Assembly (NCBI RefSeq): GCF_012295615.1
Contig: NZ_CP051183.1
Location: 1,639,001 to 1,703,000, forward strand
Reading direction: 5' to 3'
Origin: Bermanella marisrubri
GTDB lineage: Bacteria; Pseudomonadota; Gammaproteobacteria; Pseudomonadales; Oceanobacteraceae
DNA length: 64,000 bases
Shown here: positions 1 through 64,000 of the stretch, piece by piece
Position numbering within the stretch: the stretch's first letter is position 1
How the letters are laid out: each line of letters begins with the position of its first letter
Position numbers and translations under genes: made by a program
Notes under the pieces: model-generated
Seen by the model: the letters and a program-made list of their open reading frames with translations, nothing else
What the model was told of the DNA's origin: nothing
The model's database searches: none

Positions 1-143
1 TGATGACAGAAAAAGATGCGGTCAAGGTCGCTAATTTTGCGCATGAGAACATGTGGGCGTTATCAATTGATGCGAAATTGGATCTAGTATTTTATACTCG
101 GTTTAGTGAAAAATTATCCCAGTTAAGGGGTTGTGATGGATAA
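1..143 (+). CDS. lpxK: tetraacyldisaccharide 4'-kinase, C-terminal end (partial)
   Basis: This is the last 47 codons of a gene cut by the left edge; the reading frame has codons starting at base 3 and ends in TAA at 141-143. LpxK phosphorylates the 4' position of the lipid A disaccharide at the inner membrane. The visible residues include MTEKDAVK, which matches the conserved C-terminal region of LpxK as I know it. The identity is supported by the next gene, a Trm112-like protein, which directly follows lpxK in many gammaproteobacteria. Its stop overlaps the start of that gene, suggesting translational coupling. Confidence 0.8.
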
Positions 144-324
144 AAAACTCATTAGTCTTATGGTGTGTCCAATGTGTAAGGGCGCGTTAAAGTATGATAA
201 AGACGCTCAAGAACTTATTTGTAAATTCGATGGTGTAGCTTATCAAATAAAAGATGGCATTCCCGTCATGCTGGCAGAAGAAGCTAGACCCCTGACGGTT
301 GATGAAAAGCTCGCAAAAAGCTAG
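136..324 (+). CDS. Trm112/YcaR-family small protein
   Basis: A 62-residue protein with CPMCKG near the N-terminus (one CxxC pair), the conserved turn [10 protein letters not shown], and an acidic tail. This matches the UPF0434/Trm112 family (E. coli YcaR). The molecular role in bacteria is not firmly established; eukaryotic Trm112 is a methyltransferase activator. The second CxxC of a full zinc ribbon is absent, which is usual in this bacterial branch. I chose ATG 136 because AAGGGG (125-130) sits 5 nt upstream; the GTG at 133 is too close to it. The start overlaps the lpxK stop, so the two are one transcription unit. Confidence 0.88.
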
Positions 325-332
325 TTGGTTTA

Positions 333-1031
333 TTAATTTTTCAGGTACAAGAAAGGATCTTGTGCCTCGCCGTTATGTCTTACTTCGAAATATAACCCGC
401 TTTTACGACCTTTGCGTTCTCCAGCAGCGGCGATAAGATCCCCCGCCTTTACCTTGTGTCCTTGTTTAACATAGTTACTATAATTGTTTCCGTAAACTGT
501 GATCAAATTGTCTTTGTGCTTCACTAAGATAAGATTACCTAAATGTTGAATGCCTTTGCCGCTATATATGATCTCACCATCTGCCACGGCTACGACAGGG
601 TCACCTAGCTTTGTTTGAATATAAATACCCTTACCGACTCGATTATATTCAACGTCTTGTAGGTTCTTGGTTTTTTCTAGTGGCCATGAGTAAAATGACT
701 CCAATTGTTCTGTCTGCTTTACCTCAGTTTCGCTAATACTGGTTGCGGGTATTGAGATTTGAAGTGGCATAAACTCTCTTATGGCGAGTGCGGCGCTGGT
801 GAAGCAGAGTAGGGCTAATACAAGGGTCAGCGCTAAATGCTTCATGGTTATCTGCTGTTTATACATAATTGAAAGATGCGCTTCTACACGATGAAGTCGC
901 TTATCCATCTTGCTTACCCGATTGTTTAACCCCATTAAAAAGCGAGCTTTTCCCTCTTCTTTGGGTTGGGTGGTTTTCAAGTTAAACTTGGATGTCGATA
1001 CTGAATGTAAGTTGGCGTGCTTTGCTTGCAT
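333..1031 (-). CDS. degenerate LytM/M23-domain membrane-anchored protein (NlpD/EnvC-like)
   Basis: A 232-residue protein. A basic cytoplasmic N-terminus precedes one hydrophobic segment at about residues 64-84, then a periplasmic linker and a C-terminal M23/LytM fold (about 125-230). The fold is recognised from GDPVVAVADGEIIYSG, LGNLILVKH, VKAGDLIAAAG and YFEVRHNGEAQDPFLYL. The zinc ligands of active LytM enzymes are missing: the HxxxD region reads NRVGKGIYI and the HLHFE box reads GLYFEV. It is therefore likely a non-catalytic amidase activator like EnvC or NlpD, acting in septal peptidoglycan splitting. That role is inference. The gene opposes its neighbours and lies where I recall kdsB in Pseudomonas. 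Several internal ATGs make the start uncertain. Confidence 0.75.
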   Translation of the reverse strand: MQAKHANLHSVSTSKFNLKTTQPKEEGKARFLMGLNNRVSKMDKRLHRVEAHLSIMYKQQITMKHLALTLVLALLCFTSAALAIREFMPLQISIPATSISETEVKQTEQLESFYSWPLEKTKNLQDVEYNRVGKGIYIQTKLGDPVVAVADGEIIYSGKGIQHLGNLILVKHKDNLITVYGNNYSNYVKQGHKVKAGDLIAAAGERKGRKSGLYFEVRHNGEAQDPFLYLKN

Positions 1032-1193
1032 GATCGTATACTTGAGGTTTCGTTACTTGGTGCAAAGCATATTCTTTGCCAATGCGTTAAAATCTTGGCT
1101 TTATTGGTTTATTTAGTGGTTTTGTGTTCCAGCAGAGGCAAGATTCTTCCGCTTGCGCTTGGAGCCGTTCGTAGATTTGGAGGTAATGCGGCA

Positions 1194-1649
1194 ATGAAGG
1201 TACTGTTTGTTTGCTTAGGGAATATTTGTCGTTCACCCACGGCCGAAGCCATTATGCGGCATATGTGTCAGCAGCAGGGCTTAGATTGGGAAATCGATAG
1301 TGCGGGTACAGCAGCGTATCATATTGGTAAATCACCAGACGATCGTTCGCAAATGGCTGCAGCCAAGCGCGGAATTTCCATGAAAGGCCAGCGTGCGCGA
1401 CAAGTGACGCAAGAAGATTTCTATCATTTTGACTACGTATTTGCCATGGATCGACAGAATTTTGAAAACCTTCAGTCGTTACAGCCTGAAGAAGGTAAAG
1501 CAAAGCTGTTTTTGTTTTTAACTGAATTCGGTTCATTTGATGATAGCGAGGTCCCTGATCCTTATTACGGTGGAGAGCAGGGCTTTGAATACGTAATTGA
1601 CTTATTAGAAGACGCTTGTGCAGATTTAATTGAAAAGGTGGCTCGCTAA
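1194..1649 (+). CDS. low-molecular-weight protein-tyrosine phosphatase
   Basis: A 151-residue enzyme. The P-loop VCLGNICRSPTAEA (about residues 5-18) carries the CX5R nucleophile motif, and DPYYGG near residue 122 supplies the general-acid Asp. Length and both motifs fit the LMW-PTP family. The start is ATG 1194, with GGAGG at 1179-1183; the longer open frame upstream looks non-coding. The substrate is unknown. In Pseudomonas a homologue precedes murB, as here. It shares a transcription unit with murB, whose start lies 1 nt after this stop codon. Confidence 0.93.
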   Translation: MKVLFVCLGNICRSPTAEAIMRHMCQQQGLDWEIDSAGTAAYHIGKSPDDRSQMAAAKRGISMKGQRARQVTQEDFYHFDYVFAMDRQNFENLQSLQPEEGKAKLFLFLTEFGSFDDSEVPDPYYGGEQGFEYVIDLLEDACADLIEKVAR

Positions 1650-1650
1650 A

Positions 1651-2658
1651 ATGCAGGTACGCTGTGATGTTTCTCTGAAGCGGCACAATACCTTGCAGGT
1701 AGATGCCGTTGCTGAGTATTTTTGTTCGGCTGAAAGCGATGAAGATATTCAATATGCTATTGACTATGCTCAAGAAAAATCCCTTGATATTAAGGTATTG
1801 GGCGGTGGTAGTAACGTGGTTATGTCATCACGGGTGCAAGGCTTGGTGCTTTTGGTAAATAGCGCAGGTGTTCATGTTGTAAAGCAAGATGATGTGTCGG
1901 TTTATTTAAAAGTAGCGGCAGGGGAAAATTGGCATGAGTTTGTCATGTGGTCGCTAAGCCAAGGCTATTATGGTTTAGAAAACTTGGCTTTGATACCGGG
2001 TTCCGTTGGCGCTGCGCCGGTTCAAAACATTGGTGCGTATGGTGTTGAGGTCGAACGCTTTATCTGCAAAGTAGAAGCATTTGATTTGAGAACGGGTGAA
2101 TTGAAGGAGTTTGATCGTACTGAGTGTCAGTTTGCCTATCGAGAGAGCATCTTTAAAAATGAATGTGATGGTCACTATGTGATTGCTAATGTGGTTTTTC
2201 GATTGAATAAACAAGCTGATGTGAAAGTAGAGTACGCACCACTTAATCAGATGACTGAAGAACAAGGGCTGCCAACACCATTGCAATTAGCGCAATGGGT
2301 AATTGATGTGCGCAATCAAAAGCTTCCTAACCCCAGTGAACTACCCAATGCCGGTTCATTTTTTAAAAATCCAGTCGTGAGTAATGAGAAGTTCAGGGAT
2401 TTAGAGCAACAATATCCAAGTATGCCTCACTATGTGCAGGAGGTTGGAGTGAAGCTTCCGGCCGGCTGGTTAATCGATCAGTTAGGATTGAAAGGTCATA
2501 GTTTTGGTTATGTTCGCATTCATGACAAGCAAGCATTGGTGTTAATTAATCAGGGTGGGACGGCAGAAGATATTGCCAATGCGACAAAGCAGATCAAGCA
2601 GAAAGTTAAGCAGGTATACGGTATTGAGTTAGAGCAAGAACCAAGGATGTTTGCTTAA
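1651..2658 (+). CDS. murB: UDP-N-acetylenolpyruvoylglucosamine reductase
   Basis: A 335-residue FAD enzyme that reduces UDP-GlcNAc-enolpyruvate to UDP-MurNAc in peptidoglycan precursor synthesis. Seen: SLKRHNTLQVDA at the N-terminus, the FAD-binding LGGGSNVV, GLENLALIPGSVGAAPVQNIGAYG, the YRESIFK segment, and NAGSFFKNP carrying the catalytic Ser. The length and the Tyr-loop layout fit type I (E. coli-like) MurB. I start at ATG 1651, immediately after the phosphatase stop; an in-frame TTG at 1630 would add seven residues. It ends ahead of a bidirectional terminator facing rne. Confidence 0.97.
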   Translation: MQVRCDVSLKRHNTLQVDAVAEYFCSAESDEDIQYAIDYAQEKSLDIKVLGGGSNVVMSSRVQGLVLLVNSAGVHVVKQDDVSVYLKVAAGENWHEFVMWSLSQGYYGLENLALIPGSVGAAPVQNIGAYGVEVERFICKVEAFDLRTGELKEFDRTECQFAYRESIFKNECDGHYVIANVVFRLNKQADVKVEYAPLNQMTEEQGLPTPLQLAQWVIDVRNQKLPNPSELPNAGSFFKNPVVSNEKFRDLEQQYPSMPHYVQEVGVKLPAGWLIDQLGLKGHSFGYVRIHDKQALVLINQGGTAEDIANATKQIKQKVKQVYGIELEQEPRMFA

Positions 2659-2691
2659 TCTTTGAGGGATTTGGTGCTTTGCTATGGAAAT

Positions 2692-2721
2692 AAAAAAGGT
2701 GGGAATTTCCCACCTTTTTTT
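2692..2721. terminator. bidirectional Rho-independent terminator between murB and rne
   Basis: A GGTGGGA/TCCCACC stem with a 3-nt loop is flanked by six A on the left and seven T on the right, so it can act on both strands. It lies between the convergent murB and rne stop codons. Confidence 0.93.
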
Positions 2722-2765
2722 ATGTAAAATAAAGCATGCAAGAAGTTCTTGCACGCTATATTTGC

Positions 2766-5396
2766 TTAACTTTCAGCTTCTTGCTGAGCTTGAGCTTGAG
2801 CTTCCAGTTGACGGCGACGAACTTCTCGTGGATCGTTTGGCGCGCGCTTCGGTGCAGTATCCGCAGTTTTTGTTTCCGTCTCGCTATTTGTGTCTGGCTT
2901 TTCTGCTGCTACTTGCTCAGTCTCAACCTTAGGTTCTGATTTTTCTTGCACTGGCTCAGCCTTTGGGGCTTCTGATTTTTCAGCCGCTACAGGTTCAGGT
3001 TTGCTTTCAACAACCTGTGCTTCTTCCTGCTTAGCTTTAGGCGTCTCAGTAGTTGCTGTATCTGCAATGCTTTGAGCGGGGCTTGCTATAGTCGATTCTG
3101 CTTGTGGGGCTTCTTTTACGAAACTCTCTTCGGTCGCGAATGGTTGCTCGCTACCCACGTTGTCAGTGATCGTATTACTCTCAATTGCTGGCTTTGCTGT
3201 TGAGTCTTTTTCCGCTTTCGGCTGCTCGGCTGTTTGTACCTGTGTCGAATGCTTAGTCTCAACCTTTTCCGTTTTTTCCGGAGTCGAGTTGGCCTTGTTT
3301 GTAGGCTTGGCCTCACTTTGTTTTTTAGCGTCAGGCTTCGCCTTTGCTTTCGGCTCTTCGACTTTGTTTGTACTTGATTTCGGCTGTTCTACTGCTTCAA
3401 TTTTACGAGCAACCTTGTCGTCTAATGGCGCTTGTTGCTTGTTGCTGCGGTTGCGACGACGTGCCTGTTGCTTTGGCTTGTCGTTGGATTTTTCCGAGTT
3501 GTTATTCGGTTTTTTGTCCTGTTTGTTGGCCGCGTCAGGCTTGCTTGTGTTTTCTTGGCGACGGTTGTTGGTTTTACCGTTGCGTTGATTGTTGTTGCGA
3601 CCACCATTGCTCTGGTTGCGGTTATCGCTTTGGTTGCGGCGATTATTGTTACGATTGCCGTTGTTGCGATTTTTATTGCCAGAATTGCTGCGGTTCGAGT
3701 TAGAACGATTATTGCTGGTCTTCTTCTTTGGCTCTTCTTCTGAGCTGAATAGACCGCTGATCGCAGAGCCGATTTTGCTTAACAAGCCGGGTTCTTTGGT
3801 TTCTTTTGGTGAAGGCGCGCGTGTTGTTGCAACGGCCTTAACTGCAGCCGTTTCACGTACTGGCGGAGTCGCCTCTGTAGCCAGCTCTTCTTCATACATG
3901 ATTTCAAAGCTAACTTGATCAGCAACACTCTCACCTTCACGAACGCGCAGTACTTCGAAATGCGGCGTTTGGAAGTTGGGGTTCGGGATAATCGATATTT
4001 CCGCTGAATGGCGGCTCTCGATTGCAATGATGTCTTGACGTTTATCATTGCTTAAGAAAGAGCTAACTTCTAGTGGTACCACGGCACGTACCTGGGCTGT
4101 GTTTTCTTTAGCTGCTTCCTCTTCGATTAAGCGAAGTAGGGATAGAGCTAGAGAGCGCATGTCGCGGATTGTGCCCGTTCCGTCACAGCGAGGACATACG
4201 TGGCCGCTGGTTTCGCCAAGAGAAGGGCGTAGACGTTGACGAGACATTTCTAGTAAACCGAAGCGCGAGATGCGGCCTACTTGAACGCGCGCGCGATCAA
4301 TTTCTAGGGCATCTTTCATGCGGTTTTCAACTTCACGTTGGTTTTTGTTTGATGTCATGTCGATAAAATCGATAACGATCAAACCACCAATGTCACGCAA
4401 GCGTAACTGACGAGCAATTTCGTCGGCTGCTTCTAGGTTTGTATTAAGTGCCGTGTCCTCAATGTCGCTGCCTTTAGTGCTGCGAGAGGAGTTGATATCG
4501 ATAGAGATAAGTGCTTCTGTGGTATCAATAACAATCGAGCCACCAGACGGTAGTTTTACTTCGCGCTGATAAGCGGTTTCGATTTGCGCTTCAATTTGGT
4601 ATCGGCTGAATAATGGTGTTGAGTCTTGGTAAAGCTTAATTTTATTCTCGTACTGAGGCATAACAGCTTGCACAAAGCTTAGGGCTTCGTCATATACCAC
4701 AGGATCATCAATCAGAACTTCGCCGATGTCTTGACGCAGGTAGTCACGAATAGCGCGGATAACTACATTGCTTTCTTGTAGTAATAAACAAGGTGCATCA
4801 CGACGATCATACGCACCTTTAATGGCGTCCCAAAGTTGGCAAAGGTAGTCTAAATCCCACTGCAGCTCTTCAGATGCGCGACCGATACCTGCTGTGCGTA
4901 CAATGACGCCCATATTGTTCGGTACATTAACATCACGCATGGCATCGCGAATTTGGTTGCGCTCGTCACCTTCAATGCGGCGAGAAATGCCGCCCGCGCG
5001 AGCATTGTTTGGCATAAGCACAAGATAACGACCAGCAAGGCTGATCATGGTGGTCAGTGCTGCTCCCTTGTTGCCGCGCTCTTCTTTATCAACCTGAACA
5101 ACTACTTCCTGGCCTTCTTCAATTACGTCTTTGATGTTTGGGCGACCAGAAGTGCTTTGCTTGAAGTACTCGCGAGAGATTTCTTTAAGTGGAAGAAAGC
5201 CGTGACGTTCAGCACCAAAATCGACAAAAGCCGCTTCTAGGCTTGGTTCTACTCGGGTGATTTTACCTTTGTAGATATTGGCTTTTTTCTGCTGACGGGT
5301 AGTAGGTTCTATATCTAAATCGTATAAGCGCTGACCATCAACCAGCGCAACGCGCAACTCTTCTGACTGAGTCGCGTTGATTAACATTCTTTTCAT
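2766..5396 (-). CDS. rne: ribonuclease E
   Basis: An 876-residue endoribonuclease, the core of the RNA degradosome at the inner membrane. The N-terminal half is conserved: [21 protein letters not shown], an S1 domain with [22 protein letters not shown], the DNase I-like catalytic core with IVIDFIDM and its Asp residues, and the Zn-link CPRCDGTG. From about residue 540 the protein is disordered. There is an Asn/Arg/Gly-rich tract (about 565-650), then Lys/Glu/Pro/Ala-rich linkers, ending with [17 protein letters not shown], which resembles the NDPR motif I recall from Pseudomonas RNase E. It is divergent from rluC with a long structured leader that probably mediates autoregulation by RNase E cleavage. 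Confidence 0.97.
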
Positions 5397-5801
5397 TTTT
5401 ACTTCTAGAGCTCATGTTTGGCGTCTGAAACGCGGGGTTGAGCCTAATCAAAATATTTATGCGTGCTTCGCGTGGATATCTATACCAATTGTGTTTAGAA
5501 CGACTGCTTCCACGCAGGGGTGTGAGGTCTAATCTTTATTATGCGCCTGACACCAACACGAAACATAAGCTGATTCTGCAAGACCCTCTTGCGTAATCAG
5601 AACGTATATTTCTTCGTTTTCAGTGGCAATTTGGCCACTGAAATCCAAAATTCCGGGAAGTTTTTACCTAACTCCCCCAGTTTACGTTATCATTCCGGCC
5701 TTTCTTAAGTCGGGGAACTGCCCCGAGTATTCACCGGAATGGCTGAATATAGCAAAGATTGCCATATCGTCAAACCGGTTTTTCTTAGGTACGAGTTTTA
5801 T
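5397..5801. promoter_or_regulatory. divergent rne/rluC control region with rne leader hairpins
   Basis: About 400 bases without a gene between the divergent rne and rluC starts. Two hairpins lie on the side that would be the rne leader. One at 5570-5600 is nested: CTGATT/AATCAG outside, GCAAGA/TCTTGC inside, with a 3-nt loop. The other at 5618-5643 is a perfect 10-bp stem (TTTCAGTGGC) with a 6-nt loop. Neither has a T tract, so they are not terminators. In E. coli, hairpins in a similarly long rne 5' UTR allow RNase E to destabilise its own mRNA. I could not place promoters with confidence. Confidence 0.6.
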
Positions 5802-6758
5802 ATGTCCGAAAATTCTAAGCGTGGCGTGCAGTTTGAGGAAGTAACAGCGGACTATGTTGGCCAGCGCATAGATAACTTTCTTATGTCTCGCATCAAGGGT
5901 GCGCCAAAATCCTTGGTCTATCGAATCATTCGAAAAGGCGAGGTTCGTGTCAATAAAGGCCGCATCAAACCTGAGTATAAGGTTAAGTTGGGTGATGTGG
6001 TTCGTATTCCGCCGGTTAAGGTGAAAGCTGAGGGTGATGCAGCACCAATCAGTAAAGATATGGCTGAGGGAATTGAGCAAAGTATTCTATTTGAAGATGA
6101 CTATTTTCTTGCGGTGAATAAGCCCCGGGGCATGGCCGTACACGGTGGTAGTGGTATTAGTCTGGGGTTAATCGAAGTGCTGCGTAATTTGCGGCCAAAA
6201 GCTAAGCGATTGGAGTTGGTCCATCGACTCGACCGAGATACGTCTGGAGTGATCCTTGTTGCCAAGCGTCGCACTGCTCTGGTGGCCTTCCATAAAATGT
6301 TGCAGCGAAAGCAGGGAATGCAAAAGCGCTATTTGGCTTTGGTTTATGGTAATTGGCCCAAGCACCTCAAAGATGTAGAAGTGCCATTAAAGAAAAATGA
6401 GCTTAAGTCTGGCGAGCGATTGGTAAAAGTTGCTCAGGATGGCAAGCCGAGTCACACCCGTTACTCAATTGAGCGTAAGTTTAAAGGTTATACCTTGGTT
6501 AATGCTGAGCCTGTCACTGGGCGCACTCATCAGATACGTGTTCACTGCCAGTTTTCGGGTCATAACATTGTGGGTGATGAAAAGTATGCCACGGATGAAG
6601 AGTTGCAAGGGGCAAGGCAGCAGGGGGCTAGAAGGTTGTTTTTACATGCGCAATCTTTGCGTTTTAAACATCCTGAGACGGGCGAGAAAATGACAATTCA
6701 AGCTCCGCTTGATGAAGCCTTTGAGCAGTTTTTAAGTAGTTTGGATGCAAAACATTAA
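5802..6758 (+). CDS. rluC: 23S rRNA pseudouridine synthase RluC
   Basis: A 318-residue enzyme. It has an N-terminal S4 RNA-binding domain (GQRIDNFL, YRIIRKGEVRVNKGRIKPEYK) and the RluA-type catalytic domain with HRLDRDTSGV, whose Asp is the nucleophile, and later GRTHQIRVHCQFSGH. RluC makes pseudouridines at positions 955, 2504 and 2580 (E. coli numbering) of 23S rRNA. I start at ATG 5802 because it gives the E. coli-like length; a 21-residue upstream extension is open but unlike the family. The stop overlaps the next gene by 1 nt (TAATG). Confidence 0.95.
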   Translation: MSENSKRGVQFEEVTADYVGQRIDNFLMSRIKGAPKSLVYRIIRKGEVRVNKGRIKPEYKVKLGDVVRIPPVKVKAEGDAAPISKDMAEGIEQSILFEDDYFLAVNKPRGMAVHGGSGISLGLIEVLRNLRPKAKRLELVHRLDRDTSGVILVAKRRTALVAFHKMLQRKQGMQKRYLALVYGNWPKHLKDVEVPLKKNELKSGERLVKVAQDGKPSHTRYSIERKFKGYTLVNAEPVTGRTHQIRVHCQFSGHNIVGDEKYATDEELQGARQQGARRLFLHAQSLRFKHPETGEKMTIQAPLDEAFEQFLSSLDAKH

Positions 6759-7408
6759 TGAGATACAAAGCGGTTATTTTTGATTGGGATGGAACACTGG
6801 CTGATTCTACGGGCGGCATTGTGATGGCGATGCAATACGCTGCCAATAAGCTGAGAGTCGCATCGCGATCCGATTTTGATATTCAGCAAATTATTGGTCT
6901 TGGTTTGGCAGAAGCAATTCAAACACTGTGGCCCGAGCATGAAAGTGATGAAAAATTAGTATCTGAAGTTGCGGGGGCTTACGCTGAGTTTTATATGTCG
7001 GATAAGCGCCCGCCGATTAATTTGTTCGATAGCGTGACTGACATGATTGATGATTTGAGGTCTACACAGCACAAGTTAGGGGTGGCAACGGGGAAGGCGC
7101 GTCGAGGTTTGACTCGCGCATTGCAAGAAACAGGTTTGAGTCATGCGTTTCATGAAACACGTTGTGCAGATGAGACGCGATCTAAGCCTCACCCGTTAAT
7201 GCTGGAAGAGCTACAGCAAGTTTTGGGTTTGGATGTTTCCGAAATGGTTATGGTCGGCGATACTCAGTTTGATATCGAAATGGGTAAGCGAGCGGGAATG
7301 TCGACCATTGCCATTACTCATGGGGCGCATACCCATGAAAAACTGACCCAAGCAGAACCTGACTACGTAGTACATTCTATCGAGGAATTGCATCAGTGCT
7401 TGCGCTAA
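6758..7408 (+). CDS. HAD-superfamily hydrolase (phosphoglycolate-phosphatase-like)
   Basis: A 216-residue HAD subfamily IA hydrolase. Motif I is FDWDGTLADS (residues 8-17) with the nucleophile and acid/base Asp, motif II is VATGK, motif III is around SKPHP, and motif IV is MVGDTQFDIEMG. The helical cap lies between motifs I and II. The substrate is unknown; members next to rluC are usually annotated as phosphoglycolate phosphatase-like. It overlaps the rluC stop by 1 nt, so it is translationally coupled. Confidence 0.9.
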   Translation: MRYKAVIFDWDGTLADSTGGIVMAMQYAANKLRVASRSDFDIQQIIGLGLAEAIQTLWPEHESDEKLVSEVAGAYAEFYMSDKRPPINLFDSVTDMIDDLRSTQHKLGVATGKARRGLTRALQETGLSHAFHETRCADETRSKPHPLMLEELQQVLGLDVSEMVMVGDTQFDIEMGKRAGMSTIAITHGAHTHEKLTQAEPDYVVHSIEELHQCLR

Positions 7409-7460
7409 GTATTGGTTAATTGTTATATCCGTTTTAATTATTTAAATAAGGAAATAAGGT

Positions 7461-8429
7461 ATGTATCAAGATCCGGTTGAGCGACCTGATTCGGATAAAG
7501 AGTGGAAACTCATTGAGAAAATGGTCATGAACGTCAATGCTGAGCAGCGACGCTCTCGTCGATGGGGTATCTTCTTTAAACTGCTTACTTTTGTTTATCT
7601 TTTTGCTGCTATTTTAATTTTCATGCCGTCGGACGTTGATAGTTCGAAATTGGCCGCCAGTGGAAAATTCACCGCACTAGTCGAAGTGAGGGGGGTGATT
7701 GCTGACGGAGAGGAGGCATCAGCTGATATTATTGTGACGGGTTTACGAAACGCTTTTGAAGCGGAGGGCGCTCAGGCTGTTATTTTGCGTATTAATAGTC
7801 CTGGTGGATCTCCAGTGCAATCGGGCTACGTGTATGACGAGATAATGCGTTTAAAAGAGCTGCACCAAAAACCAGTGTACGCCGTGATTTCAGATCTTGG
7901 TGCCTCAGGCGCCTATTATATGGCAGCGGCGGCGGACGAAATTTATGCCGATAAGGCCAGTTTAGTCGGTTCTATTGGTGTTGTAGGTTCTGGCTTTGGC
8001 TTTGTTGATGCTATGGATAAGCTTGGTGTAGAACGCCGCCTCTTTACGGCGGGCGAGCACAAAGCGTTTTTGGATCCGTTCTCACCGCTTGACAAGAAAG
8101 AAGAGCAGTTCTGGGAGCAAGTTTTATCAACCACTCATGATCAGTTTATTGAGCAAGTCAAAAAGGGTCGTGGCGATAGATTAGTGGACAACGATAAATT
8201 GTTCAGTGGTTTGGTGTGGACAGGTGAACAGGCGTTGGGTTTGGGTCTCGTGGATGGCCTAGGCAGCAGCAGTTACGTGGCTCGTGAGCTTGTCGGCGCT
8301 GAAGACATCGTCGATTTCACGCCTCAACCAACGCCATTTGAGGCCTTGGTTGGTCGATTTGGAACGCAAATCGGAAAAGGAATTGCGTCCATGATGGGGC
8401 TGAATGGCATGGGATTTCAGCTACAATAA
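7461..8429 (+). CDS. signal peptide peptidase SppA-type serine protease (S49)
   Basis: A 322-residue membrane-anchored protease with one transmembrane helix at about residues 36-55 and a periplasmic S49 domain. The catalytic Ser is in LGASGAYYMAAAADEI (near residue 148). The general-base Lys is in TAGEHKAFLDPFSP (near residue 200), the usual spacing of about 50. NSPGGSP is the family's oxyanion region. It degrades cleaved signal peptides or misfolded membrane proteins. This is the short, single-domain form rather than the long E. coli SppA. Confidence 0.92.
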   Translation: MYQDPVERPDSDKEWKLIEKMVMNVNAEQRRSRRWGIFFKLLTFVYLFAAILIFMPSDVDSSKLAASGKFTALVEVRGVIADGEEASADIIVTGLRNAFEAEGAQAVILRINSPGGSPVQSGYVYDEIMRLKELHQKPVYAVISDLGASGAYYMAAAADEIYADKASLVGSIGVVGSGFGFVDAMDKLGVERRLFTAGEHKAFLDPFSPLDKKEEQFWEQVLSTTHDQFIEQVKKGRGDRLVDNDKLFSGLVWTGEQALGLGLVDGLGSSSYVARELVGAEDIVDFTPQPTPFEALVGRFGTQIGKGIASMMGLNGMGFQLQ

Positions 8430-8461
8430 CTTACACAGCAATCTAATTGCTTAAAAAAGCG

Positions 8462-8492
8462 CGTGAGTCCCTGATTTTGCAGGGAAATCACG
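8462..8492 (+). terminator. hairpin downstream of the S49 protease
   Basis: The stem CGTGA-g-TCCCTG pairs with CAGGGA-aa-TCACG around a 6-nt loop. It is followed only by a weak T-rich stretch (TGTTTGG). It separates the protease gene from the yceD promoter, so it may be a poor intrinsic terminator or an mRNA 3'-end protector. Confidence 0.45.
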
Positions 8493-8501
8493 TGTTTGGC
8501 T

Positions 8502-8530
8502 TTGACAAGCGGCGGAGGCATGAGTATTAT
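8502..8530 (+). promoter_or_regulatory. near-consensus sigma-70 promoter for yceD-rpmF
   Basis: TTGACA (8502-8507), exactly 17 nt of spacer, then TATTAT (8525-8530). Transcription should begin near 8537, only a few bases before the ATG at 8541. The promoter therefore lies over the upstream ATG (8520) and argues against it as the true start of yceD. Confidence 0.85.
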
Positions 8531-8540
8531 CGCGCCCACT

Positions 8541-9062
8541 ATGAACCAAGGTTTACTTCCAGTGCGGGTCGATCCGCTCAAAAGTGTGGAACAGCAGGCT
8601 GAATATTCAGGGTCACTTGCCATATCCAAGCTAGAGCGTTTACAAGACTTTCTACAGGATGCCAATGGTGATGTTCAGGTTGCATTGCAATTTGGACAAG
8701 ATGAGCAGGGAATTTCTCTGCTTCGTGGTCAGTGCCAAGCTCCGGTCAAAATGACGTGTCAGCGCTGTATGCAGCCGGTAGAGGTTGAGCTGCAGACTGA
8801 GTTCGAGTTAGGCATTGTCTTCAGTGATGAACAAGCCAAGCATTTACCTAAATGTTACGAGCCTGTCATTGCCGATCACGATTCCTTAGAGTTATTGGAC
8901 GTGATTGAAGACGAAGTGATCTTGAGTCTGCCCATGTACGCCTATCACGAGAATTGTGGTGAGCACGCAAGGGGTATACAAGGCCAAGAAGCTGAGCCAG
9001 AAAAAATCGAAGCGCCTAAAAACAATCCGTTTAGTGTGCTGGAGCAACTAAAGAAACAGTAG
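8541..9062 (+). CDS. yceD: YceD/DUF177 protein, 23S rRNA accumulation factor
   Basis: A 173-residue DUF177 protein. The CQRCMQP pair, the [26 protein letters not shown] segment and the C-terminal [11 protein letters not shown] tail are characteristic. YceD is needed for normal 23S rRNA levels and is almost always followed by rpmF, as here. I chose ATG 8541 because [15 protein letters not shown] aligns with the family N-terminus and because a strong promoter overlaps the alternative ATG 8520. No Shine-Dalgarno sequence precedes 8541, so the mRNA may be leaderless. Confidence 0.85.
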
Positions 9063-9072
9063 GAGAGCCCTG

Positions 9073-9252
9073 ATGGCTGTTCAAAAAAGTAAAAAATCTC
9101 GTTCTAAGCGTGGTATGCGTCGTTCTCACGATGCGCTAACTACTCGCGCATTGTCTATTGACCCAACTACTGGTGAAACTCACCTACGTCACCATGTGAC
9201 TGCTGACGGTTTCTACCGTGGTCGCAAGGTTGTAGCCGGTCAAGACGATTAA
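9073..9252 (+). CDS. rpmF: 50S ribosomal protein L32
   Basis: A 59-residue basic protein starting [20 protein letters not shown], with [14 protein letters not shown] near the C-terminus, a clear bL32 match. It has no cysteines, so it is the zinc-free paralogue type. AGGAG (9061-9065) precedes the ATG at good distance. It sits between yceD and plsX, a conserved arrangement linking ribosome and lipid synthesis; plsX starts 5 nt after its stop. Confidence 0.98.
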
Positions 9253-9257
9253 TAGTC

Positions 9258-10256
9258 ATGGTCACCATTGCTGTTGATGCAATGGGCGGGGATTTCGGTC
9301 CCCGCGTGACTGTCCCCGCAGTCCTCTCAGTTTTATCGCATCACCCTCAACTTCAAATCCTTCTTTTTGGCGATCGAGCCAAAATCGATCCTGTATTAGA
9401 TCAATTCGACACCTGTAGTCGACTTCAGCTCGTGCATACAGAGCAAGCAATTTCGTGTGCGGATTCAGTTTCTAATTCGTTGCGTAAGCGAGAGTCTTCC
9501 ATGCGTTTGGCATTAGATGCCGTGCATGATGGCAAGGCCAGCGGAATGGTGAGTGCTGGAAATACGGGCGCCCTTGTTGCTAATAGCCGCTATGTGTTGA
9601 AAACCTTGCTTGGTATTGATCGGCCAGCGTTAATTGCCAGTATTCCTAATGCCAAAGGGCATAGTTACTTGATGGACTTGGGTGCAAACCTAGAGTGCGA
9701 CTCAGACAATCTTTGTCAGTTTGCCATCATGGGTTCGGCGTTTGCAGAAGCGATGGATGGCAAGCCCAATCCTACGGTTGCGCTATTAAATATTGGTAGC
9801 GAAGAGATAAAAGGCAACGAAGAAATTCGTTTGGCCAATGCTCACTTGAAAAGTTCTGAATCGGTTCATTATATCGGCTATGTTGAAGGGGATGATTTAT
9901 TTACCGGCACCGCCGATGTAGTGGTGGCTAATGGATTTACGGGAAATGTCGCCTTAAAAACCAGTGAAGGCTTGTTACTGTATGTCGTGCAAATGATACG
10001 TACGGTTTTTGAGAAAAACTGGTATGGAAGAATAATAGGCGCCCTAGCACTGCCTATATTAGAAAAATTGCAAAAGGAATTTGAGCCCGAGTTGAAGAAT
10101 GGTGGTGTATTGTTAGGAGTACAAGGAGTGGTTGTGAAAAGTCATGGCAAGGCGGATGAACGTGCTTTTCAAGGTGCGATCGAGAAAGCCTTAACTTTAC
10201 ATGAGCAGGCTTTGCTAGAAAAAGTATCTCGTCGCATAGAACAGGATGTGATCTAA
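9258..10256 (+). CDS. plsX: phosphate acyltransferase PlsX
   Basis: A 332-residue peripheral membrane enzyme that converts acyl-ACP to acyl-phosphate for phospholipid synthesis. Family marks seen: IAVDAMGGDFGP at the N-terminus, SAGNTGAL, NIGSEEIKGNE, VEGDDLFTGTADVVVANGFTGN and the C-terminal GVVVKSHGKAD. Length is normal. It begins the plsX-fabD-fabG-acpP-fabF fatty-acid cluster. Confidence 0.97.
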   Translation: MVTIAVDAMGGDFGPRVTVPAVLSVLSHHPQLQILLFGDRAKIDPVLDQFDTCSRLQLVHTEQAISCADSVSNSLRKRESSMRLALDAVHDGKASGMVSAGNTGALVANSRYVLKTLLGIDRPALIASIPNAKGHSYLMDLGANLECDSDNLCQFAIMGSAFAEAMDGKPNPTVALLNIGSEEIKGNEEIRLANAHLKSSESVHYIGYVEGDDLFTGTADVVVANGFTGNVALKTSEGLLLYVVQMIRTVFEKNWYGRIIGALALPILEKLQKEFEPELKNGGVLLGVQGVVVKSHGKADERAFQGAIEKALTLHEQALLEKVSRRIEQDVI

Positions 10257-10368
10257 AGGCCTTGGCTAATAGATAAAGTAATGGCCAGTAAGAAAATAAA
10301 ACATCACTTTGTGTGCAGTGCGCCTCACTGCTATAAAGCAATAAAGTTAAGAAGTATCGGAACAAAAT

Positions 10369-11289
10369 ATGTCTAAAGTTGCAGTTGTCTTCCCCGGGCA
10401 GGGTTCTCAATCGGTTGGAATGATCTCTGATGTCATAGCTCAACACGCTATTGCTAAAGACACATTGTCGGAAGCGAATGAGGTCCTGGGTTTTGATTTA
10501 CAAACCCTAATCGAAAGCGGTCCAGCTGACGAGTTGAATAGCACAGAAAATACACAGCCTGCTTTGGTTGCGGTAGAGGTTGCTCTGTGGCGAGCGCTAA
10601 ATGAAAAGCTCGCAGCCGATATTATGGCGGGGCATAGTTTAGGTGAATATTCGGCTTTAGTTTGCGCTGGAGCATTATCCTTTTGCGATGCTTTGAAACT
10701 CGTGCGTCGCCGTGGCCAGTTAATGCAGGAGGCTGTGCCTGCGGGTGAAGGCGGTATGGCAGCAGTGCTGGGTATGCAAGATGATCAAGTAGAAGCCATT
10801 TGTGCTCAGCTTTCATCCTACAAAATTGTGCAGCCTGCTAATTACAATGGGCCCGGACAATTGGTGATTGCGGGTCATGCTGATGCGGTAGAAAAAGCCG
10901 CGGCACAATGCAAAGAAGCTGGAGCGAAGCGGGCCATGATTTTGCCGGTGAGTGGACCTTTTCATAGTGCATTGATGCAACCAGCGGCGGATGCCTTTGC
11001 TGGCTTTATTGCTGAAGTTGATATTAAGACCCCGAGTGTTCCTGTTTTACAAAACGCTAGTATAGAACTTGAAACAGATCCGAAACGTATCCGTTCAAAT
11101 CTCGTAGCGCAGATAGCGTCTCCTGTTAACTGGACCAGGACAGTTGAGTTGTTAGCTGAGCAAGGTGTCGAATCAATTTTTGAAGTGGGTCCAGGCAAGG
11201 TTCTGACGGGCTTGAATAAGAGAATTGACAAGTCTTTATCTTCAAGTGTGATCAACAATTCAGAATCTATCGCGAATATTTTGGCATAG
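10369..11289 (+). CDS. fabD: malonyl-CoA:ACP transacylase
   Basis: A 306-residue enzyme that moves malonyl from CoA to ACP, the feed step of type II fatty-acid synthesis. Seen: VVFPGQGSQSVGM at the N-terminus, the nucleophile elbow GHSLGEYSALVCAGALSF, and the catalytic His in VSGPFHSALM. The 112-nt gap from plsX contains a small hairpin (GCAGTG/CACTGC, 10315-10331) but no convincing promoter. Confidence 0.97.
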   Translation: MSKVAVVFPGQGSQSVGMISDVIAQHAIAKDTLSEANEVLGFDLQTLIESGPADELNSTENTQPALVAVEVALWRALNEKLAADIMAGHSLGEYSALVCAGALSFCDALKLVRRRGQLMQEAVPAGEGGMAAVLGMQDDQVEAICAQLSSYKIVQPANYNGPGQLVIAGHADAVEKAAAQCKEAGAKRAMILPVSGPFHSALMQPAADAFAGFIAEVDIKTPSVPVLQNASIELETDPKRIRSNLVAQIASPVNWTRTVELLAEQGVESIFEVGPGKVLTGLNKRIDKSLSSSVINNSESIANILA

Positions 11290-11301
11290 GGAGAAATTAT
11301 C

Positions 11302-12027
11302 GTGGATCGAAAGATTGCGGTTGTCACTGGCGCAAGCCGAGGCATTGGACACGCCATAGCCCAGCAGTTAAAAGAAGATGGCTTTTTTGTTGTGGGGACA
11401 GCAACCAGTGAGTCTGGTGTCGATAAAGTAAAAGAGGCACTAGCCGATCAAGGAACTGCTATCGTATTGCGGCAGGATGATGTTGAAAGTTGTGATGGTT
11501 TCATAAAAGCGGTGGCCGAGTTGGGTCCAGTTTCAGTGTTGGTTAATAATGCGGGCATCACGCGCGATAATCTAATGCTGCGCATGAAACAAGATGATTG
11601 GGATGCGGTTTTAAATACCAATTTATCCGGCGTTTATCGCATCTGTAAAGGTTTCTTGAAGCCTCTAATGAAACAGAGGGGCGGGCGTATTATTAATATT
11701 AGTTCTGTTGTTGGTTCAATGGGTAACCCTGGTCAGGCGAATTATTGCGCCAGTAAAGCAGGAATTGAAGGGTTTACTCGCTCGTTGGCTGTAGAAATCG
11801 GTTCTCGTAACATTACTGTAAATGCGGTTGCCCCAGGTTTTATTGCGACAGATATGACCGAAGAGCTGAGTGATGAGCAACGTCAGGTCATGTTGAATAA
11901 TATTCCACTGGGCCGTTACGGTGATGCAAAAGAAGTGGCGGCAGCCGTTTCTTTCTTAGCTTCTGATGCATCGAGTTACATAACCGGTCAGGTCATACAG
12001 GTTAATGGCGGCCTATTTATGGGCTGA
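11302..12027 (+). CDS. fabG: 3-oxoacyl-ACP reductase
   Basis: A 241-residue short-chain dehydrogenase that reduces 3-ketoacyl-ACP with NADPH. The Rossmann motif VTGASRGIG (residues 8-16), NNAG, the catalytic Ser in NISSVVGSMG and the YCASK (YxxxK) pair are all present, and the protein ends VNGGLFMG as in FabG. It starts with GTG at 11302; GGGAGAAA lies upstream. Confidence 0.97.
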   Translation: MDRKIAVVTGASRGIGHAIAQQLKEDGFFVVGTATSESGVDKVKEALADQGTAIVLRQDDVESCDGFIKAVAELGPVSVLVNNAGITRDNLMLRMKQDDWDAVLNTNLSGVYRICKGFLKPLMKQRGGRIINISSVVGSMGNPGQANYCASKAGIEGFTRSLAVEIGSRNITVNAVAPGFIATDMTEELSDEQRQVMLNNIPLGRYGDAKEVAAAVSFLASDASSYITGQVIQVNGGLFMG

Positions 12028-12141
12028 TTTTTAACCAGTTAATGGTTAATTTAGGCCATGATGTTGGAAATTAGTCGAATTTTTAGTGAATAATTCATTA
12101 ATCTGAAGTCTATACCTTGATTTTGTGCTGAATATGTCAAG

Positions 12142-12202
12142 AATACGGGTACAGAATTTAGCTGGCCCGTTGGGTTTACCCGTATTGTGGTCGGAGTATA
12201 AT
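12142..12202 (+). promoter_or_regulatory. acpP promoter with flanking inverted repeat
   Basis: TTTACC (12175-12180), a 16-nt spacer and a perfect TATAAT (12197-12202) form a strong promoter about 50 nt upstream of acpP. A perfect 10-bp inverted repeat, AATACGGGTA (12142-12151) and TACCCGTATT (12177-12186), has its right arm over the -35 box. It could be an operator for a dimeric regulator; no regulator is named by the sequence. Confidence 0.75.
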
Positions 12203-12251
12203 GGCCCCGTTTACGGGAGCCCGAGGCTCTGAATAATAAACAGGATAAGTT

Positions 12252-12485
12252 ATGAGCAGCATTGAAGAACGCGTAAAGAAAGTGGTTTGTGAACAACTTG
12301 GCGTAAAAGAAGAAGAGGCCAAGGGTACTGCACGCTTCGTTGAAGATCTTGGAGCCGATTCTCTAGATACAGTTGAGCTAGTAATGGCTCTAGAAGAAGA
12401 ATTCGAAACAGAAATTCCTGATGAGGATGCTGAAAAGCTAACCACAGTTCAGGAAGCCATTGACTATATCATCGCTCACCTTTAA
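12252..12485 (+). CDS. acpP: acyl carrier protein
   Basis: A 77-residue acidic helical protein that carries acyl chains on a 4'-phosphopantetheine arm. The attachment Ser is in [18 protein letters not shown] (DSL motif, near residue 38). It has its own strong promoter upstream and a terminator immediately downstream, so it can be expressed at a high level apart from its neighbours. Confidence 0.98.
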
Positions 12486-12501
12486 TCGAGCGTGATGAGT
12501 C

Positions 12502-12533
12502 AAAAAAGCCGCCCCTAAACAGGCGGCTTTTTT
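12502..12533 (+). terminator. Rho-independent terminator after acpP
   Basis: An AAAAAAGCCGCC arm and GGCGGCTTTTTT arm with an 8-nt loop and trailing T run, 16 nt after the acpP stop. It likely reduces read-through into fabF. Confidence 0.93.
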
Positions 12534-12567
12534 GTTGGTGACACATCTAACTGGCGAGAGAATAAAT

Positions 12568-13797
12568 ATGTCTAAACGTCGCGTAGTGGTAACAGGTATC
12601 GGAGCGGTAACGCCGCTCGCCAATAATGCGAAAGAAACTTGGCAGCGTTTAATTTCGGGGCAAAGTGGTATTGATATTATCTCGCACTTTGACGCCAGTA
12701 ATCTCGCAACGCAATTTGCCGGTACCATTAAAGACTTCGAATTAGATGATGTACTTTCCGCCAAAGACGCTAAGAAAATGGATACGTTTATCCAATACGG
12801 CATGGTTGCCTGCGCTGAAGCGATAGAGCAGTCTGGTTTGGATGGAAATAGCGTTGATTTGAATCGCGTAGGTTGTGCTTTGGGCTCTGGCATTGGTGGT
12901 TTAGCTACAATCGAACACAATTATACGCAATTGGTTAACTCTGGTCCGCGACGAGTGAGTCCTTTCTATATACCTGCTTCCATCGTAAATATGATTGCGG
13001 GCCATGTAGCTATGAAATGGGGTTTTACAGGGCCAAACTTTGCGATTTCTACTGCTTGTACCACAGGTACTCATAATATTGGCTATGGTGCGCGTACGAT
13101 TGCGTATGGCGATGCAGATGTGATGATTGTCGGTGGGGCTGAGGCGGCGTGTACTCCTAGCGGTATGGCAGGCTTCTGTGCAGCACGCGCGATGTCGACA
13201 CGTAATGATGATCCTAAAGCCGCGTCGCGTCCATGGGATAAAGATCGAGATGGCTTCGTCTTGGGTGATGGTGCTGGAGCTTTAGTGATTGAGGAGTACG
13301 AACACGCCAAAGCACGCGGTGCGAACATTCTAGCCGAGATTACGGGTTTTGGTATGAGTGATGATGCCTTCCACATGACGAGCCCGCCAGAAGATGGTGC
13401 CGGTGCTGCAAAAGCCATGGCCAATGCGTTGAAAGATGCAGGGCTTGTAGGCAGTGATATTCAATACATTAATGCTCATGGAACTTCTACACCGCAAGGA
13501 GATGTGGCGGAAACTCGAGCCATTCAAAGCATTGTCGGGAATGACGTATTAGTGTCCTCAACCAAATCAATGACAGGACATTTGTTGGGCGCAGCGGGCG
13601 CCATTGAAGCGGTCTTCAGCATCCAGGCTTTGACGCACAATGTTGTACCACCAACGATCAATATCGAAAACCAGGATGATCAGTGCGCGTTAGATTATGT
13701 AGCAAATACTGCCCGTGATGTTGAGCTTGCCCACGTACTTAGTAATTCATTTGGTTTCGGCGGGACCAATGGTAGTTTGATTTTCAGTAAGGTTTAA
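12568..13797 (+). CDS. fabF: 3-oxoacyl-ACP synthase II (KAS II)
   Basis: A 409-residue condensing enzyme that elongates acyl-ACP with malonyl-ACP. The catalytic Cys is in [11 protein letters not shown], and the two His are in [11 protein letters not shown] and [11 protein letters not shown], giving the C-H-H triad of KAS I/II. Start is ATG 12568 ([12 protein letters not shown]), matching the family; the open frame extends 12 codons further up into the terminator and is not used. pabC follows after 9 nt. Confidence 0.97.
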
Positions 13798-13806
13798 ACG
13801 GTATCC

Positions 13807-14643
13807 ATGTGGTTGCTCGAAAATGATCAATACAGAGGTGAGGTGGAAAACTATAGTCGTGCTGCTCAGTTCGGTGACGGTTTGTTTGAGACACTCTCAG
13901 TTCAAGATGGCCAAGTATTAAAGCGTGATTTGCATGCGCAGCGATTAGAAAAAGGCATGGCTGCGCTGGGTATGCATAGCCTCTCTGTTACCACTGAGGA
14001 GTGGTTGGAAGAAAAAGTGGCAGCAATTCTTCATCACACGAGGCAATCCACAGGAATTGTAAAGGTCATGGTGACACGTGCGCCCTCAGCACGTGGTTAT
14101 GCTTATGACGCTAGTGCACCGATTCAAAGTATTGTAAGTCTGTCGACGCCTCCTAATCTAAACAAAGCAATATACGAAGCGGGCATAGATGTCATTTATT
14201 GCAATACGCACTGTAGTATTCAACCAACGCTTGCGGGTATCAAACATCTTAACCGCCTAGAGAATGTACTGGCGCGCCAAGAAGTAGTTAATGCCGGTAC
14301 ATTTGAAGGCTTGATGCTTGATGCAAATGGGTTCGTGATCGAAGGTACCATGAGTAATGTATTTTTTTGTAAGGGTGATGTTTGGTACACGCCGGAACTC
14401 TATGAGTCGGGTGTCGCTGGTGTAATGCGCCAGTTCATCATGAATCAAAGTTCTACTCTGTCACTTCAATTGGAAGCTGGTAAGATACACCAAGAAGACC
14501 TTAAGACTATGGACGCGGCTTTTATCTGTAATTCTATTCTTGGGGTCGTGCCGATAAAGCGAGTCGAAGAAAAAATATTCGAAATTGATGAATCGCTTAT
14601 CAAAATGGCAAAACAGTTTCGTATTTGGGGTGGAAATGAATAA
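13807..14643 (+). CDS. pabC: aminodeoxychorismate lyase
   Basis: A 278-residue class IV PLP enzyme that turns 4-amino-4-deoxychorismate into p-aminobenzoate and pyruvate for folate. Seen: RAAQFGDGLFETL near the N-terminus, the PLP Lys in GIKHLNRLENVLAR (near residue 145), EGTMSNVFF, and GVAGVMR. Its position between fabF and mltG is the classical pabC location. Its last 8 bases overlap mltG. Confidence 0.93.
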   Translation: MWLLENDQYRGEVENYSRAAQFGDGLFETLSVQDGQVLKRDLHAQRLEKGMAALGMHSLSVTTEEWLEEKVAAILHHTRQSTGIVKVMVTRAPSARGYAYDASAPIQSIVSLSTPPNLNKAIYEAGIDVIYCNTHCSIQPTLAGIKHLNRLENVLARQEVVNAGTFEGLMLDANGFVIEGTMSNVFFCKGDVWYTPELYESGVAGVMRQFIMNQSSTLSLQLEAGKIHQEDLKTMDAAFICNSILGVVPIKRVEEKIFEIDESLIKMAKQFRIWGGNE

Positions 14644-15667
14644 ACGCTTAGGTGTAGTGATAGTGATGCTCATGATGTGGTTCTTGGGCGTCTGCATTTA
14701 TGGAATATACCAACTAGAGCGTCCTCTTAATCTTGCTGAATCTATGGTCAAGACCTATCCCAAAGGCAAGCCGTTATCATGGTTTTTCTTGCGCTTAGAA
14801 GAACAGGGTGTGATTGCGGATGTGCGACCCATTATGATCATTGCAAAGATGACAGGTGATGCGCGCAAAACTAAAGCCGGAGATTATGAACTGACGCCCG
14901 AAATGACATCATGGGATGTTTTGAATTTACTTGTTGCTGGCGACACTGTTGAATACCGTGTAACTCTAGTAGAAGGCCAGACCGTGCAGCAAACATTAAG
15001 ACGCTTAGCTGCTCATCCTCAAATCAAGCAAGATGTACCGGCCGAGCCAGATGCTTTGATGCAATACTTAGGTTTAGAAGGACATCCAGAGGGACGCTTT
15101 TTCCCTGATACATATCTCTTTCACTCAGGTACGCGAGCTTCTGAAATTTTAGTGCGCGCTCAGATTCGCTTAGAAACCGTGCTGGCGGAGGAATGGCGTG
15201 ATCGTCAAGAAGGCTTACCCTATGACAGTCCATACGAAGCATTAATTATGGCTTCCATTATCGAAAAGGAAACCGCGGTTCCCGAAGAGCGTGATGAAAT
15301 TGCGGGGGTTTTTGTTAGGCGCTTACAAAAGAACATGCGTTTGCAAACAGACCCAACAGTTATTTATGGCTTGGGCGATCGATACAAAGGGAATATTCGA
15401 CGCAAGCACTTGCTGGAAAAAACAGCGTACAATACCTATCGAATAAATGGCTTGCCGCCGACGCCTATTGCACTTGTTGGTAGAGAGGCAATTCATGCGG
15501 CGCTTAATCCAGCCCCTGGCAAAACTTTGTATTTTGTAGCGAAAGGCAACGGCTACCACCATTTCTCAGAAACGCTGCAGGAACATAATGCTGCAGTGCG
15601 AAAATATCAGATTCGTAAAAGAGAAAAAGAATATCGATCTACCCCTGAGTTGAACCCTGTTCAATGA
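14636..15667 (+). CDS. mltG: endolytic murein transglycosylase MltG
   Basis: A 343-residue inner-membrane YceG-family enzyme that cuts nascent glycan strands. One transmembrane helix lies at about residues 6-25. A LysM-like region is followed by the YceG catalytic domain, with the proposed catalytic Glu in IIEKETAVPEERDEIAGVF (near residue 208), LQTDPTVIYG, YNTYRINGLPPTPI and the C-terminal FVAKGNGYHHFSETLQEHN. Start ATG 14636 overlaps the pabC stop by 8 nt; its own stop overlaps tmk by 4 nt. Confidence 0.95.
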   Translation: MNKRLGVVIVMLMMWFLGVCIYGIYQLERPLNLAESMVKTYPKGKPLSWFFLRLEEQGVIADVRPIMIIAKMTGDARKTKAGDYELTPEMTSWDVLNLLVAGDTVEYRVTLVEGQTVQQTLRRLAAHPQIKQDVPAEPDALMQYLGLEGHPEGRFFPDTYLFHSGTRASEILVRAQIRLETVLAEEWRDRQEGLPYDSPYEALIMASIIEKETAVPEERDEIAGVFVRRLQKNMRLQTDPTVIYGLGDRYKGNIRRKHLLEKTAYNTYRINGLPPTPIALVGREAIHAALNPAPGKTLYFVAKGNGYHHFSETLQEHNAAVRKYQIRKREKEYRSTPELNPVQ

Positions 15668-16302
15668 CTATGAGAAGTACAATGCAAGCAGGATTATTCA
15701 TTACTGTTGAAGGTGTTGAGGGTGTCGGCAAGACCACCAATATCGAATATATAAAAAACTGGTTGCAGCACCAGGGAATCGACTATGTGGTGACCCGTGA
15801 ACCTGGCGGAACAGATTTAGGAGAATCCTTACGCAATCTTTTACTTCACGGTGATGATGTTAGCGACAAAGCTGAATTGTTGATGATGTTTGCAGCACGC
15901 TCACAGCATATCGAAAAGGTAATCAAGCCAGCGTTAGCAGCAGGACGTTGGGTGCTTTGTGATCGCTTCACGGACAGTACATTTGCTTATCAAGGTGGTG
16001 GCCGTCAATTGAATCCAGAATGGATTCGGCAGTTAGAAACCCTAGTGCAAGAAGAATTGCAGCCAGATGTTACGTTTCTTTTGGATTGTCCGGTAGAGAT
16101 TGGTCGAGCCCGAGCGGCGGCTCGTAGTGCCAGTGATCGAATAGAATCCCAAGATCTTGTCTTCTTTAATCGCGTCCGCGATGCGTTCCTGCATCGAGCG
16201 TCTTTGTATGATCGATTTAGAGTGATAGATGCAAGTCAAGATCTACTGCAAGTTCAGCAACAAATAGAATCCGTACTTGTTGAGCTTGGAGCACCCTCAT
16301 GA
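15664..16302 (+). CDS. tmk: thymidylate kinase
   Basis: A 212-residue kinase that phosphorylates dTMP to dTDP. The P-loop is EGVEGVGKTT, the DR(Y/F) motif is CDRFTDSTFAYQGGGR, TREPGGT is the substrate-binding motif, and the lid holds the RARAAARSASDRIE arginines. The start overlaps the mltG stop (ATGA); an in-frame ATG at 15682 (MQAGLFITVEG) fits the family N-terminus better and may be the true start. It overlaps holB by 4 nt. Confidence 0.96.
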   Translation: MTMRSTMQAGLFITVEGVEGVGKTTNIEYIKNWLQHQGIDYVVTREPGGTDLGESLRNLLLHGDDVSDKAELLMMFAARSQHIEKVIKPALAAGRWVLCDRFTDSTFAYQGGGRQLNPEWIRQLETLVQEELQPDVTFLLDCPVEIGRARAAARSASDRIESQDLVFFNRVRDAFLHRASLYDRFRVIDASQDLLQVQQQIESVLVELGAPS

Positions 16303-17285
16303 AAGTAGCTCAAGCATTGCCATGGTTGCAGAGCCAATGGCAAACACTCTCACAGCAGCTATCGAGTCAGCGATTAGGTCATGCTGTTTTACTTACCGGC
16401 CAGCAAGGGGTCGGTAAGCGTGTTTTCCTCAAAGAGTTTGCCCAGCTTGTTTTGTGTCATCAAGGTGAACAGCAAACCCCGTGTGGTGAGTGCGCTTCTT
16501 GTCGCTTGTTTACTGCAGGTAATCATCCAGACTTTATTACAGTGGAGCCGGAAGAGACTGGCAAGGCTATTAAAATCGATCAAATTCGTCGCGTGACAGA
16601 CTTTGTTAATACAACCGCTTCCCAGGGTCAACGCAAGGTGGTGTTGTTGGGTCCGGCAGAGGTCATGAATATCAATGCAAGTAATGCTCTGTTGAAAAGT
16701 CTTGAGGAGCCAAGCAGTCAGGTCACCATGTTGCTATACAGTCATCAACCAAGTCGGCTGTTAGCCACGATTAAAAGTCGTTGTCAGCAATATTCAGCGC
16801 CGACTCCTAAATTCCAAGATGGTCTAATGTGGCTTCAGCAAAACTCGCAAGAATCAGGTTTGGATAGTCTTTTGCGCTTAGCGCAAGGCGCGCCATTGAA
16901 AGTGATCGAAATGATCGAACAAGATGTCCACGTTCAATATATGCAGTTTTGCCAAGATATGCAGGATCTCGCAAACCACTCTGTTGTCTGGCAGGGTGTT
17001 GTATCGAAGTGGAAAAACTGGTCTGTTGAGTATTTATTAGATTGGTTTTATGGGCTGCTTTTGGACGTACAAAGATGCAAGTCAGGAGTACAAGATAGAT
17101 TGATTCCTGAGTTGAACATGCAAACTGAATTGGTCTCTAAGCGCATGAGTGTCGCCGAAGCCGACGGCATTTTGAGCGCCATTTATGAGTCAAAAAAAGC
17201 GGTGGTGAGCGGCTCTAATCCCAATCCAACACTGTTAATTGAGCGTTTACTCGTTGACTGGTTAGGCCAGTTGCGGCAAAGTTAA
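16299..17285 (+). CDS. holB: DNA polymerase III delta' subunit
   Basis: A 328-residue AAA+ clamp-loader subunit. It has a P-loop-like TGQQGVGKR, a zinc module CGECASCRLFTAGNHPDF, the IKIDQIRRV segment, NASNALLKSLEEPS, and the SRC motif in IKSRCQQY. Delta' is the stator of the clamp loader that places beta clamps on primed DNA. It is coupled to tmk by an ATGA overlap, as in many gammaproteobacteria. Confidence 0.93.
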   Translation: MKVAQALPWLQSQWQTLSQQLSSQRLGHAVLLTGQQGVGKRVFLKEFAQLVLCHQGEQQTPCGECASCRLFTAGNHPDFITVEPEETGKAIKIDQIRRVTDFVNTTASQGQRKVVLLGPAEVMNINASNALLKSLEEPSSQVTMLLYSHQPSRLLATIKSRCQQYSAPTPKFQDGLMWLQQNSQESGLDSLLRLAQGAPLKVIEMIEQDVHVQYMQFCQDMQDLANHSVVWQGVVSKWKNWSVEYLLDWFYGLLLDVQRCKSGVQDRLIPELNMQTELVSKRMSVAEADGILSAIYESKKAVVSGSNPNPTLLIERLLVDWLGQLRQS

Positions 17286-17314
17286 ACCATTAGGAATAAT
17301 AAGAAGGTCGTTTC

Positions 17315-17662
17315 ATGCCTCCAAAGTTTGGTCCCGGTAACGGTATTCTATCGTTGACCATCAAAGATAAAGCTGTTCTGTACGCCGCTTATATGCCGTT
17401 CATAAAGAATGGCGGTTTGTTTATTCCGAGTAATAAATCTTACAAAATGGGTGACGAAGTTTTCATGTTGCTTAATTTAATGGATGAGCCTGAGAAAATT
17501 CCTGTGGCAGGGAAGGTTATTTGGATCACACCTAAAGGTGCTCAAGGCAATAAGGCGGCTGGTATCGGTGTCCAATTTGCCGACGATAATGCAGCGCGCA
17601 ATAAGATTGAAACTCATCTGGCAGGAGCATTGGCTTCTGACCGCCCGACTCACACCCTCTGA
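17315..17662 (+). CDS. pilZ: type IV pilus assembly protein PilZ
   Basis: A 115-residue single-domain PilZ protein. LSLTIKDKAVLYAAYMPFI, GGLFIPSNKSYKMGDEVF, EKIPVAGKVIWITPKGAQ and HLAGALASDRPTHTL match P. aeruginosa PilZ closely as I remember it. Like that protein it lacks the RxxxR c-di-GMP-binding motif, so it probably works through protein contacts with the pilus machinery (PilB, FimX). It ends the conserved block; tatD, which often follows, is not here. Confidence 0.95.
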   Translation: MPPKFGPGNGILSLTIKDKAVLYAAYMPFIKNGGLFIPSNKSYKMGDEVFMLLNLMDEPEKIPVAGKVIWITPKGAQGNKAAGIGVQFADDNAARNKIETHLAGALASDRPTHTL

Positions 17663-17697
17663 TACTCCATTTTCTATCATAGAGTCTTCTATCTGGT

Positions 17698-17732
17698 CTA
17701 GGATTAATATAAGACGTTATTAATCCTAGGAG
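17698..17732 (+). promoter_or_regulatory. 12-bp hairpin overlapping the Shine-Dalgarno of the hybrid kinase
   Basis: CTAGGATTAATA (17698-17709) pairs perfectly with TATTAATCCTAG (17718-17729) around an 8-nt loop. The right arm ends inside the ribosome-binding sequence AGGAG (17728-17732). It could mask translation initiation or, as DNA, be an operator. Confidence 0.7.
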
Positions 17733-17738
17733 AAGTGA

Positions 17739-20700
17739 TTGCAACGAATTCTGTTTGTTTTCATGCTCGCTATTTCGAGTGCTAGGGTATTTGGCGACCT
17801 TCTAACACCCATAACGGTTCAATTGAAGTGGGACCATCAGTTCCAGTTCGCGGGCTTCTATGCGGCTATATCACAAGGTTATTACAAAGAGGCTGGTTAT
17901 GATGTACGACTAGTCCCGCGCATCAACCCTGATGGCAGTTTCAAGGATACATTTGGCGAGCTTAAGTCTGGTAGAGCACAATTTGCGGTTGCAGGTCCTG
18001 ATGTCTTAAAACTACTGGACTCTGGGGAGCAGGTTGCGGTGGTTGCCAGTTACTATCAGAAAAGCCCCTATGTTTATGTTTCACTTTCTCGTGATGATAT
18101 AACCGGTATTACGGATATTCATGAATCATGTATTAGCAGTTCTCACGACTTTGGTGAGTTGGAACTAAAAACGGTTTTTCGTAATGAAGGGTTGTCGATT
18201 GAGAATCTACACATTGAAGATTTTCGTTTTGCTTTGAGTTCCCTGCTAGATGGTAGTTGCCCTGTAGTTATTGATTATAAAATCTCTGCTATTTGGGCAG
18301 CGCAGGAAAAAGACCTAAAAATAAACATGATTGAGGCTGGAGATTATGGTATTCACTTTTATGGGGATACACTTTACACGCTGACAAAAACTATTGAAGC
18401 AGACCCTCATATGGTTGACGCTTTTAATAAAGCAACCAATCGTGGCTGGGAATACGCGTTGGAGAATCCAGAAGAGATTTCGCGCTTTATTGTGCAAAAC
18501 TATCCTCGTGTTTTGGTTTACGACAATCCATACGAATATAATCTATTCAGTGCGGGTCAAATTAGGTTGTTGATGAACTACCCAGTGACCGAAGTGGGTC
18601 ATAGTAACCCTCATCGTTGGCAGCAACTACAGGACTACTTATATGATTTAGGGGTGGTCTCTGATCGACAGTTGTCTGAAGGCTTTATTTTTAACTATCA
18701 GGATATTGTTGAAAGAAGCCAGAATGAAAAATATCGATATGCCGTCTTAGTGGTGTTGATCTTGGTGGTTGTCGTTGTTGTCTTGGTTTACTTTCAATAT
18801 AAAAAAACGAAGCGAGAAAAAGAATATATTCGCGAAAGACAACGACTTTTAGAGGGTTCTGATTTACTAAGAAGCGTACTTGATCTGATTCCTGTTGGTG
18901 TTTATTGGAAAGATGATCGATTACGTTTTCTAGGTTGCAATAAGCGATTTTTGCGTGACTCAGGCTTTGAGAGCTTTGAGGATATCGTAGGTAAGTCAGA
19001 CTTGGATATGCCTTGGCGAGATGATGCAATAGCTATACAGAAGCAAGATCAAGAGGTTCTGGCTGGTCGTTTTGATTCGTCCCCGTTCGAAGGAAAGTTA
19101 ATCGGAGTCGATGGTGTTTCTTGGGTCCAAGCACGAAAAATGCCCCTAAAAAGCATCAATGACAAAGTACTTGGTGTGTTGGGTGTGTATCAAGATATTA
19201 CCGATTATAAAAGTGTGATTGAACAACTTAACTCACAGAATAGCTTGATTAACGAGAGCAACCAAAAACTTTCTCAGCTTATTGATAGTAGCCCAGATAT
19301 TATTGTTTATCGCGAGTATCAAGAGGATCGCCTGATAATTTCTGTCTATAACCATATGTTCGAAAAATGGGTTGGTGATCTCACGGATGAAAAAGACTGC
19401 GTGTTTTCAAAGGAAGTCCTTAGCGTTTTAGAAGAGAAAGACTCTGTGGTTGTTCGAGAGCTTGATCAAGTCCTCTATAAAGCTGAATCTTCTCTTAGTG
19501 ATGGAAGAAGGGTGCTCCTGGATATTGTAAAGGTGCCAGTCTTTAGTGATCTTAATATTGTGAAAGGGATTCTGTTTATTGGTCGAGATGTGACCGAAAC
19601 TCGAGAGCTGCAAAGTCTTTACGAGGCTCTGTTCAGTCTAACGCAGGATCCATTTTTTGTCATTGATGAGGTAGGTGCTATTTCAAGCTGCAATGACGCT
19701 GGTGCTCAAATACTCGGCCTAGAAAACCGAACGAATCTCATTGGTATGCGTTTGATAGAACATTTTACACCAGAGTATCAGCCAGATGGAGAGCGATCAG
19801 AAAGCAAAGTTAAGCGAGTGAATGAATCAGTAGAAAAAGCATCAGATGCTCGTGTTCAATTTGATTTTACCCATAAAGATATTGATGGTAATCCAATTCA
19901 TGTAAGAGTGTTTATCGTGCGCTTAAATGGTGGCCCTAAAAAACGTTTGTTAGTGCAGTGGCATGATATAAAAGATATGTACGCAAGAGAGGAGTCATTG
20001 CGGCAAGCGAAAGCGGATGCTGAAGAATTAGCTGATCAGAAATCTATGTTTCTCGCCAATATGAGTCATGAAATTAGAACGCCTCTCAATGCATTAGTAG
20101 GACTGAGTAATCTATTAGTTGCAAATGAAACTCATGTAAAAGCCCAAGATTACATGCGAAGTATCAATAAAGCGAGTATTCATTTGAAGAGCATTGTAGA
20201 TGATATTTTAGACTTTTCTAAAATAGATGCAGATCGAATAGATCTAGATGAGATAGCGGTCAATTTCGATGAATTCTTATGTGAAATAAAATCACTGCAC
20301 GAGCAATCGGCTCGTGAAAAAGGTTTGCATTTTGAAGTAGATAATCGACTCGACAATGACATTGCGATTGTTATTGATCCTGTGAGGTATCGCCAAATTA
20401 TTAACAACCTTGTGAGTAATGCGATTAAATTCACCGAGAAGGGTGAAGTTATTGTCGTAACGAAAAAGCAACAAGAGTCTTTGCTGTTATCTGTCTGTGA
20501 TACCGGCTGTGGGTTGGATGAAAATCAACTGTCCAATTTGTTTGACCCGTTTTCTCAAGCCGATATCACAACGACGAGAAAATACGGAGGCACTGGGCTT
20601 GGGTTGAGCATTTGTAAGGGGTTAGCAGAGCGGATGTCGGGCAGCATTAGTGTGAGTAGCGAGCTTGGTAAAGGGTCGTGCTTTTATGTCAGTATTCCAT

Positions 20701-21125
20701 ATAAATCTGAAAGTAATGCGCTTCCTGCAAATAAAATGCTGAATATTCCAGACTTTACGGGCAAAAACATATTGATTGCGGAAGATAATCGTATGAATCA
20801 AATGGTGATAGAGGGTTTGTTGGAGGATACGCACTGTAAAGTGATATTTGCCAACAATGGAAAAGAAGCAGTGGATTTATATGAATCGTCAAACAATAGC
20901 ATTGATGTGATTCTAATGGATATTCAGATGCCGGTGATGGATGGTTATCAATCCACGCGGGCACTAAAAGCGATTCCAGACTTTGATGTGCCTATTATTG
21001 CTTTGACTGCCAATGCGGACAATGTAGATAAGCAGCGTTGCTACGTCGAAGGTATGGCCGATTTTCTAAGTAAGCCAGTGGATCAAACTCAATTATATGA
21101 ATCCTTGAAAAGGATATTAATCTAA
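17739..21125 (+). CDS. hybrid sensor histidine kinase with NMT1/SsuA-type periplasmic binding domain
   Basis: An 1128-residue inner-membrane sensor. Order: signal peptide (1-19); periplasmic substrate-binding domain of the NMT1/THI5/SsuA type (about 23-310, with VQLKWDHQFQFAGFYAAISQ); transmembrane helix (about 330-350); PAS-like domains (about 370-490, 510-620 and 630-750); HisKA with phospho-His777 in MSHEIRTPLN; HATPase_c with NNLVSNAIKF and GTGLGLSICKGL; and a receiver domain with phospho-Asp1061 in ILMDIQMPVMDG. The ligand is unknown; the fold binds pyrimidine precursors, sulfonates or nitrate analogues. Start is TTG 17739, supported by AGGAG 7 nt upstream. No partner regulator lies adjacent. 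Confidence 0.93.
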   Translation: MQRILFVFMLAISSARVFGDLLTPITVQLKWDHQFQFAGFYAAISQGYYKEAGYDVRLVPRINPDGSFKDTFGELKSGRAQFAVAGPDVLKLLDSGEQVAVVASYYQKSPYVYVSLSRDDITGITDIHESCISSSHDFGELELKTVFRNEGLSIENLHIEDFRFALSSLLDGSCPVVIDYKISAIWAAQEKDLKINMIEAGDYGIHFYGDTLYTLTKTIEADPHMVDAFNKATNRGWEYALENPEEISRFIVQNYPRVLVYDNPYEYNLFSAGQIRLLMNYPVTEVGHSNPHRWQQLQDYLYDLGVVSDRQLSEGFIFNYQDIVERSQNEKYRYAVLVVLILVVVVVVLVYFQYKKTKREKEYIRERQRLLEGSDLLRSVLDLIPVGVYWKDDRLRFLGCNKRFLRDSGFESFEDIVGKSDLDMPWRDDAIAIQKQDQEVLAGRFDSSPFEGKLIGVDGVSWVQARKMPLKSINDKVLGVLGVYQDITDYKSVIEQLNSQNSLINESNQKLSQLIDSSPDIIVYREYQEDRLIISVYNHMFEKWVGDLTDEKDCVFSKEVLSVLEEKDSVVVRELDQVLYKAESSLSDGRRVLLDIVKVPVFSDLNIVKGILFIGRDVTETRELQSLYEALFSLTQDPFFVIDEVGAISSCNDAGAQILGLENRTNLIGMRLIEHFTPEYQPDGERSESKVKRVNESVEKASDARVQFDFTHKDIDGNPIHVRVFIVRLNGGPKKRLLVQWHDIKDMYAREESLRQAKADAEELADQKSMFLANMSHEIRTPLNALVGLSNLLVANETHVKAQDYMRSINKASIHLKSIVDDILDFSKIDADRIDLDEIAVNFDEFLCEIKSLHEQSAREKGLHFEVDNRLDNDIAIVIDPVRYRQIINNLVSNAIKFTEKGEVIVVTKKQQESLLLSVCDTGCGLDENQLSNLFDPFSQADITTTRKYGGTGLGLSICKGLAERMSGSISVSSELGKGSCFYVSIPYKSESNALPANKMLNIPDFTGKNILIAEDNRMNQMVIEGLLEDTHCKVIFANNGKEAVDLYESSNNSIDVILMDIQMPVMDGYQSTRALKAIPDFDVPIIALTANADNVDKQRCYVEGMADFLSKPVDQTQLYESLKRILI

Positions 21126-21146
21126 AACTCTTCTTAAGAGTTTTAC
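21124..21146. terminator. bidirectional terminator between hybrid kinase and AraC regulator
   Basis: AAAACTCTT and AAGAGTTTT form a 9-bp stem with a 3-nt loop between two convergent stop codons. The A and T ends could serve both strands. Confidence 0.75.
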
Positions 21147-22166
21147 TTATTTTGCCTGCCTGAACTCCCCTGGTGTCATCCCTGTCCAATTTTTGAAGCT
21201 TCGATGAAAAGAGCGAGGTTCACTAAAGCCAAGCCTAGCTGCAATATCTTGTATAGACAGTTCACTCTCAATAAGTAGCTCTTTAGCTTGTTCTTCTCTC
21301 ACCTCATCTAATAATTGTTGATAGCTACATTCAAATGCTTGAAGTTTTCTTTGTAAAGTTCGTTCGGTCAATCCTAATCTCTTTGACACCATCTCTTTGC
21401 GTGGAATCCCCTCAAGAAGTAGGCCTCTAATTACGTTTTTTGTTTGCATTGGTAGCGGCTGCTTATCATTAATGTCGGCCATTAAAATGTCAGCATGATT
21501 CTCTAATGTTTTGAGTAATTGCTGATCGGGCTGTCGCATTGGAAGCGATAGTAAGTGATCATCAATGATTAAGGCACTGCTGGATTGGTTAAAGTAAATT
21601 GGGCAATTAAACATGGATTGAAACTGGCGCAGGCTTGTGGCGTCTGGCTGCGGAAATTCGAAATACACTGCCTTTGGCTTGCCATTTGGCTTGTCAACTA
21701 AAAAACGAGCAAAATTAACCCACGAACCTAGCACGTTCGCAATCATATGTGGACGAACCTTTGGATTGGGGTAATTACAAATCCAGCGCATCTCTGTATT
21801 GTCGTCCGCTAAACGGTTAATTTGGCTTGTTCCCATATCGCCAACTAAACGCTCATAAGTTGGGGTTTTCTCTAAGGCTTCTTGTAGCCCATTGCAGTTC
21901 ATTAACATATAACCTAGAACGCTGTATGAGCCCGGCTGGACATAACGAGAACTCTTCAGACCGAAACATGGGTCTTGAGTTTTCTCAATTAAAAGCGCCA
22001 ACAATTCCTGAAAAGATTCGCCACTAATGCGCTTTAGTTTGTTGTCAAGAAGGTCAGAGTTGATACCGACTTGGGCAATCAGTGCACGAGCATCCAACCC
22101 ATAGTCGGCTGCTGTTTTTAAATATTGTAAAACCGCCCCTGAGGAAGCAAAGCCTAAATGCTCCAT
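21147..22166 (-). CDS. AraC-family transcriptional regulator (OruR/ArgR-like)
   Basis: A 339-residue regulator. The N-terminal 200 residues match the Arabinose_bd (PF12625) type of ligand domain, with GINSDLLDNKLKRISGESF and FGLKSSRYVQPGSYSVLGYM. The C-terminus has two AraC helix-turn-helix units (about 250-337), with RLGLTERTLQRKLQ and SIQDIAARLGFSEPRSFHRSFKNWTGMTPGEFR. It is divergent from the AGPS-like operon, with an inverted repeat in the shared promoter region, so it likely controls that operon. P. aeruginosa has, from memory, the same regulator-operon pair (PA3027 to PA3024). Confidence 0.93.
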   Translation of the reverse strand: MEHLGFASSGAVLQYLKTAADYGLDARALIAQVGINSDLLDNKLKRISGESFQELLALLIEKTQDPCFGLKSSRYVQPGSYSVLGYMLMNCNGLQEALEKTPTYERLVGDMGTSQINRLADDNTEMRWICNYPNPKVRPHMIANVLGSWVNFARFLVDKPNGKPKAVYFEFPQPDATSLRQFQSMFNCPIYFNQSSSALIIDDHLLSLPMRQPDQQLLKTLENHADILMADINDKQPLPMQTKNVIRGLLLEGIPRKEMVSKRLGLTERTLQRKLQAFECSYQQLLDEVREEQAKELLIESELSIQDIAARLGFSEPRSFHRSFKNWTGMTPGEFRQAK

Positions 22167-22227
22167 AGTGTATTAAAGCTCTCTTATGTTTATTATGACT
22201 TTATTTGATCTGGCATTGGCATTTTTG

Positions 22228-22274
22228 GTCAGTGTATCCAAATGAGCCAAAGTTACACTGACGGCTATGATAAT
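22228..22274. promoter_or_regulatory. divergent promoter region with 9-bp inverted repeat, candidate AraC operator
   Basis: GTCAGTGTA (22228-22236) and TACACTGAC (22254-22262) are perfect inverted arms 17 nt apart. A GATAAT hexamer at 22269-22274 is a possible -10 for the rightward operon; no good -35 exists, and the right arm occupies that position. This is the layout of an activator-dependent promoter. Confidence 0.6.
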
Positions 22275-22316
22275 CACAGAAAATAATTTCGTCTATTAGT
22301 ATTGAAGGGGATCTAT

Positions 22317-23918
22317 ATGCGTCGTTGGAACGGATGGGGGGATGATTCATTCTCCATGACAACACCCGAATCTGGTATGGAGTTTTTACAGTCTAAGCTC
22401 ACACCAGGTCCTGTCTTGCCGGATGCCGATTTTGCGTCTGTGTGTGAACAGGTTCCAGAGAGTCGACTTCAAGATCATCCTTTGGTCAGTAAAGATAATG
22501 CAGATCGAGTGCGTCATGCGCGAGGACAAAGCTTGCCAGATTGGTTGGCGATGCGTAGCGGAGACTTTGGCGTATTTCCAGATGGCGTTGCTTTTCCTGA
22601 GACTACAGAACAAGTAGAGACTCTTCTCGATTATGCATGGAAGAATGATTATCAAGTGATTCCTTATGGCGGGGGAACCAGTGTAGCTGGGCATATCAAT
22701 CCATTGCAGTCCGTTCAGCCAGTTTTAACCATTGATATGGGGCGCATGAGTCGCTTGCTTGATTTGAACGAGGATAGTCAGATAGCTACGTTTGGTGCTG
22801 GTACTCCTGGTCCAGAGGTGGAATCTCAACTGCGTGCTCATGGTTATACACTGGGGCATTTTCCTCAGTCCTGGGAATTATCCACTATTGGTGGCTGGGT
22901 CGCATCACGTTCAAGTGGACAGCAATCGCTGCGTTATGGGCGTATAGAGCAAATGTTTGCAGGCGGCATCATGGTTACACCAAAAGGACGATGGCAAATC
23001 CCTACTATTCCGGCATCATCCGCAGGTCCAGATTTACGCGAGATGATGCTGGGTAGTGAAGGTCGTATGGGTGTGATCAGTGAGGTCCAAGTGCGCGTCA
23101 CACCACTTGCTAAGGAGGAGCGCTTTTTTGCTGTTTTTGTTCCAAACTTTGAAAGCGCAAAGCAATCTGTAAAAGAAATTGTTCAGAATAAAATCCCACT
23201 ATCTATGCTGCGTGTTAGTAATGCATTAGAAACAGAAACACAGCTTCGTTTGGCGGGTCATGAATCATTAATTAAATGGTTAGAACGCTATTTATCATTT
23301 CGCGGTAACAAAGATGGTAAATGCTTGATTACCTTTGGTGTTACAGGCAATAAAAAGCAAAATGCGTTATCTCTGAAACAAGCTATGTCGGTTTTCTCTC
23401 GGTTTGGAGGGGTAAAAGGGCCTGCGATGATGGGGAAGAAGTGGGCCGAAAATCGATTTAAGTTCCCTTATCTTAGAGAAAATTTATGGTTGGCTGGCTA
23501 CTGTGTTGATACATTCGAAACGGCTACTGATTGGCATCGAGTAACGTCGCAAATGGAATCGATGGAAGCGGCTGTAAAGATGGCTGGCGAGCAATTTGGT
23601 TTTACACCGCATGTTTATACGCACCTGTCTCATATGTACGCTCAAGGTTGCAGTATTTACACCACCTATGTGTTTCCAAATGGTGAGACCTACCAACAAA
23701 CTATGGCCTATTGGAAAGCCATTAAGCAAGCAGCTAGCGAATCTGTTGCAAATGGCCACGCGACCATCAGTCATCAGCATGGCGTGGGTAAAGATCATGC
23801 ACCATTCTTAAAAGCTGAAAAGGGTGATATAGGCATGGCAGTGATAAAAGGCATGGTGGAGCATTTTGATGATAAGCAGCTACTTAATCCAGGTACTATG
23901 CTAGAAAAGGAATCGTAA
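22317..23918 (+). CDS. FAD-binding oxidoreductase, alkyl-dihydroxyacetonephosphate-synthase-like
   Basis: A 533-residue VAO-type flavoprotein. It starts MRRWNGWGDDS, resembling the (K)RWNGWG opening of alkyl-DHAP synthases. The FAD_binding_4 domain (about 90-270) has PYGGGTSVAGH and the ELSTIGGWVASRSSGQQSLRYGR segment. The C-terminal FAD-oxidase domain ends HATISHQHGVGKDH, where eukaryotic enzymes have three consecutive His. Alkyl-DHAP synthase swaps the acyl chain of acyl-DHAP for a fatty alcohol, forming the ether bond. One His is Gln here, so the reaction cannot be assumed. Start ATG 22317 follows GAAGGGG. It leads an operon with GlpD-like and kinase genes. Confidence 0.85.
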   Translation: MRRWNGWGDDSFSMTTPESGMEFLQSKLTPGPVLPDADFASVCEQVPESRLQDHPLVSKDNADRVRHARGQSLPDWLAMRSGDFGVFPDGVAFPETTEQVETLLDYAWKNDYQVIPYGGGTSVAGHINPLQSVQPVLTIDMGRMSRLLDLNEDSQIATFGAGTPGPEVESQLRAHGYTLGHFPQSWELSTIGGWVASRSSGQQSLRYGRIEQMFAGGIMVTPKGRWQIPTIPASSAGPDLREMMLGSEGRMGVISEVQVRVTPLAKEERFFAVFVPNFESAKQSVKEIVQNKIPLSMLRVSNALETETQLRLAGHESLIKWLERYLSFRGNKDGKCLITFGVTGNKKQNALSLKQAMSVFSRFGGVKGPAMMGKKWAENRFKFPYLRENLWLAGYCVDTFETATDWHRVTSQMESMEAAVKMAGEQFGFTPHVYTHLSHMYAQGCSIYTTYVFPNGETYQQTMAYWKAIKQAASESVANGHATISHQHGVGKDHAPFLKAEKGDIGMAVIKGMVEHFDDKQLLNPGTMLEKES

Positions 23919-25528
23919 TGAAATTGCAGGCAGCTATGTCAGACCAACCCATTTCTGAATCCCCCCAGCAAACTATTGAGCAATTGAGCGAGCAATGGGA
24001 TCTGGTTGTGATCGGTGGAGGCATTACCGGGATGGGGGTTGCTAGAGAGGCTGCTAGGCAGGGATTGAGGGTTCTTGTGCTCGAGCAAAAGGATTTTGCT
24101 TGGGGAACATCTAGTCGGTCATCAAAAATGGTGCACGGAGGGCTGCGGTATTTGGCCTCTGGAAACTTACGTCTCACTAGTCATAGCGTGAAAGAACGCG
24201 AGCGCCTAATGAATGAAGCGCCTGGTTTGGTAGACTTGATGGCCTACAGTTGGCCGCACTATAAAAAACAATTCCCTGGTCCTTTCATTTTTAATGCGCT
24301 ATTGGCGCTTTACGATATGTTTGCTGGAAAAAAATATCGTAAGTTTTTATCGCCAGAAGAAACCAGCTATGTGTTACCTCATATCCGTCGCGATGCGCTT
24401 ATTGGCTCAACTCAGTTTGCAGATGCGGTCACTGATGATACCCGTTTGGTAATGCGAGTGATGGATGAGGCAAAAGCAGATGGCGCAGTATGTTTGAATT
24501 ACACACGCGTGATTGATGTAATTAAGCAAGACGAATTGGTTAAAGGTGTGCAATGTGTTGATGAGTGCTCTGGTAAAACTTATTCGTTTTTTGCTAAAGC
24601 GGTTGTCAGTGCAACCGGAGCCTGGGCTGATCAGCTAAGACGAAATCAAGGAGCGAAAAAGAAAATACGTCCGCAGAGAGGAAGTCATTTAGTTATTCCT
24701 CATTGGCGATTTCCTGTTGCTCAGGCCATAACACTCAAGCACCCCGAAGATGATCGCAGTATGTTTATATATCCCTGGGAAGGGACCACTGTGATAGGAA
24801 CCACAGACTTAGATCATCCTGAAGCGGATTTAAAAGAGCCTCATATTCATGAGTTCGAAATACACTATTTACTGAAAGCTGCGAACGCCTTATTTCCGGG
24901 TTCAAGGCTAGAAAAAGAAGACGTAATTGCAACTTGGGCGGGGGTTAGGCCCATTGTTTCCAGTGGCAAGAGTCTGAATCCATCATCTGAAAAACGTGAT
25001 CATAGTATCTGGGACGATAATGGGTTGGTTAGTGTTAGTGGAGGCAAGTTAACCACCTTTAGGTTGATCGCTCTGGATGTATTAAAGATGCTCAAAAAAT
25101 ATGTGCCGGATATCCAATACAAGGATACAGGTGCCCGAATTTTTACTAATCTCGAGCAAGAGCCTGAAGAATTAGAACAACTTGATGGGTTTTGGAAAAA
25201 ACGTCTCGTTGGGTTTTACGGATGTCACATAGATCGCTTTTTTGACTGCGCAAAGCCCGGCGAATTGGCGGTTATCCCTGGAACCCAAAGTTTATGGGCG
25301 CAACTGCGATATAGCTGTCGATACGAATCTGTAGTGCATTTAGATGATCTTCTATTGAGACGTACGCGAATTGGATTGTTGCTTGCTAATGGCGGTGGCG
25401 ATTTTAAAGATCAAATTAAAATGATTTGTCAGTCTGAGTTACCTTGGAATGAAGAGCAATGGCAGCAAGAGTGGCAACGATATCAAGATATTTGGCACGC
25501 CTATTATTCTGTTACACCTGAAAAATAA
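23918..25528 (+). CDS. FAD-dependent glycerol-3-phosphate dehydrogenase (GlpD-like)
   Basis: A 536-residue DAO-family flavoprotein. The dinucleotide motif VVIGGGITGMGVAREAARQG (about residues 30-49) is followed by GTSSRSSKMVHGGLRYL, the mark of aerobic GlpD. Further marks are DDTRLVMRVMDEA, PRRGSH-like PQRGSHLVIP, IGTTDLDH, TWAGVRPIV and SGGKLTTFR. GlpD oxidises glycerol-3-phosphate to DHAP and passes electrons to quinone. Start overlaps the previous stop (TAATG); an ATG at 23936 is an alternative. Its place beside an AGPS-like gene suggests it links DHAP and glycerol-3-phosphate for that enzyme rather than general glycerol use. Confidence 0.92.
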   Translation: MKLQAAMSDQPISESPQQTIEQLSEQWDLVVIGGGITGMGVAREAARQGLRVLVLEQKDFAWGTSSRSSKMVHGGLRYLASGNLRLTSHSVKERERLMNEAPGLVDLMAYSWPHYKKQFPGPFIFNALLALYDMFAGKKYRKFLSPEETSYVLPHIRRDALIGSTQFADAVTDDTRLVMRVMDEAKADGAVCLNYTRVIDVIKQDELVKGVQCVDECSGKTYSFFAKAVVSATGAWADQLRRNQGAKKKIRPQRGSHLVIPHWRFPVAQAITLKHPEDDRSMFIYPWEGTTVIGTTDLDHPEADLKEPHIHEFEIHYLLKAANALFPGSRLEKEDVIATWAGVRPIVSSGKSLNPSSEKRDHSIWDDNGLVSVSGGKLTTFRLIALDVLKMLKKYVPDIQYKDTGARIFTNLEQEPEELEQLDGFWKKRLVGFYGCHIDRFFDCAKPGELAVIPGTQSLWAQLRYSCRYESVVHLDDLLLRRTRIGLLLANGGGDFKDQIKMICQSELPWNEEQWQQEWQRYQDIWHAYYSVTPEK

Positions 25529-25537
25529 TTATAAATC

Positions 25538-27094
25538 ATGCATAAACAAACCATCCTGACCATTGATAATGGCACTCAGAGCGTACGTGCTTTGTTATTC
25601 AGTTTAAATGGCGATCTGCTGGCCAAGGGTAAAGTAGAAATAGAGCCTTATTTTTCAAAGCACCCTGGCTGGGCTGAGCAAGACCCAGATTATTATTGGA
25701 AAAGTGCAGGAGAAGCCTGTAAGGCACTTTGGAGTAGTACTGACTATTCGGCAGACACAGTTGTTGGCTTAGGTGTTACGACCCAGCGTGGAACAGTGGT
25801 CAATGTGGACGAATATGGAAAACCATTGCGGCCAGCAATTATTTGGTTAGATCAGCGTCACGCAGAAATTGAAAAGCCCATTAAAGGCATTTGGGGCGTT
25901 TTATTTAAAGTGTTAGGTTTGCGCAATGTTGTTGAGGGCTTTCAGCGCAAAGCGCAAGCCGCTTGGATAGAGCAAAATCAGCCGGATGTTTGGCGCAATA
26001 CGCATAAGTTTTTGTTGCTAAGTGGCTATCTGAATTATCGTTTGACGGGACAATACAAAGACTCCGTCGGAAGTACAGTAGGGTACTTGCCATTCGACTA
26101 TAAAAAGCATGCGTGGGCAGGTCGTCATGATTGGAAGTGGCAGGTGGCCAATGTCCGAAAAGAAATGTTACCGGAGCTAGTGAAGCCGGGTGAGGTTGTT
26201 GGAGAGTTGGAGCCTCACGCAGCTGAACATTTGGGATTGAAAGCGGGTGTCCCCGTCGTCGCTTGTGCGTCTGATAAAGCATGCGAAGTCATAGGTAGTG
26301 GTGGAAATGATTCGCATATTGCTTGTTTAAGCTACGGCACAACGGCAACCATCAATACCACCACTAAGCGTTACATTGAGCCAGTCAAATTTATTCCACC
26401 TTACCCTGCAGCCATTCCTGAGTCATATAATACGGAAGTTATGATTTATCGTGGTTTTTGGATGGTCAGTTGGTTTAAAAATCAGTTTGGATTGCGCGAG
26501 CGTCAAATTGCCGAAGAGCGAGGTGTGCCGCCGGAGATGTTGTTCGATGAGCTGGTGGATTCAGTGCCTGCTGGTTCTATGGGGTTAATGTTGCAACCGT
26601 ATTGGTCGCCTGGTACTCGCATTCCTGGTCCGGAAGCAAAGGGCTCTGTTATCGGTTTTGGAGACGTTCATACAAGAGCACACCTGTACCGTTCAATCCT
26701 TGAAGGGTTGGCTTATGGCTTGCGTGAGGGTAAAGAGCGTATCGAGAAACGTAGCGGAACGCGTATTACTAAGTTAAGGGTTAGCGGTGGTGGTAGTCAA
26801 AGTGATGCGGCGATGCAATTGACAGCAGATATTTTTAATTTGCCTGCGGAGCGACCAAGTACTTATGAAACGTCTGGATTGGGTGCTGCAATCAATGTTG
26901 CTGTCGGGTTGGGTTTTTACGAAAACTATGATGTTGCTATCGATAAAATGACTTCAGTGGGCGACATTTTTTATCCAGATTTGAACACGAGTCGTTTATA
27001 TAATGAACTTTATAAAAGTGTTTATCTTAAAATGTATAAGCGCTTGCAGCCCTTATACAAGCAAATAAAACGCATAACAGGTTATCCGCAATAG
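25538..27094 (+). CDS. FGGY-family carbohydrate kinase (glycerol-kinase-like)
   Basis: A 518-residue kinase with the two FGGY domains. The N-terminal domain (about 6-265) has TIDNGTQSVRALLF, TTQRGTVV and WLDQRH. The C-terminal domain (about 275-490) has SYGTTATINT, SILEGLAYGLREG, LRVSGGGSQSDAAMQLTADIF and SGLGAAINVAVGLG. The region around residues 110-135 is unlike glycerol kinase, so the substrate may be another polyol or an alkylglycerol; this is inference. It is 9 nt after the GlpD-like gene, in the same operon. Confidence 0.9.
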   Translation: MHKQTILTIDNGTQSVRALLFSLNGDLLAKGKVEIEPYFSKHPGWAEQDPDYYWKSAGEACKALWSSTDYSADTVVGLGVTTQRGTVVNVDEYGKPLRPAIIWLDQRHAEIEKPIKGIWGVLFKVLGLRNVVEGFQRKAQAAWIEQNQPDVWRNTHKFLLLSGYLNYRLTGQYKDSVGSTVGYLPFDYKKHAWAGRHDWKWQVANVRKEMLPELVKPGEVVGELEPHAAEHLGLKAGVPVVACASDKACEVIGSGGNDSHIACLSYGTTATINTTTKRYIEPVKFIPPYPAAIPESYNTEVMIYRGFWMVSWFKNQFGLRERQIAEERGVPPEMLFDELVDSVPAGSMGLMLQPYWSPGTRIPGPEAKGSVIGFGDVHTRAHLYRSILEGLAYGLREGKERIEKRSGTRITKLRVSGGGSQSDAAMQLTADIFNLPAERPSTYETSGLGAAINVAVGLGFYENYDVAIDKMTSVGDIFYPDLNTSRLYNELYKSVYLKMYKRLQPLYKQIKRITGYPQ

Positions 27095-27269
27095 CCTAGT
27101 CGTTCACTTCTTTGTACGAAAGCCAAGCAGAGGTGTTTATTATTTAGACAAAGCTGTTTGGGTTTCACATTTTAGCCCAATACTTTTCGATATTTCTGAA
27201 AGATCATGTATCCTCGCGCGCCAGACAAAGTGCGCCAATGCAATTGGTGCTTGAGCGAGGAGAAAAATT

Positions 27270-29015
27270 TTGGCGAACATAGATCGATCCAAACTGGCTT
27301 TTTCATTAGTAAGCATGATGAGCGGTTTAACACTAAGTACTGGATTGCAAGCTGTCGAATTTAACGTTGCAGGAATCGAAGGAAGTTTTAATAGTCAACT
27401 ATCCATAGGATCAAGCTGGCGTGTCGAAGATCCTAGTCAAGCATTGCTTGTTTCTGGCAATAATAATGATGGTAATGCAAACTTCGACAAAGATGATGCG
27501 TTCTCTCAGGTCTTTAAGGGAACTCATGATTTGCATTTGCGTGGCGATTATCACGGCATATTTGTGCGTGGAAAGTATTGGTATGACTTTGCCTTGGAAG
27601 AAGGAAAAGTATCTCAAGGTCATTCAGCAAATAACTTTGCTAGCGATGAAAAATTGAATGACGAGGGCTTTAACGAGTTATCTCAGTTTTCCGGCGCTGC
27701 GCTTATGGATGCATACGTTTACGGTATGTATGAGGTTGGTTATACGCCTATTGATGTGCGCATTGGTCGACAAGTTGTAAGTTGGGGTGAAAGTACATTT
27801 ATTTTAGGTGGTGTGAATTCAATCAACCCTGTTGACGTTAACGCGTTTCGTCGTCCAGGTGCTGAAATCAAAGAAGGTTTGTTACCAGTTAATATGGCTT
27901 ATACCAATATTGGTTTGACGCCCACGTTATCTTTGGAAGCATTTTACCAGTTAGAGTTTCAAGAGACCGTTATCCCAGGTTGTGGAACTTACTTTGCATT
28001 TAACGATTATGCACCTGAAGGGTGTGATGTTGTATTGCTAACCAATGAACAGACTGCGTCTTTGTCAGATGCACAAGTCTATGGTGCTGGATTATTTATT
28101 AATCGATACAGTGATGGTAAGCGTGAAGCTGAAGACGATGGTCAGTATGGTTTAGCTTTGCGTTACTATAGCGAAGCCCTCGGCGATACTGAGTTTGGTT
28201 TGTACCATATGAATATTCATAGCCGCTTACCGTTGATTAGTGGAATTAAAGCGACTGGATGGCAGAATGCTGTGGACGCAGGTGGTGCTAATGCAGCAAT
28301 CGCGAATAATAGCCCGAGTACTTTTTACTACGTTTCTTATCCAGAAGACATCCAATTAACCGGCTTGAGTTTTGCTACCAATGTTGGAGCAGTAGCGGTT
28401 TCTGGTGAGATCAGTCATAAACAAAATGTGCCACTACAGATCAATGCGAATATGCTGCTTACTGCTGGTTTAACGGGTTATTCTGATTCGTTGGCACTGA
28501 ATCAAGATGTAGCTCAAACAGCCGATGGTGCTGATTTTAAAGGTTACCGTTTGTTTGATGTGAGTCAGGCACAATTTACCATGGTGCAATTCTTCGATCG
28601 TATTTTAGGTGCTAGCCGCTATACCCTTATTGCTGAAGCGGGTTATACCTTTGTGCATGACCTTGACGAAAGTGATGAAGCGATTAAGTTCGGTCGTCCA
28701 GGTATTTTTAATGGCGAAGAAGGGTATGTTACTGAGGGATCTTGGGGTTATCGTTTACGTTTCGCGGGTAATTATCGAAACGTGTGGGGGGCAACTGTTA
28801 AACCGACTTTGGCATGGTCTCACGATGTGGAAGGTGTGGCGCCTCAACCCGGTGGTGCATTTGTTGAAGGTAATCAATCGCTAGGCTTGAGTGTCGATGC
28901 CAGCTTTGCAAGGTATTACAGTGTGGGTGTTGCTTTCACACAGTATATGGGCGGAGATTACAATATTTCGGAAGACAGAGACTTCGTATCAATCAGTGGT
29001 TCAGTGCAGTTCTAA
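27270..29015 (+). CDS. DUF1302 family outer-membrane-type protein
   Basis: A 581-residue exported protein. A signal peptide (about 1-28, ending LSTGLQAVEF) is followed by FNVAGIEGSFNSQLSIGSSWRVED, the standard DUF1302 opening. The rest is beta-rich with alternating aromatic residues, WGYRLRFAGNY, and ends in VSISGSVQF with a C-terminal Phe, as in outer-membrane beta barrels. DUF1302 proteins often accompany uptake of hydrophobic substrates. Start is TTG 27270 behind CGAGGAG. The 175-nt gap from the kinase leaves room for a separate promoter, which I could not fix. Confidence 0.85.
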   Translation: MANIDRSKLAFSLVSMMSGLTLSTGLQAVEFNVAGIEGSFNSQLSIGSSWRVEDPSQALLVSGNNNDGNANFDKDDAFSQVFKGTHDLHLRGDYHGIFVRGKYWYDFALEEGKVSQGHSANNFASDEKLNDEGFNELSQFSGAALMDAYVYGMYEVGYTPIDVRIGRQVVSWGESTFILGGVNSINPVDVNAFRRPGAEIKEGLLPVNMAYTNIGLTPTLSLEAFYQLEFQETVIPGCGTYFAFNDYAPEGCDVVLLTNEQTASLSDAQVYGAGLFINRYSDGKREAEDDGQYGLALRYYSEALGDTEFGLYHMNIHSRLPLISGIKATGWQNAVDAGGANAAIANNSPSTFYYVSYPEDIQLTGLSFATNVGAVAVSGEISHKQNVPLQINANMLLTAGLTGYSDSLALNQDVAQTADGADFKGYRLFDVSQAQFTMVQFFDRILGASRYTLIAEAGYTFVHDLDESDEAIKFGRPGIFNGEEGYVTEGSWGYRLRFAGNYRNVWGATVKPTLAWSHDVEGVAPQPGGAFVEGNQSLGLSVDASFARYYSVGVAFTQYMGGDYNISEDRDFVSISGSVQF

Positions 29016-29042
29016 TGGCTGATTGAACTGAATACTGATAGG

Positions 29043-29068
29043 AGGCGGCCGATCGGCCGCCTTTTTTT
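29043..29068 (+). terminator. Rho-independent terminator after the DUF1302 gene
   Basis: A perfect 20-bp GC-rich palindrome (AGGCGGCCGA and its complement, 29043-29062) followed by seven T. The T tract is on the + strand only, so it serves the DUF1302 gene and not the convergent hydroxylase. Confidence 0.95.
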
Positions 29069-29077
29069 GTTTTAATA

Positions 29078-30310
29078 TTAGTTGGTCTCTGCTTGCGATG
29101 TTGAGTGTGCTGATAGGCGCATGGTCGTATAGAGTGTAAAACAACTTGCAATTCCCGCTGTAAGGTTGATGAATTCAACCCAAGTAGGTATCTGTAATTG
29201 TGTTGTCATTGCAATAGCCACTAGAGAAAATTTTATAATCTCACAATAAAGACGCCATGGTTTGCGTTCCTGAACTAAGCCAAGGCTATACAAGCTAAAC
29301 AATAGGACGCCACCAAAAATAAAATGTGTTTGTATGGGTAGATTTGCGGCCAGGTTTAAAAATCCAAATACCCATAAAAAGTTAATTGCTAACTGCGTAA
29401 ATACATACCATTGCTCAGTTTTTGAAAGATTGGAATCATATTTTTCAATTTGCTCGTTGCTTTTTGTAATTGGGAATCGTTGTTCTACATCGTGTGGTCG
29501 GTAGCCAGTGCGTCGGAACCATAAAGTAAACTTATCGCTATAATTATTAGTATTCCATGCGTCTTTCATTAGTTGGGTAATAAAATGTAGGTTTCCCCAG
29601 ATAGGGTTCCAACTTTTTAATTGTGTGCTTATGCCGAATACAACTGGTTCGTTATTTAGCTCTGGTTGAAATGTATTAAATATACGATCCCATACTATAA
29701 AAACGCCGCCGTAATTACGATCCACATATATCTTATTTTTAGCGTGGTGCACTCTATGATTGCTCGGCGTAACAAAAATGGCCTCATACCAATTTGGCAT
29801 GCGTTTAATGGTTTGGGTATGTACCCAGAATTGATAGAGCAAGTTGAGCGCTGCGACACTGGCGAAAATCACGGGATCGATTCCTAAGAAAGCCAGAGGC
29901 ATATAAAAAACCCAGCCAACAATATTGGGTATGCTGGTTTGTCTTAAAGCCGTCGTGAGATTGTACTCTTCGCTAGAGTGATGGATGACGTGGCTTGCCC
30001 ATCCAATATTCATAGTATGGCCAAGTCGATGATTCCAGTAATAGCCAAGGTCGTAAACTATGAAAGCGAAAACCCATGTCCACAGAGTGTTTTCCCAGTG
30101 GTACAGCGCGAAGTGTTCATGTGCGTATATGTAAAAAGAAAATGGAATCGCGGCATACAATATGCGAGTGATCCGGCTGATCATTCCTAATGCAAGGGAG
30201 TTGGTAGAGTCGTTAAGCCGATATACGTCCAGTTGCTTGTATCGAGCCCAACCTAGTTCCAGCAGAATAAGGATTAGAAATCCGGGTATGGCCATTAGTA
30301 TGTAGTTCAT
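29078..30310 (-). CDS. fatty acid hydroxylase superfamily protein, alkylglycerol-monooxygenase-like
   Basis: A 410-residue polytopic membrane protein. Helices lie at about residues 3-21, 45-65, 76-92 and 130-165, with more in the C-terminal 80 residues. The diiron His clusters are HRLGH (94-98), HVIHH (107-111) and HRVHH (185-189). HHSSEEYNLTTALRQ, NLLYQFWVHT and NYGGVFIVWDRIFNTF closely resemble animal alkylglycerol monooxygenase (TMEM195) as I recall it, more than sterol desaturases. That enzyme cleaves the ether bond of alkylglycerols to a fatty aldehyde and glycerol. Its location beside an AGPS-like operon strengthens an ether-lipid role. Bacterial activity and cofactor are unproven. Confidence 0.85.
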   Translation of the reverse strand: MNYILMAIPGFLILILLELGWARYKQLDVYRLNDSTNSLALGMISRITRILYAAIPFSFYIYAHEHFALYHWENTLWTWVFAFIVYDLGYYWNHRLGHTMNIGWASHVIHHSSEEYNLTTALRQTSIPNIVGWVFYMPLAFLGIDPVIFASVAALNLLYQFWVHTQTIKRMPNWYEAIFVTPSNHRVHHAKNKIYVDRNYGGVFIVWDRIFNTFQPELNNEPVVFGISTQLKSWNPIWGNLHFITQLMKDAWNTNNYSDKFTLWFRRTGYRPHDVEQRFPITKSNEQIEKYDSNLSKTEQWYVFTQLAINFLWVFGFLNLAANLPIQTHFIFGGVLLFSLYSLGLVQERKPWRLYCEIIKFSLVAIAMTTQLQIPTWVEFINLTAGIASCFTLYTTMRLSAHSTSQAETN

Positions 30311-30426
30311 GGGGAGCCCTCATGATGCTTATTATTATAGTTCTATTTGAGCATATGAAGGGGTTTAAACAATGATGCTTTCGGCCAGTGTGTGACCTTG
30401 AATGCCTTTCGATTCTTGGCTTTTAT

Positions 30427-31308
30427 CTAGAAGAAAGGCTTCATGATGTATACGAAATAGCCAATGGTGCCCGCAAATACGAGTAGAAAAAATAGGGCAT
30501 ACCACATGAACTTGCGACCAGTGTCTCTTTGGTCTTCTGTAGAAACAATAAGGGGCTGTCCGCTTGCTTTATCCATGTAATTTATATCTTCCATGTTGAT
30601 TAAGTCTTGCTCCATGTTTTCTGCTTCAAGTTTCGCTGCAAGTCTCACTAGCTCCCATTCTTTGTCATCTAATTTACCGTCTTTGTTTCGATCAAATCGG
30701 GTTAAAAGATCGTCGTAATTTTCTTTCCAGCGACGAATTATGCTACCCATTGCGCCCTCACGAGAGTGGCCTTCAATTGGGCGCTTAGTGGTGAAGCTGC
30801 CTAGTGCATAAAGAGGGCTGCCCGGAGCGATAATGGTTTCTGTGTAGCGATAGTTTCCGAACTGTAAAAAGCTATCTTGACGGTCTACGCTCAGTGAAGT
30901 TGGGAAGGGGGAGTTGCCCATCCAGCTCGTGCGGATACCGCCGTATACTTTTGCATCCTTAAGCCGTATTAAGCATTGTCCTGTGGTGTCATCCAAAATC
31001 AATGGTCCTGGGTGGCGACTTGATGAGATAGTGCGCCAAGAGGTCGACTTGTCAGATTGCACCCGCTTCTCAATGCGATAGTCAAACCAGATGCATGGGC
31101 GCTGTGAAAGAGGAGAGGGGATAGGTGTGTGATCCTGCGAAGCAATGCCTTCTAATTCGACAAAGCCTTGGGCGGCTGAGCGTATCTTTGACGTTGGTGT
31201 GTCTTTGATGAGGCGGCCCAGCTTGAAAAAATGTGCAAAGAAATAGAGGCTGCCTAAAGCGATCACAACAATGATCGCAATGATTTGCCAGGGTTGACCA
31301 AGAATCAT
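30427..31308 (-). CDS. GIDE-domain membrane protein with an EF-hand-like loop
   Basis: A 293-residue protein with a transmembrane helix at each end (about 8-26 and 265-288). Between them, residues about 45-190 match the GIDE domain (PF12483) known from the eukaryotic MULAN ligase, including AQGFVELEGIA and YRYTETIIAPGSPLYALG. A calcium-loop motif DRNKDGKLDDKEW lies near residue 205. Start ATG 31308 is preceded by AAGG; an in-frame TTG at 31314 is less likely. It is transcribed after lemA, 8 nt from its stop; GIDE proteins are regular partners of LemA in bacteria. Function unknown. Confidence 0.85.
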   Translation of the reverse strand: MILGQPWQIIAIIVVIALGSLYFFAHFFKLGRLIKDTPTSKIRSAAQGFVELEGIASQDHTPIPSPLSQRPCIWFDYRIEKRVQSDKSTSWRTISSSRHPGPLILDDTTGQCLIRLKDAKVYGGIRTSWMGNSPFPTSLSVDRQDSFLQFGNYRYTETIIAPGSPLYALGSFTTKRPIEGHSREGAMGSIIRRWKENYDDLLTRFDRNKDGKLDDKEWELVRLAAKLEAENMEQDLINMEDINYMDKASGQPLIVSTEDQRDTGRKFMWYALFFLLVFAGTIGYFVYIMKPFF

Positions 31309-31316
31309 GAGCAACC

Positions 31317-31892
31317 TTACTGACTAAATAAGTCTTTTATATTTACATCTTTCTTTTCATGCTCTTCAAATTCAAGGAGATCTGCGCCTTTGAATTTAAA
31401 GAATCGAGCGACTAATACATCAGGAAACTGCTCTATACGTACATTGTTATTGTTGACAGCTTCGTTGTAAAACTCACGACGATCGGCAATGCTGTTTTCT
31501 AGTGCTGAAATGCGTTGTTGTAATTGCTGGAAGCTCTGGTTGCTTTGTAATTCTGGGTAGTTTTCAGCTAACGCAAATAATTGTCCAAGCCCACTGCGGA
31601 GTTGTGTCTCGGCGCGACCAAGCTCTTTAGCGCTTCCGTGTTGTTGCGCACTAGTAACTTGAGATCGAGCTTCAATTACTTGGCGAAGCGTCTCTTGCTC
31701 ATACTTCATGTACTGCTGGCATGTGGCAACTAGTTTAGGGAGCTCCTCGTTGCGCTGCTTTAGTAGTACGTCGATGTTCGACCACGCTTTTGCAACAGCA
31801 TGCTTAAGGTTGACTAGGCCATTATAGATAATGATGGCATAGACGAGCGCAACTGCGATGATTGAAATTGCAATGATTTGATCCGTAGACAT
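31317..31892 (-). CDS. lemA: LemA family protein
   Basis: A 191-residue protein with an N-terminal transmembrane helix (about 5-24) and a cytoplasmic or periplasmic helical bundle. YNGLVNLKHAVAKAWSNIDVLLKQR, YPELQSNQSFQQLQ, RREFYNEAVNNNN and EQFPDVLVARFF are LemA hallmarks. I start at ATG 31892 (MSTDQIIAIS), which gives the family's usual length; the open frame extends further but overlaps the upstream gene. Physiological role is unclear. It pairs with the GIDE protein downstream. Confidence 0.93.
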   Translation of the reverse strand: MSTDQIIAISIIAVALVYAIIIYNGLVNLKHAVAKAWSNIDVLLKQRNEELPKLVATCQQYMKYEQETLRQVIEARSQVTSAQQHGSAKELGRAETQLRSGLGQLFALAENYPELQSNQSFQQLQQRISALENSIADRREFYNEAVNNNNVRIEQFPDVLVARFFKFKGADLLEFEEHEKKDVNIKDLFSQ

Positions 31893-31971
31893 GGTGTACT
31901 TCCTAATGGCTTTGCTGAATCGTATCGTGGGTGTGAAAAAAAGCCAAGAGGTTTGAGAATGGATGGTGACG

Positions 31972-33189
31972 TTATTCAAGTTCTTTGGACTGACTGTCTG
32001 CCTCAATAAGTGCTACTTTATAAATCTCGGATAGCTCATCTACATTTAGCCCATATTGTTCCAGCTCCAAGCTGTTAATGTCATTCAATCTCCCTTCTTG
32101 AATGCGAATGCAAGTATTCAATGCCAGCCCCAGTGGTCCGTTTTTATTGAGGATAGCTTTTTCCATTTCTTGGGGGATACGTAGGCTTTTTAGGACTTCT
32201 AAGATAGGGCGGTCTAGAAATGCGTCCAGTAGTGAAAACAAACCTATGGTATAAAAATCAGAAGGAGAAAATTGTCCAATGCGTTGACCTATTTTCTCGC
32301 AAAACACAGCACGCTCAAGACAGCTTTGAATGAGGGCGTGAGGCTTGTCGTCGAGTGTCCCGAGAGCAACCAGTGAGGCCCATCGTTTCATGTGAGTCAT
32401 GCCGATTCGAGTAATGGCTTGCTGTATAGAGGTGCAGGCGGCCACACTCGCAAAAGCGGCTGAGTTAACCAGTCTCAGTAATTTATAACTCATTTGTGGG
32501 TCTTGGCTTATGGTCTTAGTCAGTTGTGTAACGTCAATTTCTGGGTCTTGTAATTCAGCGAGCATGCGCATGACGACGAGTTTGTTATCAGAAAGTGTTT
32601 TACCTTCTACTAACTGGGGGCGACTTAAAAAGTAGCCTTGAAATAGCTGAAAGCCCAAATTCCTGCAGAATTGATACATCTCATAGGTTTCTACTTTTTC
32701 TGCCAGTAAAACCAGTCCTCTGGGGACGAAGATCTCAGCGAATCTCTGAATTTGTTTTTGTGAAAGCGCTAATACATCAATCTTGACGATATCGACTAGA
32801 TGTAGCAAGGGGGCGCTATTGTTGTTGAGTATAAAGTCATCTAGTGCAAGTTTGGCACCCATGGATTTGGCGTGCTTGAGTGCATCAATGAGCTTGTTGT
32901 CTACCTCGATGTCTTCGAGAATTTCAATGACGTAATGTTTCGGGTCAAATGGTGGTAAGTCCATAATCAGGTTGCGCGTGAAATTGATGTAGGCTGGATG
33001 ATCTCCGCAGATAGTATCCAATCCGGCTTCACCAAACGCATTAAGAAGTACATGACTGGTGGCTTTGTCGCCACATTCAAATTCGGCATGATCCAAAGCT
33101 TTTGGTTGACGAAATAGCAACTCATAGGCGCTGACTTCCAAAGCTTGGTTGTAAATTGGTTGTCGTGCCAATAAGACGTTTTCCGCCAT
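31972..33189 (-). CDS. EAL-HDOD signalling protein (degenerate EAL)
   Basis: A 405-residue protein. An EAL-like domain (about 1-195) retains NFTRNL, LALDDF, VKIDVL, AEKVET and GYFLSRP, but the EAL signature reads YELLFR, so catalysis of c-di-GMP hydrolysis is doubtful. The HDOD domain (about 200-385) has LLRLVNSAAF, IQQAITRIGM and RWASLVALG. This architecture (YuxH/CdgJ type) is linked to motility control in Vibrio. The gene lies upstream of lemA and divergent from cheV, which fits a motility or chemotaxis role. Confidence 0.9.
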   Translation of the reverse strand: MAENVLLARQPIYNQALEVSAYELLFRQPKALDHAEFECGDKATSHVLLNAFGEAGLDTICGDHPAYINFTRNLIMDLPPFDPKHYVIEILEDIEVDNKLIDALKHAKSMGAKLALDDFILNNNSAPLLHLVDIVKIDVLALSQKQIQRFAEIFVPRGLVLLAEKVETYEMYQFCRNLGFQLFQGYFLSRPQLVEGKTLSDNKLVVMRMLAELQDPEIDVTQLTKTISQDPQMSYKLLRLVNSAAFASVAACTSIQQAITRIGMTHMKRWASLVALGTLDDKPHALIQSCLERAVFCEKIGQRIGQFSPSDFYTIGLFSLLDAFLDRPILEVLKSLRIPQEMEKAILNKNGPLGLALNTCIRIQEGRLNDINSLELEQYGLNVDELSEIYKVALIEADSQSKELE

Positions 33190-33308
33190 TGATCGTGATC
33201 CGTGAATAGATAAGAAGTACCTAAACTAAAGCTTAGTAGAAATATGGGTAATCCTGTAGCTTGGTCTACACTTTTAGGAAGAAGGGTTGTCCGTATAGAG
33301 GGATAGGT

Positions 33309-34247
33309 ATGTCAGGCATACTCACAAACGTTGATTCGCGCACCAAATTGGTGGGTCAAAACCGTCTTGAATTATTGTTGTTCTATTTCAAGGGGCGTAG
33401 TCAGTGGTTTGCAATCAATGTATTTAAAATCCAAGAGGTTTTGCGCATGGTTGCCTTGACTCATATTCCAGATGCCAATCCGGTGGTGAAGGGGGTAGCA
33501 CACTTGCGTGGGCGCACTGTTCCAGTGGTTGACCTGAGTGCGGCTATCGGTATGGGCAAGACCGAGATCAACGACGATACCACTATTATTGTCACGGAAT
33601 ATAATGGCACTGTTCAGGCCTTCATGGTTGCTGGGGTAGAACGTATCGTCAATATGAATTGGGAGGAGATTCAACCACCACCGAAAGGTGCTGGGCGAAG
33701 TCACTATTTGACCGCCATTACGAAAGTTGATGATAAGATTGTTGAAATCATTGATGTTGAGAAGGTGCTCGCAGAAATTGTTCCTTATGTTACCGATGTA
33801 TCAGAGGGTGCGGTTGACCTTGATGTTATGCAGCGAGCAGCTGAATCGGGTTTAAAAGTTTTGGCTGTTGATGATTCAGCTGTGGCGCGTAGTCAGATAC
33901 GTGAAACCTTGGGTAGCTTGGGTCTCACTGTTATTGAAGCGACTGATGGGCGCGAGGGATTAAACTTGCTTAAGCGAATGGCTTCTGAGGATGAGCCCAT
34001 TAATAGCCAGCTACTAATGCTTATTACAGATGCAGAAATGCCCAATATGGATGGCTATAAGTTGACCACTGAAGTTCGATCAGATCCGCGATTGAAGGAG
34101 TTATATGTTGTGTTGCATACGTCGCTCAGTGGTAATTTTAATGAGGCGATGGTTAAAAAAGTGGGCTGTAGTGCGTTCTTATCTAAGTTTCAGCCTGACG
34201 GTTTGGCGAAGGCTGTCGAGGTGCGTGCTAAGCAGTTGTTTGGTTAG
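33309..34247 (+). CDS. cheV: chemotaxis protein CheV
   Basis: A 312-residue adaptor with an N-terminal CheW-like domain (about 15-165; ELLLFYFKGRSQWFAINVFKI, HLRGRTVPVVDL) and a C-terminal receiver domain (about 180-310) with phospho-Asp241 in LITDAEMPNMDGYKL, plus VDDSAVAR and the conserved Lys in FLSKFQPD. CheV couples receptors to CheA and adapts the signal. Start ATG 33309 (MSGILTNVDSRTKLVGQNRL) fits the family; the frame opens 16 codons earlier without support. Confidence 0.95.
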   Translation: MSGILTNVDSRTKLVGQNRLELLLFYFKGRSQWFAINVFKIQEVLRMVALTHIPDANPVVKGVAHLRGRTVPVVDLSAAIGMGKTEINDDTTIIVTEYNGTVQAFMVAGVERIVNMNWEEIQPPPKGAGRSHYLTAITKVDDKIVEIIDVEKVLAEIVPYVTDVSEGAVDLDVMQRAAESGLKVLAVDDSAVARSQIRETLGSLGLTVIEATDGREGLNLLKRMASEDEPINSQLLMLITDAEMPNMDGYKLTTEVRSDPRLKELYVVLHTSLSGNFNEAMVKKVGCSAFLSKFQPDGLAKAVEVRAKQLFG

Positions 34248-34329
34248 CTAAAACTTTTTTGTAAGCCTGTGCCTTCTAGGTCAACTTCAGTAGAATGCTC
34301 ACAACACGTTTTGTTGTAGGCGCATTCTC

Positions 34330-35121
34330 ATGCATGTTCATGCTTTACACACCTATCCGATAAAGTCCTGCGCGGGCCTGACTCATCATCGACTCAATAT
34401 TGCCCAGCAAGGGCCTGAGTATGATCGAATGTTTATGTTGGTAGACGATGACGGTAAGTTTGTTACTCAGCGTAAACATTCGATTATGGCCCAGATTCAT
34501 GTCGATGTTCTCGATAATCAATTGCATTGTTGGTTTCAGGATCGGCATTGCGCAGTTCGTATAGATGATACTCAAGCTGATGGTGTCACCGCCCAAGTTT
34601 GGAAGGATGTAGTCGAGGCTCAAGTGTTTTCTTCTGAGATTAATGCTTGGTTTTCAGAAATTCTGGGTAAGTCTGTGCGTCTAGTGGTGCAATCGAAGAG
34701 TGCTTCTCGCTTTATTGATCCTGAATTCTCCTCCGACCAGAAAACGATTCGTTTTGCAGATGGTTTTCCTATCTTGCTTACCACGATGTCATCTCTTCAG
34801 TTTGTTAATCAAAATCTGGGTGCAGTGGTTGATATGCAGCGATTTCGGCCTAACCTGGTTATTGGCGGTTTGGATGAACCTTTTGCAGAGGATAATTGGC
34901 GTGTACTGTTAATCAATGGTATTGAATTCGAGGTGGTCAAGCCTTGTACGCGTTGTGTTATTCCGAGTATTGAACTTCAAACTTTAGAAAAACAGTCAAG
35001 AATTACCAAATTGCTGAAGCAATATCGAAAAACACCAGAAGGAATTATCTTTGGTCAGAATGTTATACATCGAGGGGTTGGACAGATAACTGTGGGGGAC
35101 GAGGTGGAAGTCTTAAAATAA
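34330..35121 (+). CDS. MOSC domain protein, YcbX/mARC-like
   Basis: A 263-residue protein with an N-terminal MOSC_N beta barrel (about 1-115; YPIKSCAGL, GPEYDRMFMLVDDDGKFVTQR) and a C-terminal MOSC domain (about 125-262; RFRPNLVIGGLDEPFAEDNW). The predicted molybdenum-ligand Cys is in KPCTRCVIPSI. YcbX-like proteins detoxify N-hydroxylated bases using Moco. A hairpin (AGAATG/CATTCT with inner ACAAC/GTTGT, 34292-34328) ends one base before the ATG. Its 3' end overlaps the convergent next gene by 9 nt. Confidence 0.92.
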   Translation: MHVHALHTYPIKSCAGLTHHRLNIAQQGPEYDRMFMLVDDDGKFVTQRKHSIMAQIHVDVLDNQLHCWFQDRHCAVRIDDTQADGVTAQVWKDVVEAQVFSSEINAWFSEILGKSVRLVVQSKSASRFIDPEFSSDQKTIRFADGFPILLTTMSSLQFVNQNLGAVVDMQRFRPNLVIGGLDEPFAEDNWRVLLINGIEFEVVKPCTRCVIPSIELQTLEKQSRITKLLKQYRKTPEGIIFGQNVIHRGVGQITVGDEVEVLK

Positions 35122-35709
35122 TTCAATCTCGTCGTCTGTATCATCTCCTGTTTCTTTTTTATCGAAATGATGACGATAGATTTGTAACGCTTCTTCAATA
35201 GATTCGCCGCGAAGAATATGCTCAAACATCAGGCGTTCTGCCTCCATGGTGTAAGAGTTTTTAATGTGTTCTTGCAGTGCCTGCCAGTGAGTCGGCTCTT
35301 CAATATGCTTGGGATCACTAATAAGTGCCCCAAGTTTATCTAGGCTATCGCAAACATGAGCAAGTCGTTGGCTGATGCGATCATAAAACTGGAAGGCAGT
35401 AACACTTTTTTCTGCGTGTTTGCTGAGTTCTTGGGTCGCTTTTCTAACTGTTTCTTTGTAGGTTTCAAGATTGTCGGTTGTGATGCTAGCAGTGGCTTTG
35501 TCGATATTTTCGATATAACCAGTCATTCGTGAGAAGGCATCACTCAGGGTGCTTACGCTTTGTTCTCCGTCCTTCATTGACGTCTCTACTTGCGCTACAG
35601 CAAGCGCAAGCATTGTTATCGTCTCTTGTATTTGGCACCAGTTAAAATCTGGATTGTGGGTTGTAGAGCCATGCTGGGTTATGTGGTACTGCTTGCCCTG
35701 TGATGCCAT
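35113..35709 (-). CDS. hypothetical helical protein with CheZ-like motif
   Basis: A 198-residue, mostly helical acidic protein that I do not recognise by name. Residues about 28-130 predict a long coiled-coil bundle, with SVTAFQFYDRISQRLAHVCDSLDKL, which recalls the QD-type phosphatase helix of CheZ and related chemotaxis proteins. The C-terminus is acidic (DDTDDEIELF), reminiscent of a peptide tail that docks to a partner, as CheZ's does to CheY. Proximity to cheV supports a chemotaxis link, but this is inference. It is transcribed toward the MOSC gene and away from slt's promoter side. Confidence 0.65.
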   Translation of the reverse strand: MASQGKQYHITQHGSTTHNPDFNWCQIQETITMLALAVAQVETSMKDGEQSVSTLSDAFSRMTGYIENIDKATASITTDNLETYKETVRKATQELSKHAEKSVTAFQFYDRISQRLAHVCDSLDKLGALISDPKHIEEPTHWQALQEHIKNSYTMEAERLMFEHILRGESIEEALQIYRHHFDKKETGDDTDDEIELF

Positions 35710-35745
35710 GGTAACGTCCTTCTTGAAGCTACCACATAAGCATAG

Positions 35746-37701
35746 CTAACCCTGCTTATTCTGCTTAGATTTTAGGAGGCTGATTTGTAATTGAGTGTTT
35801 TTACTTTGCCATGAAGCGAGTGTGTCATAATCTAATATCGGTTGTTGTTGACCCAATCGATAGCTGTATATGACTGAATACGTTAATACGCGTTTTACAT
35901 ATTCTCGTGTTTCGCTAAATGGAATGTTTTCGATCCATTGGTCGATGGGGCCCTGATTGCGCTTGAGCCAGCGTTTTACGTTCGTAGGACCAGCGTTGTA
36001 AGAAGCGGTAGCAAGCACCTTGTTATTGTTAAAGCGTTTAGCTAATTGTTTTAAATACCCACTGCCAAGATGAATGTTGTAGTCTGGTTTGATGAGGCTT
36101 CCATAGTTGTAGCGCACCCTAATTTTGCGGCTAATGCCTTTTGCTGTGGCCGGCATTAACTGCATCAAGCCTGTGGCGCCAGCAGAGCTCTTGGCATCAT
36201 GCATAAATGCACTTTCTTGTCTGGCAATGCCATATATCCAATTTTGGCTGATGTGGTGCTTTTGAGCTGCTGAGCTAAAGGCCTCTAAGTGCGCAAGAGG
36301 AAAGCGAAGCTGCAAATCATCCCAGTTTTTGACTTTCGCTAGCGTCATGATTGCTCGATCAGCCCAGCCATGCCGACCGGCAACAAGTGCCATAGCCAGT
36401 TGTCCTGACTCATCGTGTTGCTCCATTGCATAGCGCCATTCTCTGCGCGCTTGTGGAATTCTATTTAGCTCGAAGAAGGCTAGTGCTCGCTTAATGCTGT
36501 GATCTAGCCTAACAGTTTGAATTTTCGAAGGGGCTATATCGATAGATCGATGATTCATGTTTGCTTTTTGGCCTAGCTGCTGGCTAGCCATAAAACCATA
36601 GTAGTCGCGGTTCTTAGCCGCCTCCGCCAGATAGTATTGTACTTGGTTTGTATTCGCGCCCATCATTTGTAGAGCGCGGCCTTGCCAGTATTGCCATTGA
36701 CTGTCACGTTGAATGTTTGGGCTGGCGAGCTTGAATAGATGAGTGTAAACAAACCAATTACTGTTTTGTACTGCTCCGTGTAAAAAGGCGTGCTCCATTT
36801 TTGTGTCTATTAATTTGTGTTTGCTGGCTAATTGGTACCAGAAAAAAGCATCCTCTTCGCCTTTGCTAGCCATGGTGGTAATGGTTTCTTTTTGAATGCG
36901 CTCCAGCTGCGTTTGGCTGAAAAAGTTCAATATTGGATGGCTTGGGTCAATCTCATTTTTCTGGCGCAGTATGCTGCGTTTTGCTAGTAAGTAGCGGGCG
37001 TCATTGGGCAATTCTATTGCTGCTTCGTTAGATAGAATATTCCATGGTTTACGCCAAAGTGAGCGAACTAGCTTGGCGTGTTTTTGGTATTCGCTAGAAA
37101 GCATTTTTTGTAAATAGCGTGCTAAACGATAATGACGCTTATCAACCGATTTCAAGAAACGCTGCCAAATTAAATCTTGGCTGAGTAGTCCTTTGCGTTG
37201 CCAGTGTTGAAATACCTTGTCGCAGGCTTTAGGTAAGGGATCTCCCAATAGCCATAGTCTTTGGCCTTCGGTGATTGCTTCAAAGTGTCGATTGGTCTTG
37301 TTTAAAGAATGCGCATGATGGCAGCGTAAAGTAAGGCTGTTAGATGGAGTGTAATACTGGTTAAAGCGTTTCCAGTCATTTTTTCTGGCAAGGTAAAAAA
37401 GCCATTTTCGTTTTAATTGATCTGCGGCTGGTGTATTGCTGTGGGTTCTAAGGAACGCTTGAATTTTGTCATCGGGTCGTGTGTAGAAATGTCGGTATAT
37501 ATAGTCTGACTCTAGATAAGGAGTTAGCGGGTGATCTAAAGAACTGAGCTTTTGCTTGAAGCCAGTGTAGTTTCGGCTTTTGAGTAGCTTTTCAGCGTCA
37601 AGAAAATCTTGATGTAGGCCTGTTGTGTTGGCGATGGCATACCAAGGCATGACTAAAAAAGTCAGACTCAAACTCATCACGTAAAGTAAACGTGTCCCCA
37701 T
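35746..37701 (-). CDS. slt: soluble lytic murein transglycosylase
   Basis: A 651-residue periplasmic enzyme. Signal peptide (about 1-24), a long alpha-superhelical U domain (about 30-440), the linker domain, and the C-terminal lysozyme-like SLT domain (about 480-620). The catalytic Glu is in GIARQESAFMHDAKSSAGATG, and GLMQLMPATA and YNAGP are family motifs. It cleaves glycan strands to 1,6-anhydromuropeptides. slt is divergent from uup, as I recall in Pseudomonas. Confidence 0.95.
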   Translation of the reverse strand: MGTRLLYVMSLSLTFLVMPWYAIANTTGLHQDFLDAEKLLKSRNYTGFKQKLSSLDHPLTPYLESDYIYRHFYTRPDDKIQAFLRTHSNTPAADQLKRKWLFYLARKNDWKRFNQYYTPSNSLTLRCHHAHSLNKTNRHFEAITEGQRLWLLGDPLPKACDKVFQHWQRKGLLSQDLIWQRFLKSVDKRHYRLARYLQKMLSSEYQKHAKLVRSLWRKPWNILSNEAAIELPNDARYLLAKRSILRQKNEIDPSHPILNFFSQTQLERIQKETITTMASKGEEDAFFWYQLASKHKLIDTKMEHAFLHGAVQNSNWFVYTHLFKLASPNIQRDSQWQYWQGRALQMMGANTNQVQYYLAEAAKNRDYYGFMASQQLGQKANMNHRSIDIAPSKIQTVRLDHSIKRALAFFELNRIPQARREWRYAMEQHDESGQLAMALVAGRHGWADRAIMTLAKVKNWDDLQLRFPLAHLEAFSSAAQKHHISQNWIYGIARQESAFMHDAKSSAGATGLMQLMPATAKGISRKIRVRYNYGSLIKPDYNIHLGSGYLKQLAKRFNNNKVLATASYNAGPTNVKRWLKRNQGPIDQWIENIPFSETREYVKRVLTYSVIYSYRLGQQQPILDYDTLASWQSKNTQLQISLLKSKQNKQG

Positions 37702-37896
37702 AGGCTTCCCCCTAATCCTGAATTCAGCATAGCCGATTTTGATCAGCAGAGTCTTTTAAATAAATATATTTTGATAGAGTTTTTTGAACTAATGCCTGTT
37801 TCTGATGATGGGCGACCATGACAAGCCGTATAAAAACCCTGAAATCCCAAGCTACAAGGCTTACAATGGCGTTTTTTCATCGGTACACGAGTATTT

Positions 37897-39816
37897 ATGC
37901 CTGTTGCAATTCTAGAGCAAGTTTCCCTGCATTATGGTGAGCAGGTTCTTTTAGATCATTTAGATCTGACAATTAACGAGCGGGAACGTCTGTGTTTGGT
38001 TGGTCGAAATGGCGCTGGTAAGTCGACTCTTATGAGTTTATTGCTAGGGCGCAGGCAGCCTGATGGGGGTATCGTTCGCGTGCAAGATGGGTGTGTTGTG
38101 GCAGAGCTGCCGCAAACCTTACCGGCTGCGGATGAGCGCAGGGTAGAAGATGTGGTGCTTAGTGGCCAAGCTGAGCTTGCTGCGCTTTTGGCCGAATTTG
38201 ATGCCATCAGTCTAAGTGCTAATACCGATGCGGATATGCAAAAAATGGCCCGTTTACAAACAAAGATCGAATCTCAGGACGGCTGGCTTCTTCAGCAGAA
38301 AGCCGAGGCCATTATGGATAAGCTTAAACTGCCAAAGGATAAGCTGATGGCAGAGCTCTCAGGTGGATGGCGTCGTCGAGTAATGCTAGGGCGCGCGCTA
38401 TTGAGTGAGCCGGATTTGCTGCTGCTAGACGAGCCAACGAACCACTTGGATATACCCGCGATTGAATGGCTCGAAGAGCAGCTGGCGGATTTTAATGGGG
38501 CTGTGTTGTTTATTACCCATGATCGCGCGTTTATGGAAAAAGTAGCAAATCAGGTGTTGGATCTAGATAGGGGTAAGGTCTATCGCTTCGATGGTAGTGA
38601 CTATGAGGGACTTCAAGCTTGGCGTGAAAAACGCCTTGAAGATGAAGAAAAAGAGAATGCGCTATTTGATAAACGTCTTGCTGAAGAAGAAAAGTGGATT
38701 CGTCAAGGCATTAAGGCGCGTCGAACTCGCAATGAAGGACGTGTGAGAGCTTTAAAGGCTATGCGTAACGAGCGAAAGGCTCGCGTTGATCGTCAAGGTG
38801 TTAGTGATTTTGCTCTCGATTCCGCAGAAAAGTCAGGCAAGGTCGTGTTTGAAATTGAAAACCTTTGTTATAGCGTGGAAGAAAAAAATCTTGTGAAAGA
38901 TTTTTCTTCTATCGTGCAGCGAGGTGATCGCATTGGTCTTCTCGGGATTAACGGGTGTGGTAAAAGTACGCTGCTGAAACTGATGCTTAAGCAGTTGAAG
39001 CCTCAGGCAGGAACCGTAAAGCAAGGTACTAAATTAGAAATTGCTTACTTTGATCAATTGCGTGCTGAATTGGATCCTGAAAAAAACATTATCGATAACC
39101 TTGCTCAAGGTAGAGAGTTCATTGAAATTGGCGATCAGAAAAAACACATTTTTAGCTATCTCTCTGACTTTTTATTTACGCCCGCTAGAGCGCGAACACC
39201 AGTGAAGGCATTGTCAGGTGGTGAGGCAAGCAGAGTGATGTTGGCTAAGTTGTTCAGTAAACCTTCAAATCTTTTGGTTTTGGACGAGCCGACTAATGAC
39301 TTAGACGTGGAAACACTAGAATTGTTGGAAAGTCGCTTGATGGAGTATGAGGGAACTGTGTTGGTGGTGAGTCACGATCGATCATTTCTTGATAATGTTG
39401 TTTCTTACTTGTACGTATTCGACGGCGACGGACGCGTAAGTGAACATATTGGTGGTTATCAAGACTGGTACGAGCGTGGCTTTCGCTTAAAGGACGCTAG
39501 CGCCAAACCCATTACGGATCGCCAACAAAAACAAACTAAATCGACTAATCCTGAGCCGCAGAAAACCAAAGAAAAAGCCAAGGTGAAGTTGAGTTATAAA
39601 CTTCAGCTTGAGCTAGATGAGTTGCCACAAATTATCGAAAATCTTGAGCGAGAAGTTGCTGAGTTAACTCAAGAAACAACGGCCATTGATTTTTATCAGC
39701 GCGATACGGATTTTGTTACTGAGCGCCTGCACCTGTTAGAGGTAAAGCAAGGGGAGTTAATGGAAAAAGAAGAGCGCTGGTTGGAGTTGGAAGCGATGAA
39801 GGAAGGTGATGCATAA
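37897..39816 (+). CDS. uup: ABC-F family ATPase Uup
   Basis: A 639-residue cytoplasmic protein with two ABC domains and no membrane segments. Walker A motifs are GRNGAGKST (near residue 36) and GINGCGKST (near 350); signature motifs are LSGGWRRR and LSGGEASR; Walker B are LLLLDEPTNHLD and LLVLDEPTNDLD. A C-terminal coiled coil (about 565-635) with a preceding Lys/Thr/Pro-rich linker is the Uup DNA- or ribosome-binding extension. Uup affects precise transposon excision and ribosome function. The next gene overlaps its stop by 1 nt. Confidence 0.95.
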   Translation: MPVAILEQVSLHYGEQVLLDHLDLTINERERLCLVGRNGAGKSTLMSLLLGRRQPDGGIVRVQDGCVVAELPQTLPAADERRVEDVVLSGQAELAALLAEFDAISLSANTDADMQKMARLQTKIESQDGWLLQQKAEAIMDKLKLPKDKLMAELSGGWRRRVMLGRALLSEPDLLLLDEPTNHLDIPAIEWLEEQLADFNGAVLFITHDRAFMEKVANQVLDLDRGKVYRFDGSDYEGLQAWREKRLEDEEKENALFDKRLAEEEKWIRQGIKARRTRNEGRVRALKAMRNERKARVDRQGVSDFALDSAEKSGKVVFEIENLCYSVEEKNLVKDFSSIVQRGDRIGLLGINGCGKSTLLKLMLKQLKPQAGTVKQGTKLEIAYFDQLRAELDPEKNIIDNLAQGREFIEIGDQKKHIFSYLSDFLFTPARARTPVKALSGGEASRVMLAKLFSKPSNLLVLDEPTNDLDVETLELLESRLMEYEGTVLVVSHDRSFLDNVVSYLYVFDGDGRVSEHIGGYQDWYERGFRLKDASAKPITDRQQKQTKSTNPEPQKTKEKAKVKLSYKLQLELDELPQIIENLEREVAELTQETTAIDFYQRDTDFVTERLHLLEVKQGELMEKEERWLELEAMKEGDA

Positions 39817-40301
39817 TGGGTGTATGGATCATTATTGTTCTGGGTATGCTTGTGATATTCGGCAGTGTGCAATGGCTCAGGCCTAGTGTGAAAGAAAAGA
39901 AGCAGGGGCAGTGGCGCCACCAGGCATTGATGGCTGGGATGAAGGTGAGCTTGCAGGGCTTACCAGCAGAGCCAAAGGAGAGTGGTATTCGTGATGATGT
40001 TAACGGCGCTAGTTATATTCTTTATAACCCTAAACCAAGTAAAAAAGATACATGCAAGTTTGCAGTGGTTAAGCAGCAAGGGTGGATGCAAGAGGGGCTT
40101 CCGGAGGGTTGGAGTTGGTACAAAGAGAAACCTAGTGTTGATTTGGATGCAGTGAGTAGAGTTATTGGTCGATTGCCCGAGAGTTCCGTTGCGATTGAGC
40201 GAACTCCAGATTACTCACGGGTTATCTGGTGGGAGAATGGTCAGACATATGATCCTGACCATTTGAAGCAGACGTTAGAAAAACTGCAGGCTATTTCTTA
40301 G
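39816..40301 (+). CDS. hypothetical membrane-anchored protein
   Basis: A 161-residue protein with one N-terminal transmembrane helix (about 3-20) and a soluble, probably cytoplasmic or periplasmic domain. I do not recognise a family. A small conserved-looking patch is EGLPEGWSWYKEKPSVDL. It is translationally coupled to uup (TAATG), which suggests a shared transcript. Its last 11 bases overlap the convergent next gene. Confidence 0.7.
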   Translation: MGVWIIIVLGMLVIFGSVQWLRPSVKEKKQGQWRHQALMAGMKVSLQGLPAEPKESGIRDDVNGASYILYNPKPSKKDTCKFAVVKQQGWMQEGLPEGWSWYKEKPSVDLDAVSRVIGRLPESSVAIERTPDYSRVIWWENGQTYDPDHLKQTLEKLQAIS

Positions 40302-41115
40302 CCTGCATAGATCGATTGTAGTGATCGCCAATGCTTACGAGGTTTTGAGCAATGCGATCACCATAAGTACTGATAACGAAAGGTACAGCGTTTTCGTTGT
40401 AGTTGAAAATAGACTTATTGATGAACTCCCATTTCACCTCTACTTGATCTAGAGAGCGATAGATGGATTTGTCTTTGTCGGTGTTTGTTTTTAATTGAGC
40501 CAAAAGTTTATCGAATTGTGCAGCTTGTTTTTCCATGCCGCCTTCGTTGATCTTGATTACCATTACTTGACCCAAGCTAGATGTGCTACGTGCTGCGTAT
40601 TCTGCTGTTAGGGTTTGAATAATGATACCCATCTGACGGGTTAATTCAGTTTGAGATGAAATAGGGAAGTCAGAGCTCTGCTTTAAATTGTCATAAAGGT
40701 TCTGTAGCTCTTCGTTGAGCGTTACAGCATTTTTACTTAATTCATCAACCAAGCGAGCGTTGGCATATCCTTGAGTTAAAAAGTCTGCACGGTTCACTTC
40801 TAATAATTTTTTGTACTCTTGCCAGCTTTTGACAACCTTGGCTACGCCATCGAGTTTTGAAGTAGGCGCTGAACTTGCGGTGATTTCGTCCAAATGAGAA
40901 TCAAACTGTTTAATGCCAGATTCGATTTCACGGTTGTATCGAGAATCACCTTCTAGGCCACTAAACATGTAGTAGTCACTCAGAATGGCGTAACTAACAA
41001 TGCGCATGTCATATATTCGCTTAAGAAGATCGCCGGTGTTGGCGTCCGCCTTTACTGTTATGGCAAGGCATAGAGAGAGTACGATTAGGCTAAGGCCGTG
41101 TATTTTTTTTATCAT
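40291..41115 (-). CDS. hypothetical periplasmic helical protein
   Basis: A 274-residue exported protein with a signal peptide (about 1-25, ending TVKADA). The mature part is nearly all helix with charged and polar heptads and no cysteine, like the four-helix sensor domains of PilJ-type chemoreceptors. There is no membrane anchor after the signal and no output domain. Function unknown. It is convergent with the uup operon and divergent from fadBA. Confidence 0.7.
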   Translation of the reverse strand: MIKKIHGLSLIVLSLCLAITVKADANTGDLLKRIYDMRIVSYAILSDYYMFSGLEGDSRYNREIESGIKQFDSHLDEITASSAPTSKLDGVAKVVKSWQEYKKLLEVNRADFLTQGYANARLVDELSKNAVTLNEELQNLYDNLKQSSDFPISSQTELTRQMGIIIQTLTAEYAARSTSSLGQVMVIKINEGGMEKQAAQFDKLLAQLKTNTDKDKSIYRSLDQVEVKWEFINKSIFNYNENAVPFVISTYGDRIAQNLVSIGDHYNRSMQAKK

Positions 41116-41580
41116 TATTTTTATCCTGCAGCTTTTACGTCAGCGTCAACGCCATAGTTTGTTCAATTTTGTAAAGGAATTAAAGGGTTTTTGTGGACCT
41201 TTTATCATTTATTTTCATATCTATCCTTGATTCTTATGATGTATGCCGCATTTAGAGCGGATGTAGGCAAGAACGTACCATTTGCTGCAAATTGTCCTGT
41301 GTAGTCTACAGTGTAAAAGATCATTTTTGCCCATGACGGGTGTTGCCCTGGTTATTTATCCAGCAAAAAGCCAATCTTTTGATGAAAAACGCCATTAAAT
41401 GGTTGACTTTTTAGGTGAGATTTACGAAGGTTCGAACACCAAATTCAAACGGGCGTATGAATTAGGTTAATTGGGTGTTTTTTAACCAAATGCCCGTCAG
41501 AAAACAGTAGAGCAGGCCAAGTACTCTGTATTTGGTCTGTTTTGCGTTAACTCAGCTAAACATAGCGTGGAGATGTGTTG
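41116..41580. promoter_or_regulatory. fadBA upstream region with PsrA-like operator
   Basis: A 465-bp gap. The clearest element is a 20-bp inverted repeat at 41443-41462: TTCAAAC, GGGC, GTATGAA with an A/T on each side. It differs at one base from the TTCAAAC-N4-GTTTGAA form I associate with the TetR-type fatty-acid regulator PsrA of Pseudomonas and relatives. Another perfect 13-bp palindrome (ATTTGC-T-GCAAAT) is at 41280-41292. A TTGACT at 41403-41408 is a possible -35, but I see no good -10. The rest shows nothing I can name. Confidence 0.6.
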
Positions 41581-44933
<3,353 letters not shown>

Positions 44934-44961
44934 TCTTTGAATAAGATTATGAGTTAATCCT

Positions 44962-44993
44962 AAAAAGGGCTGGGTTTTTACCTGGCCCTTTTT
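44962..44993 (+). terminator. Rho-independent terminator after fadA
   Basis: AAAAAGGGC pairs with GCCCTTTTT across an imperfect upper stem, followed by T residues, about 30 nt after the fadA stop. Confidence 0.85.
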
Positions 44994-45013
44994 GTTTTCA
45001 ATGAGGTTGATTG

Positions 45014-45229
45014 ATGAAAATAAAGTCAGGAATTTATAAGCATTACAAAGGTTCGTTATACAAGGTTATGGGCTGTGTGCAACACAGTGAAACAGAAGAG
45101 TGGCTGGTCTCCTATCAAGCCCTGTATGGAGAATATGGCTATTGGGTTAGACCCTATGGTATGTTTGTCGAGAACGTTGTTCTGGATGGGGTTGAGGTGC
45201 CTAGGTTTAAATTGATGGTTGAAGACTAG
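45014..45229 (+). CDS. DUF1653 domain protein
   Basis: A 71-residue protein with SGIYKHYKGSLYKVMG, HSETEEWLVSYQALYGEYG and WVRPYGMFVENV, the DUF1653 pattern. These are small beta-rich proteins of unknown function. Start ATG 45014 has GAGG about 7 nt upstream. It is convergent with the next gene (6 nt apart). Confidence 0.88.
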   Translation: MKIKSGIYKHYKGSLYKVMGCVQHSETEEWLVSYQALYGEYGYWVRPYGMFVENVVLDGVEVPRFKLMVED

Positions 45230-45235
45230 CTTCAA

Positions 45236-45997
45236 TTAAAACGCTTTTTTGTTTCCAGCCAGTACGTTTGTGTCTTTGGGTATGCCGAACTCATCTACTG
45301 TATTTTCCTCCTCGTCTATTTGTTTTTCTAGTTTCTCTGCTACGGCATTGCCAAAGAGTACTTGGTTTTTATGGCTGATTTTACGAACCCATTCAATCTT
45401 TCCATCAAATGTAAGGTTTGTTTCGATGAGCAGTTTTTTGGCGTATTTGTAATAATTGGTTGCAGTCGCAGGGTCACTGCGTTCGCCAGCTTCATCGCCA
45501 AGACGTTCATATGCGCTGACTTGTAGATCGAGCATTCGGCGTTTCATGGATGTGCGCATTGTATTGGCTTCACCTTGGCCTAATAATTTCCTATTGGCGG
45601 CCGATTTTATGTATTTGCTGGCTTTTGAGAAAATGCGCTTCGCATGATTGATTTCGTTATCGTTGTCTAGCTGCTGAACAACGTGTATCTGGCTTATTTT
45701 GTCTTTAAATGATTGAATTTCATTTTCGTAAGTTTGGCTATTATCTTCACCAAGAATACCGTCGCGATGACGCATCTGACAGCGGTAGTAATCCATCAGT
45801 GTATGCAGGATGTCGGGAGCGTCAATCAATTTGCTGCACTCACTGAGAGCGTCCCAAATTTCATTAGCATAGACAAGAATGCGTTTGCCTCTCAATCGTT
45901 GCTCTGTTAGTTTCTTTTCTTTTACGCTCATGTGGTGCGCAACCATTAGGGCGCCAGCAATTAATACTATGCTGATAATTACGATAAAAATGATCAT
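45236..45997 (-). CDS. hypothetical membrane-anchored helical protein
   Basis: A 253-residue protein with one N-terminal transmembrane helix (about 2-21) and a basic, helical cytoplasmic part with a TPR-like stretch (about 150-215, DLQVSAYERLGDEAGERSDPATATNYYKYAKKLL). No named domain recognised. A gene of similar position between fadBA and topA exists in Pseudomonas as I recall. It is divergent from topA. Confidence 0.7.
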   Translation of the reverse strand: MIIFIVIISIVLIAGALMVAHHMSVKEKKLTEQRLRGKRILVYANEIWDALSECSKLIDAPDILHTLMDYYRCQMRHRDGILGEDNSQTYENEIQSFKDKISQIHVVQQLDNDNEINHAKRIFSKASKYIKSAANRKLLGQGEANTMRTSMKRRMLDLQVSAYERLGDEAGERSDPATATNYYKYAKKLLIETNLTFDGKIEWVRKISHKNQVLFGNAVAEKLEKQIDEEENTVDEFGIPKDTNVLAGNKKAF

Positions 45998-46195
45998 AAA
46001 ATTTGCAATTTTTATTGTTCCAGACTAATCCTTGATTGAAGTATAGCAGTCACATACACGCTAATAGTGTTTATTTATTAGTCATTTAAGGTGTTGTGTA
46101 ACAGATTATTGGGTTTTTACTTGACCCGTAGCAGTTGCCACCTTATATATGTGCCAGCTTAAATTTATAGAAATACCTAGGGATATTGCAGGTAT

Positions 46196-48931
46196 ATGGG
46201 AAAATCGCTTGTTATAGTCGAGTCACCGGCAAAGGCAAAAACAATCAATAAGTATTTGGGGAAAGACTTTATCGTGAAGTCTTCGGTCGGTCATGTCCGC
46301 GATTTGCCAACTGGTGCGAACAAGCAGCCTGTGGATCCAAAAGAGCGTGCTCGCCAGGCGGCAATTACGCGTAAGATGTCGCCCGAAGATAAAGTCATCC
46401 ATAAAAAGAAGAAAGAAAAGGAAAAGCTCATCAATAAGATGGGGATTGATCCTGAACATGGGTGGAAGGCTCATTACGAGATACTACCGGGTAAAGAAAA
46501 GGTGGTTAGTGAGTTGCAGAAGCTTGCTAAGGATGCTGATGCCATCTATCTCGCGACGGATTTGGATAGAGAGGGGGAGGCCATCGCTTGGCACCTAAAA
46601 GAGGTGATTGGCGATACGGGAGCTCCCTATAAGCGTGTGGTTTTCAACGAAATTACCAAAACGGCAATTCAGCAGGCCTTTGAACAACCCTCTGATGTTG
46701 ATAAGCATCGAGTTGATGCGCAACAGGCACGTCGCTTCTTGGATCGAGTTGTGGGCTTTATGGTTTCGCCATTGCTGTGGTCAAAGATCGCACGAGGATT
46801 GTCGGCTGGTCGTGTTCAATCGGTAGCGGTGCGTCTAGTGGTTGAGCGTGAAGCTGAGATTCGCGCATTTGTACCTGAAGAGTATTGGGAAACCTTTAGT
46901 CACCTTAAGGGTAAGTCCAGTGATGCTATTCGTTTTCAGGTAACGAAAGAAGGCGATAAAGAATATAAGCCTGTGAATGAAGAGCAGGCCATGGCAGCAG
47001 TGAAGAAGCTTGAGGCGAATGGTTATGAAATTACCAATCGCGAAGACAAGCCAACGCGTTCTAAGCCAGCAGCACCCTTTATCACATCAACTCTACAGCA
47101 AGCGGCTAGCACGCGTTTAGGGTTTAGCGTTAAGAAAACCATGATGATGGCTCAGCGCTTGTATGAGGCCGGATACATCACCTATATGCGTACGGATAGC
47201 ACCAACTTAAGCCAAGATGCTATCTCGGGCGCGCGTGATTATATTCAGAACAAATTCGGTGATGATTATTTGCCGGAGAATCCAAGGATTTACAGTAGTA
47301 AGGAAGGCGCTCAAGAGGCGCATGAAGCTATTCGACCATCGGATGTTCGTATGACATCTAATCTTTTGAATGGCATGGAGCCCGATGCACACAAGCTATA
47401 TGATTTGATTCGTAGTCGTTTTTTAGCGTGTCAAATGGCCGATGCTCAATTTACCAGTACGACTTTAACCGCTAAATGTGGTGACTTTGAACTGAAAGCA
47501 AAAGGGCGAGTGATTCGCTTTGATGGTCATATGGCAGCCTTGTCCGCGCAATCCAAGAGTGAGGATGATAAGGTTCTACCAGATCTTCAAGCAGGTGACC
47601 CGTTAACACTAGAACAGGTTGAGCCTAAGCAGCATTTTACTAAACCAACTGCGCGCTATAACGAAGCGAGCTTGGTTCGTGAACTTGAAAAGCGTGGTAT
47701 CGGTCGTCCTTCTACTTACGCTTCTATTATTTCCACTATTCAAGATCGCGGTTATGTGCGTCTTGAAGGTCGTCGTTTTTACGCGGAAAAAATGGGTGAG
47801 ATTGTTACCCATCGTTTGCAAGAAAACTTTACAGATTTAATGGATTACAGCTTTACGGCCAATATGGAAGAGCAGTTGGACGACATCGCAGAAGGTCGTG
47901 ATAACTGGAAACACGTTTTAGACTCATTTTATAAAGACTTCTCGATTAAGCTGGATAAAGCCAGTAACGACGAAGATGGGATGCGTCCCAATACACCTGT
48001 GCCGACAGATATTGAGTGCCCAGAGTGTGGTCGTCATATGATGATTCGTACGGGTTCTACAGGTGTATTCTTGGGTTGTGAAGGTTATTCATTGCCACCC
48101 AAAGAGCGTTGCACCAAAACCATGAATCTAACGCCGGGTGATGAAGCAATTTCAGCTAACGAAGATGAAGAAGCAGAGATGCGCCGTCTTCGTGAAAAGC
48201 GCCGCTGTGATAAGTGTGGTGCTGCTATGGAAAGCTATTTGCTCGATGAAAAGCGCAAGGTTCATATTTGCGGTAATAATCCAGATTGTTCGGGTTACGA
48301 AGTTGAGTTTGGTACGTTTAAGATCAAAGGATACGAAGGTCCGACACTCGAGTGTGATAAGTGCGGCAGTGAAATGCAGCTAAAAAATGGTCGCTTCGGT
48401 AAATATTTTGGTTGTACCAATGAAGAGTGTAAAAATACTCGCAAATTGCTGAAGAATGGTCAGCCAGCGCCGCCTAAAATGGATCCAATTCCATGTCCTG
48501 AGCTTAAGTGCGAGAAAGTTGATGATACTTACGTTCTGCGAGACGGTGCTTCTGGTTTGTTTTTAGCGGCGAGTCAGTTCCCTAAAAATCGTGAAACCCG
48601 CGCGCCTAAAGTGGAGGAGCTGTTACCGCATCAGGCTGAATTACCAGAGAAGTATCATTTTTTGTTGGATGCACCAACAAAAGATTCAGATGGCAATCCA
48701 ACCACTGTTCGATTCTCTCGTAAGACACAGCAGATTTATGTTGCGTCGGATAAGGATGGTAAAGCGACGGGTTGGAGTGCTTTCTATGAAGATGGAAAAT
48801 GGGCGATAACTGAGAAAAAGACGTCGGCCAAGAAGACTTCGGCTAAAAAAACCTCAGCGAAAAAGACGAGCGCTAAGAAGAAGACTTCCGCAAAGAAAAA
48901 AACGTCTGCTAAAAAGAAAACGTCGAAATAA
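46196..48931 (+). CDS. topA: DNA topoisomerase I
   Basis: A 911-residue type IA topoisomerase that relaxes negative supercoils. The Toprim domain has [12 protein letters not shown] at the N-terminus and [13 protein letters not shown]; the active-site Tyr is in [13 protein letters not shown] (near residue 320). Three C-terminal zinc ribbons follow ([24 protein letters not shown] modules, about 600-760). The last 38 residues are a tandem K-K-T-S-A repeat, a histone H1-like basic tail. Start ATG 46196 matches the family. Confidence 0.97.
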
Positions 48932-48942
48932 TTCGACTTTCC

Positions 48943-48968
48943 AAAAACCCGGCTTAGCCGGGTTTTTT
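48943..48968 (+). terminator. Rho-independent terminator after topA
   Basis: AAAAACCCGGC and GCCGGGTTTTTT around a TTA loop, 11 nt after the topA stop. Confidence 0.95.
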
Positions 48969-48979
48969 ATGTTCAAGAA

Positions 48980-49244
48980 AGGGCACCTCTTATAAGTCAA
49001 TTTGACTCTGCAAGATGCCTGTCGTGCTTTCATTCAAGGAAGGCTTTGCCGCGTAATGACGAGTCCTTTCCAAGAAGTCTGACACCGAAGGAAAGTGCTA
49101 CAGGCCTTGCCCTTCGGGGCCTTGCTCGTGTTCCAATCTCTGTGTTGTGGTATTTTGATTTAACCCGTTAGACCTTCAATACCACGCCTTGATCTTGAAA
49201 CACGATCAAGGCCAGAGCTTAAAGTGACTTATAAGAGGTGCCCT
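48980..49244. mobile_element. 265-bp MITE-like element with perfect 20-bp terminal inverted repeats
   Basis: The left end (48980-48999, AGGGCACCTCTTATAAGTCA) and right end (49225-49244) are exact inverted copies over 20 bp. No open frame of useful length is inside. The interior holds further hairpins: GTGGTATT/AATACCAC (49147-49154, 49178-49185) and GCCTTGATC/GATCAAGGC (49186-49194, 49204-49212). I cannot see a clear target-site duplication; short A runs flank both ends. It fills the gap between topA and the hydrolase gene, and its right repeat supplies GAGGTG 11 nt before that gene's ATG. Confidence 0.75.
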
Positions 49245-49251
49245 AAAGTCT

Positions 49252-50151
49252 ATGTTGTTCCAATCCCTATTTGTTGAATCAAAGTTTCCGCACAAGTTGC
49301 ATCTAATGCACATCTCCCAAACAGGCCATGAGAGCACGCCGGTAGTGTTGATGGTCCATGGTATGGTGGAGGATGGTCGAATTTTCTATCACAAAAGCGG
49401 CAAGGGTTTAGTGTGTTTTCTAGTCGGGCAGGGCTATCAGGTATTTGTTTTGGATTTGCGCGGGATGGGATTGTCGACACCTAAAGTGAGTGCTGCAAGC
49501 GACCACGGTCAAACCGAAACGATAACTGAAGATATTCCGCTTGTGATGGATTATATATTGGAAAAAACAGGGCAAGCTCGACTTCATATTGCAGCGCATT
49601 CTTGGGGTGGCGTTAATGTGAATGCATTGTTGCTGCGCTATTCTGAGCGCGTTAAGCAGGTTGCCTCTTGCGTATACTTCGGGAGTAAACGCACGGTCCG
49701 TGTGCGCAATTTTGACCGCTATTTGAAAATAGACTTGGTTTGGAAGCATTTGTCGACACGCATAGCGGAGCGAAAAGGTTATCTGCCAGCTGTGAAATAT
49801 AAGATCGGTTCGCAAAATGAAACATTAAAAGCCCATCGGCAATGTGTGGAGTGGGTGAGTCGATCCTCCTGGATAGATAGTGACGATGGTTTTAACTATG
49901 GTGCAGCGTCACAAACGAATTCGTTGCCACCTACTTTGTATTTTGCTGCAATCAAGGATTTTAGTCTTGGCCATCGACATGATGTTAAGCGTTTTATGGC
50001 AGAGTCAGGTTTGGGTGTTAAACAGTATCAACTTTTAGGACGCAAGATGGGTAATCGTTTGGATTATGATCATATTAATATGCTTACTGCACCCGAATGT
50101 TCAAAGGATCATTTTCCTAACGTTGTGCAGTGGTTTGCAAAATATCTTTGA
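49252..50151 (+). CDS. alpha/beta hydrolase
   Basis: A 299-residue protein of the alpha/beta hydrolase fold. VVLMVHGMVEDGRIF carries the oxyanion HG, the nucleophile elbow is IAAHSWGGVN (Ser near residue 122), and the His is probably in DYDHINML. No signal peptide. The substrate is unknown; esterase or lipase-like. Start ATG 49252 lies 8 bases beyond the MITE-like element, whose end forms the only Shine-Dalgarno-like sequence, so expression may have been altered by the insertion. Confidence 0.88.
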   Translation: MLFQSLFVESKFPHKLHLMHISQTGHESTPVVLMVHGMVEDGRIFYHKSGKGLVCFLVGQGYQVFVLDLRGMGLSTPKVSAASDHGQTETITEDIPLVMDYILEKTGQARLHIAAHSWGGVNVNALLLRYSERVKQVASCVYFGSKRTVRVRNFDRYLKIDLVWKHLSTRIAERKGYLPAVKYKIGSQNETLKAHRQCVEWVSRSSWIDSDDGFNYGAASQTNSLPPTLYFAAIKDFSLGHRHDVKRFMAESGLGVKQYQLLGRKMGNRLDYDHINMLTAPECSKDHFPNVVQWFAKYL

Positions 50152-50212
50152 TATTTTATACCGTTATCTATTTTACTGGAAAAGCAAGAACTTGTATTCA
50201 GGCTTCGGTGGG

Positions 50213-51139
50213 TTATTGGCCCGTTAAGGCTCTTATGTGTTCGTGAGCACTATTACCCAAGGCTTCTAAGTTATAGCCACCTTCCATCATGGAGACGATT
50301 CGGCCTTTAGCGTATCGGTTGGCGATATCCATGCTTAACTTTGTCAGCCAATAATAGTCGTCTTCGATTAAATCAAGGCCGCCCATAGGGTCGTCGATGT
50401 GAGCATCAAATCCAGCGGATATAAAAACCATATCTGGTTTAAAAGCATCTGCTGCCTTTAGTAATTTATTCTCAACTAAGCGACGATATTCTGCGCTGCC
50501 TGTATGTTCTTCCACTGGAATGTTAATTATATTTTCCTCTTTAACCAGCCAGTGAGAGTTGGGGTAGTAGGGGTGTTGAAAGCTAGTAACAACAACAACG
50601 TCATCTCGTCCACGAAAAGCTTCGATGGTGCCGTTGGCTTGATGAACATCAAAGTCAAAAATTAATACCCGATTAATGCCCGCTTGGTTAAGTGCATGCT
50701 GTGCTGCAAGAGCAATATTGTTTACAAAGCAAAAGCCTTTGGTTTTTTTGGGTTCTGCATGGTGGCCAGGTGGTCTAATGGCGCAAAAAGCATTCTGATG
50801 TTTTCCGCTGAGTATGGATTCGACTGCTTGAATGCCAGATCCAGCAGCTTCTTCTGTGGCTTCTAGGGTGTCGAAAGCGAGTGGTGTGTCTGGGTCCGCG
50901 AGAATCATACCCTTGGGTGGTGAAATATTATACAGTTGATCAATGTAGCCTTTGCTGTGAATCAATTGAAATATTTCTCGAGAAACCGGTTTTGCTTGCT
51001 CTATACTTAAATCATTCCAAAGCCCAGATTGACGTAATTTGGTTTCCACAGCTAAATTCCGTAATGGACTTTCCGGGTGCTGAGGCGGTACAGAGTGCTG
51101 ATCAAAATCTGAATGCTGTATAAATAATGTTGAAGTCAT
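50213..51139 (-). CDS. histone deacetylase family protein (AcuC/acetylpolyamine-amidohydrolase type)
   Basis: A 308-residue zinc hydrolase. Active-site marks are AIRPPGHHAEP (tandem His), FDFDVHQANGT (zinc Asp and His), ISAGFDAHIDDP (zinc Asp) and MMEGGYN with the Tyr. Bacterial members deacetylate protein lysines or acetylpolyamines. It is divergent, with 79 bp between starts, from a Pat-type lysine acetyltransferase gene, suggesting it may reverse that acetylation; this is inference. Confidence 0.93.
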   Translation of the reverse strand: MTSTLFIQHSDFDQHSVPPQHPESPLRNLAVETKLRQSGLWNDLSIEQAKPVSREIFQLIHSKGYIDQLYNISPPKGMILADPDTPLAFDTLEATEEAAGSGIQAVESILSGKHQNAFCAIRPPGHHAEPKKTKGFCFVNNIALAAQHALNQAGINRVLIFDFDVHQANGTIEAFRGRDDVVVVTSFQHPYYPNSHWLVKEENIINIPVEEHTGSAEYRRLVENKLLKAADAFKPDMVFISAGFDAHIDDPMGGLDLIEDDYYWLTKLSMDIANRYAKGRIVSMMEGGYNLEALGNSAHEHIRALTGQ

Positions 51140-51218
51140 GCAGTAATTGCTTGAGCCTTGGTTAATAAGTCTATATAACTCAAATAACTAAAAGAAAACA
51201 CCTTTTTCTAAGGGCAGT

Positions 51219-53951
51219 ATGGGTACTCGTTGGTTAGAGCGCTTTTTCGAGCCGCAAAAAATAGCCGTCATTGGCGCATCAGAAAAAACGACAAGTATGG
51301 GTGGTGCTGTCATCCAGAACTTAAAGTCGGCTGGCTTTAAAGGCTCTGTATATGCCGTAAACATTCGTCGTTATAAAACCGTGCACGGTGTTCCCTGTGT
51401 TTCTAAAATTGGTCGTCTACCTAAAGATATAGATTTGGCGATCATTTGTACACCGGCGCCTACGATAGAAAAAATTATTAAGCAGCTTGGCAAGATTGGT
51501 ATTCATGCTGTCATTATTTTAACTGGCGGTATTTCTCGTAAGCGCGCAGAACAATTCCGACCTTCGAAAAACCCATTGAGGCAACTATCTCGTGAATATG
51601 ATGTGCGTATCATGGGGCCAGATTGCTTGGGTTTGCTGATTCCTGATTTAAAGCTCAATGCGAGTTATAGTCATATCCAAGCATTACCTGGCAAGGTTGC
51701 GTATTTGGGTCAGTCAGGCACGTTGGCCAGTGCCTTACTGGATTGGGCTCATGGCCGTGGTATTGGTTTTTCTCATTTCTTAACGATCGGGGATAGTGCT
51801 GATGTTGCGATGCCAGACGCCATTGATTACCTGTCATCGCAGCGCCAAGTGAAAGCGATCATGTTGCATTTAGAGCAAGTGCATGATGCAAAAGCCTTTG
51901 TACGAGCTGTACGAAATGCCTCCCGTAGTAAATTGGTTTTGGCTATTAAAAGCGGTCGTTTCCCTCAGTCTCAGTCGCCCGTTGATTTAATTCCCGCCGG
52001 CTTACGTCACCGAGATATGGTTTATGAAGCAATTTTATTGCGGGCTGGCGTCTTAAGGGTGGATAGCACTGAAGAATTATTTGAGTCGGTTGAATCCTTA
52101 ACTCGCATGAAGCCATTGAAAGGTGAGCGATTGGCGATCGTTGCCAATGGCATTGGTGGTGCGATTTTAGCAGTTGATCGACTAGTGCATGAAGGTGGTC
52201 AGTTGGCAACGCTATCCACTTCAACCATTGAAAAGCTATCAGAAATATTGCCTCCATATTGGTCTCAATCGAATCCGGTGGATATTACCCCTGAAGCCGG
52301 TCCGAAAGTTTATAAAAAAGTTTTGGAGTTGGTTGAGCAAGATCCAAACGTCGACGCCATTTTGGTGTTGTTCTCACCCAATAGTGTCGTAAATCCTGTT
52401 GATGTGGCTAATGTGGTGATTAACCACATTAAATTTCATCAGAAAAACTTGTTAACCAGTTGGATGGGCGGCGAGTCGGTAGAGCGTAGTCGTCATGTAT
52501 TTGATGATGCGGGGATTCCTACCTACGACACGCCCGATAGGGCGATTAAAGCGTTCATGCATATGGTGAGACACCAGCGTAACCAAGAGCTTTTGCGTGA
52601 GACTCCAGCCACCATGTTGGTTGGACCAAATCATGATGTAAAGCAAGCCAAAGAAATCATTCATAATGCGATGCATCAACAGCGGGAGTATTTAACCGCT
52701 GAAGAGATTTATCGAGTATTGCAGTGCTACGACTTTAAAGTAGTTGAAACACAATTCCTTAATGAAAATTTTTCCCGTCCAGCGCCAAAGGTTAAATTCC
52801 CTGCTGCATTAAAAATTATCCATGAGCGCTATTGTCACCCATTTGCATACGGTGATAACCCGCGTGACCGATGGAGGGGGGTTGTAACGGGTATACAAGA
52901 CTTGGAAGAATTAAATCTTGCTGCCAAGGAACTACGCTCGCAAATTCGAAAGCGTTTTGATCATAGTCAGGTCCACGGTTTCAGTGTCCAACCCATGCGT
53001 TCAGGTGAGGTCACAATTCAGTTTAGTATGGGGGTAACCCGAGACGAAACCTTTGGTCCGTTGATTATTTTTGGTGGAGGAGGTGCTACGGCCAACATTA
53101 TGGCCGACAGGGCGGTTTCTTTTCCTCCATTGAATGATGTTTTAGCTCACCAATTGATGAGTCGAACTCATATTTATCGTGTTTTGCAAGAACGCAGTCG
53201 TCATGTGGATCGCGATATTGCTCAATTGTCCCAAATGTTGATCAAGCTTTCTCAAATGGTGGTTGATATGCCAAATCTGAAAGGCGTGGAGTTGAATGTG
53301 ATACTTCATCCTGTGGAGGGGGCTAAAGTGTTGGGAATGGCTGCGAATTTAGGGCGGCCCCATGAATTATGTATTCGTCCATATCCATCTAATTTGGTTG
53401 AAACTATAACTAACAAGGTTTCAGGTGAAAGCATCGAGCTGCGTCCAATACGGGGTGAGGATGAGCCTGCCTTAAAAGCATTTCATGATGAACTTAGTGC
53501 AGAGTCGTTACGTTATCGTTTTTTTACATCTCGTCGTAATTTTCGTCATCGTGAACTAGCGCAATTTGCTCAGATTGATTATCAGCAGGAGATGGCATTT
53601 GTTGCTATGGATAAGGATGATCAGATGCTAGGTGTGGTTCGGACTTGGACGGATGCTGATCAAATACAGTCTGAATTTTCAGTTATGGTTAGTGATGCGG
53701 CTCAAGGATTGGGTATTGGTCGGGCGCTAATGGATAAGATGATTGACTATTGTCGTGAGCAGGGTGCGGTAGAGATGATGGGTATGGTGTTGAGTGATAA
53801 TGGCCCTATGTTGCGTCTAGCGGATAAGCTTGGTTTTAAAGTACTGCGTCGTCTTCATGGTGATACCGTTGAGATAATCTTGCCGCTAAATAATCCGACT
53901 CAAGAGTGGCAGCGACAACGTTTAGCACGGTTGCACTCTCAGAAAAAATAG
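51219..53951 (+). CDS. Pat/YfiQ-type protein lysine acetyltransferase with NDP-forming acyl-CoA-synthetase domain
   Basis: A 910-residue protein. Order: CoA-binding domain (about 8-135, KIAVIGASEKTTSMGG), succinyl-CoA-ligase-like domain (about 150-300, GQSGTLASALLDWA), ATP-grasp domain (about 480-715), and a C-terminal GNAT acetyltransferase (about 730-890) with AQGLGIGRALMDKMIDYC. In enterobacteria Pat acetylates acetyl-CoA synthetase and other enzymes using acetyl-CoA; the ligase half is catalytically dead and regulatory. Here it faces an HDAC-family gene, a plausible writer-eraser pair. Confidence 0.93.
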   Translation: MGTRWLERFFEPQKIAVIGASEKTTSMGGAVIQNLKSAGFKGSVYAVNIRRYKTVHGVPCVSKIGRLPKDIDLAIICTPAPTIEKIIKQLGKIGIHAVIILTGGISRKRAEQFRPSKNPLRQLSREYDVRIMGPDCLGLLIPDLKLNASYSHIQALPGKVAYLGQSGTLASALLDWAHGRGIGFSHFLTIGDSADVAMPDAIDYLSSQRQVKAIMLHLEQVHDAKAFVRAVRNASRSKLVLAIKSGRFPQSQSPVDLIPAGLRHRDMVYEAILLRAGVLRVDSTEELFESVESLTRMKPLKGERLAIVANGIGGAILAVDRLVHEGGQLATLSTSTIEKLSEILPPYWSQSNPVDITPEAGPKVYKKVLELVEQDPNVDAILVLFSPNSVVNPVDVANVVINHIKFHQKNLLTSWMGGESVERSRHVFDDAGIPTYDTPDRAIKAFMHMVRHQRNQELLRETPATMLVGPNHDVKQAKEIIHNAMHQQREYLTAEEIYRVLQCYDFKVVETQFLNENFSRPAPKVKFPAALKIIHERYCHPFAYGDNPRDRWRGVVTGIQDLEELNLAAKELRSQIRKRFDHSQVHGFSVQPMRSGEVTIQFSMGVTRDETFGPLIIFGGGGATANIMADRAVSFPPLNDVLAHQLMSRTHIYRVLQERSRHVDRDIAQLSQMLIKLSQMVVDMPNLKGVELNVILHPVEGAKVLGMAANLGRPHELCIRPYPSNLVETITNKVSGESIELRPIRGEDEPALKAFHDELSAESLRYRFFTSRRNFRHRELAQFAQIDYQQEMAFVAMDKDDQMLGVVRTWTDADQIQSEFSVMVSDAAQGLGIGRALMDKMIDYCREQGAVEMMGMVLSDNGPMLRLADKLGFKVLRRLHGDTVEIILPLNNPTQEWQRQRLARLHSQKK

Positions 53952-54008
53952 CTGGTTTCTATACGAGTATTTGCTAGCATAGCGTCAATCGCAGGCGAGG
54001 TATAAATT

Positions 54009-54656
54009 TTGATTCGTGTTTTAGTAGTTGATGATCACGATCTTGTACGAATGGGTATTGTGAGCCTGTTACAGGGCAGTGAAAACATCGAAGTAATCGC
54101 AGAAGCCAGTAGTGGCGAGGAAGCTTTCGAAATGGTTAAGCAGCATGATCCTGAAGTTGTGCTGATGGATATTAGGATGCCAGGTATGGGTGGTTTGGAA
54201 GCCACTCATAAACTGTTGCGTCACAATCCAGACCTGAAGGTTGTTGTCGTTACTGCTTGTGGTGAAGATCCGTATGCCTCTCGATTGTTGCAAGCAGGTG
54301 CGGCAGGTTATATGACTAAGGGTGCAAGCGCCGAAGAAATGCGCCGTGCAATCTTAAAAGTTAAGTCTGGCCAGCGTTATATAAGTCCCGAAATCGCGCA
54401 AAAAATGGCGCTCAAGCCATTTGAATCGCAAGAGGCGGCCTGTCCATTCGATAGTTTGTCGGATCGAGAAATGCAAATCAGTATCATGATTGCGAATTGT
54501 GCAAAAGTGCAAGAAATCTCTGATCAATTATTTTTGAGTCCTAAAACAGTCAATACATATCGCTACCGAATTTTTGAAAAGCTCGATATCTCAAGCGATG
54601 TTGAGTTGACCCGTCTAGCTATTCGTTTTGGGATTGTTGATACCGAAGCTAGCTAA
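54009..54656 (+). CDS. gacA: response regulator GacA/UvrY
   Basis: A 215-residue response regulator. The receiver domain (1-120) has VLVVDDHDLVRMG and phospho-Asp54 in VVLMDIRMPGMGG; the LuxR/FixJ HTH (about 147-205) has LSDREMQI and LSPKTVNTYRYRIFEKL. GacA, driven by the GacS/BarA kinase, turns on Rsm/Csr small RNAs. The gacA-uvrC-pgsA order is classical. It starts with TTG at 54009, supported by GAGG 9 nt upstream and by the conserved MIRVLVVDDH opening. Confidence 0.96.
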   Translation: MIRVLVVDDHDLVRMGIVSLLQGSENIEVIAEASSGEEAFEMVKQHDPEVVLMDIRMPGMGGLEATHKLLRHNPDLKVVVVTACGEDPYASRLLQAGAAGYMTKGASAEEMRRAILKVKSGQRYISPEIAQKMALKPFESQEAACPFDSLSDREMQISIMIANCAKVQEISDQLFLSPKTVNTYRYRIFEKLDISSDVELTRLAIRFGIVDTEAS

Positions 54657-54662
54657 AATCTG

Positions 54663-56465
54663 ATGGCATTCGATCATAAATCCTTTCTAAAGCATCTATC
54701 TACCAAGCCAGGCGTTTATCGTATGTACGATAGCGAAGGCTTGATTCTCTATGTCGGAAAGGCAAAAAATCTAAAGAATCGTGTTTCCAGTTATTTTGCG
54801 AGCAATGGCTTAAACAATAAGACCATGGCCTTGGTGCAGCGCATAGATGATATTGAAGTCACCATTACAGGTAGTGAAACAGAAGCGCTGCTACTTGAGC
54901 AGAATTTAATCAAAAAGCACAAGCCGCGCTACAATATTCTACTGAAAGACGATAAATCCTATCCTTATATTTTTTGCAGCGATCACCAATACCCGTTGCT
55001 TGCGTATGTGCGCGGTAAGCGTAAAAAAGGCGGTGAATACTTTGGACCATTTCCCAGTACCTATGCAGTAAGGGAATCGCTTAATTTTTTGCAGAAAGTG
55101 TTTAAATTGCGTAACTGCGAGGACAGTTATTTTAGTAATCGATCCAGACCATGTTTGCAGCACCAAATAGGCCGTTGCAGTGCGCCCTGTGTCGGTTTGA
55201 TCTCTCCGGAAGATTACGCAAAGGACTTGTACCATGCGCAAATGTTCTTGCGTGGGAAAAACAACGATCTTATTTCCGATCTGCAAATGGATATGGATCG
55301 CGCTTCTGAGCAGCTGGATTTTGAAAAGGCGGCGGAGTTTCGCGACCAAATCCAGCATTTACGGAAAATACAGGAAAGCCAATCTATTGAAGCGTCAGAT
55401 GGCGATTTAGATCTGTTTGCTATTCATATTGAGCAGGGTATTTGCGTCGTACATGTGATCAATATTCGCGAAGGGCGAATGTTAGGTAGCCGCTCTTTTT
55501 ATCCAAAGCTCAATATGGATGAAGATGAGGACGCTGCACTCACGGCTTTTATTTCTCAGTTTTATTTGCAGTTTAATCGTGAAATCCCCGATGAAGTGGT
55601 GTGCTCGCATACGTTAAGCGATACGCAGGTTTTATCTGGCGCGTTAAGCGAATATAGAGGGAAGAAAGTAAAATTATCTTTTCAAGTAAGGGCGCAGCGG
55701 CTGCGCTGGTTACAGCTTGGAATCAATAATGCTAAAGAATCTTGCCGCATAAAGAGCCAAGGTAAGCAGCATATTGCGCAGCAGTATCAGGCACTTCAAT
55801 CCTTTTTGAGTATGGAGCAACCAATCGAAAGAATGGAATGCTTCGATATTAGTCATAGTCATGGAGAAGCAACGGTCGCTTCTTGTGTGGTGTTTAACCA
55901 AGAGGGGCCGCTTAAGTCTGACTATCGAAAGTTTAATATTGAAGGGGTTGAAGCTGGTGATGATTATGGGGCCATGCGCCAAGCGTTAACACGGCGGTTT
56001 AAGAAACTGGTGGATGATAAAAAGCCTGATTTATTATTAATTGATGGTGGTAAAGGTCAGACCAATATTGCATTAGATGTTCTTGCGGGTCTCGATATTT
56101 CCGGCATCCATGTTTTGGGTGTGAGTAAGGGGGTAACCAGGAAAGCAGGGATGGAGGTGCTTCTTTACCGAGGCAAAGAATTTACCTTGGATAAGAGTTC
56201 GCCTGCGTTGCACCTTATCCAGCAAATTCGAGATGAATCACACCGCTTTGCCATAACAGGGCACCGTGCTCGAAGAGGAAAGGTGAGAGGCCGCTCAGTT
56301 TTGGAGGATATTCCTGGTATAGGTGCCAAAAGACGTAAAGAGCTGCTAAGATTCTTCGGCGATTTGGCGCAAGTAAAAGCGGCCAATATTGATGAGATAG
56401 CCAAGGTGCCAGGGATTAGTCGCCAGAAAGCTACTGAAATATATAGTGCTTTGCATGATGAGTAG
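54663..56465 (+). CDS. uvrC: excinuclease ABC subunit C
   Basis: A 600-residue nucleotide-excision-repair nuclease that makes both incisions around DNA damage. The GIY-YIG domain (about 14-95) has GVYRMYDSEGLILYVGKAKN; the UvrB-binding UVR helix pair is near residues 200-235; the RNase H-like 5' nuclease has CFDISHSHGEATVAS and LLLIDGGKGQ; and the C-terminus holds a double helix-hairpin-helix (IPGIGAKRRKELL, VPGISRQKA). It starts 6 nt after gacA. Confidence 0.97.
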   Translation: MAFDHKSFLKHLSTKPGVYRMYDSEGLILYVGKAKNLKNRVSSYFASNGLNNKTMALVQRIDDIEVTITGSETEALLLEQNLIKKHKPRYNILLKDDKSYPYIFCSDHQYPLLAYVRGKRKKGGEYFGPFPSTYAVRESLNFLQKVFKLRNCEDSYFSNRSRPCLQHQIGRCSAPCVGLISPEDYAKDLYHAQMFLRGKNNDLISDLQMDMDRASEQLDFEKAAEFRDQIQHLRKIQESQSIEASDGDLDLFAIHIEQGICVVHVINIREGRMLGSRSFYPKLNMDEDEDAALTAFISQFYLQFNREIPDEVVCSHTLSDTQVLSGALSEYRGKKVKLSFQVRAQRLRWLQLGINNAKESCRIKSQGKQHIAQQYQALQSFLSMEQPIERMECFDISHSHGEATVASCVVFNQEGPLKSDYRKFNIEGVEAGDDYGAMRQALTRRFKKLVDDKKPDLLLIDGGKGQTNIALDVLAGLDISGIHVLGVSKGVTRKAGMEVLLYRGKEFTLDKSSPALHLIQQIRDESHRFAITGHRARRGKVRGRSVLEDIPGIGAKRRKELLRFFGDLAQVKAANIDEIAKVPGISRQKATEIYSALHDE

Positions 56466-56495
56466 TAAAGCAACTAGTTGTAATCGGAAAAATAT

Positions 56496-57068
56496 ATGCC
56501 TGTAAACCTTCCTAATATTTTAACTGCCATCCGTGTCGTGTTGATACCACTGATGGTTGTTGTGTTTTATCTGCCTGTATATTGGGCCAGTTTTGCAGCG
56601 GCGGTTGTATTTTGGGTCGCGTGCATCACCGATTATTGGGATGGCTATTTGGCTCGTAAAATGAATTTGACCACTGCTTTTGGTGCGTTTTTAGACCCCG
56701 TAGCAGATAAATTGATTGTTGTTGTCTCTCTAATGCTGGTTGTGGATCGTGATAATACGCTCTGGCTTACTGTGCCGGCCTTAATAATTGTTGGTAGGGA
56801 AGTCTTTGTATCAGCCTTGAGAGAGTGGATGGCGGGCGTTGGAAAAAGCGCGGATGTAGCGGTTAGCTTTGTCGGTAAAGCAAAGACGCTTGTGCAGATG
56901 ACGGCCATTACAGGGCTTCTCGGTATTGAGCCTGGTGGCCATGACGCACTCATTGCTTCGGATGGTTGGTATGCAGCGGCAATTGTATTGTTGGTTTTTG
57001 CAGCAGTGTTAACGATTTGGTCCATGATTCAATACCTTAAGGCAGCTTGGCCTGTATTAAAAAGCTAA
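56496..57068 (+). CDS. pgsA: CDP-diacylglycerol-glycerol-3-phosphate 3-phosphatidyltransferase
   Basis: A 190-residue inner-membrane enzyme that makes phosphatidylglycerophosphate. The CDP-alcohol phosphotransferase motif is DYWDGYLARKMNLTTAFGAFLDPVADK, shown here as two joined pieces: DYWDGYLAR and FGAFLDPVADK. NLPNILTAIRV is the family N-terminus, and four or five hydrophobic helices are evident. It is co-oriented with uvrC and precedes the tRNA cluster. Confidence 0.96.
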   Translation: MPVNLPNILTAIRVVLIPLMVVVFYLPVYWASFAAAVVFWVACITDYWDGYLARKMNLTTAFGAFLDPVADKLIVVVSLMLVVDRDNTLWLTVPALIIVGREVFVSALREWMAGVGKSADVAVSFVGKAKTLVQMTAITGLLGIEPGGHDALIASDGWYAAAIVLLVFAAVLTIWSMIQYLKAAWPVLKS

Positions 57069-57105
57069 GTCGCGCTAAGTTACTCAGAAATAAGGAAAAA
57101 ATATA

Positions 57106-57133
57106 TTGACAGCGGGCCGTGGGTCATTAGAAT
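57106..57133 (+). promoter_or_regulatory. tRNA operon promoter
   Basis: TTGACA (57106-57111), 16-nt spacer, TAGAAT (57128-57133), then a GC-rich stretch typical of stringently controlled stable-RNA promoters. It lies 32 nt before tRNA-Gly. Confidence 0.85.
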
Positions 57134-57165
57134 AAGCCCCCGTTGTCGAGCAACGACAGCAGTGT

Positions 57166-57241
<76 letters not shown>

Positions 57242-57246
57242 AATTA

Positions 57247-57320
57247 GGCGCGATGGTAGAGTGGTTATGCAGCGGACTGCAACTCCGTGTACGCCGGTTC
57301 GATTCCGGCTCGCGCCTCCA
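57247..57320 (+). tRNA. tRNA-Cys (GCA)
   Basis: A 74-nt cloverleaf: acceptor GGCGCGA/TCGCGCC, anticodon loop CTGCAAC (GCA), T loop TTCGATT, encoded CCA. It is 5 nt after tRNA-Gly. Confidence 0.97.
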
Positions 57321-57344
57321 ACAACTTCATGTTGTTGAAATTTT

Positions 57345-57431
57345 GCCCGGGTGGTGAAATTGGTAGACACAAGGGATTTAAAATCCCTCGATCGTAAGAT
57401 CGTGCCAGTTCGAGTCTGGCTCCGGGCACCA
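57345..57431 (+). tRNA. tRNA-Leu (UAA)
   Basis: An 87-nt class II tRNA: acceptor GCCCGGG/TCCGGGC, anticodon stem GGGAT/ATCCC with anticodon TAA, a long variable arm CGATCGTAAGATCG, T loop TTCGAGT, encoded CCA. It ends about 100 nt from the provirus integrase stop, so it is the most likely integration site. Confidence 0.97.
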
Positions 57432-57475
57432 ATTTAAAAGCTAGTAATCATGCGGGTTACAGCTCGATTTTAAAG

Positions 57476-57508
57476 AAAAAGGCCAACTAAAAATAGTTGG
57501 CCTTTTTT
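57476..57508. terminator. bidirectional terminator after the tRNA cluster
   Basis: GGCCAACTA/TAGTTGGCC stem with an AAAA loop, five A before and six T after. It can end the tRNA transcript on the + strand and the integrase transcript on the - strand. Confidence 0.92.
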
Positions 57509-57535
57509 GTTGGTCGCGGGATTTTCGCGCATTTT

Positions 57536-58531
57536 TTACGGCTTCGCGTGATCCAGTGGGTTCAATGTCGTCATAGTGTCGAGATAATCCGGCGCTAAGT
57601 GGGCATATTTCATGGTCATTAGTATGGTCCCGTGGCCTAGTATCTTTTGCAAGACTTCCAAGCGGCCGCCGTTGATCATGTACCAGCTCGCAAACGTATG
57701 GCGTAAAACGTGGGTGCGTTGGCCCTTGGGTAATTTGATTTCAGTCTTGTCCAGTGCCAGTTTAAAAGCGTTGTAGTGATCCTGCGGAAACAATCGGCCA
57801 AAGGGTTCGCCTTGCTCAACAATTTCATTCATTAGCTGTGGCGTGATTAGTAGCGTTCGCGCCTTGCTGTTTTTGGTGATGTTGAGCCGGATCTTGTTTT
57901 GGCTAGGTATCAGGTTTTCACGGCGTAGCTGATTGGCTTCATTCCATCTCATGCCAGTGGATAGGCAAAGCCTAGTAATCAATGACGGGTTAGAGCTGCG
58001 GCCACTTTCTAGGGCCGCTATAAGTGTTTTGATTTCGTCATGCTCTAAGTAGCGTAATTCAACGTCATACTGGGTGACTTTTTTAACGTGCTTTAGTGGG
58101 TTCTCTTGGTTCCACTCAAAAAAGCGCGTAAGCCAGTTAAACATGCTTTTCAAATAAGTGAGTTCATGGTTAACCATGTTTTCACTGATTCCCGCCGATA
58201 GTCTTTCCCTTCGATAATTTAAAAACGTTTCCGGCTTAAATTTCCCTGCTTGCGGGTTGCCCATTGCCTCGCACATTTTTACGAGCGCGTTTCGCTGGTG
58301 TAGTCCATCGCGTAGCGTGTTGCCGTGTAGGTCATACCACTTGTGCACCATCTCAACCATTGGCGTTTTGGCGTTCTTGAATATCTCGTTTAAGCCTTTA
58401 TTGGCTGCGGCTTTGGTTTCCGCTTCCCAGTGTTTCGCCTCTTTGGCGGTGGGGAATGTTTTGTCGTAGCGGGTGCCGTCGGCTTGGAATTGGGCGCGAT
58501 AATTACCTTGCTTTGTCTTCTTAACGGGCAT
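57536..58531 (-). CDS. int: tyrosine recombinase (provirus integrase)
   Basis: A 331-residue phage integrase. An N-terminal arm-binding part (about 1-60), a core-binding SAM-like domain (about 60-155) and the catalytic domain. Catalytic residues: Arg in LSTGMRWNEANQL, His and Arg in HVLRHTFASWY, His in LGHGTILM and the Tyr nucleophile in MKYAHLAPDY. Start ATG 58531 gives MPVKKTKQGNYRAQF, a normal integrase opening, and overlaps the repressor stop by 11 nt; a TTG at 58561 is the alternative. It points toward tRNA-Leu, the usual layout when the tRNA is the attachment site. Confidence 0.95.
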   Translation of the reverse strand: MPVKKTKQGNYRAQFQADGTRYDKTFPTAKEAKHWEAETKAAANKGLNEIFKNAKTPMVEMVHKWYDLHGNTLRDGLHQRNALVKMCEAMGNPQAGKFKPETFLNYRRERLSAGISENMVNHELTYLKSMFNWLTRFFEWNQENPLKHVKKVTQYDVELRYLEHDEIKTLIAALESGRSSNPSLITRLCLSTGMRWNEANQLRRENLIPSQNKIRLNITKNSKARTLLITPQLMNEIVEQGEPFGRLFPQDHYNAFKLALDKTEIKLPKGQRTHVLRHTFASWYMINGGRLEVLQKILGHGTILMTMKYAHLAPDYLDTMTTLNPLDHAKP

Positions 58532-59003
58532 CGGTTTTGGCCTCTTGCGTGGCGCTTGCAAGTTTGGCTTTTAGTTCTTTTTTGAGTAGGTCGCGAAACT
58601 GAGGGATTACGAGCGCGGATCGCACAAGGTCGCAATCGCTAATTTTTTGGACTTCTTGGGCTTTGGCTAATAAATCGATTTGTTTTAGTAATAGGTTGGA
58701 AGCGAGCGCGTGTATGTATTCGCTGGAGGGGTCTAGCCTGATGCCTTCTTTGTGGGTCAGGTAGTCAGCCAGAAAAGGCCATGAGGTAGTGACCGCTAAA
58801 ATGTCAGTTTCGTTTAGCTTTTGTTTAAGATCTTCCAGATTTTTCAGACGGTCGGGGGTTATACCGACGTGAGCGCTAAATTGTGGGCGATTAAATCCGA
58901 GAATCTTTCGGATGATTCGCAAGCGCGTTCCTGCTCTATCTATATTGAAATTTTTGATCATTTCGGCGTTTGTTATCGATTTAAGAGGAATAGAGTCAAT
59001 CAT
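58521..59003 (-). CDS. provirus HTH regulator, probable repressor
   Basis: A 160-residue protein with a helix-turn-helix near residues 25-55 (GTRLRIIRKILGFNRPQFSAHVGITPDRLKN), given here as GTRLRIIRKILGF then QFSAHVGITPDRLK, followed by a helical region that may dimerise. There is no LexA-like peptidase Ser-Lys dyad. It is divergent from the early operon and cotranscribed with the integrase. A 12-bp palindrome lies over its probable -10 box, as expected for autorepression. The repressor role is inference from position. Confidence 0.75.
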   Translation of the reverse strand: MIDSIPLKSITNAEMIKNFNIDRAGTRLRIIRKILGFNRPQFSAHVGITPDRLKNLEDLKQKLNETDILAVTTSWPFLADYLTHKEGIRLDPSSEYIHALASNLLLKQIDLLAKAQEVQKISDCDLVRSALVIPQFRDLLKKELKAKLASATQEAKTDAR

Positions 59004-59241
59004 TTTTTAATGTGCCTTATTGTATCGATACATTAAATCCCACATAACGGGGTGTTATAGGGGTGTAATGGGGTAATAATACACCTAGATAAGGTCTTTG
59101 GTAGGTCTTTATAAGCCCTTTTCGTTTTTGTATTTACAATCACGCCATATAGGCGCGCCTATTTATGCCTGTTTGACCTAATGAACTACGGTAGGGTATA
59201 TTTCACCCCAATAAGGGTTAACAGTTAAAAACGGGGCGAAA
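59004..59241. promoter_or_regulatory. provirus control region: operator palindrome, phased repeats, early promoter
   Basis: Elements seen: a perfect palindrome TGTATCGATACA (59021-59032) over a leftward -10 (TACAAT, complement of 59019-59024); three GGGGT-type repeats at 59049, 59060 and 59070, about one helical turn apart; two AGGTCTTT repeats at 59092 and 59103, 11 nt apart; and a rightward promoter TTGACC (59173-59178), 18-nt spacer, TATATT (59197-59202) for the early operon. The repeats could be operators or replication iterons. Confidence 0.7.
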
Positions 59242-59433
59242 ATGAAAGTGGTTTTAGCAGTGCCGTATATGACGGCGGAAAAATACGCGGAGTTTGCTGG
59301 GCTTACTGAATTAACAGTAAAGCGCATGATGGATAACGGCCACATCCCGAGCGTTAAGAAGGGTAAGCGCCGTTTGGTGAACGTGGTCGAGGAAATGCGC
59401 GCTGCTTTGGGTGAGGTGCAAAACGATGGCTAG
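59242..59433 (+). CDS. small HTH protein, excisionase/Cox-like
   Basis: A 63-residue protein with a winged-helix pattern of the MerR/HTH_17 excisionase type: MTAEKYAEFAGLTELTVKRM then GHIPSVKKGKRRLVNV. It is the first gene of the rightward early operon, the place where lytic switch proteins (Cro/Cox-like) or excisionases are found. The name is inference. Its stop overlaps the next gene by 8 nt. Confidence 0.8.
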   Translation: MKVVLAVPYMTAEKYAEFAGLTELTVKRMMDNGHIPSVKKGKRRLVNVVEEMRAALGEVQNDG

Positions 59434-59677
59434 GGAATGCGGTTGTAGCAAAGCGTTTGAAGAAAAGATCCGTTTAAAAGCGGATCGGCTGAAAATGAAG
59501 GCCGATAACGCGAAGCGTAAAGCGGTGGCAGGGCAAGCCTTAGATCAGTTGGTTGGGTATGTTCACGGCTTGGATGATCTATCCCGTTTAACTAATGAAT
59601 ATCGTGATTTGGCTATAGAAATTCGCGGTGTGCAAATCGAGGTTTTTGAGCAATTCAAGGCGCGTTGGAATGACTGA
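59426..59677 (+). CDS. hypothetical provirus protein (basic, coiled coil)
   Basis: An 83-residue protein, basic in the first half (KIRLKADRLKMKADNAKRKA), predicted helical throughout. No family recognised. ATG 59426 has GAGG about 9 nt upstream and overlaps the previous stop by 8 nt, so it is coupled; an upstream GTG (59411) is less likely. Confidence 0.7.
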   Translation: MARECGCSKAFEEKIRLKADRLKMKADNAKRKAVAGQALDQLVGYVHGLDDLSRLTNEYRDLAIEIRGVQIEVFEQFKARWND

Positions 59678-59957
59678 GATTGAGCGCCAAATTCTGACTA
59701 TTCGCCAGCTTAAAGAAAAAGCAGAATATCCAACAAAGTCGGCGGCGGGTTTCATTATTGAAGAGTGGGCTAATTCCAACAGGCCGGAAGTTGCTGCTTG
59801 GTTCTCGCGTGACTTAATTAAGCATTGTGTCCGCACTTGGAAAATGAATCTTTCAAAGTGGTTTGAGAATGAATCGCTTTATGTTCGAGAGCTGAAGGTG
59901 TGGGAGCCAAAATTTCAGCGCGTGATCGATGAGTTGGAGTCTCGCGCTAATGGTTGA
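59670..59957 (+). CDS. hypothetical provirus protein
   Basis: A 95-residue protein of unknown function, helical, with no membrane segment. It starts MTEIERQILTIRQLKEKAEY and overlaps both neighbours by 8 nt, so it is embedded in the early operon directly before rep. Confidence 0.7.
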   Translation: MTEIERQILTIRQLKEKAEYPTKSAAGFIIEEWANSNRPEVAAWFSRDLIKHCVRTWKMNLSKWFENESLYVRELKVWEPKFQRVIDELESRANG

Positions 59958-61698
59958 TTTTGTTCGTAAAGAGCTGGTGAAAACGGTTAGGCCGCTGGCG
60001 TTAAAAGCAGGGTGCTTGCGTAATACGTTGATAGCGGATTGGCAGCGCACTGTTAAAACGGGTGGTTTTAATGCCGCGTCGCAAGCCAATGATCGATTAA
60101 GAAAAACCGTAAATAGAATGAAATTCGGTTCTTTTGGCTTGGGTAATACAGATCGCAACGATATGAAAAATTATTGTGATCGCATGGCTAAAACGTTTTT
60201 TGAAGTGGTGCCTAAATTTCCGTTTCATATGTCGATTGATGACGCGGCGGACGTGATTTCTAGTGCAGCAAAATTGCGCGCGCATGGCTTGGAGTGGAAA
60301 AGGCCGGAGTGTGATGCTGAAGCCGAGGTTTCGCTATATCGCTTATATAATCGCCTTTGCTCGCCTTCGTTCTGGATGAATAAATTAAAGCGCCGCCAAA
60401 AGCGAGTTATTGAAGAAGTGGCGCGGGATTATGGTCTGGTTAATAAATACCGTGGCGCATATGTTTCGGATTTATCGCTAAGCCTTCGCCAGCGTGAAGC
60501 GCGCAAAAATCAAAAAATCTTAGAGAATACCTTGGCCGTCAATGACGACGGTGAGTCTTATACGCTTGCTGAGTTGCAGGCCCTTTCTATTTCTAATCCT
60601 GAGATTCGCAGAGCGGAATTAATGAGCCGCGTTCGCGGTTTTGAACTAATGGCAGAACAAAATCAGCATATTGCCGTTTTCTGGACGGTGACGTGCCCTA
60701 GTCGTTTCCATTCTCATAGCGCGACGAATGGCCAACGTAATAAAAAACATAATGGGGAGACTGTGAGAGATGCACAAAATTATCTTGTTTCTATGTGGGC
60801 TGCTTTTCGTAGCTGGTGTGATCGTAACGGAATTTACTTTTATGGGTTCCGAGTGGCTGAGCCTCACCATGATGGTTGTCCCCACTGGCATGTATTGGTT
60901 TTTGGAGATTCGAAAGACTTGCAGAAAGCCACAAGCGAATTATCGGCGCGTTCATTACGAGAGGATGGGGCAGAGCACGGGGCTAATGTTAATCGATTCA
61001 CTGCGGAGTGGATCAGATCGGGCGAAACGAAAGACGGGCGCAAGTTATCGGCGGCGGGTTACATAGCAAAATATATTGCAAAAAGTGTTGATGGTTTCAG
61101 CGTGGCGGGTGATTCATCCATTGATGAAAACGGTAACCGGTTCGAGATGGGTCAGGATTCAGAGAGCGGGGCGGCGCGTGTGGTGGCGTGGGCGCGTTCT
61201 CATGGTATCCGCCAATTTCAGCAAATAGGCGGCGCGTATGTGTCTGTGTGGCGTGAGATTCGGAAATTGCATGGCGTTTGTGATGACGACGAAGCGGCGG
61301 AAATTATCGAAGCGGTCGAGGAAAAAATGTCAGTTGACGCGGCGGTTGCTTGGGCTGTTTTTAACTTCCTGAATGGTGCCGGCGATGGGCAGCGTTTGAA
61401 GTTATGGCGCGATGATCTGCGGCCTGAATCTCACAATCTCACTTTTATTGAAAATCGATTAAAAGAAAATTGCTCGCCGTTGGAATTCCCCATTGAACAA
61501 GTTGAAGTTTCCCGTTTTGGCCAGTACGGGCCTAGTTATTTGAACGGGTACGGGGAAGTGGTAAGCAAAATTAAAGGTTTAGTGCTGGATGGCTCTAAAA
61601 AAATAGTCACTCGTTTACGTGAATGGGTTCTATTGAAAAAAGACGAAATGAAAACTTTAGATTTCGCGGCTTCGCCGCGCTTGGACTTGTGTCAATAA
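59950..61698 (+). CDS. HUH-endonuclease replication initiator (phage GPA family)
   Basis: A 582-residue rolling-circle initiator. Motif 1 is FWTVTCPSRFHSH, motif 2 is the HUH pair His312-Trp-His314 in GCPHWHVLVFG, and motif 3 is YIAKYIAK with two candidate nucleophiles, Tyr371 and Tyr375, as in phiX174 gpA, P2 A and corticovirus PM2 P12. It would nick one strand at the viral origin and start replication. Start ATG 59950 overlaps the previous stop by 8 nt. The 582 residues are close to the size I recall for PM2 P12 (about 630). Confidence 0.92.
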   Translation: MVDFVRKELVKTVRPLALKAGCLRNTLIADWQRTVKTGGFNAASQANDRLRKTVNRMKFGSFGLGNTDRNDMKNYCDRMAKTFFEVVPKFPFHMSIDDAADVISSAAKLRAHGLEWKRPECDAEAEVSLYRLYNRLCSPSFWMNKLKRRQKRVIEEVARDYGLVNKYRGAYVSDLSLSLRQREARKNQKILENTLAVNDDGESYTLAELQALSISNPEIRRAELMSRVRGFELMAEQNQHIAVFWTVTCPSRFHSHSATNGQRNKKHNGETVRDAQNYLVSMWAAFRSWCDRNGIYFYGFRVAEPHHDGCPHWHVLVFGDSKDLQKATSELSARSLREDGAEHGANVNRFTAEWIRSGETKDGRKLSAAGYIAKYIAKSVDGFSVAGDSSIDENGNRFEMGQDSESGAARVVAWARSHGIRQFQQIGGAYVSVWREIRKLHGVCDDDEAAEIIEAVEEKMSVDAAVAWAVFNFLNGAGDGQRLKLWRDDLRPESHNLTFIENRLKENCSPLEFPIEQVEVSRFGQYGPSYLNGYGEVVSKIKGLVLDGSKKIVTRLREWVLLKKDEMKTLDFAASPRLDLCQ

Positions 61699-61717
61699 CT
61701 GTACGGAGTAAAAAACG

Positions 61718-61939
61718 ATGGTAGAAAAACAAAAACGCGGCGAATACTTGAGCATCTTAATGAGGGCGCAAGCGCATTTGGATAGCGTTAAAAAATTGCA
61801 TGGTGAAGCGTCACAAGTTGGGGCGTTCAACGTAGCGAAAAAAATGGAATTAGCAGAGGCGGCGGTTTCTGAATCGGTGGCTTTGTCTGATTCAATCGTT
61901 GAGGCGTTGGTAATGTTAGCGGGTGGTGATGATGAGTGA
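61718..61939 (+). CDS. hypothetical provirus protein (helical)
   Basis: A 73-residue helical protein with Ala-rich heptads (YLSILMRAQAHLDSVKKLHG). No family recognised. It follows rep by 19 nt with GGAG upstream and is coupled to the next gene by an 8-nt overlap. Confidence 0.7.
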   Translation: MVEKQKRGEYLSILMRAQAHLDSVKKLHGEASQVGAFNVAKKMELAEAAVSESVALSDSIVEALVMLAGGDDE

Positions 61940-62222
61940 GTTAAAAACGAGCTGTATCAATCCTTGCTGCAATTCAGTGGCATACATTCGCGAAAATGGC
62001 CGAGGTGATGATTATTTTACGTGCTCAAAATGCGGCCCGTATAACGGAAAAGGCAAAGCGTTTAGGGAATGGATGCAAAGCATTCGATCTGAGGCGGCGG
62101 CGCGTGATGTAGCGGCGGAAAAAGTTAGCCAGGGTGAAACAAGTGCGCAGGAATACCCGCAAATTGAGCCAAAGCCTGAGCCAGTCGAGGAAAAAACGGG
62201 GGATTGGTTAAGTGAATTATAA
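61932..62222 (+). CDS. zinc-ribbon provirus protein
   Basis: A 96-residue protein whose first half is a zinc ribbon: CINPCCNS and, 20 residues later, CSKCG. The second half is Glu/Pro-rich and probably disordered. Such ribbons are found in TFIIS-like factors; I recall PM2 using a zinc-finger protein (P14) as a late-gene activator, so this may be the counterpart. That assignment is speculative. Start ATG 61932 overlaps the previous stop by 8 nt, in the pattern of this operon. Confidence 0.75.
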   Translation: MSELKTSCINPCCNSVAYIRENGRGDDYFTCSKCGPYNGKGKAFREWMQSIRSEAAARDVAAEKVSQGETSAQEYPQIEPKPEPVEEKTGDWLSEL

Positions 62223-62652
62223 CGAGTTGGGCGATACCGCTAAGCTGGTGGAATTGGAGCAGGAGTTAAGCGTAGCGGATGCGGGCGCGGCGATGGGGGC
62301 CGCGTCTGAATCGGCGCAAGTGCAAGCGGCGTTGGATGAAAATAACGGTGTGGCGTTTCCATATGATCCCGTATTAGCGCAAACCTTTACCACTTATATT
62401 GGTATTGGTTCAGGCATGGCGGCGAAAAGTTGGGGGGATCACTGGCAATTGAAAGAGGATGAGGCCAAGGAATTGAGCGTAGCCACTTGCCAGCTGATCT
62501 ACCATTATTTTCCTGATATGGAACCAACAACGCCGTTTTGGAATTTCGCGCTGGTGGCAGGGGCCGCTGTTGGTCCGCGTGTCTTGTTGACGGTGATTAA
62601 TAAAAAACAGATGCAAAAAGAGCAGCAACAAAAGCAAGGGGGGGCATGGTGA
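62212..62652 (+). CDS. hypothetical provirus protein with C-terminal membrane segment
   Basis: A 146-residue protein: an Ala/Glu-rich N-terminus (about 1-45), a central region, and one hydrophobic segment near residues 108-128 (FWNFALVAGAAVGPRVLLTV), then a Lys/Gln-rich tail. It may be a structural membrane protein of a virus with an internal lipid layer; inference. It starts with GTG at 62212 after GGGGGA and overlaps both neighbours. Confidence 0.72.
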   Translation: MNYNELGDTAKLVELEQELSVADAGAAMGAASESAQVQAALDENNGVAFPYDPVLAQTFTTYIGIGSGMAAKSWGDHWQLKEDEAKELSVATCQLIYHYFPDMEPTTPFWNFALVAGAAVGPRVLLTVINKKQMQKEQQQKQGGAW

Positions 62653-63275
62653 GCAATCCGAGAATCAATGAAGCGGCTGAAAAGGATATCCGTGGGTATT
62701 TTGGGTCGAGTGGTAGTGGTAAAACGCATCATATCAAGCAGGATATTGCAGGGGAAAAGCGGGTTTTGGTGTTCGATCCAGAGGGGTCTTTTACGGCGGT
62801 CGATGGTTTTAAGGTCGTGGAAAGTCGCGCCGAATTTTTAGAGATTGCCAAAAATACGGGGCCAGTAAAGCTATGCTTTGCGGCGGGTGGTCAAGCCAAT
62901 TTTAATTGGTTTTGCGATGTGGTTTTTGCGCTAGCCGATGCGCGGCGGCCTTGTGTGATGGTTGTCGATGAGTTGGGCGGCGTAACGGGTGCCGGAAAAG
63001 CCAAAGGCGCTTGGTATGATCTCGTAAGCCGTGGCCGTAAGTATGGCGTAAAAATTCGCGCCGGTGCCCAGCGTCCGAGCGAGATAGATAAAACGCTCAT
63101 TGGAAACAAAAACGGGCTTTTCATAGGCTACTTAGAACGTATGGGGGATATTGAATATATCCATAAAGAAACGGGGATACCCATAGATACGCTCAAAAGC
63201 CTACGGGGGAAACCGCATTACGATTGCATAAAGTTTGCGGGGCGGGATCGCTGGAAGTTAGAAAAAGGGGCTTAA
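62646..63275 (+). CDS. FtsK/HerA-type genome-packaging ATPase (PM2 P9-like)
   Basis: A 209-residue ATPase. Walker A is GSSGSGKT (residues 20-27), Walker B is CVMVVDEL (about 104-111), and AQRPSEIDK (about 142-150) is the sensor motif with Gln and Arg typical of viral A32-like packaging ATPases of the PRD1-adenovirus lineage. The compact size matches packaging ATPases of tailless viruses such as PM2 P9 rather than Zot proteins of filamentous phages, and there is no transmembrane helix. It would pump the genome into the capsid. It overlaps the previous gene by 7 nt and ends inside a terminator. Confidence 0.85.
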   Translation: MVSNPRINEAAEKDIRGYFGSSGSGKTHHIKQDIAGEKRVLVFDPEGSFTAVDGFKVVESRAEFLEIAKNTGPVKLCFAAGGQANFNWFCDVVFALADARRPCVMVVDELGGVTGAGKAKGAWYDLVSRGRKYGVKIRAGAQRPSEIDKTLIGNKNGLFIGYLERMGDIEYIHKETGIPIDTLKSLRGKPHYDCIKFAGRDRWKLEKGA

Positions 63276-63287
63276 AGCCCTTTTTTT
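63262..63287 (+). terminator. Rho-independent terminator after the packaging ATPase
   Basis: AAAAAGGGGC and GCCCTTTTTTT arms around a short TTAAA loop; the left arm includes the ATPase stop codon. It divides the early operon from the capsid block. Confidence 0.88.
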
Positions 63288-63413
63288 ATGCCTGAAAATC
63301 GGCTTTTTCCGTATGTATGTACGTACGGGGGTTAGGCTTTTCAATGTGAAAAAACCGCGCTTTGATAATTGCACTAGCAGTAAAACTAATTCAATTACGC
63401 AAAGGGCGAAAAC
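63288..63413 (+). promoter_or_regulatory. probable late promoter region of the provirus
   Basis: 126 bp between the terminator and the next start. It contains a 20-bp imperfect palindrome made of GTAT/GTAC units (63309-63328) and a GATAAT hexamer (63364-63369) that could be a -10. No good -35 lies 17 nt upstream, as expected if a viral activator is needed. Confidence 0.5.
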
Positions 63414-63536
63414 ATGAAAATGAATAAATCAACGTTGAAAGTAATCGGTATTTCTGCGGCAGTGGCTGCGGGTGTACTGTACCTATACAACACAAATGAC
63501 ACTGTAAACGATGCGCTAGGCGGCGGCTGGTTCTAA
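63414..63536 (+). CDS. 40-residue membrane peptide
   Basis: A 40-residue protein starting MKMNKSTLKVIGISAAVAAG, with one transmembrane helix (about 8-25) and a short polar tail ending GGGWF. AAGGGCG precedes the ATG by 6 nt. It lies directly before the capsid gene. Viruses with internal membranes encode several such peptides, which span the lipid layer under the capsid; the assignment is inference from size and place. Confidence 0.75.
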   Translation: MKMNKSTLKVIGISAAVAAGVLYLYNTNDTVNDALGGGWF

Positions 63537-63586
63537 TCCAGTTCGTTAAATCGTTTTTTAAATTCATAAGAAAATAAGGTGTCAAA

Positions 63587-64000
63587 ATGTCAGCTTTAAA
63601 TTTAAAGCTTAATAGCTTTTCAGGTGTGGGCGCTGGCCAAACCGCGTCTTTGGTAGTGGCAAACGGCCCGTTCTACCAAGATATTTATCTAAAATTTTCG
63701 GGTTCTATCGCAGAACTTGAAGCGGTAACGGTGAAACTCAATACCGTTGAGTTGTTTACGTTGTCGGGTACACAAATTCGCATGATTGATAGCTATTATG
63801 GCAACACTACTACGGCGGGTTATTACCGTTTGCCGTTGTCTTGTGCTCATGTGAAGGACTTGGAGCGTCGAGTACAAACGGGTTTACCTACGTTTAACGG
63901 TGACAATCTTGTGATCGAGGTAAAAATTGCGGCGGGTGCAACGGCTCCGACTTTGGAAGCGTTTGCAGAGGTTCGCAATAATCCGATGTCGCGTCCTTTC
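63587..64000 (+). CDS. major capsid protein, corticovirus (PM2 P2)-like, N-terminal part (partial)
   Basis: The first 138 residues of a protein cut by the right edge. It is beta-rich with short strands and opens MSALNLKLNSFSGVGAGQTA. From memory it parallels PM2 P2, whose start has LNLNS, an AG turn, a short strand and a YSG triplet where this protein has KFSG; it then continues through a similar region ending RNNP. PM2 P2 is a double jelly-roll protein of about 269 residues. AAGG lies 7 nt before the ATG. Its position after a packaging ATPase and a membrane peptide supports the assignment. Confidence 0.7.
   Translation, partial: MSALNLKLNSFSGVGAGQTASLVVANGPFYQDIYLKFSGSIAELEAVTVKLNTVELFTLSGTQIRMIDSYYGNTTTAGYYRLPLSCAHVKDLERRVQTGLPTFNGDNLVIEVKIAAGATAPTLEAFAEVRNNPMSRPF

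Follow-up and report, generated by a model that had tools for sequence, protein, structure and literature searches.

A conserved GliR-type gene cluster in Bermanella marisrubri as a possible operon for alkylglycerol breakdown

How might a bacterium break the ether bond of an alkylglycerol? Alkylglycerol monooxygenase (AGMO) is described as the sole known enzyme that cleaves alkyl ether bonds (PMC3617469; PMC7911779). The window considered here (the whole 64,000-nucleotide stretch of the Bermanella marisrubri chromosome) contains six open reading frames, at 21147–30310, which had been proposed to form one cluster for either the breakdown or the building of ether lipids. Positions and naming both agree with the list of open reading frames and with Pfam (Table 1). 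Which of the six genes belong together, and in which direction would their pathway run?

Table 1. Features of the locus in the window
Feature	Position	Strand	Remarks
AraC-family regulator, GliR-like	21147–22166	-	PF12625/PF12833; best NCBIfam model GliR, NF050186
Predicted GliR operator, pseudo-palindromic	22212–22236		between regulator and AGPS-like gene
AGPS-like flavoprotein	22302–23918	+	FAD_binding_4 and FAD-oxidase_C; nearest solved relatives AGPS
GlpD-like FAD dehydrogenase, proposed alkylglycerol-3-phosphate dehydrogenase	23918–25528	+	DAO/DAO_C
FGGY kinase, proposed alkylglycerol kinase	25538–27094	+	FGGY_N/C
DUF1302 protein, probable outer-membrane protein, local neighbour	27270–29015	+	PF06980, E 6e-152
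Terminator-like hairpin, 3' of DUF1302 gene	29040–29065	+	11 pairs, 7 of them G-C; T run
AGMO-like FA_hydroxylase, convergent	29078–30310	-	PF04116
Possible GliR operator	30368–30392		60–80 bases upstream of AGMO-like gene

The locus and its conserved core

The regulatory gene diverges from the AGPS-like, GlpD-like and FGGY kinase genes, which is the arrangement of a GliR operon. Translation of the AGPS-like gene is likelier to begin at ATG 22317 than at TTG 22302 (GAAGGGG lies upstream, and the protein would begin MRRWNGWG). In the 175 bases between the kinase and DUF1302 genes a terminator scan found nothing terminator-like; across the region it found 11 such sites, which is no excess over the shuffle mean of 9.8.

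AGPS-like and GlpD-like genes lie within 6 kb of each other in 38 of the 39 genomes with the cluster, and are joined by the FGGY kinase gene in 35 (three of the four genomes without the kinase at the locus, G045, G070 and G071, have it on another contig). A divergent GliR-like gene occurs within 1.5 kb at 20 of 50 related loci. By contrast, no match to the DUF1302 and AGMO-like genes was found beside the core at any of 50 other loci (tblastn, E 1e-5; at 9 of the 50 the kinase is unmatched or followed by less than 3 kb), nor were GIDE and LemA genes matched there at the same threshold. The three enzymes are conserved side by side, and the last two genes adjoin the core only here. With two of its six genes present just as local neighbours, a single six-gene cluster is unsupported, and we have abandoned it.

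Other recurrent neighbours of the core are mostly generic (some were named by eye), and GMC oxidoreductases lie near three loci only; this survey covers a minority of the neighbours, 20 that were scanned and 10 that were read by eye. One observation runs against breakdown: at locus L078 a short-chain dehydrogenase gene lies just upstream of the AGPS gene on the same strand, and L084 has a homologue. The alkyl-DHAP reductase of animals has a short-chain dehydrogenase fold.

Residue patterns and the direction of the pathway

The name AGPS-like is well founded: the best solved relatives of the flavoprotein are AGPS structures (2uuu, E 4.5e-68; 4bby, 7.2e-61), D-lactate dehydrogenase being a far weaker match (2.1e-17). 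Among the AGPS residues that we take to be individually important in catalysis, T309, R419, R515, Y578, H615 and H617 have equivalents in all 48 aligned cluster homologues and H300 in 49 of 49, while S367 is Ser in 41 of 48; the window protein has every one of them. The originally remarked HQH in place of the HHH of AGPS is correct and common in the group, the middle residue (His616) being Gln here and in 43 of the 48, and His in five. These proteins are part of a broader bacterial family, including a second group with HHH found elsewhere, of which the single member tested matches solved AGPS about equally well.

The GlpD-like protein scores 291.9 bits, below the cut-off of 360 for NF008899 (a narrow one, passed by only one of 14 control genomes), and its good structure model (pLDDT 84) has a predicted fold matching GlpD/GlpO structures. 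Equivalents of R54, Y55 and R317 are found in 47 of 47 such proteins and of K354 in 45 of 45, all presumably substrate- or phosphate-site residues of GlpD, whereas the Y59 position is Gly in 44 of 47. Since a profile search found no second full-length GlpD in this genome, plain oxidation of glycerol-3-phosphate may be all that the GlpD-like protein does here.

The kinase, whose structure model is poor (pLDDT 63), falls well below the GlpK cut-off (TIGR01311; 169.6 of 590 bits), and its best NCBIfam model is xylulokinase (XylB; 273 against a cut-off of 380). In all 44 cluster kinases the equivalents of R83, W103 and D245 are kept, the catalytic Asp included, and Q246 is replaced by Lys and F270 by Thr. 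The E84 position is without Glu; the positions of E84, Q246 and F270 are what we take to be the glycerol pocket of GlpK. Pocket residues were referred to three canonical GlpD and three GlpK sequences, and the pattern is uneven: Tyr occupies the E84 position in 7 of the 44 kinases, and the canonical GlpDs have Tyr (two) or His (one) at Y59. Both this genome and 38 of the 39 cluster genomes encode a separate canonical GlpK, above the cut-off, and 20 of the 39 also have a GlpD that passes NF008899, so plain use of glycerol fails to explain the cluster kinase. The idea that this enzyme phosphorylates glycerol itself is thus unsupported, given both the separate GlpK and the lost pocket residues.

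What substrate, then, might the core act on? The conjunction of a kinase with a quinone-type dehydrogenase points to breakdown, and our preferred reading, a tentative one that stops a little short of probable, is that the core genes form an operon, induced by GliR, for the catabolism of 1-O-alkylglycerols or related glycerol ethers. GliR would switch the operon on, the FGGY kinase would phosphorylate free alkylglycerol, and the GlpD-like quinone dehydrogenase would convert alkylglycerol-3-phosphate to alkyl-DHAP. AGPS acts through a flavin-bound DHAP intermediate; the AGPS-like enzyme, with the exchange reversed, would release the fatty alcohol through such an intermediate, and the bound DHAP might be taken by water or by a fatty acid, giving DHAP or acyl-DHAP. 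Such cleavage would need neither oxygen nor pterin. That bacteria break alkyl ethers in this oxygen- and pterin-independent way, by a kinase, a dehydrogenase and an AGPS-type flavoenzyme working backwards to DHAP and fatty alcohol, is possible, with the balance tilted against it. Directly visible in the sequence are the order of the genes, the patterns of residues and the predicted operator, whereas the chemistry and its direction are inferred. The link of the core to glycerol ethers is supported, as is the catabolic direction that had been offered as one option. If the proposal is true, a widespread bacterial operon would cleave the alkyl ether bond by flavin chemistry, with a biosynthetic enzyme family employed in breakdown; it would also give an uncharacterised regulon of Pseudomonas aeruginosa a function, and suggest a way for marine and soil bacteria to use alkylglycerols.

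The same three genes might instead serve some other small glycerol or polyol substrate, with an FGGY sugar or polyol kinase, a GlpD-like polyol-phosphate dehydrogenase and an AGPS-like enzyme catalysing another redox or exchange step. The xylulokinase model of the kinase and the breadth of the AGPS-like family, with its HHH group, are in keeping with this, but the group as a whole has retained the GlpD phosphate-site and AGPS catalytic residues and a phospholipase C belongs to the GliR regulon (PMC8151288), and we think it unlikely. Less likely again is ether-lipid biosynthesis, the direction proposed by the authors of the GliR paper (PMC8151288), in which kinase and dehydrogenase would make DHAP from glycerol, an acyltransferase acyl-DHAP, and the AGPS-like enzyme alkyl-DHAP for membranes. 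This would account for the near-complete retention of AGPS catalytic residues and for the short-chain dehydrogenase, possibly an alkyl-DHAP reductase, of L078 and its homologue in L084. Against it, neither a DHAP acyltransferase nor a fatty-alcohol-forming reductase could be recognised in the 20 neighbours scanned and the 10 read by eye; a canonical GlpK is already present in nearly all cluster genomes; GlpD-type enzymes work in oxidation, not in reduction; and CarF (PF10520) is absent from this genome. CarF exceeds its cut-off in just one of 144 genomes of the order, itself without the cluster (G032, which has an AGPS-like gene alone, has a CarF match below the cut-off and with stops).

The local neighbours and the predicted operators

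The window regulator scores 431.6 bits against NCBIfam GliR (NF050186), under the equivalog cut-off of 570. An operator motif, TGTCnnnAtnnGnCAgTG, was derived from 40 AGPS upstream regions, and the site at 22212–22236 ranks 2 and 4 over all positions on both strands of the 64 kb (with a model of 23 sites, the window and L005 left out), so that a predicted conserved operator stands upstream of the AGPS-like gene.

A GliR-like site upstream of the AGMO-like gene is suggestive only. The predicted operator there, 30368–30392, takes rank 24 on one strand of the window and rank 50 on the other. A pattern based in part on that very site has three exact matches genome-wide, of which it is one, two of the three being so by design, and with one mismatch allowed a reversed control pattern is about as frequent genome-wide (19 vs 16). 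The third exact match, between porin-like and transporter-like genes (named by eye), was dropped. A candidate before DUF1302, 27209–27228, ranks slightly higher (19) but scores on a single strand (its next rank is 172, that of the AGMO site 50) and is without the TGnC start and CAgTG end; we rely on neither candidate. Site scores upstream of AGMO-like genes differed between 13 cluster-bearing and 17 cluster-free genomes in a first sample (p 0.011; 30 of 35 genomes had AGMO-like loci), and gave p 0.15 in 57 previously untested regions (25 vs 32; two, from G049 and G025, came from first-sample genomes). Pooling 38 cluster-bearing regions (every cluster genome having an AGMO-like gene) with 49 of 62 cluster-free ones gave p=0.019, with scores of at least 8 in 16 of 38 against 6 of 49; one cluster-free genome scored 14.8. 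Within genus g55 scores of at least 9 occur in five of five cluster-bearing and one of five cluster-free genomes, a split chosen after the data were seen.

Neither the DUF1302 protein, whose family is presumably located in the outer membrane, nor the AGMO-like protein has a solved relative at E<=1. The AGMO-like protein has all nine His (the eight-His motif and H201) and equivalents of Q162, D233, N235, Y236, W243 and D244, the set described as essential in AGMO (PMC7911779; PMC3617469). Glu137, which serves tetrahydrobiopterin (PMC3617469), corresponds to Thr99, whereas 44 of 46 long relatives, and 31 of a further 39, have Glu (one of 40 was dropped as a spurious match). PF00351, the sole pterin marker searched and an indirect one, has no match in this genome and occurs in 32 of 144 in the order. 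A plain alkylglycerol monooxygenase is therefore unsupported, the catalytic set being present but the pterin-binding Glu and PF00351 missing; as for a grouping with sterol hydroxylases, looked at by residues only, the residues are of the AGMO type. More boldly, true bacterial AGMOs might be found among the long AGMO-like proteins of bacteria, most of which have Glu137.

AGPS-like and AGMO-like genes occur together in 38 of 390 genomes (odds ratio 2.5, p 4e-4, uncorrected for kinship), and 57 of 95 cluster genomes have no long AGMO-like match at E 1e-60. In the 38, the best AGMO-like match is on another contig in 33 and more than 700 kb away in four, the two genes being close together only in the window (some contigs are short). 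The originally proposed route, in which the AGMO-like hydroxylase would split alkylglycerol, releasing an aldehyde along with glycerol for the kinase and GlpD-like enzyme to use, could draw on the intact catalytic residues, this co-occurrence and the upstream GliR-like site, but is very improbable in view of the many cluster genomes without such a gene, its nearness to the core only here, the Thr and the missing PF00351, and it gives the AGPS-like enzyme no role. On our preferred reading, this lineage may have added two accessories to the core, the DUF1302 protein for uptake and the AGMO-like hydroxylase.

Relation to known systems

The uncharacterised Pseudomonas relatives pointed to at the outset are the GliR/PA3027–PA3024 cluster of P. 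aeruginosa, a GliR operon of uncharacterised function (PMC8151288). It shares with the locus described here the family of its regulator, the order of its genes and their divergence, and the operator found here is similar, not identical, to published motif A; the present locus differs in having no adjoining YegS-like kinase, in its added DUF1302 and AGMO-like genes and in a regulator under the equivalog cut-off. GliR overproduction in P. aeruginosa also raises a phospholipase C and a YegS-like lipid kinase, which counts for the breakdown reading. Counting against it, deletions made no difference on glycerol, on citrate or on the BIOLOG plates used, growth tests among which the available text names no alkylglycerol (PMC8151288). 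Among the matches listed in the open-licence literature none concerned bacterial alkylglycerol catabolism, and PMC8151288 was the one on these genes; cleavage of ethoxylate chains by Pseudomonas nitroreducens involves a different enzyme (PMC6497679).

The AGMO-like protein, whose 410 residues include a long C-terminal part (human AGMO has 445), has in common with AGMO/TMEM195 the nine His and the other six residues described as essential, and differs in the Thr at Glu137 and in a genome without the PF00351 pterin hydroxylase. With the GlpK/GlpD glycerol pathway the core shares its kinase and FAD dehydrogenase families and the GlpD phosphate-site residues, but both enzymes lie below the family cut-offs with altered pocket residues, and the canonical GlpK stands outside the cluster. 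With AGPS (EC 2.5.1.26) the flavoprotein shares the WNGWG start and the catalytic residues; it has HQH for HHH, and Phe and Gln for E301 and D303. Unlike that of AGPS, its gene is accompanied by those of a kinase and a quinone-type dehydrogenase, and the direction that we propose for it would be the reverse.

Extent and conservation of the operon

The core is a real and conserved operon, already reported in Pseudomonas aeruginosa and joined here by two local additions; its function is predicted. All six open reading frames of the original prediction are real (see the table). An AraC regulator gene diverges from three genes on one strand, for an AGPS-like protein, a GlpD-like protein and an FGGY kinase. 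The first two of these overlap by one base and nine bases separate the second from the third; a terminator scan found no terminator-like site in the 175-base gap between the kinase and DUF1302 genes. Beyond a strong hairpin, the AGMO-like hydroxylase gene is convergent to the DUF1302 gene. The genome is of 3.55 Mb in two contigs; of the named relatives found, an uncultured Thalassolituus is the nearest (AGPS-like protein, 76% identity).

Features of the window and of two compared loci
Feature	Position	Strand	Remark
GliR-like AraC regulator	21147-22166	-	divergent
Predicted GliR site	22212-22236		pseudo-palindromic; motif scan
AGPS-like	22302-23918		
GlpD-like	23918-25528		
FGGY kinase	25538-27094		
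DUF1302 protein	27270-29015	+	
Terminator-like hairpin	29040-29065		strong; 3' of DUF1302 gene; terminator scan
AGMO-like hydroxylase	29078-30310	-	
GIDE-domain, LemA and HDOD/EAL proteins	30427-33189		consecutive
fadB/fadA-like beta-oxidation pair	41575-44933		ECH/3HCDH + thiolase
Start of probable prophage	57345-61698		tRNA-Leu followed by the two phage genes below
Phage integrase	57536-58561	-	
Phage replication gene A protein	59929-61698		
GntR regulator with FadR_C domain	L013:6795-7883		Chloroflexi record; just upstream of the trio
Short-chain dehydrogenase	L078:5736-6641	same as AGPS-like	directly 5' of AGPS-like gene

In the order, 144 genomes were compared: an AGPS-like match at E 1e-40 occurs in 43 of them, and 39 carry an AGPS-like gene of the window's group, defined by E below 1e-170. 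A GlpD-like gene lies within 6 kb of it in 38 of the 39, and the kinase gene also in 35; in three of the four genomes with no kinase nearby (G045, G070 and G071) a kinase match is on another contig, and in G032 the AGPS-like gene has neither partner nearby. Among 50 related loci (12 named contigs and 38 stretches from 37 genomes), a divergent GliR-like gene is found at most 1.5 kb away in 20, and DUF1302 and AGMO-like genes in none (in nine of these loci the kinase is missing or is followed by less than 3 kb). Thus, of the six-gene ether-lipid/alkylglycerol cluster originally proposed, the grouping of the three enzyme genes stands, and that of the DUF1302 and AGMO-like genes with the core does not. 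Across 390 genomes, the AGPS-like gene occurs in 95, a long AGMO-like gene (E 1e-60) in 100 and both in 38 (odds ratio 2.5, p 4e-4, kinship uncorrected); the two lie close together in the window only, although 33 of the 38 genomes have them on different contigs.

The trio reaches Chloroflexi-type records, extending to the contig end in L013, and L016 has AGPS and a partial GlpD-like gene. The regulator gene upstream of the trio in L013 would be in keeping with a role linked to fatty acids. Downstream of the kinase, L066, L074, L079, L091 and L092 likewise encode a protein that by eye is HDOD/EAL-like.

Enzyme residues and the proposed direction of the pathway

With numbering mapped by alignment to guinea-pig AGPS, the equivalents of T309, R419, R515, Y578, H615 and H617 are invariant across 48 aligned cluster proteins, and that of H300 in 49 (one locus being a fragment). 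The S367 position (n=48) holds Ser in 41, Thr in six and Met in one, and the H616 position Gln in 43 and His in five. Differences from AGPS also occur beside H300, E301 being replaced by Phe or Tyr and D303 by Gln, and these changes are common to a second bacterial AGPS-like group (L177-L185), which has HHH in all nine loci and lacks R515 in three, H300 in two and R419 in one. In the match to solved AGPS, its single member tested (L177) is roughly on a par with the window protein. GlpD-like proteins have equivalents of R54, Y55 and R317 (47/47) and K354 (45/45 aligned), and Gly at the Y59 position in 44 of 47, where three canonical GlpD proteins have Tyr (two) or His (one). All 44 kinases retain R83, W103 and D245 and have Lys for Q246 and Thr for F270, the E84 position being Gly (23), Ala (9), Tyr (7), Ser (4) or Thr (1). 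The functional roles of the residues compared in AGPS, GlpD and kinase are those we presume; a consistent reading of the pattern is that the phosphate end would be the same and the far end altered, with smaller residues in most members.

We favour, tentatively, the breakdown of glycerol ethers as the role of the core. The kinase, the quinone-type dehydrogenase and AGPS in series would take free alkylglycerol to alkyl-DHAP, and the AGPS exchange in reverse would yield fatty alcohol and DHAP or acyl-DHAP from it; the catabolic direction is one that we infer, and the proposed steps are specific and easily tested. Biosynthesis, which seems unlikely, would need three further enzymes. Two of them, a DHAP acyltransferase and a fatty-alcohol-forming reductase, were not recognised among the neighbours examined (20 scanned, 10 read by eye), but the third, an alkyl-DHAP reductase, could be the short-chain dehydrogenase of L078, which has a homologue in matching position in L084. 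This genome lacks CarF.

The AGMO-like hydroxylase

The window hydroxylase has all nine histidines and all six further residues described as essential in human AGMO (PMC7911779, PMC3617469), and by these residues it is of AGMO type. Less favourably, Glu137, reported to bind tetrahydrobiopterin in AGMO and to be lacking in other hydroxylase-motif proteins (PMC3617469), is Thr99 here, and this genome has no match to PF00351; because the Glu137 feature is absent, we call the protein AGMO-like only. Most members of the long bacterial AGMO-like family (L029-L058, L104-L160) have the pterin Glu (44 of 46 long relatives; 31 of 39 readable further relatives). Over the 144 genomes, PF00351 (biopterin hydroxylases) is found in 12 of 35 with the long family versus 12 of 109 without (p 0.003, kinship uncorrected), which suggests that the family has pterin-dependent members in bacteria. 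The AGPS-like gene is likewise associated with PF00351 (13/39 versus 11/105, p 0.002); common descent may therefore lie behind both associations.

Comparison with the GliR operon of P. aeruginosa

The counterpart of the core in P. aeruginosa is the PA3027-PA3024 cluster, which bears out the shorter Pseudomonas version named in the original prediction; the promoter of this operon is bound and activated by GliR (Kotecka et al., 2021, PMC8151288). Our GliR motif, derived from 40 AGPS upstream regions (42 found, two near-duplicates dropped), gives a site scoring at least 9.5 in 27 of them. A weaker predicted site lies 60-80 bases 5' of the AGMO-like gene, and such predicted sites before AGMO-like genes of other genomes are only suggestive (first sample, p 0.011; previously untested regions, p 0.15; pooled, p 0.019).

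The remark in PMC8151288 that the non-Pseudomonas strains identified there lack glpK and glpD does not extend to our sample: of the 39 genomes with the cluster, 38 have a canonical GlpK above its cut-off (L101 in this genome) and 20 a GlpD above that of NF008899, a narrow threshold that 1 of 14 controls reached. No further full-length GlpD match occurs in this genome, and this speaks against a purely specialised role for its GlpD-like protein.

The route to alkyl-DHAP put forward by Kotecka et al. (2021, PMC8151288) is a biosynthetic one, and they reported no phenotype for deletions under the conditions tried there. GliR overproduction raised phospholipase C (PA3464) and a lipid kinase (PA3023), with only a slight response of PA3464 promoter fusions in Escherichia coli (PMC8151288); the presence of phospholipase C in the regulon, as described there, fits with lipid breakdown.
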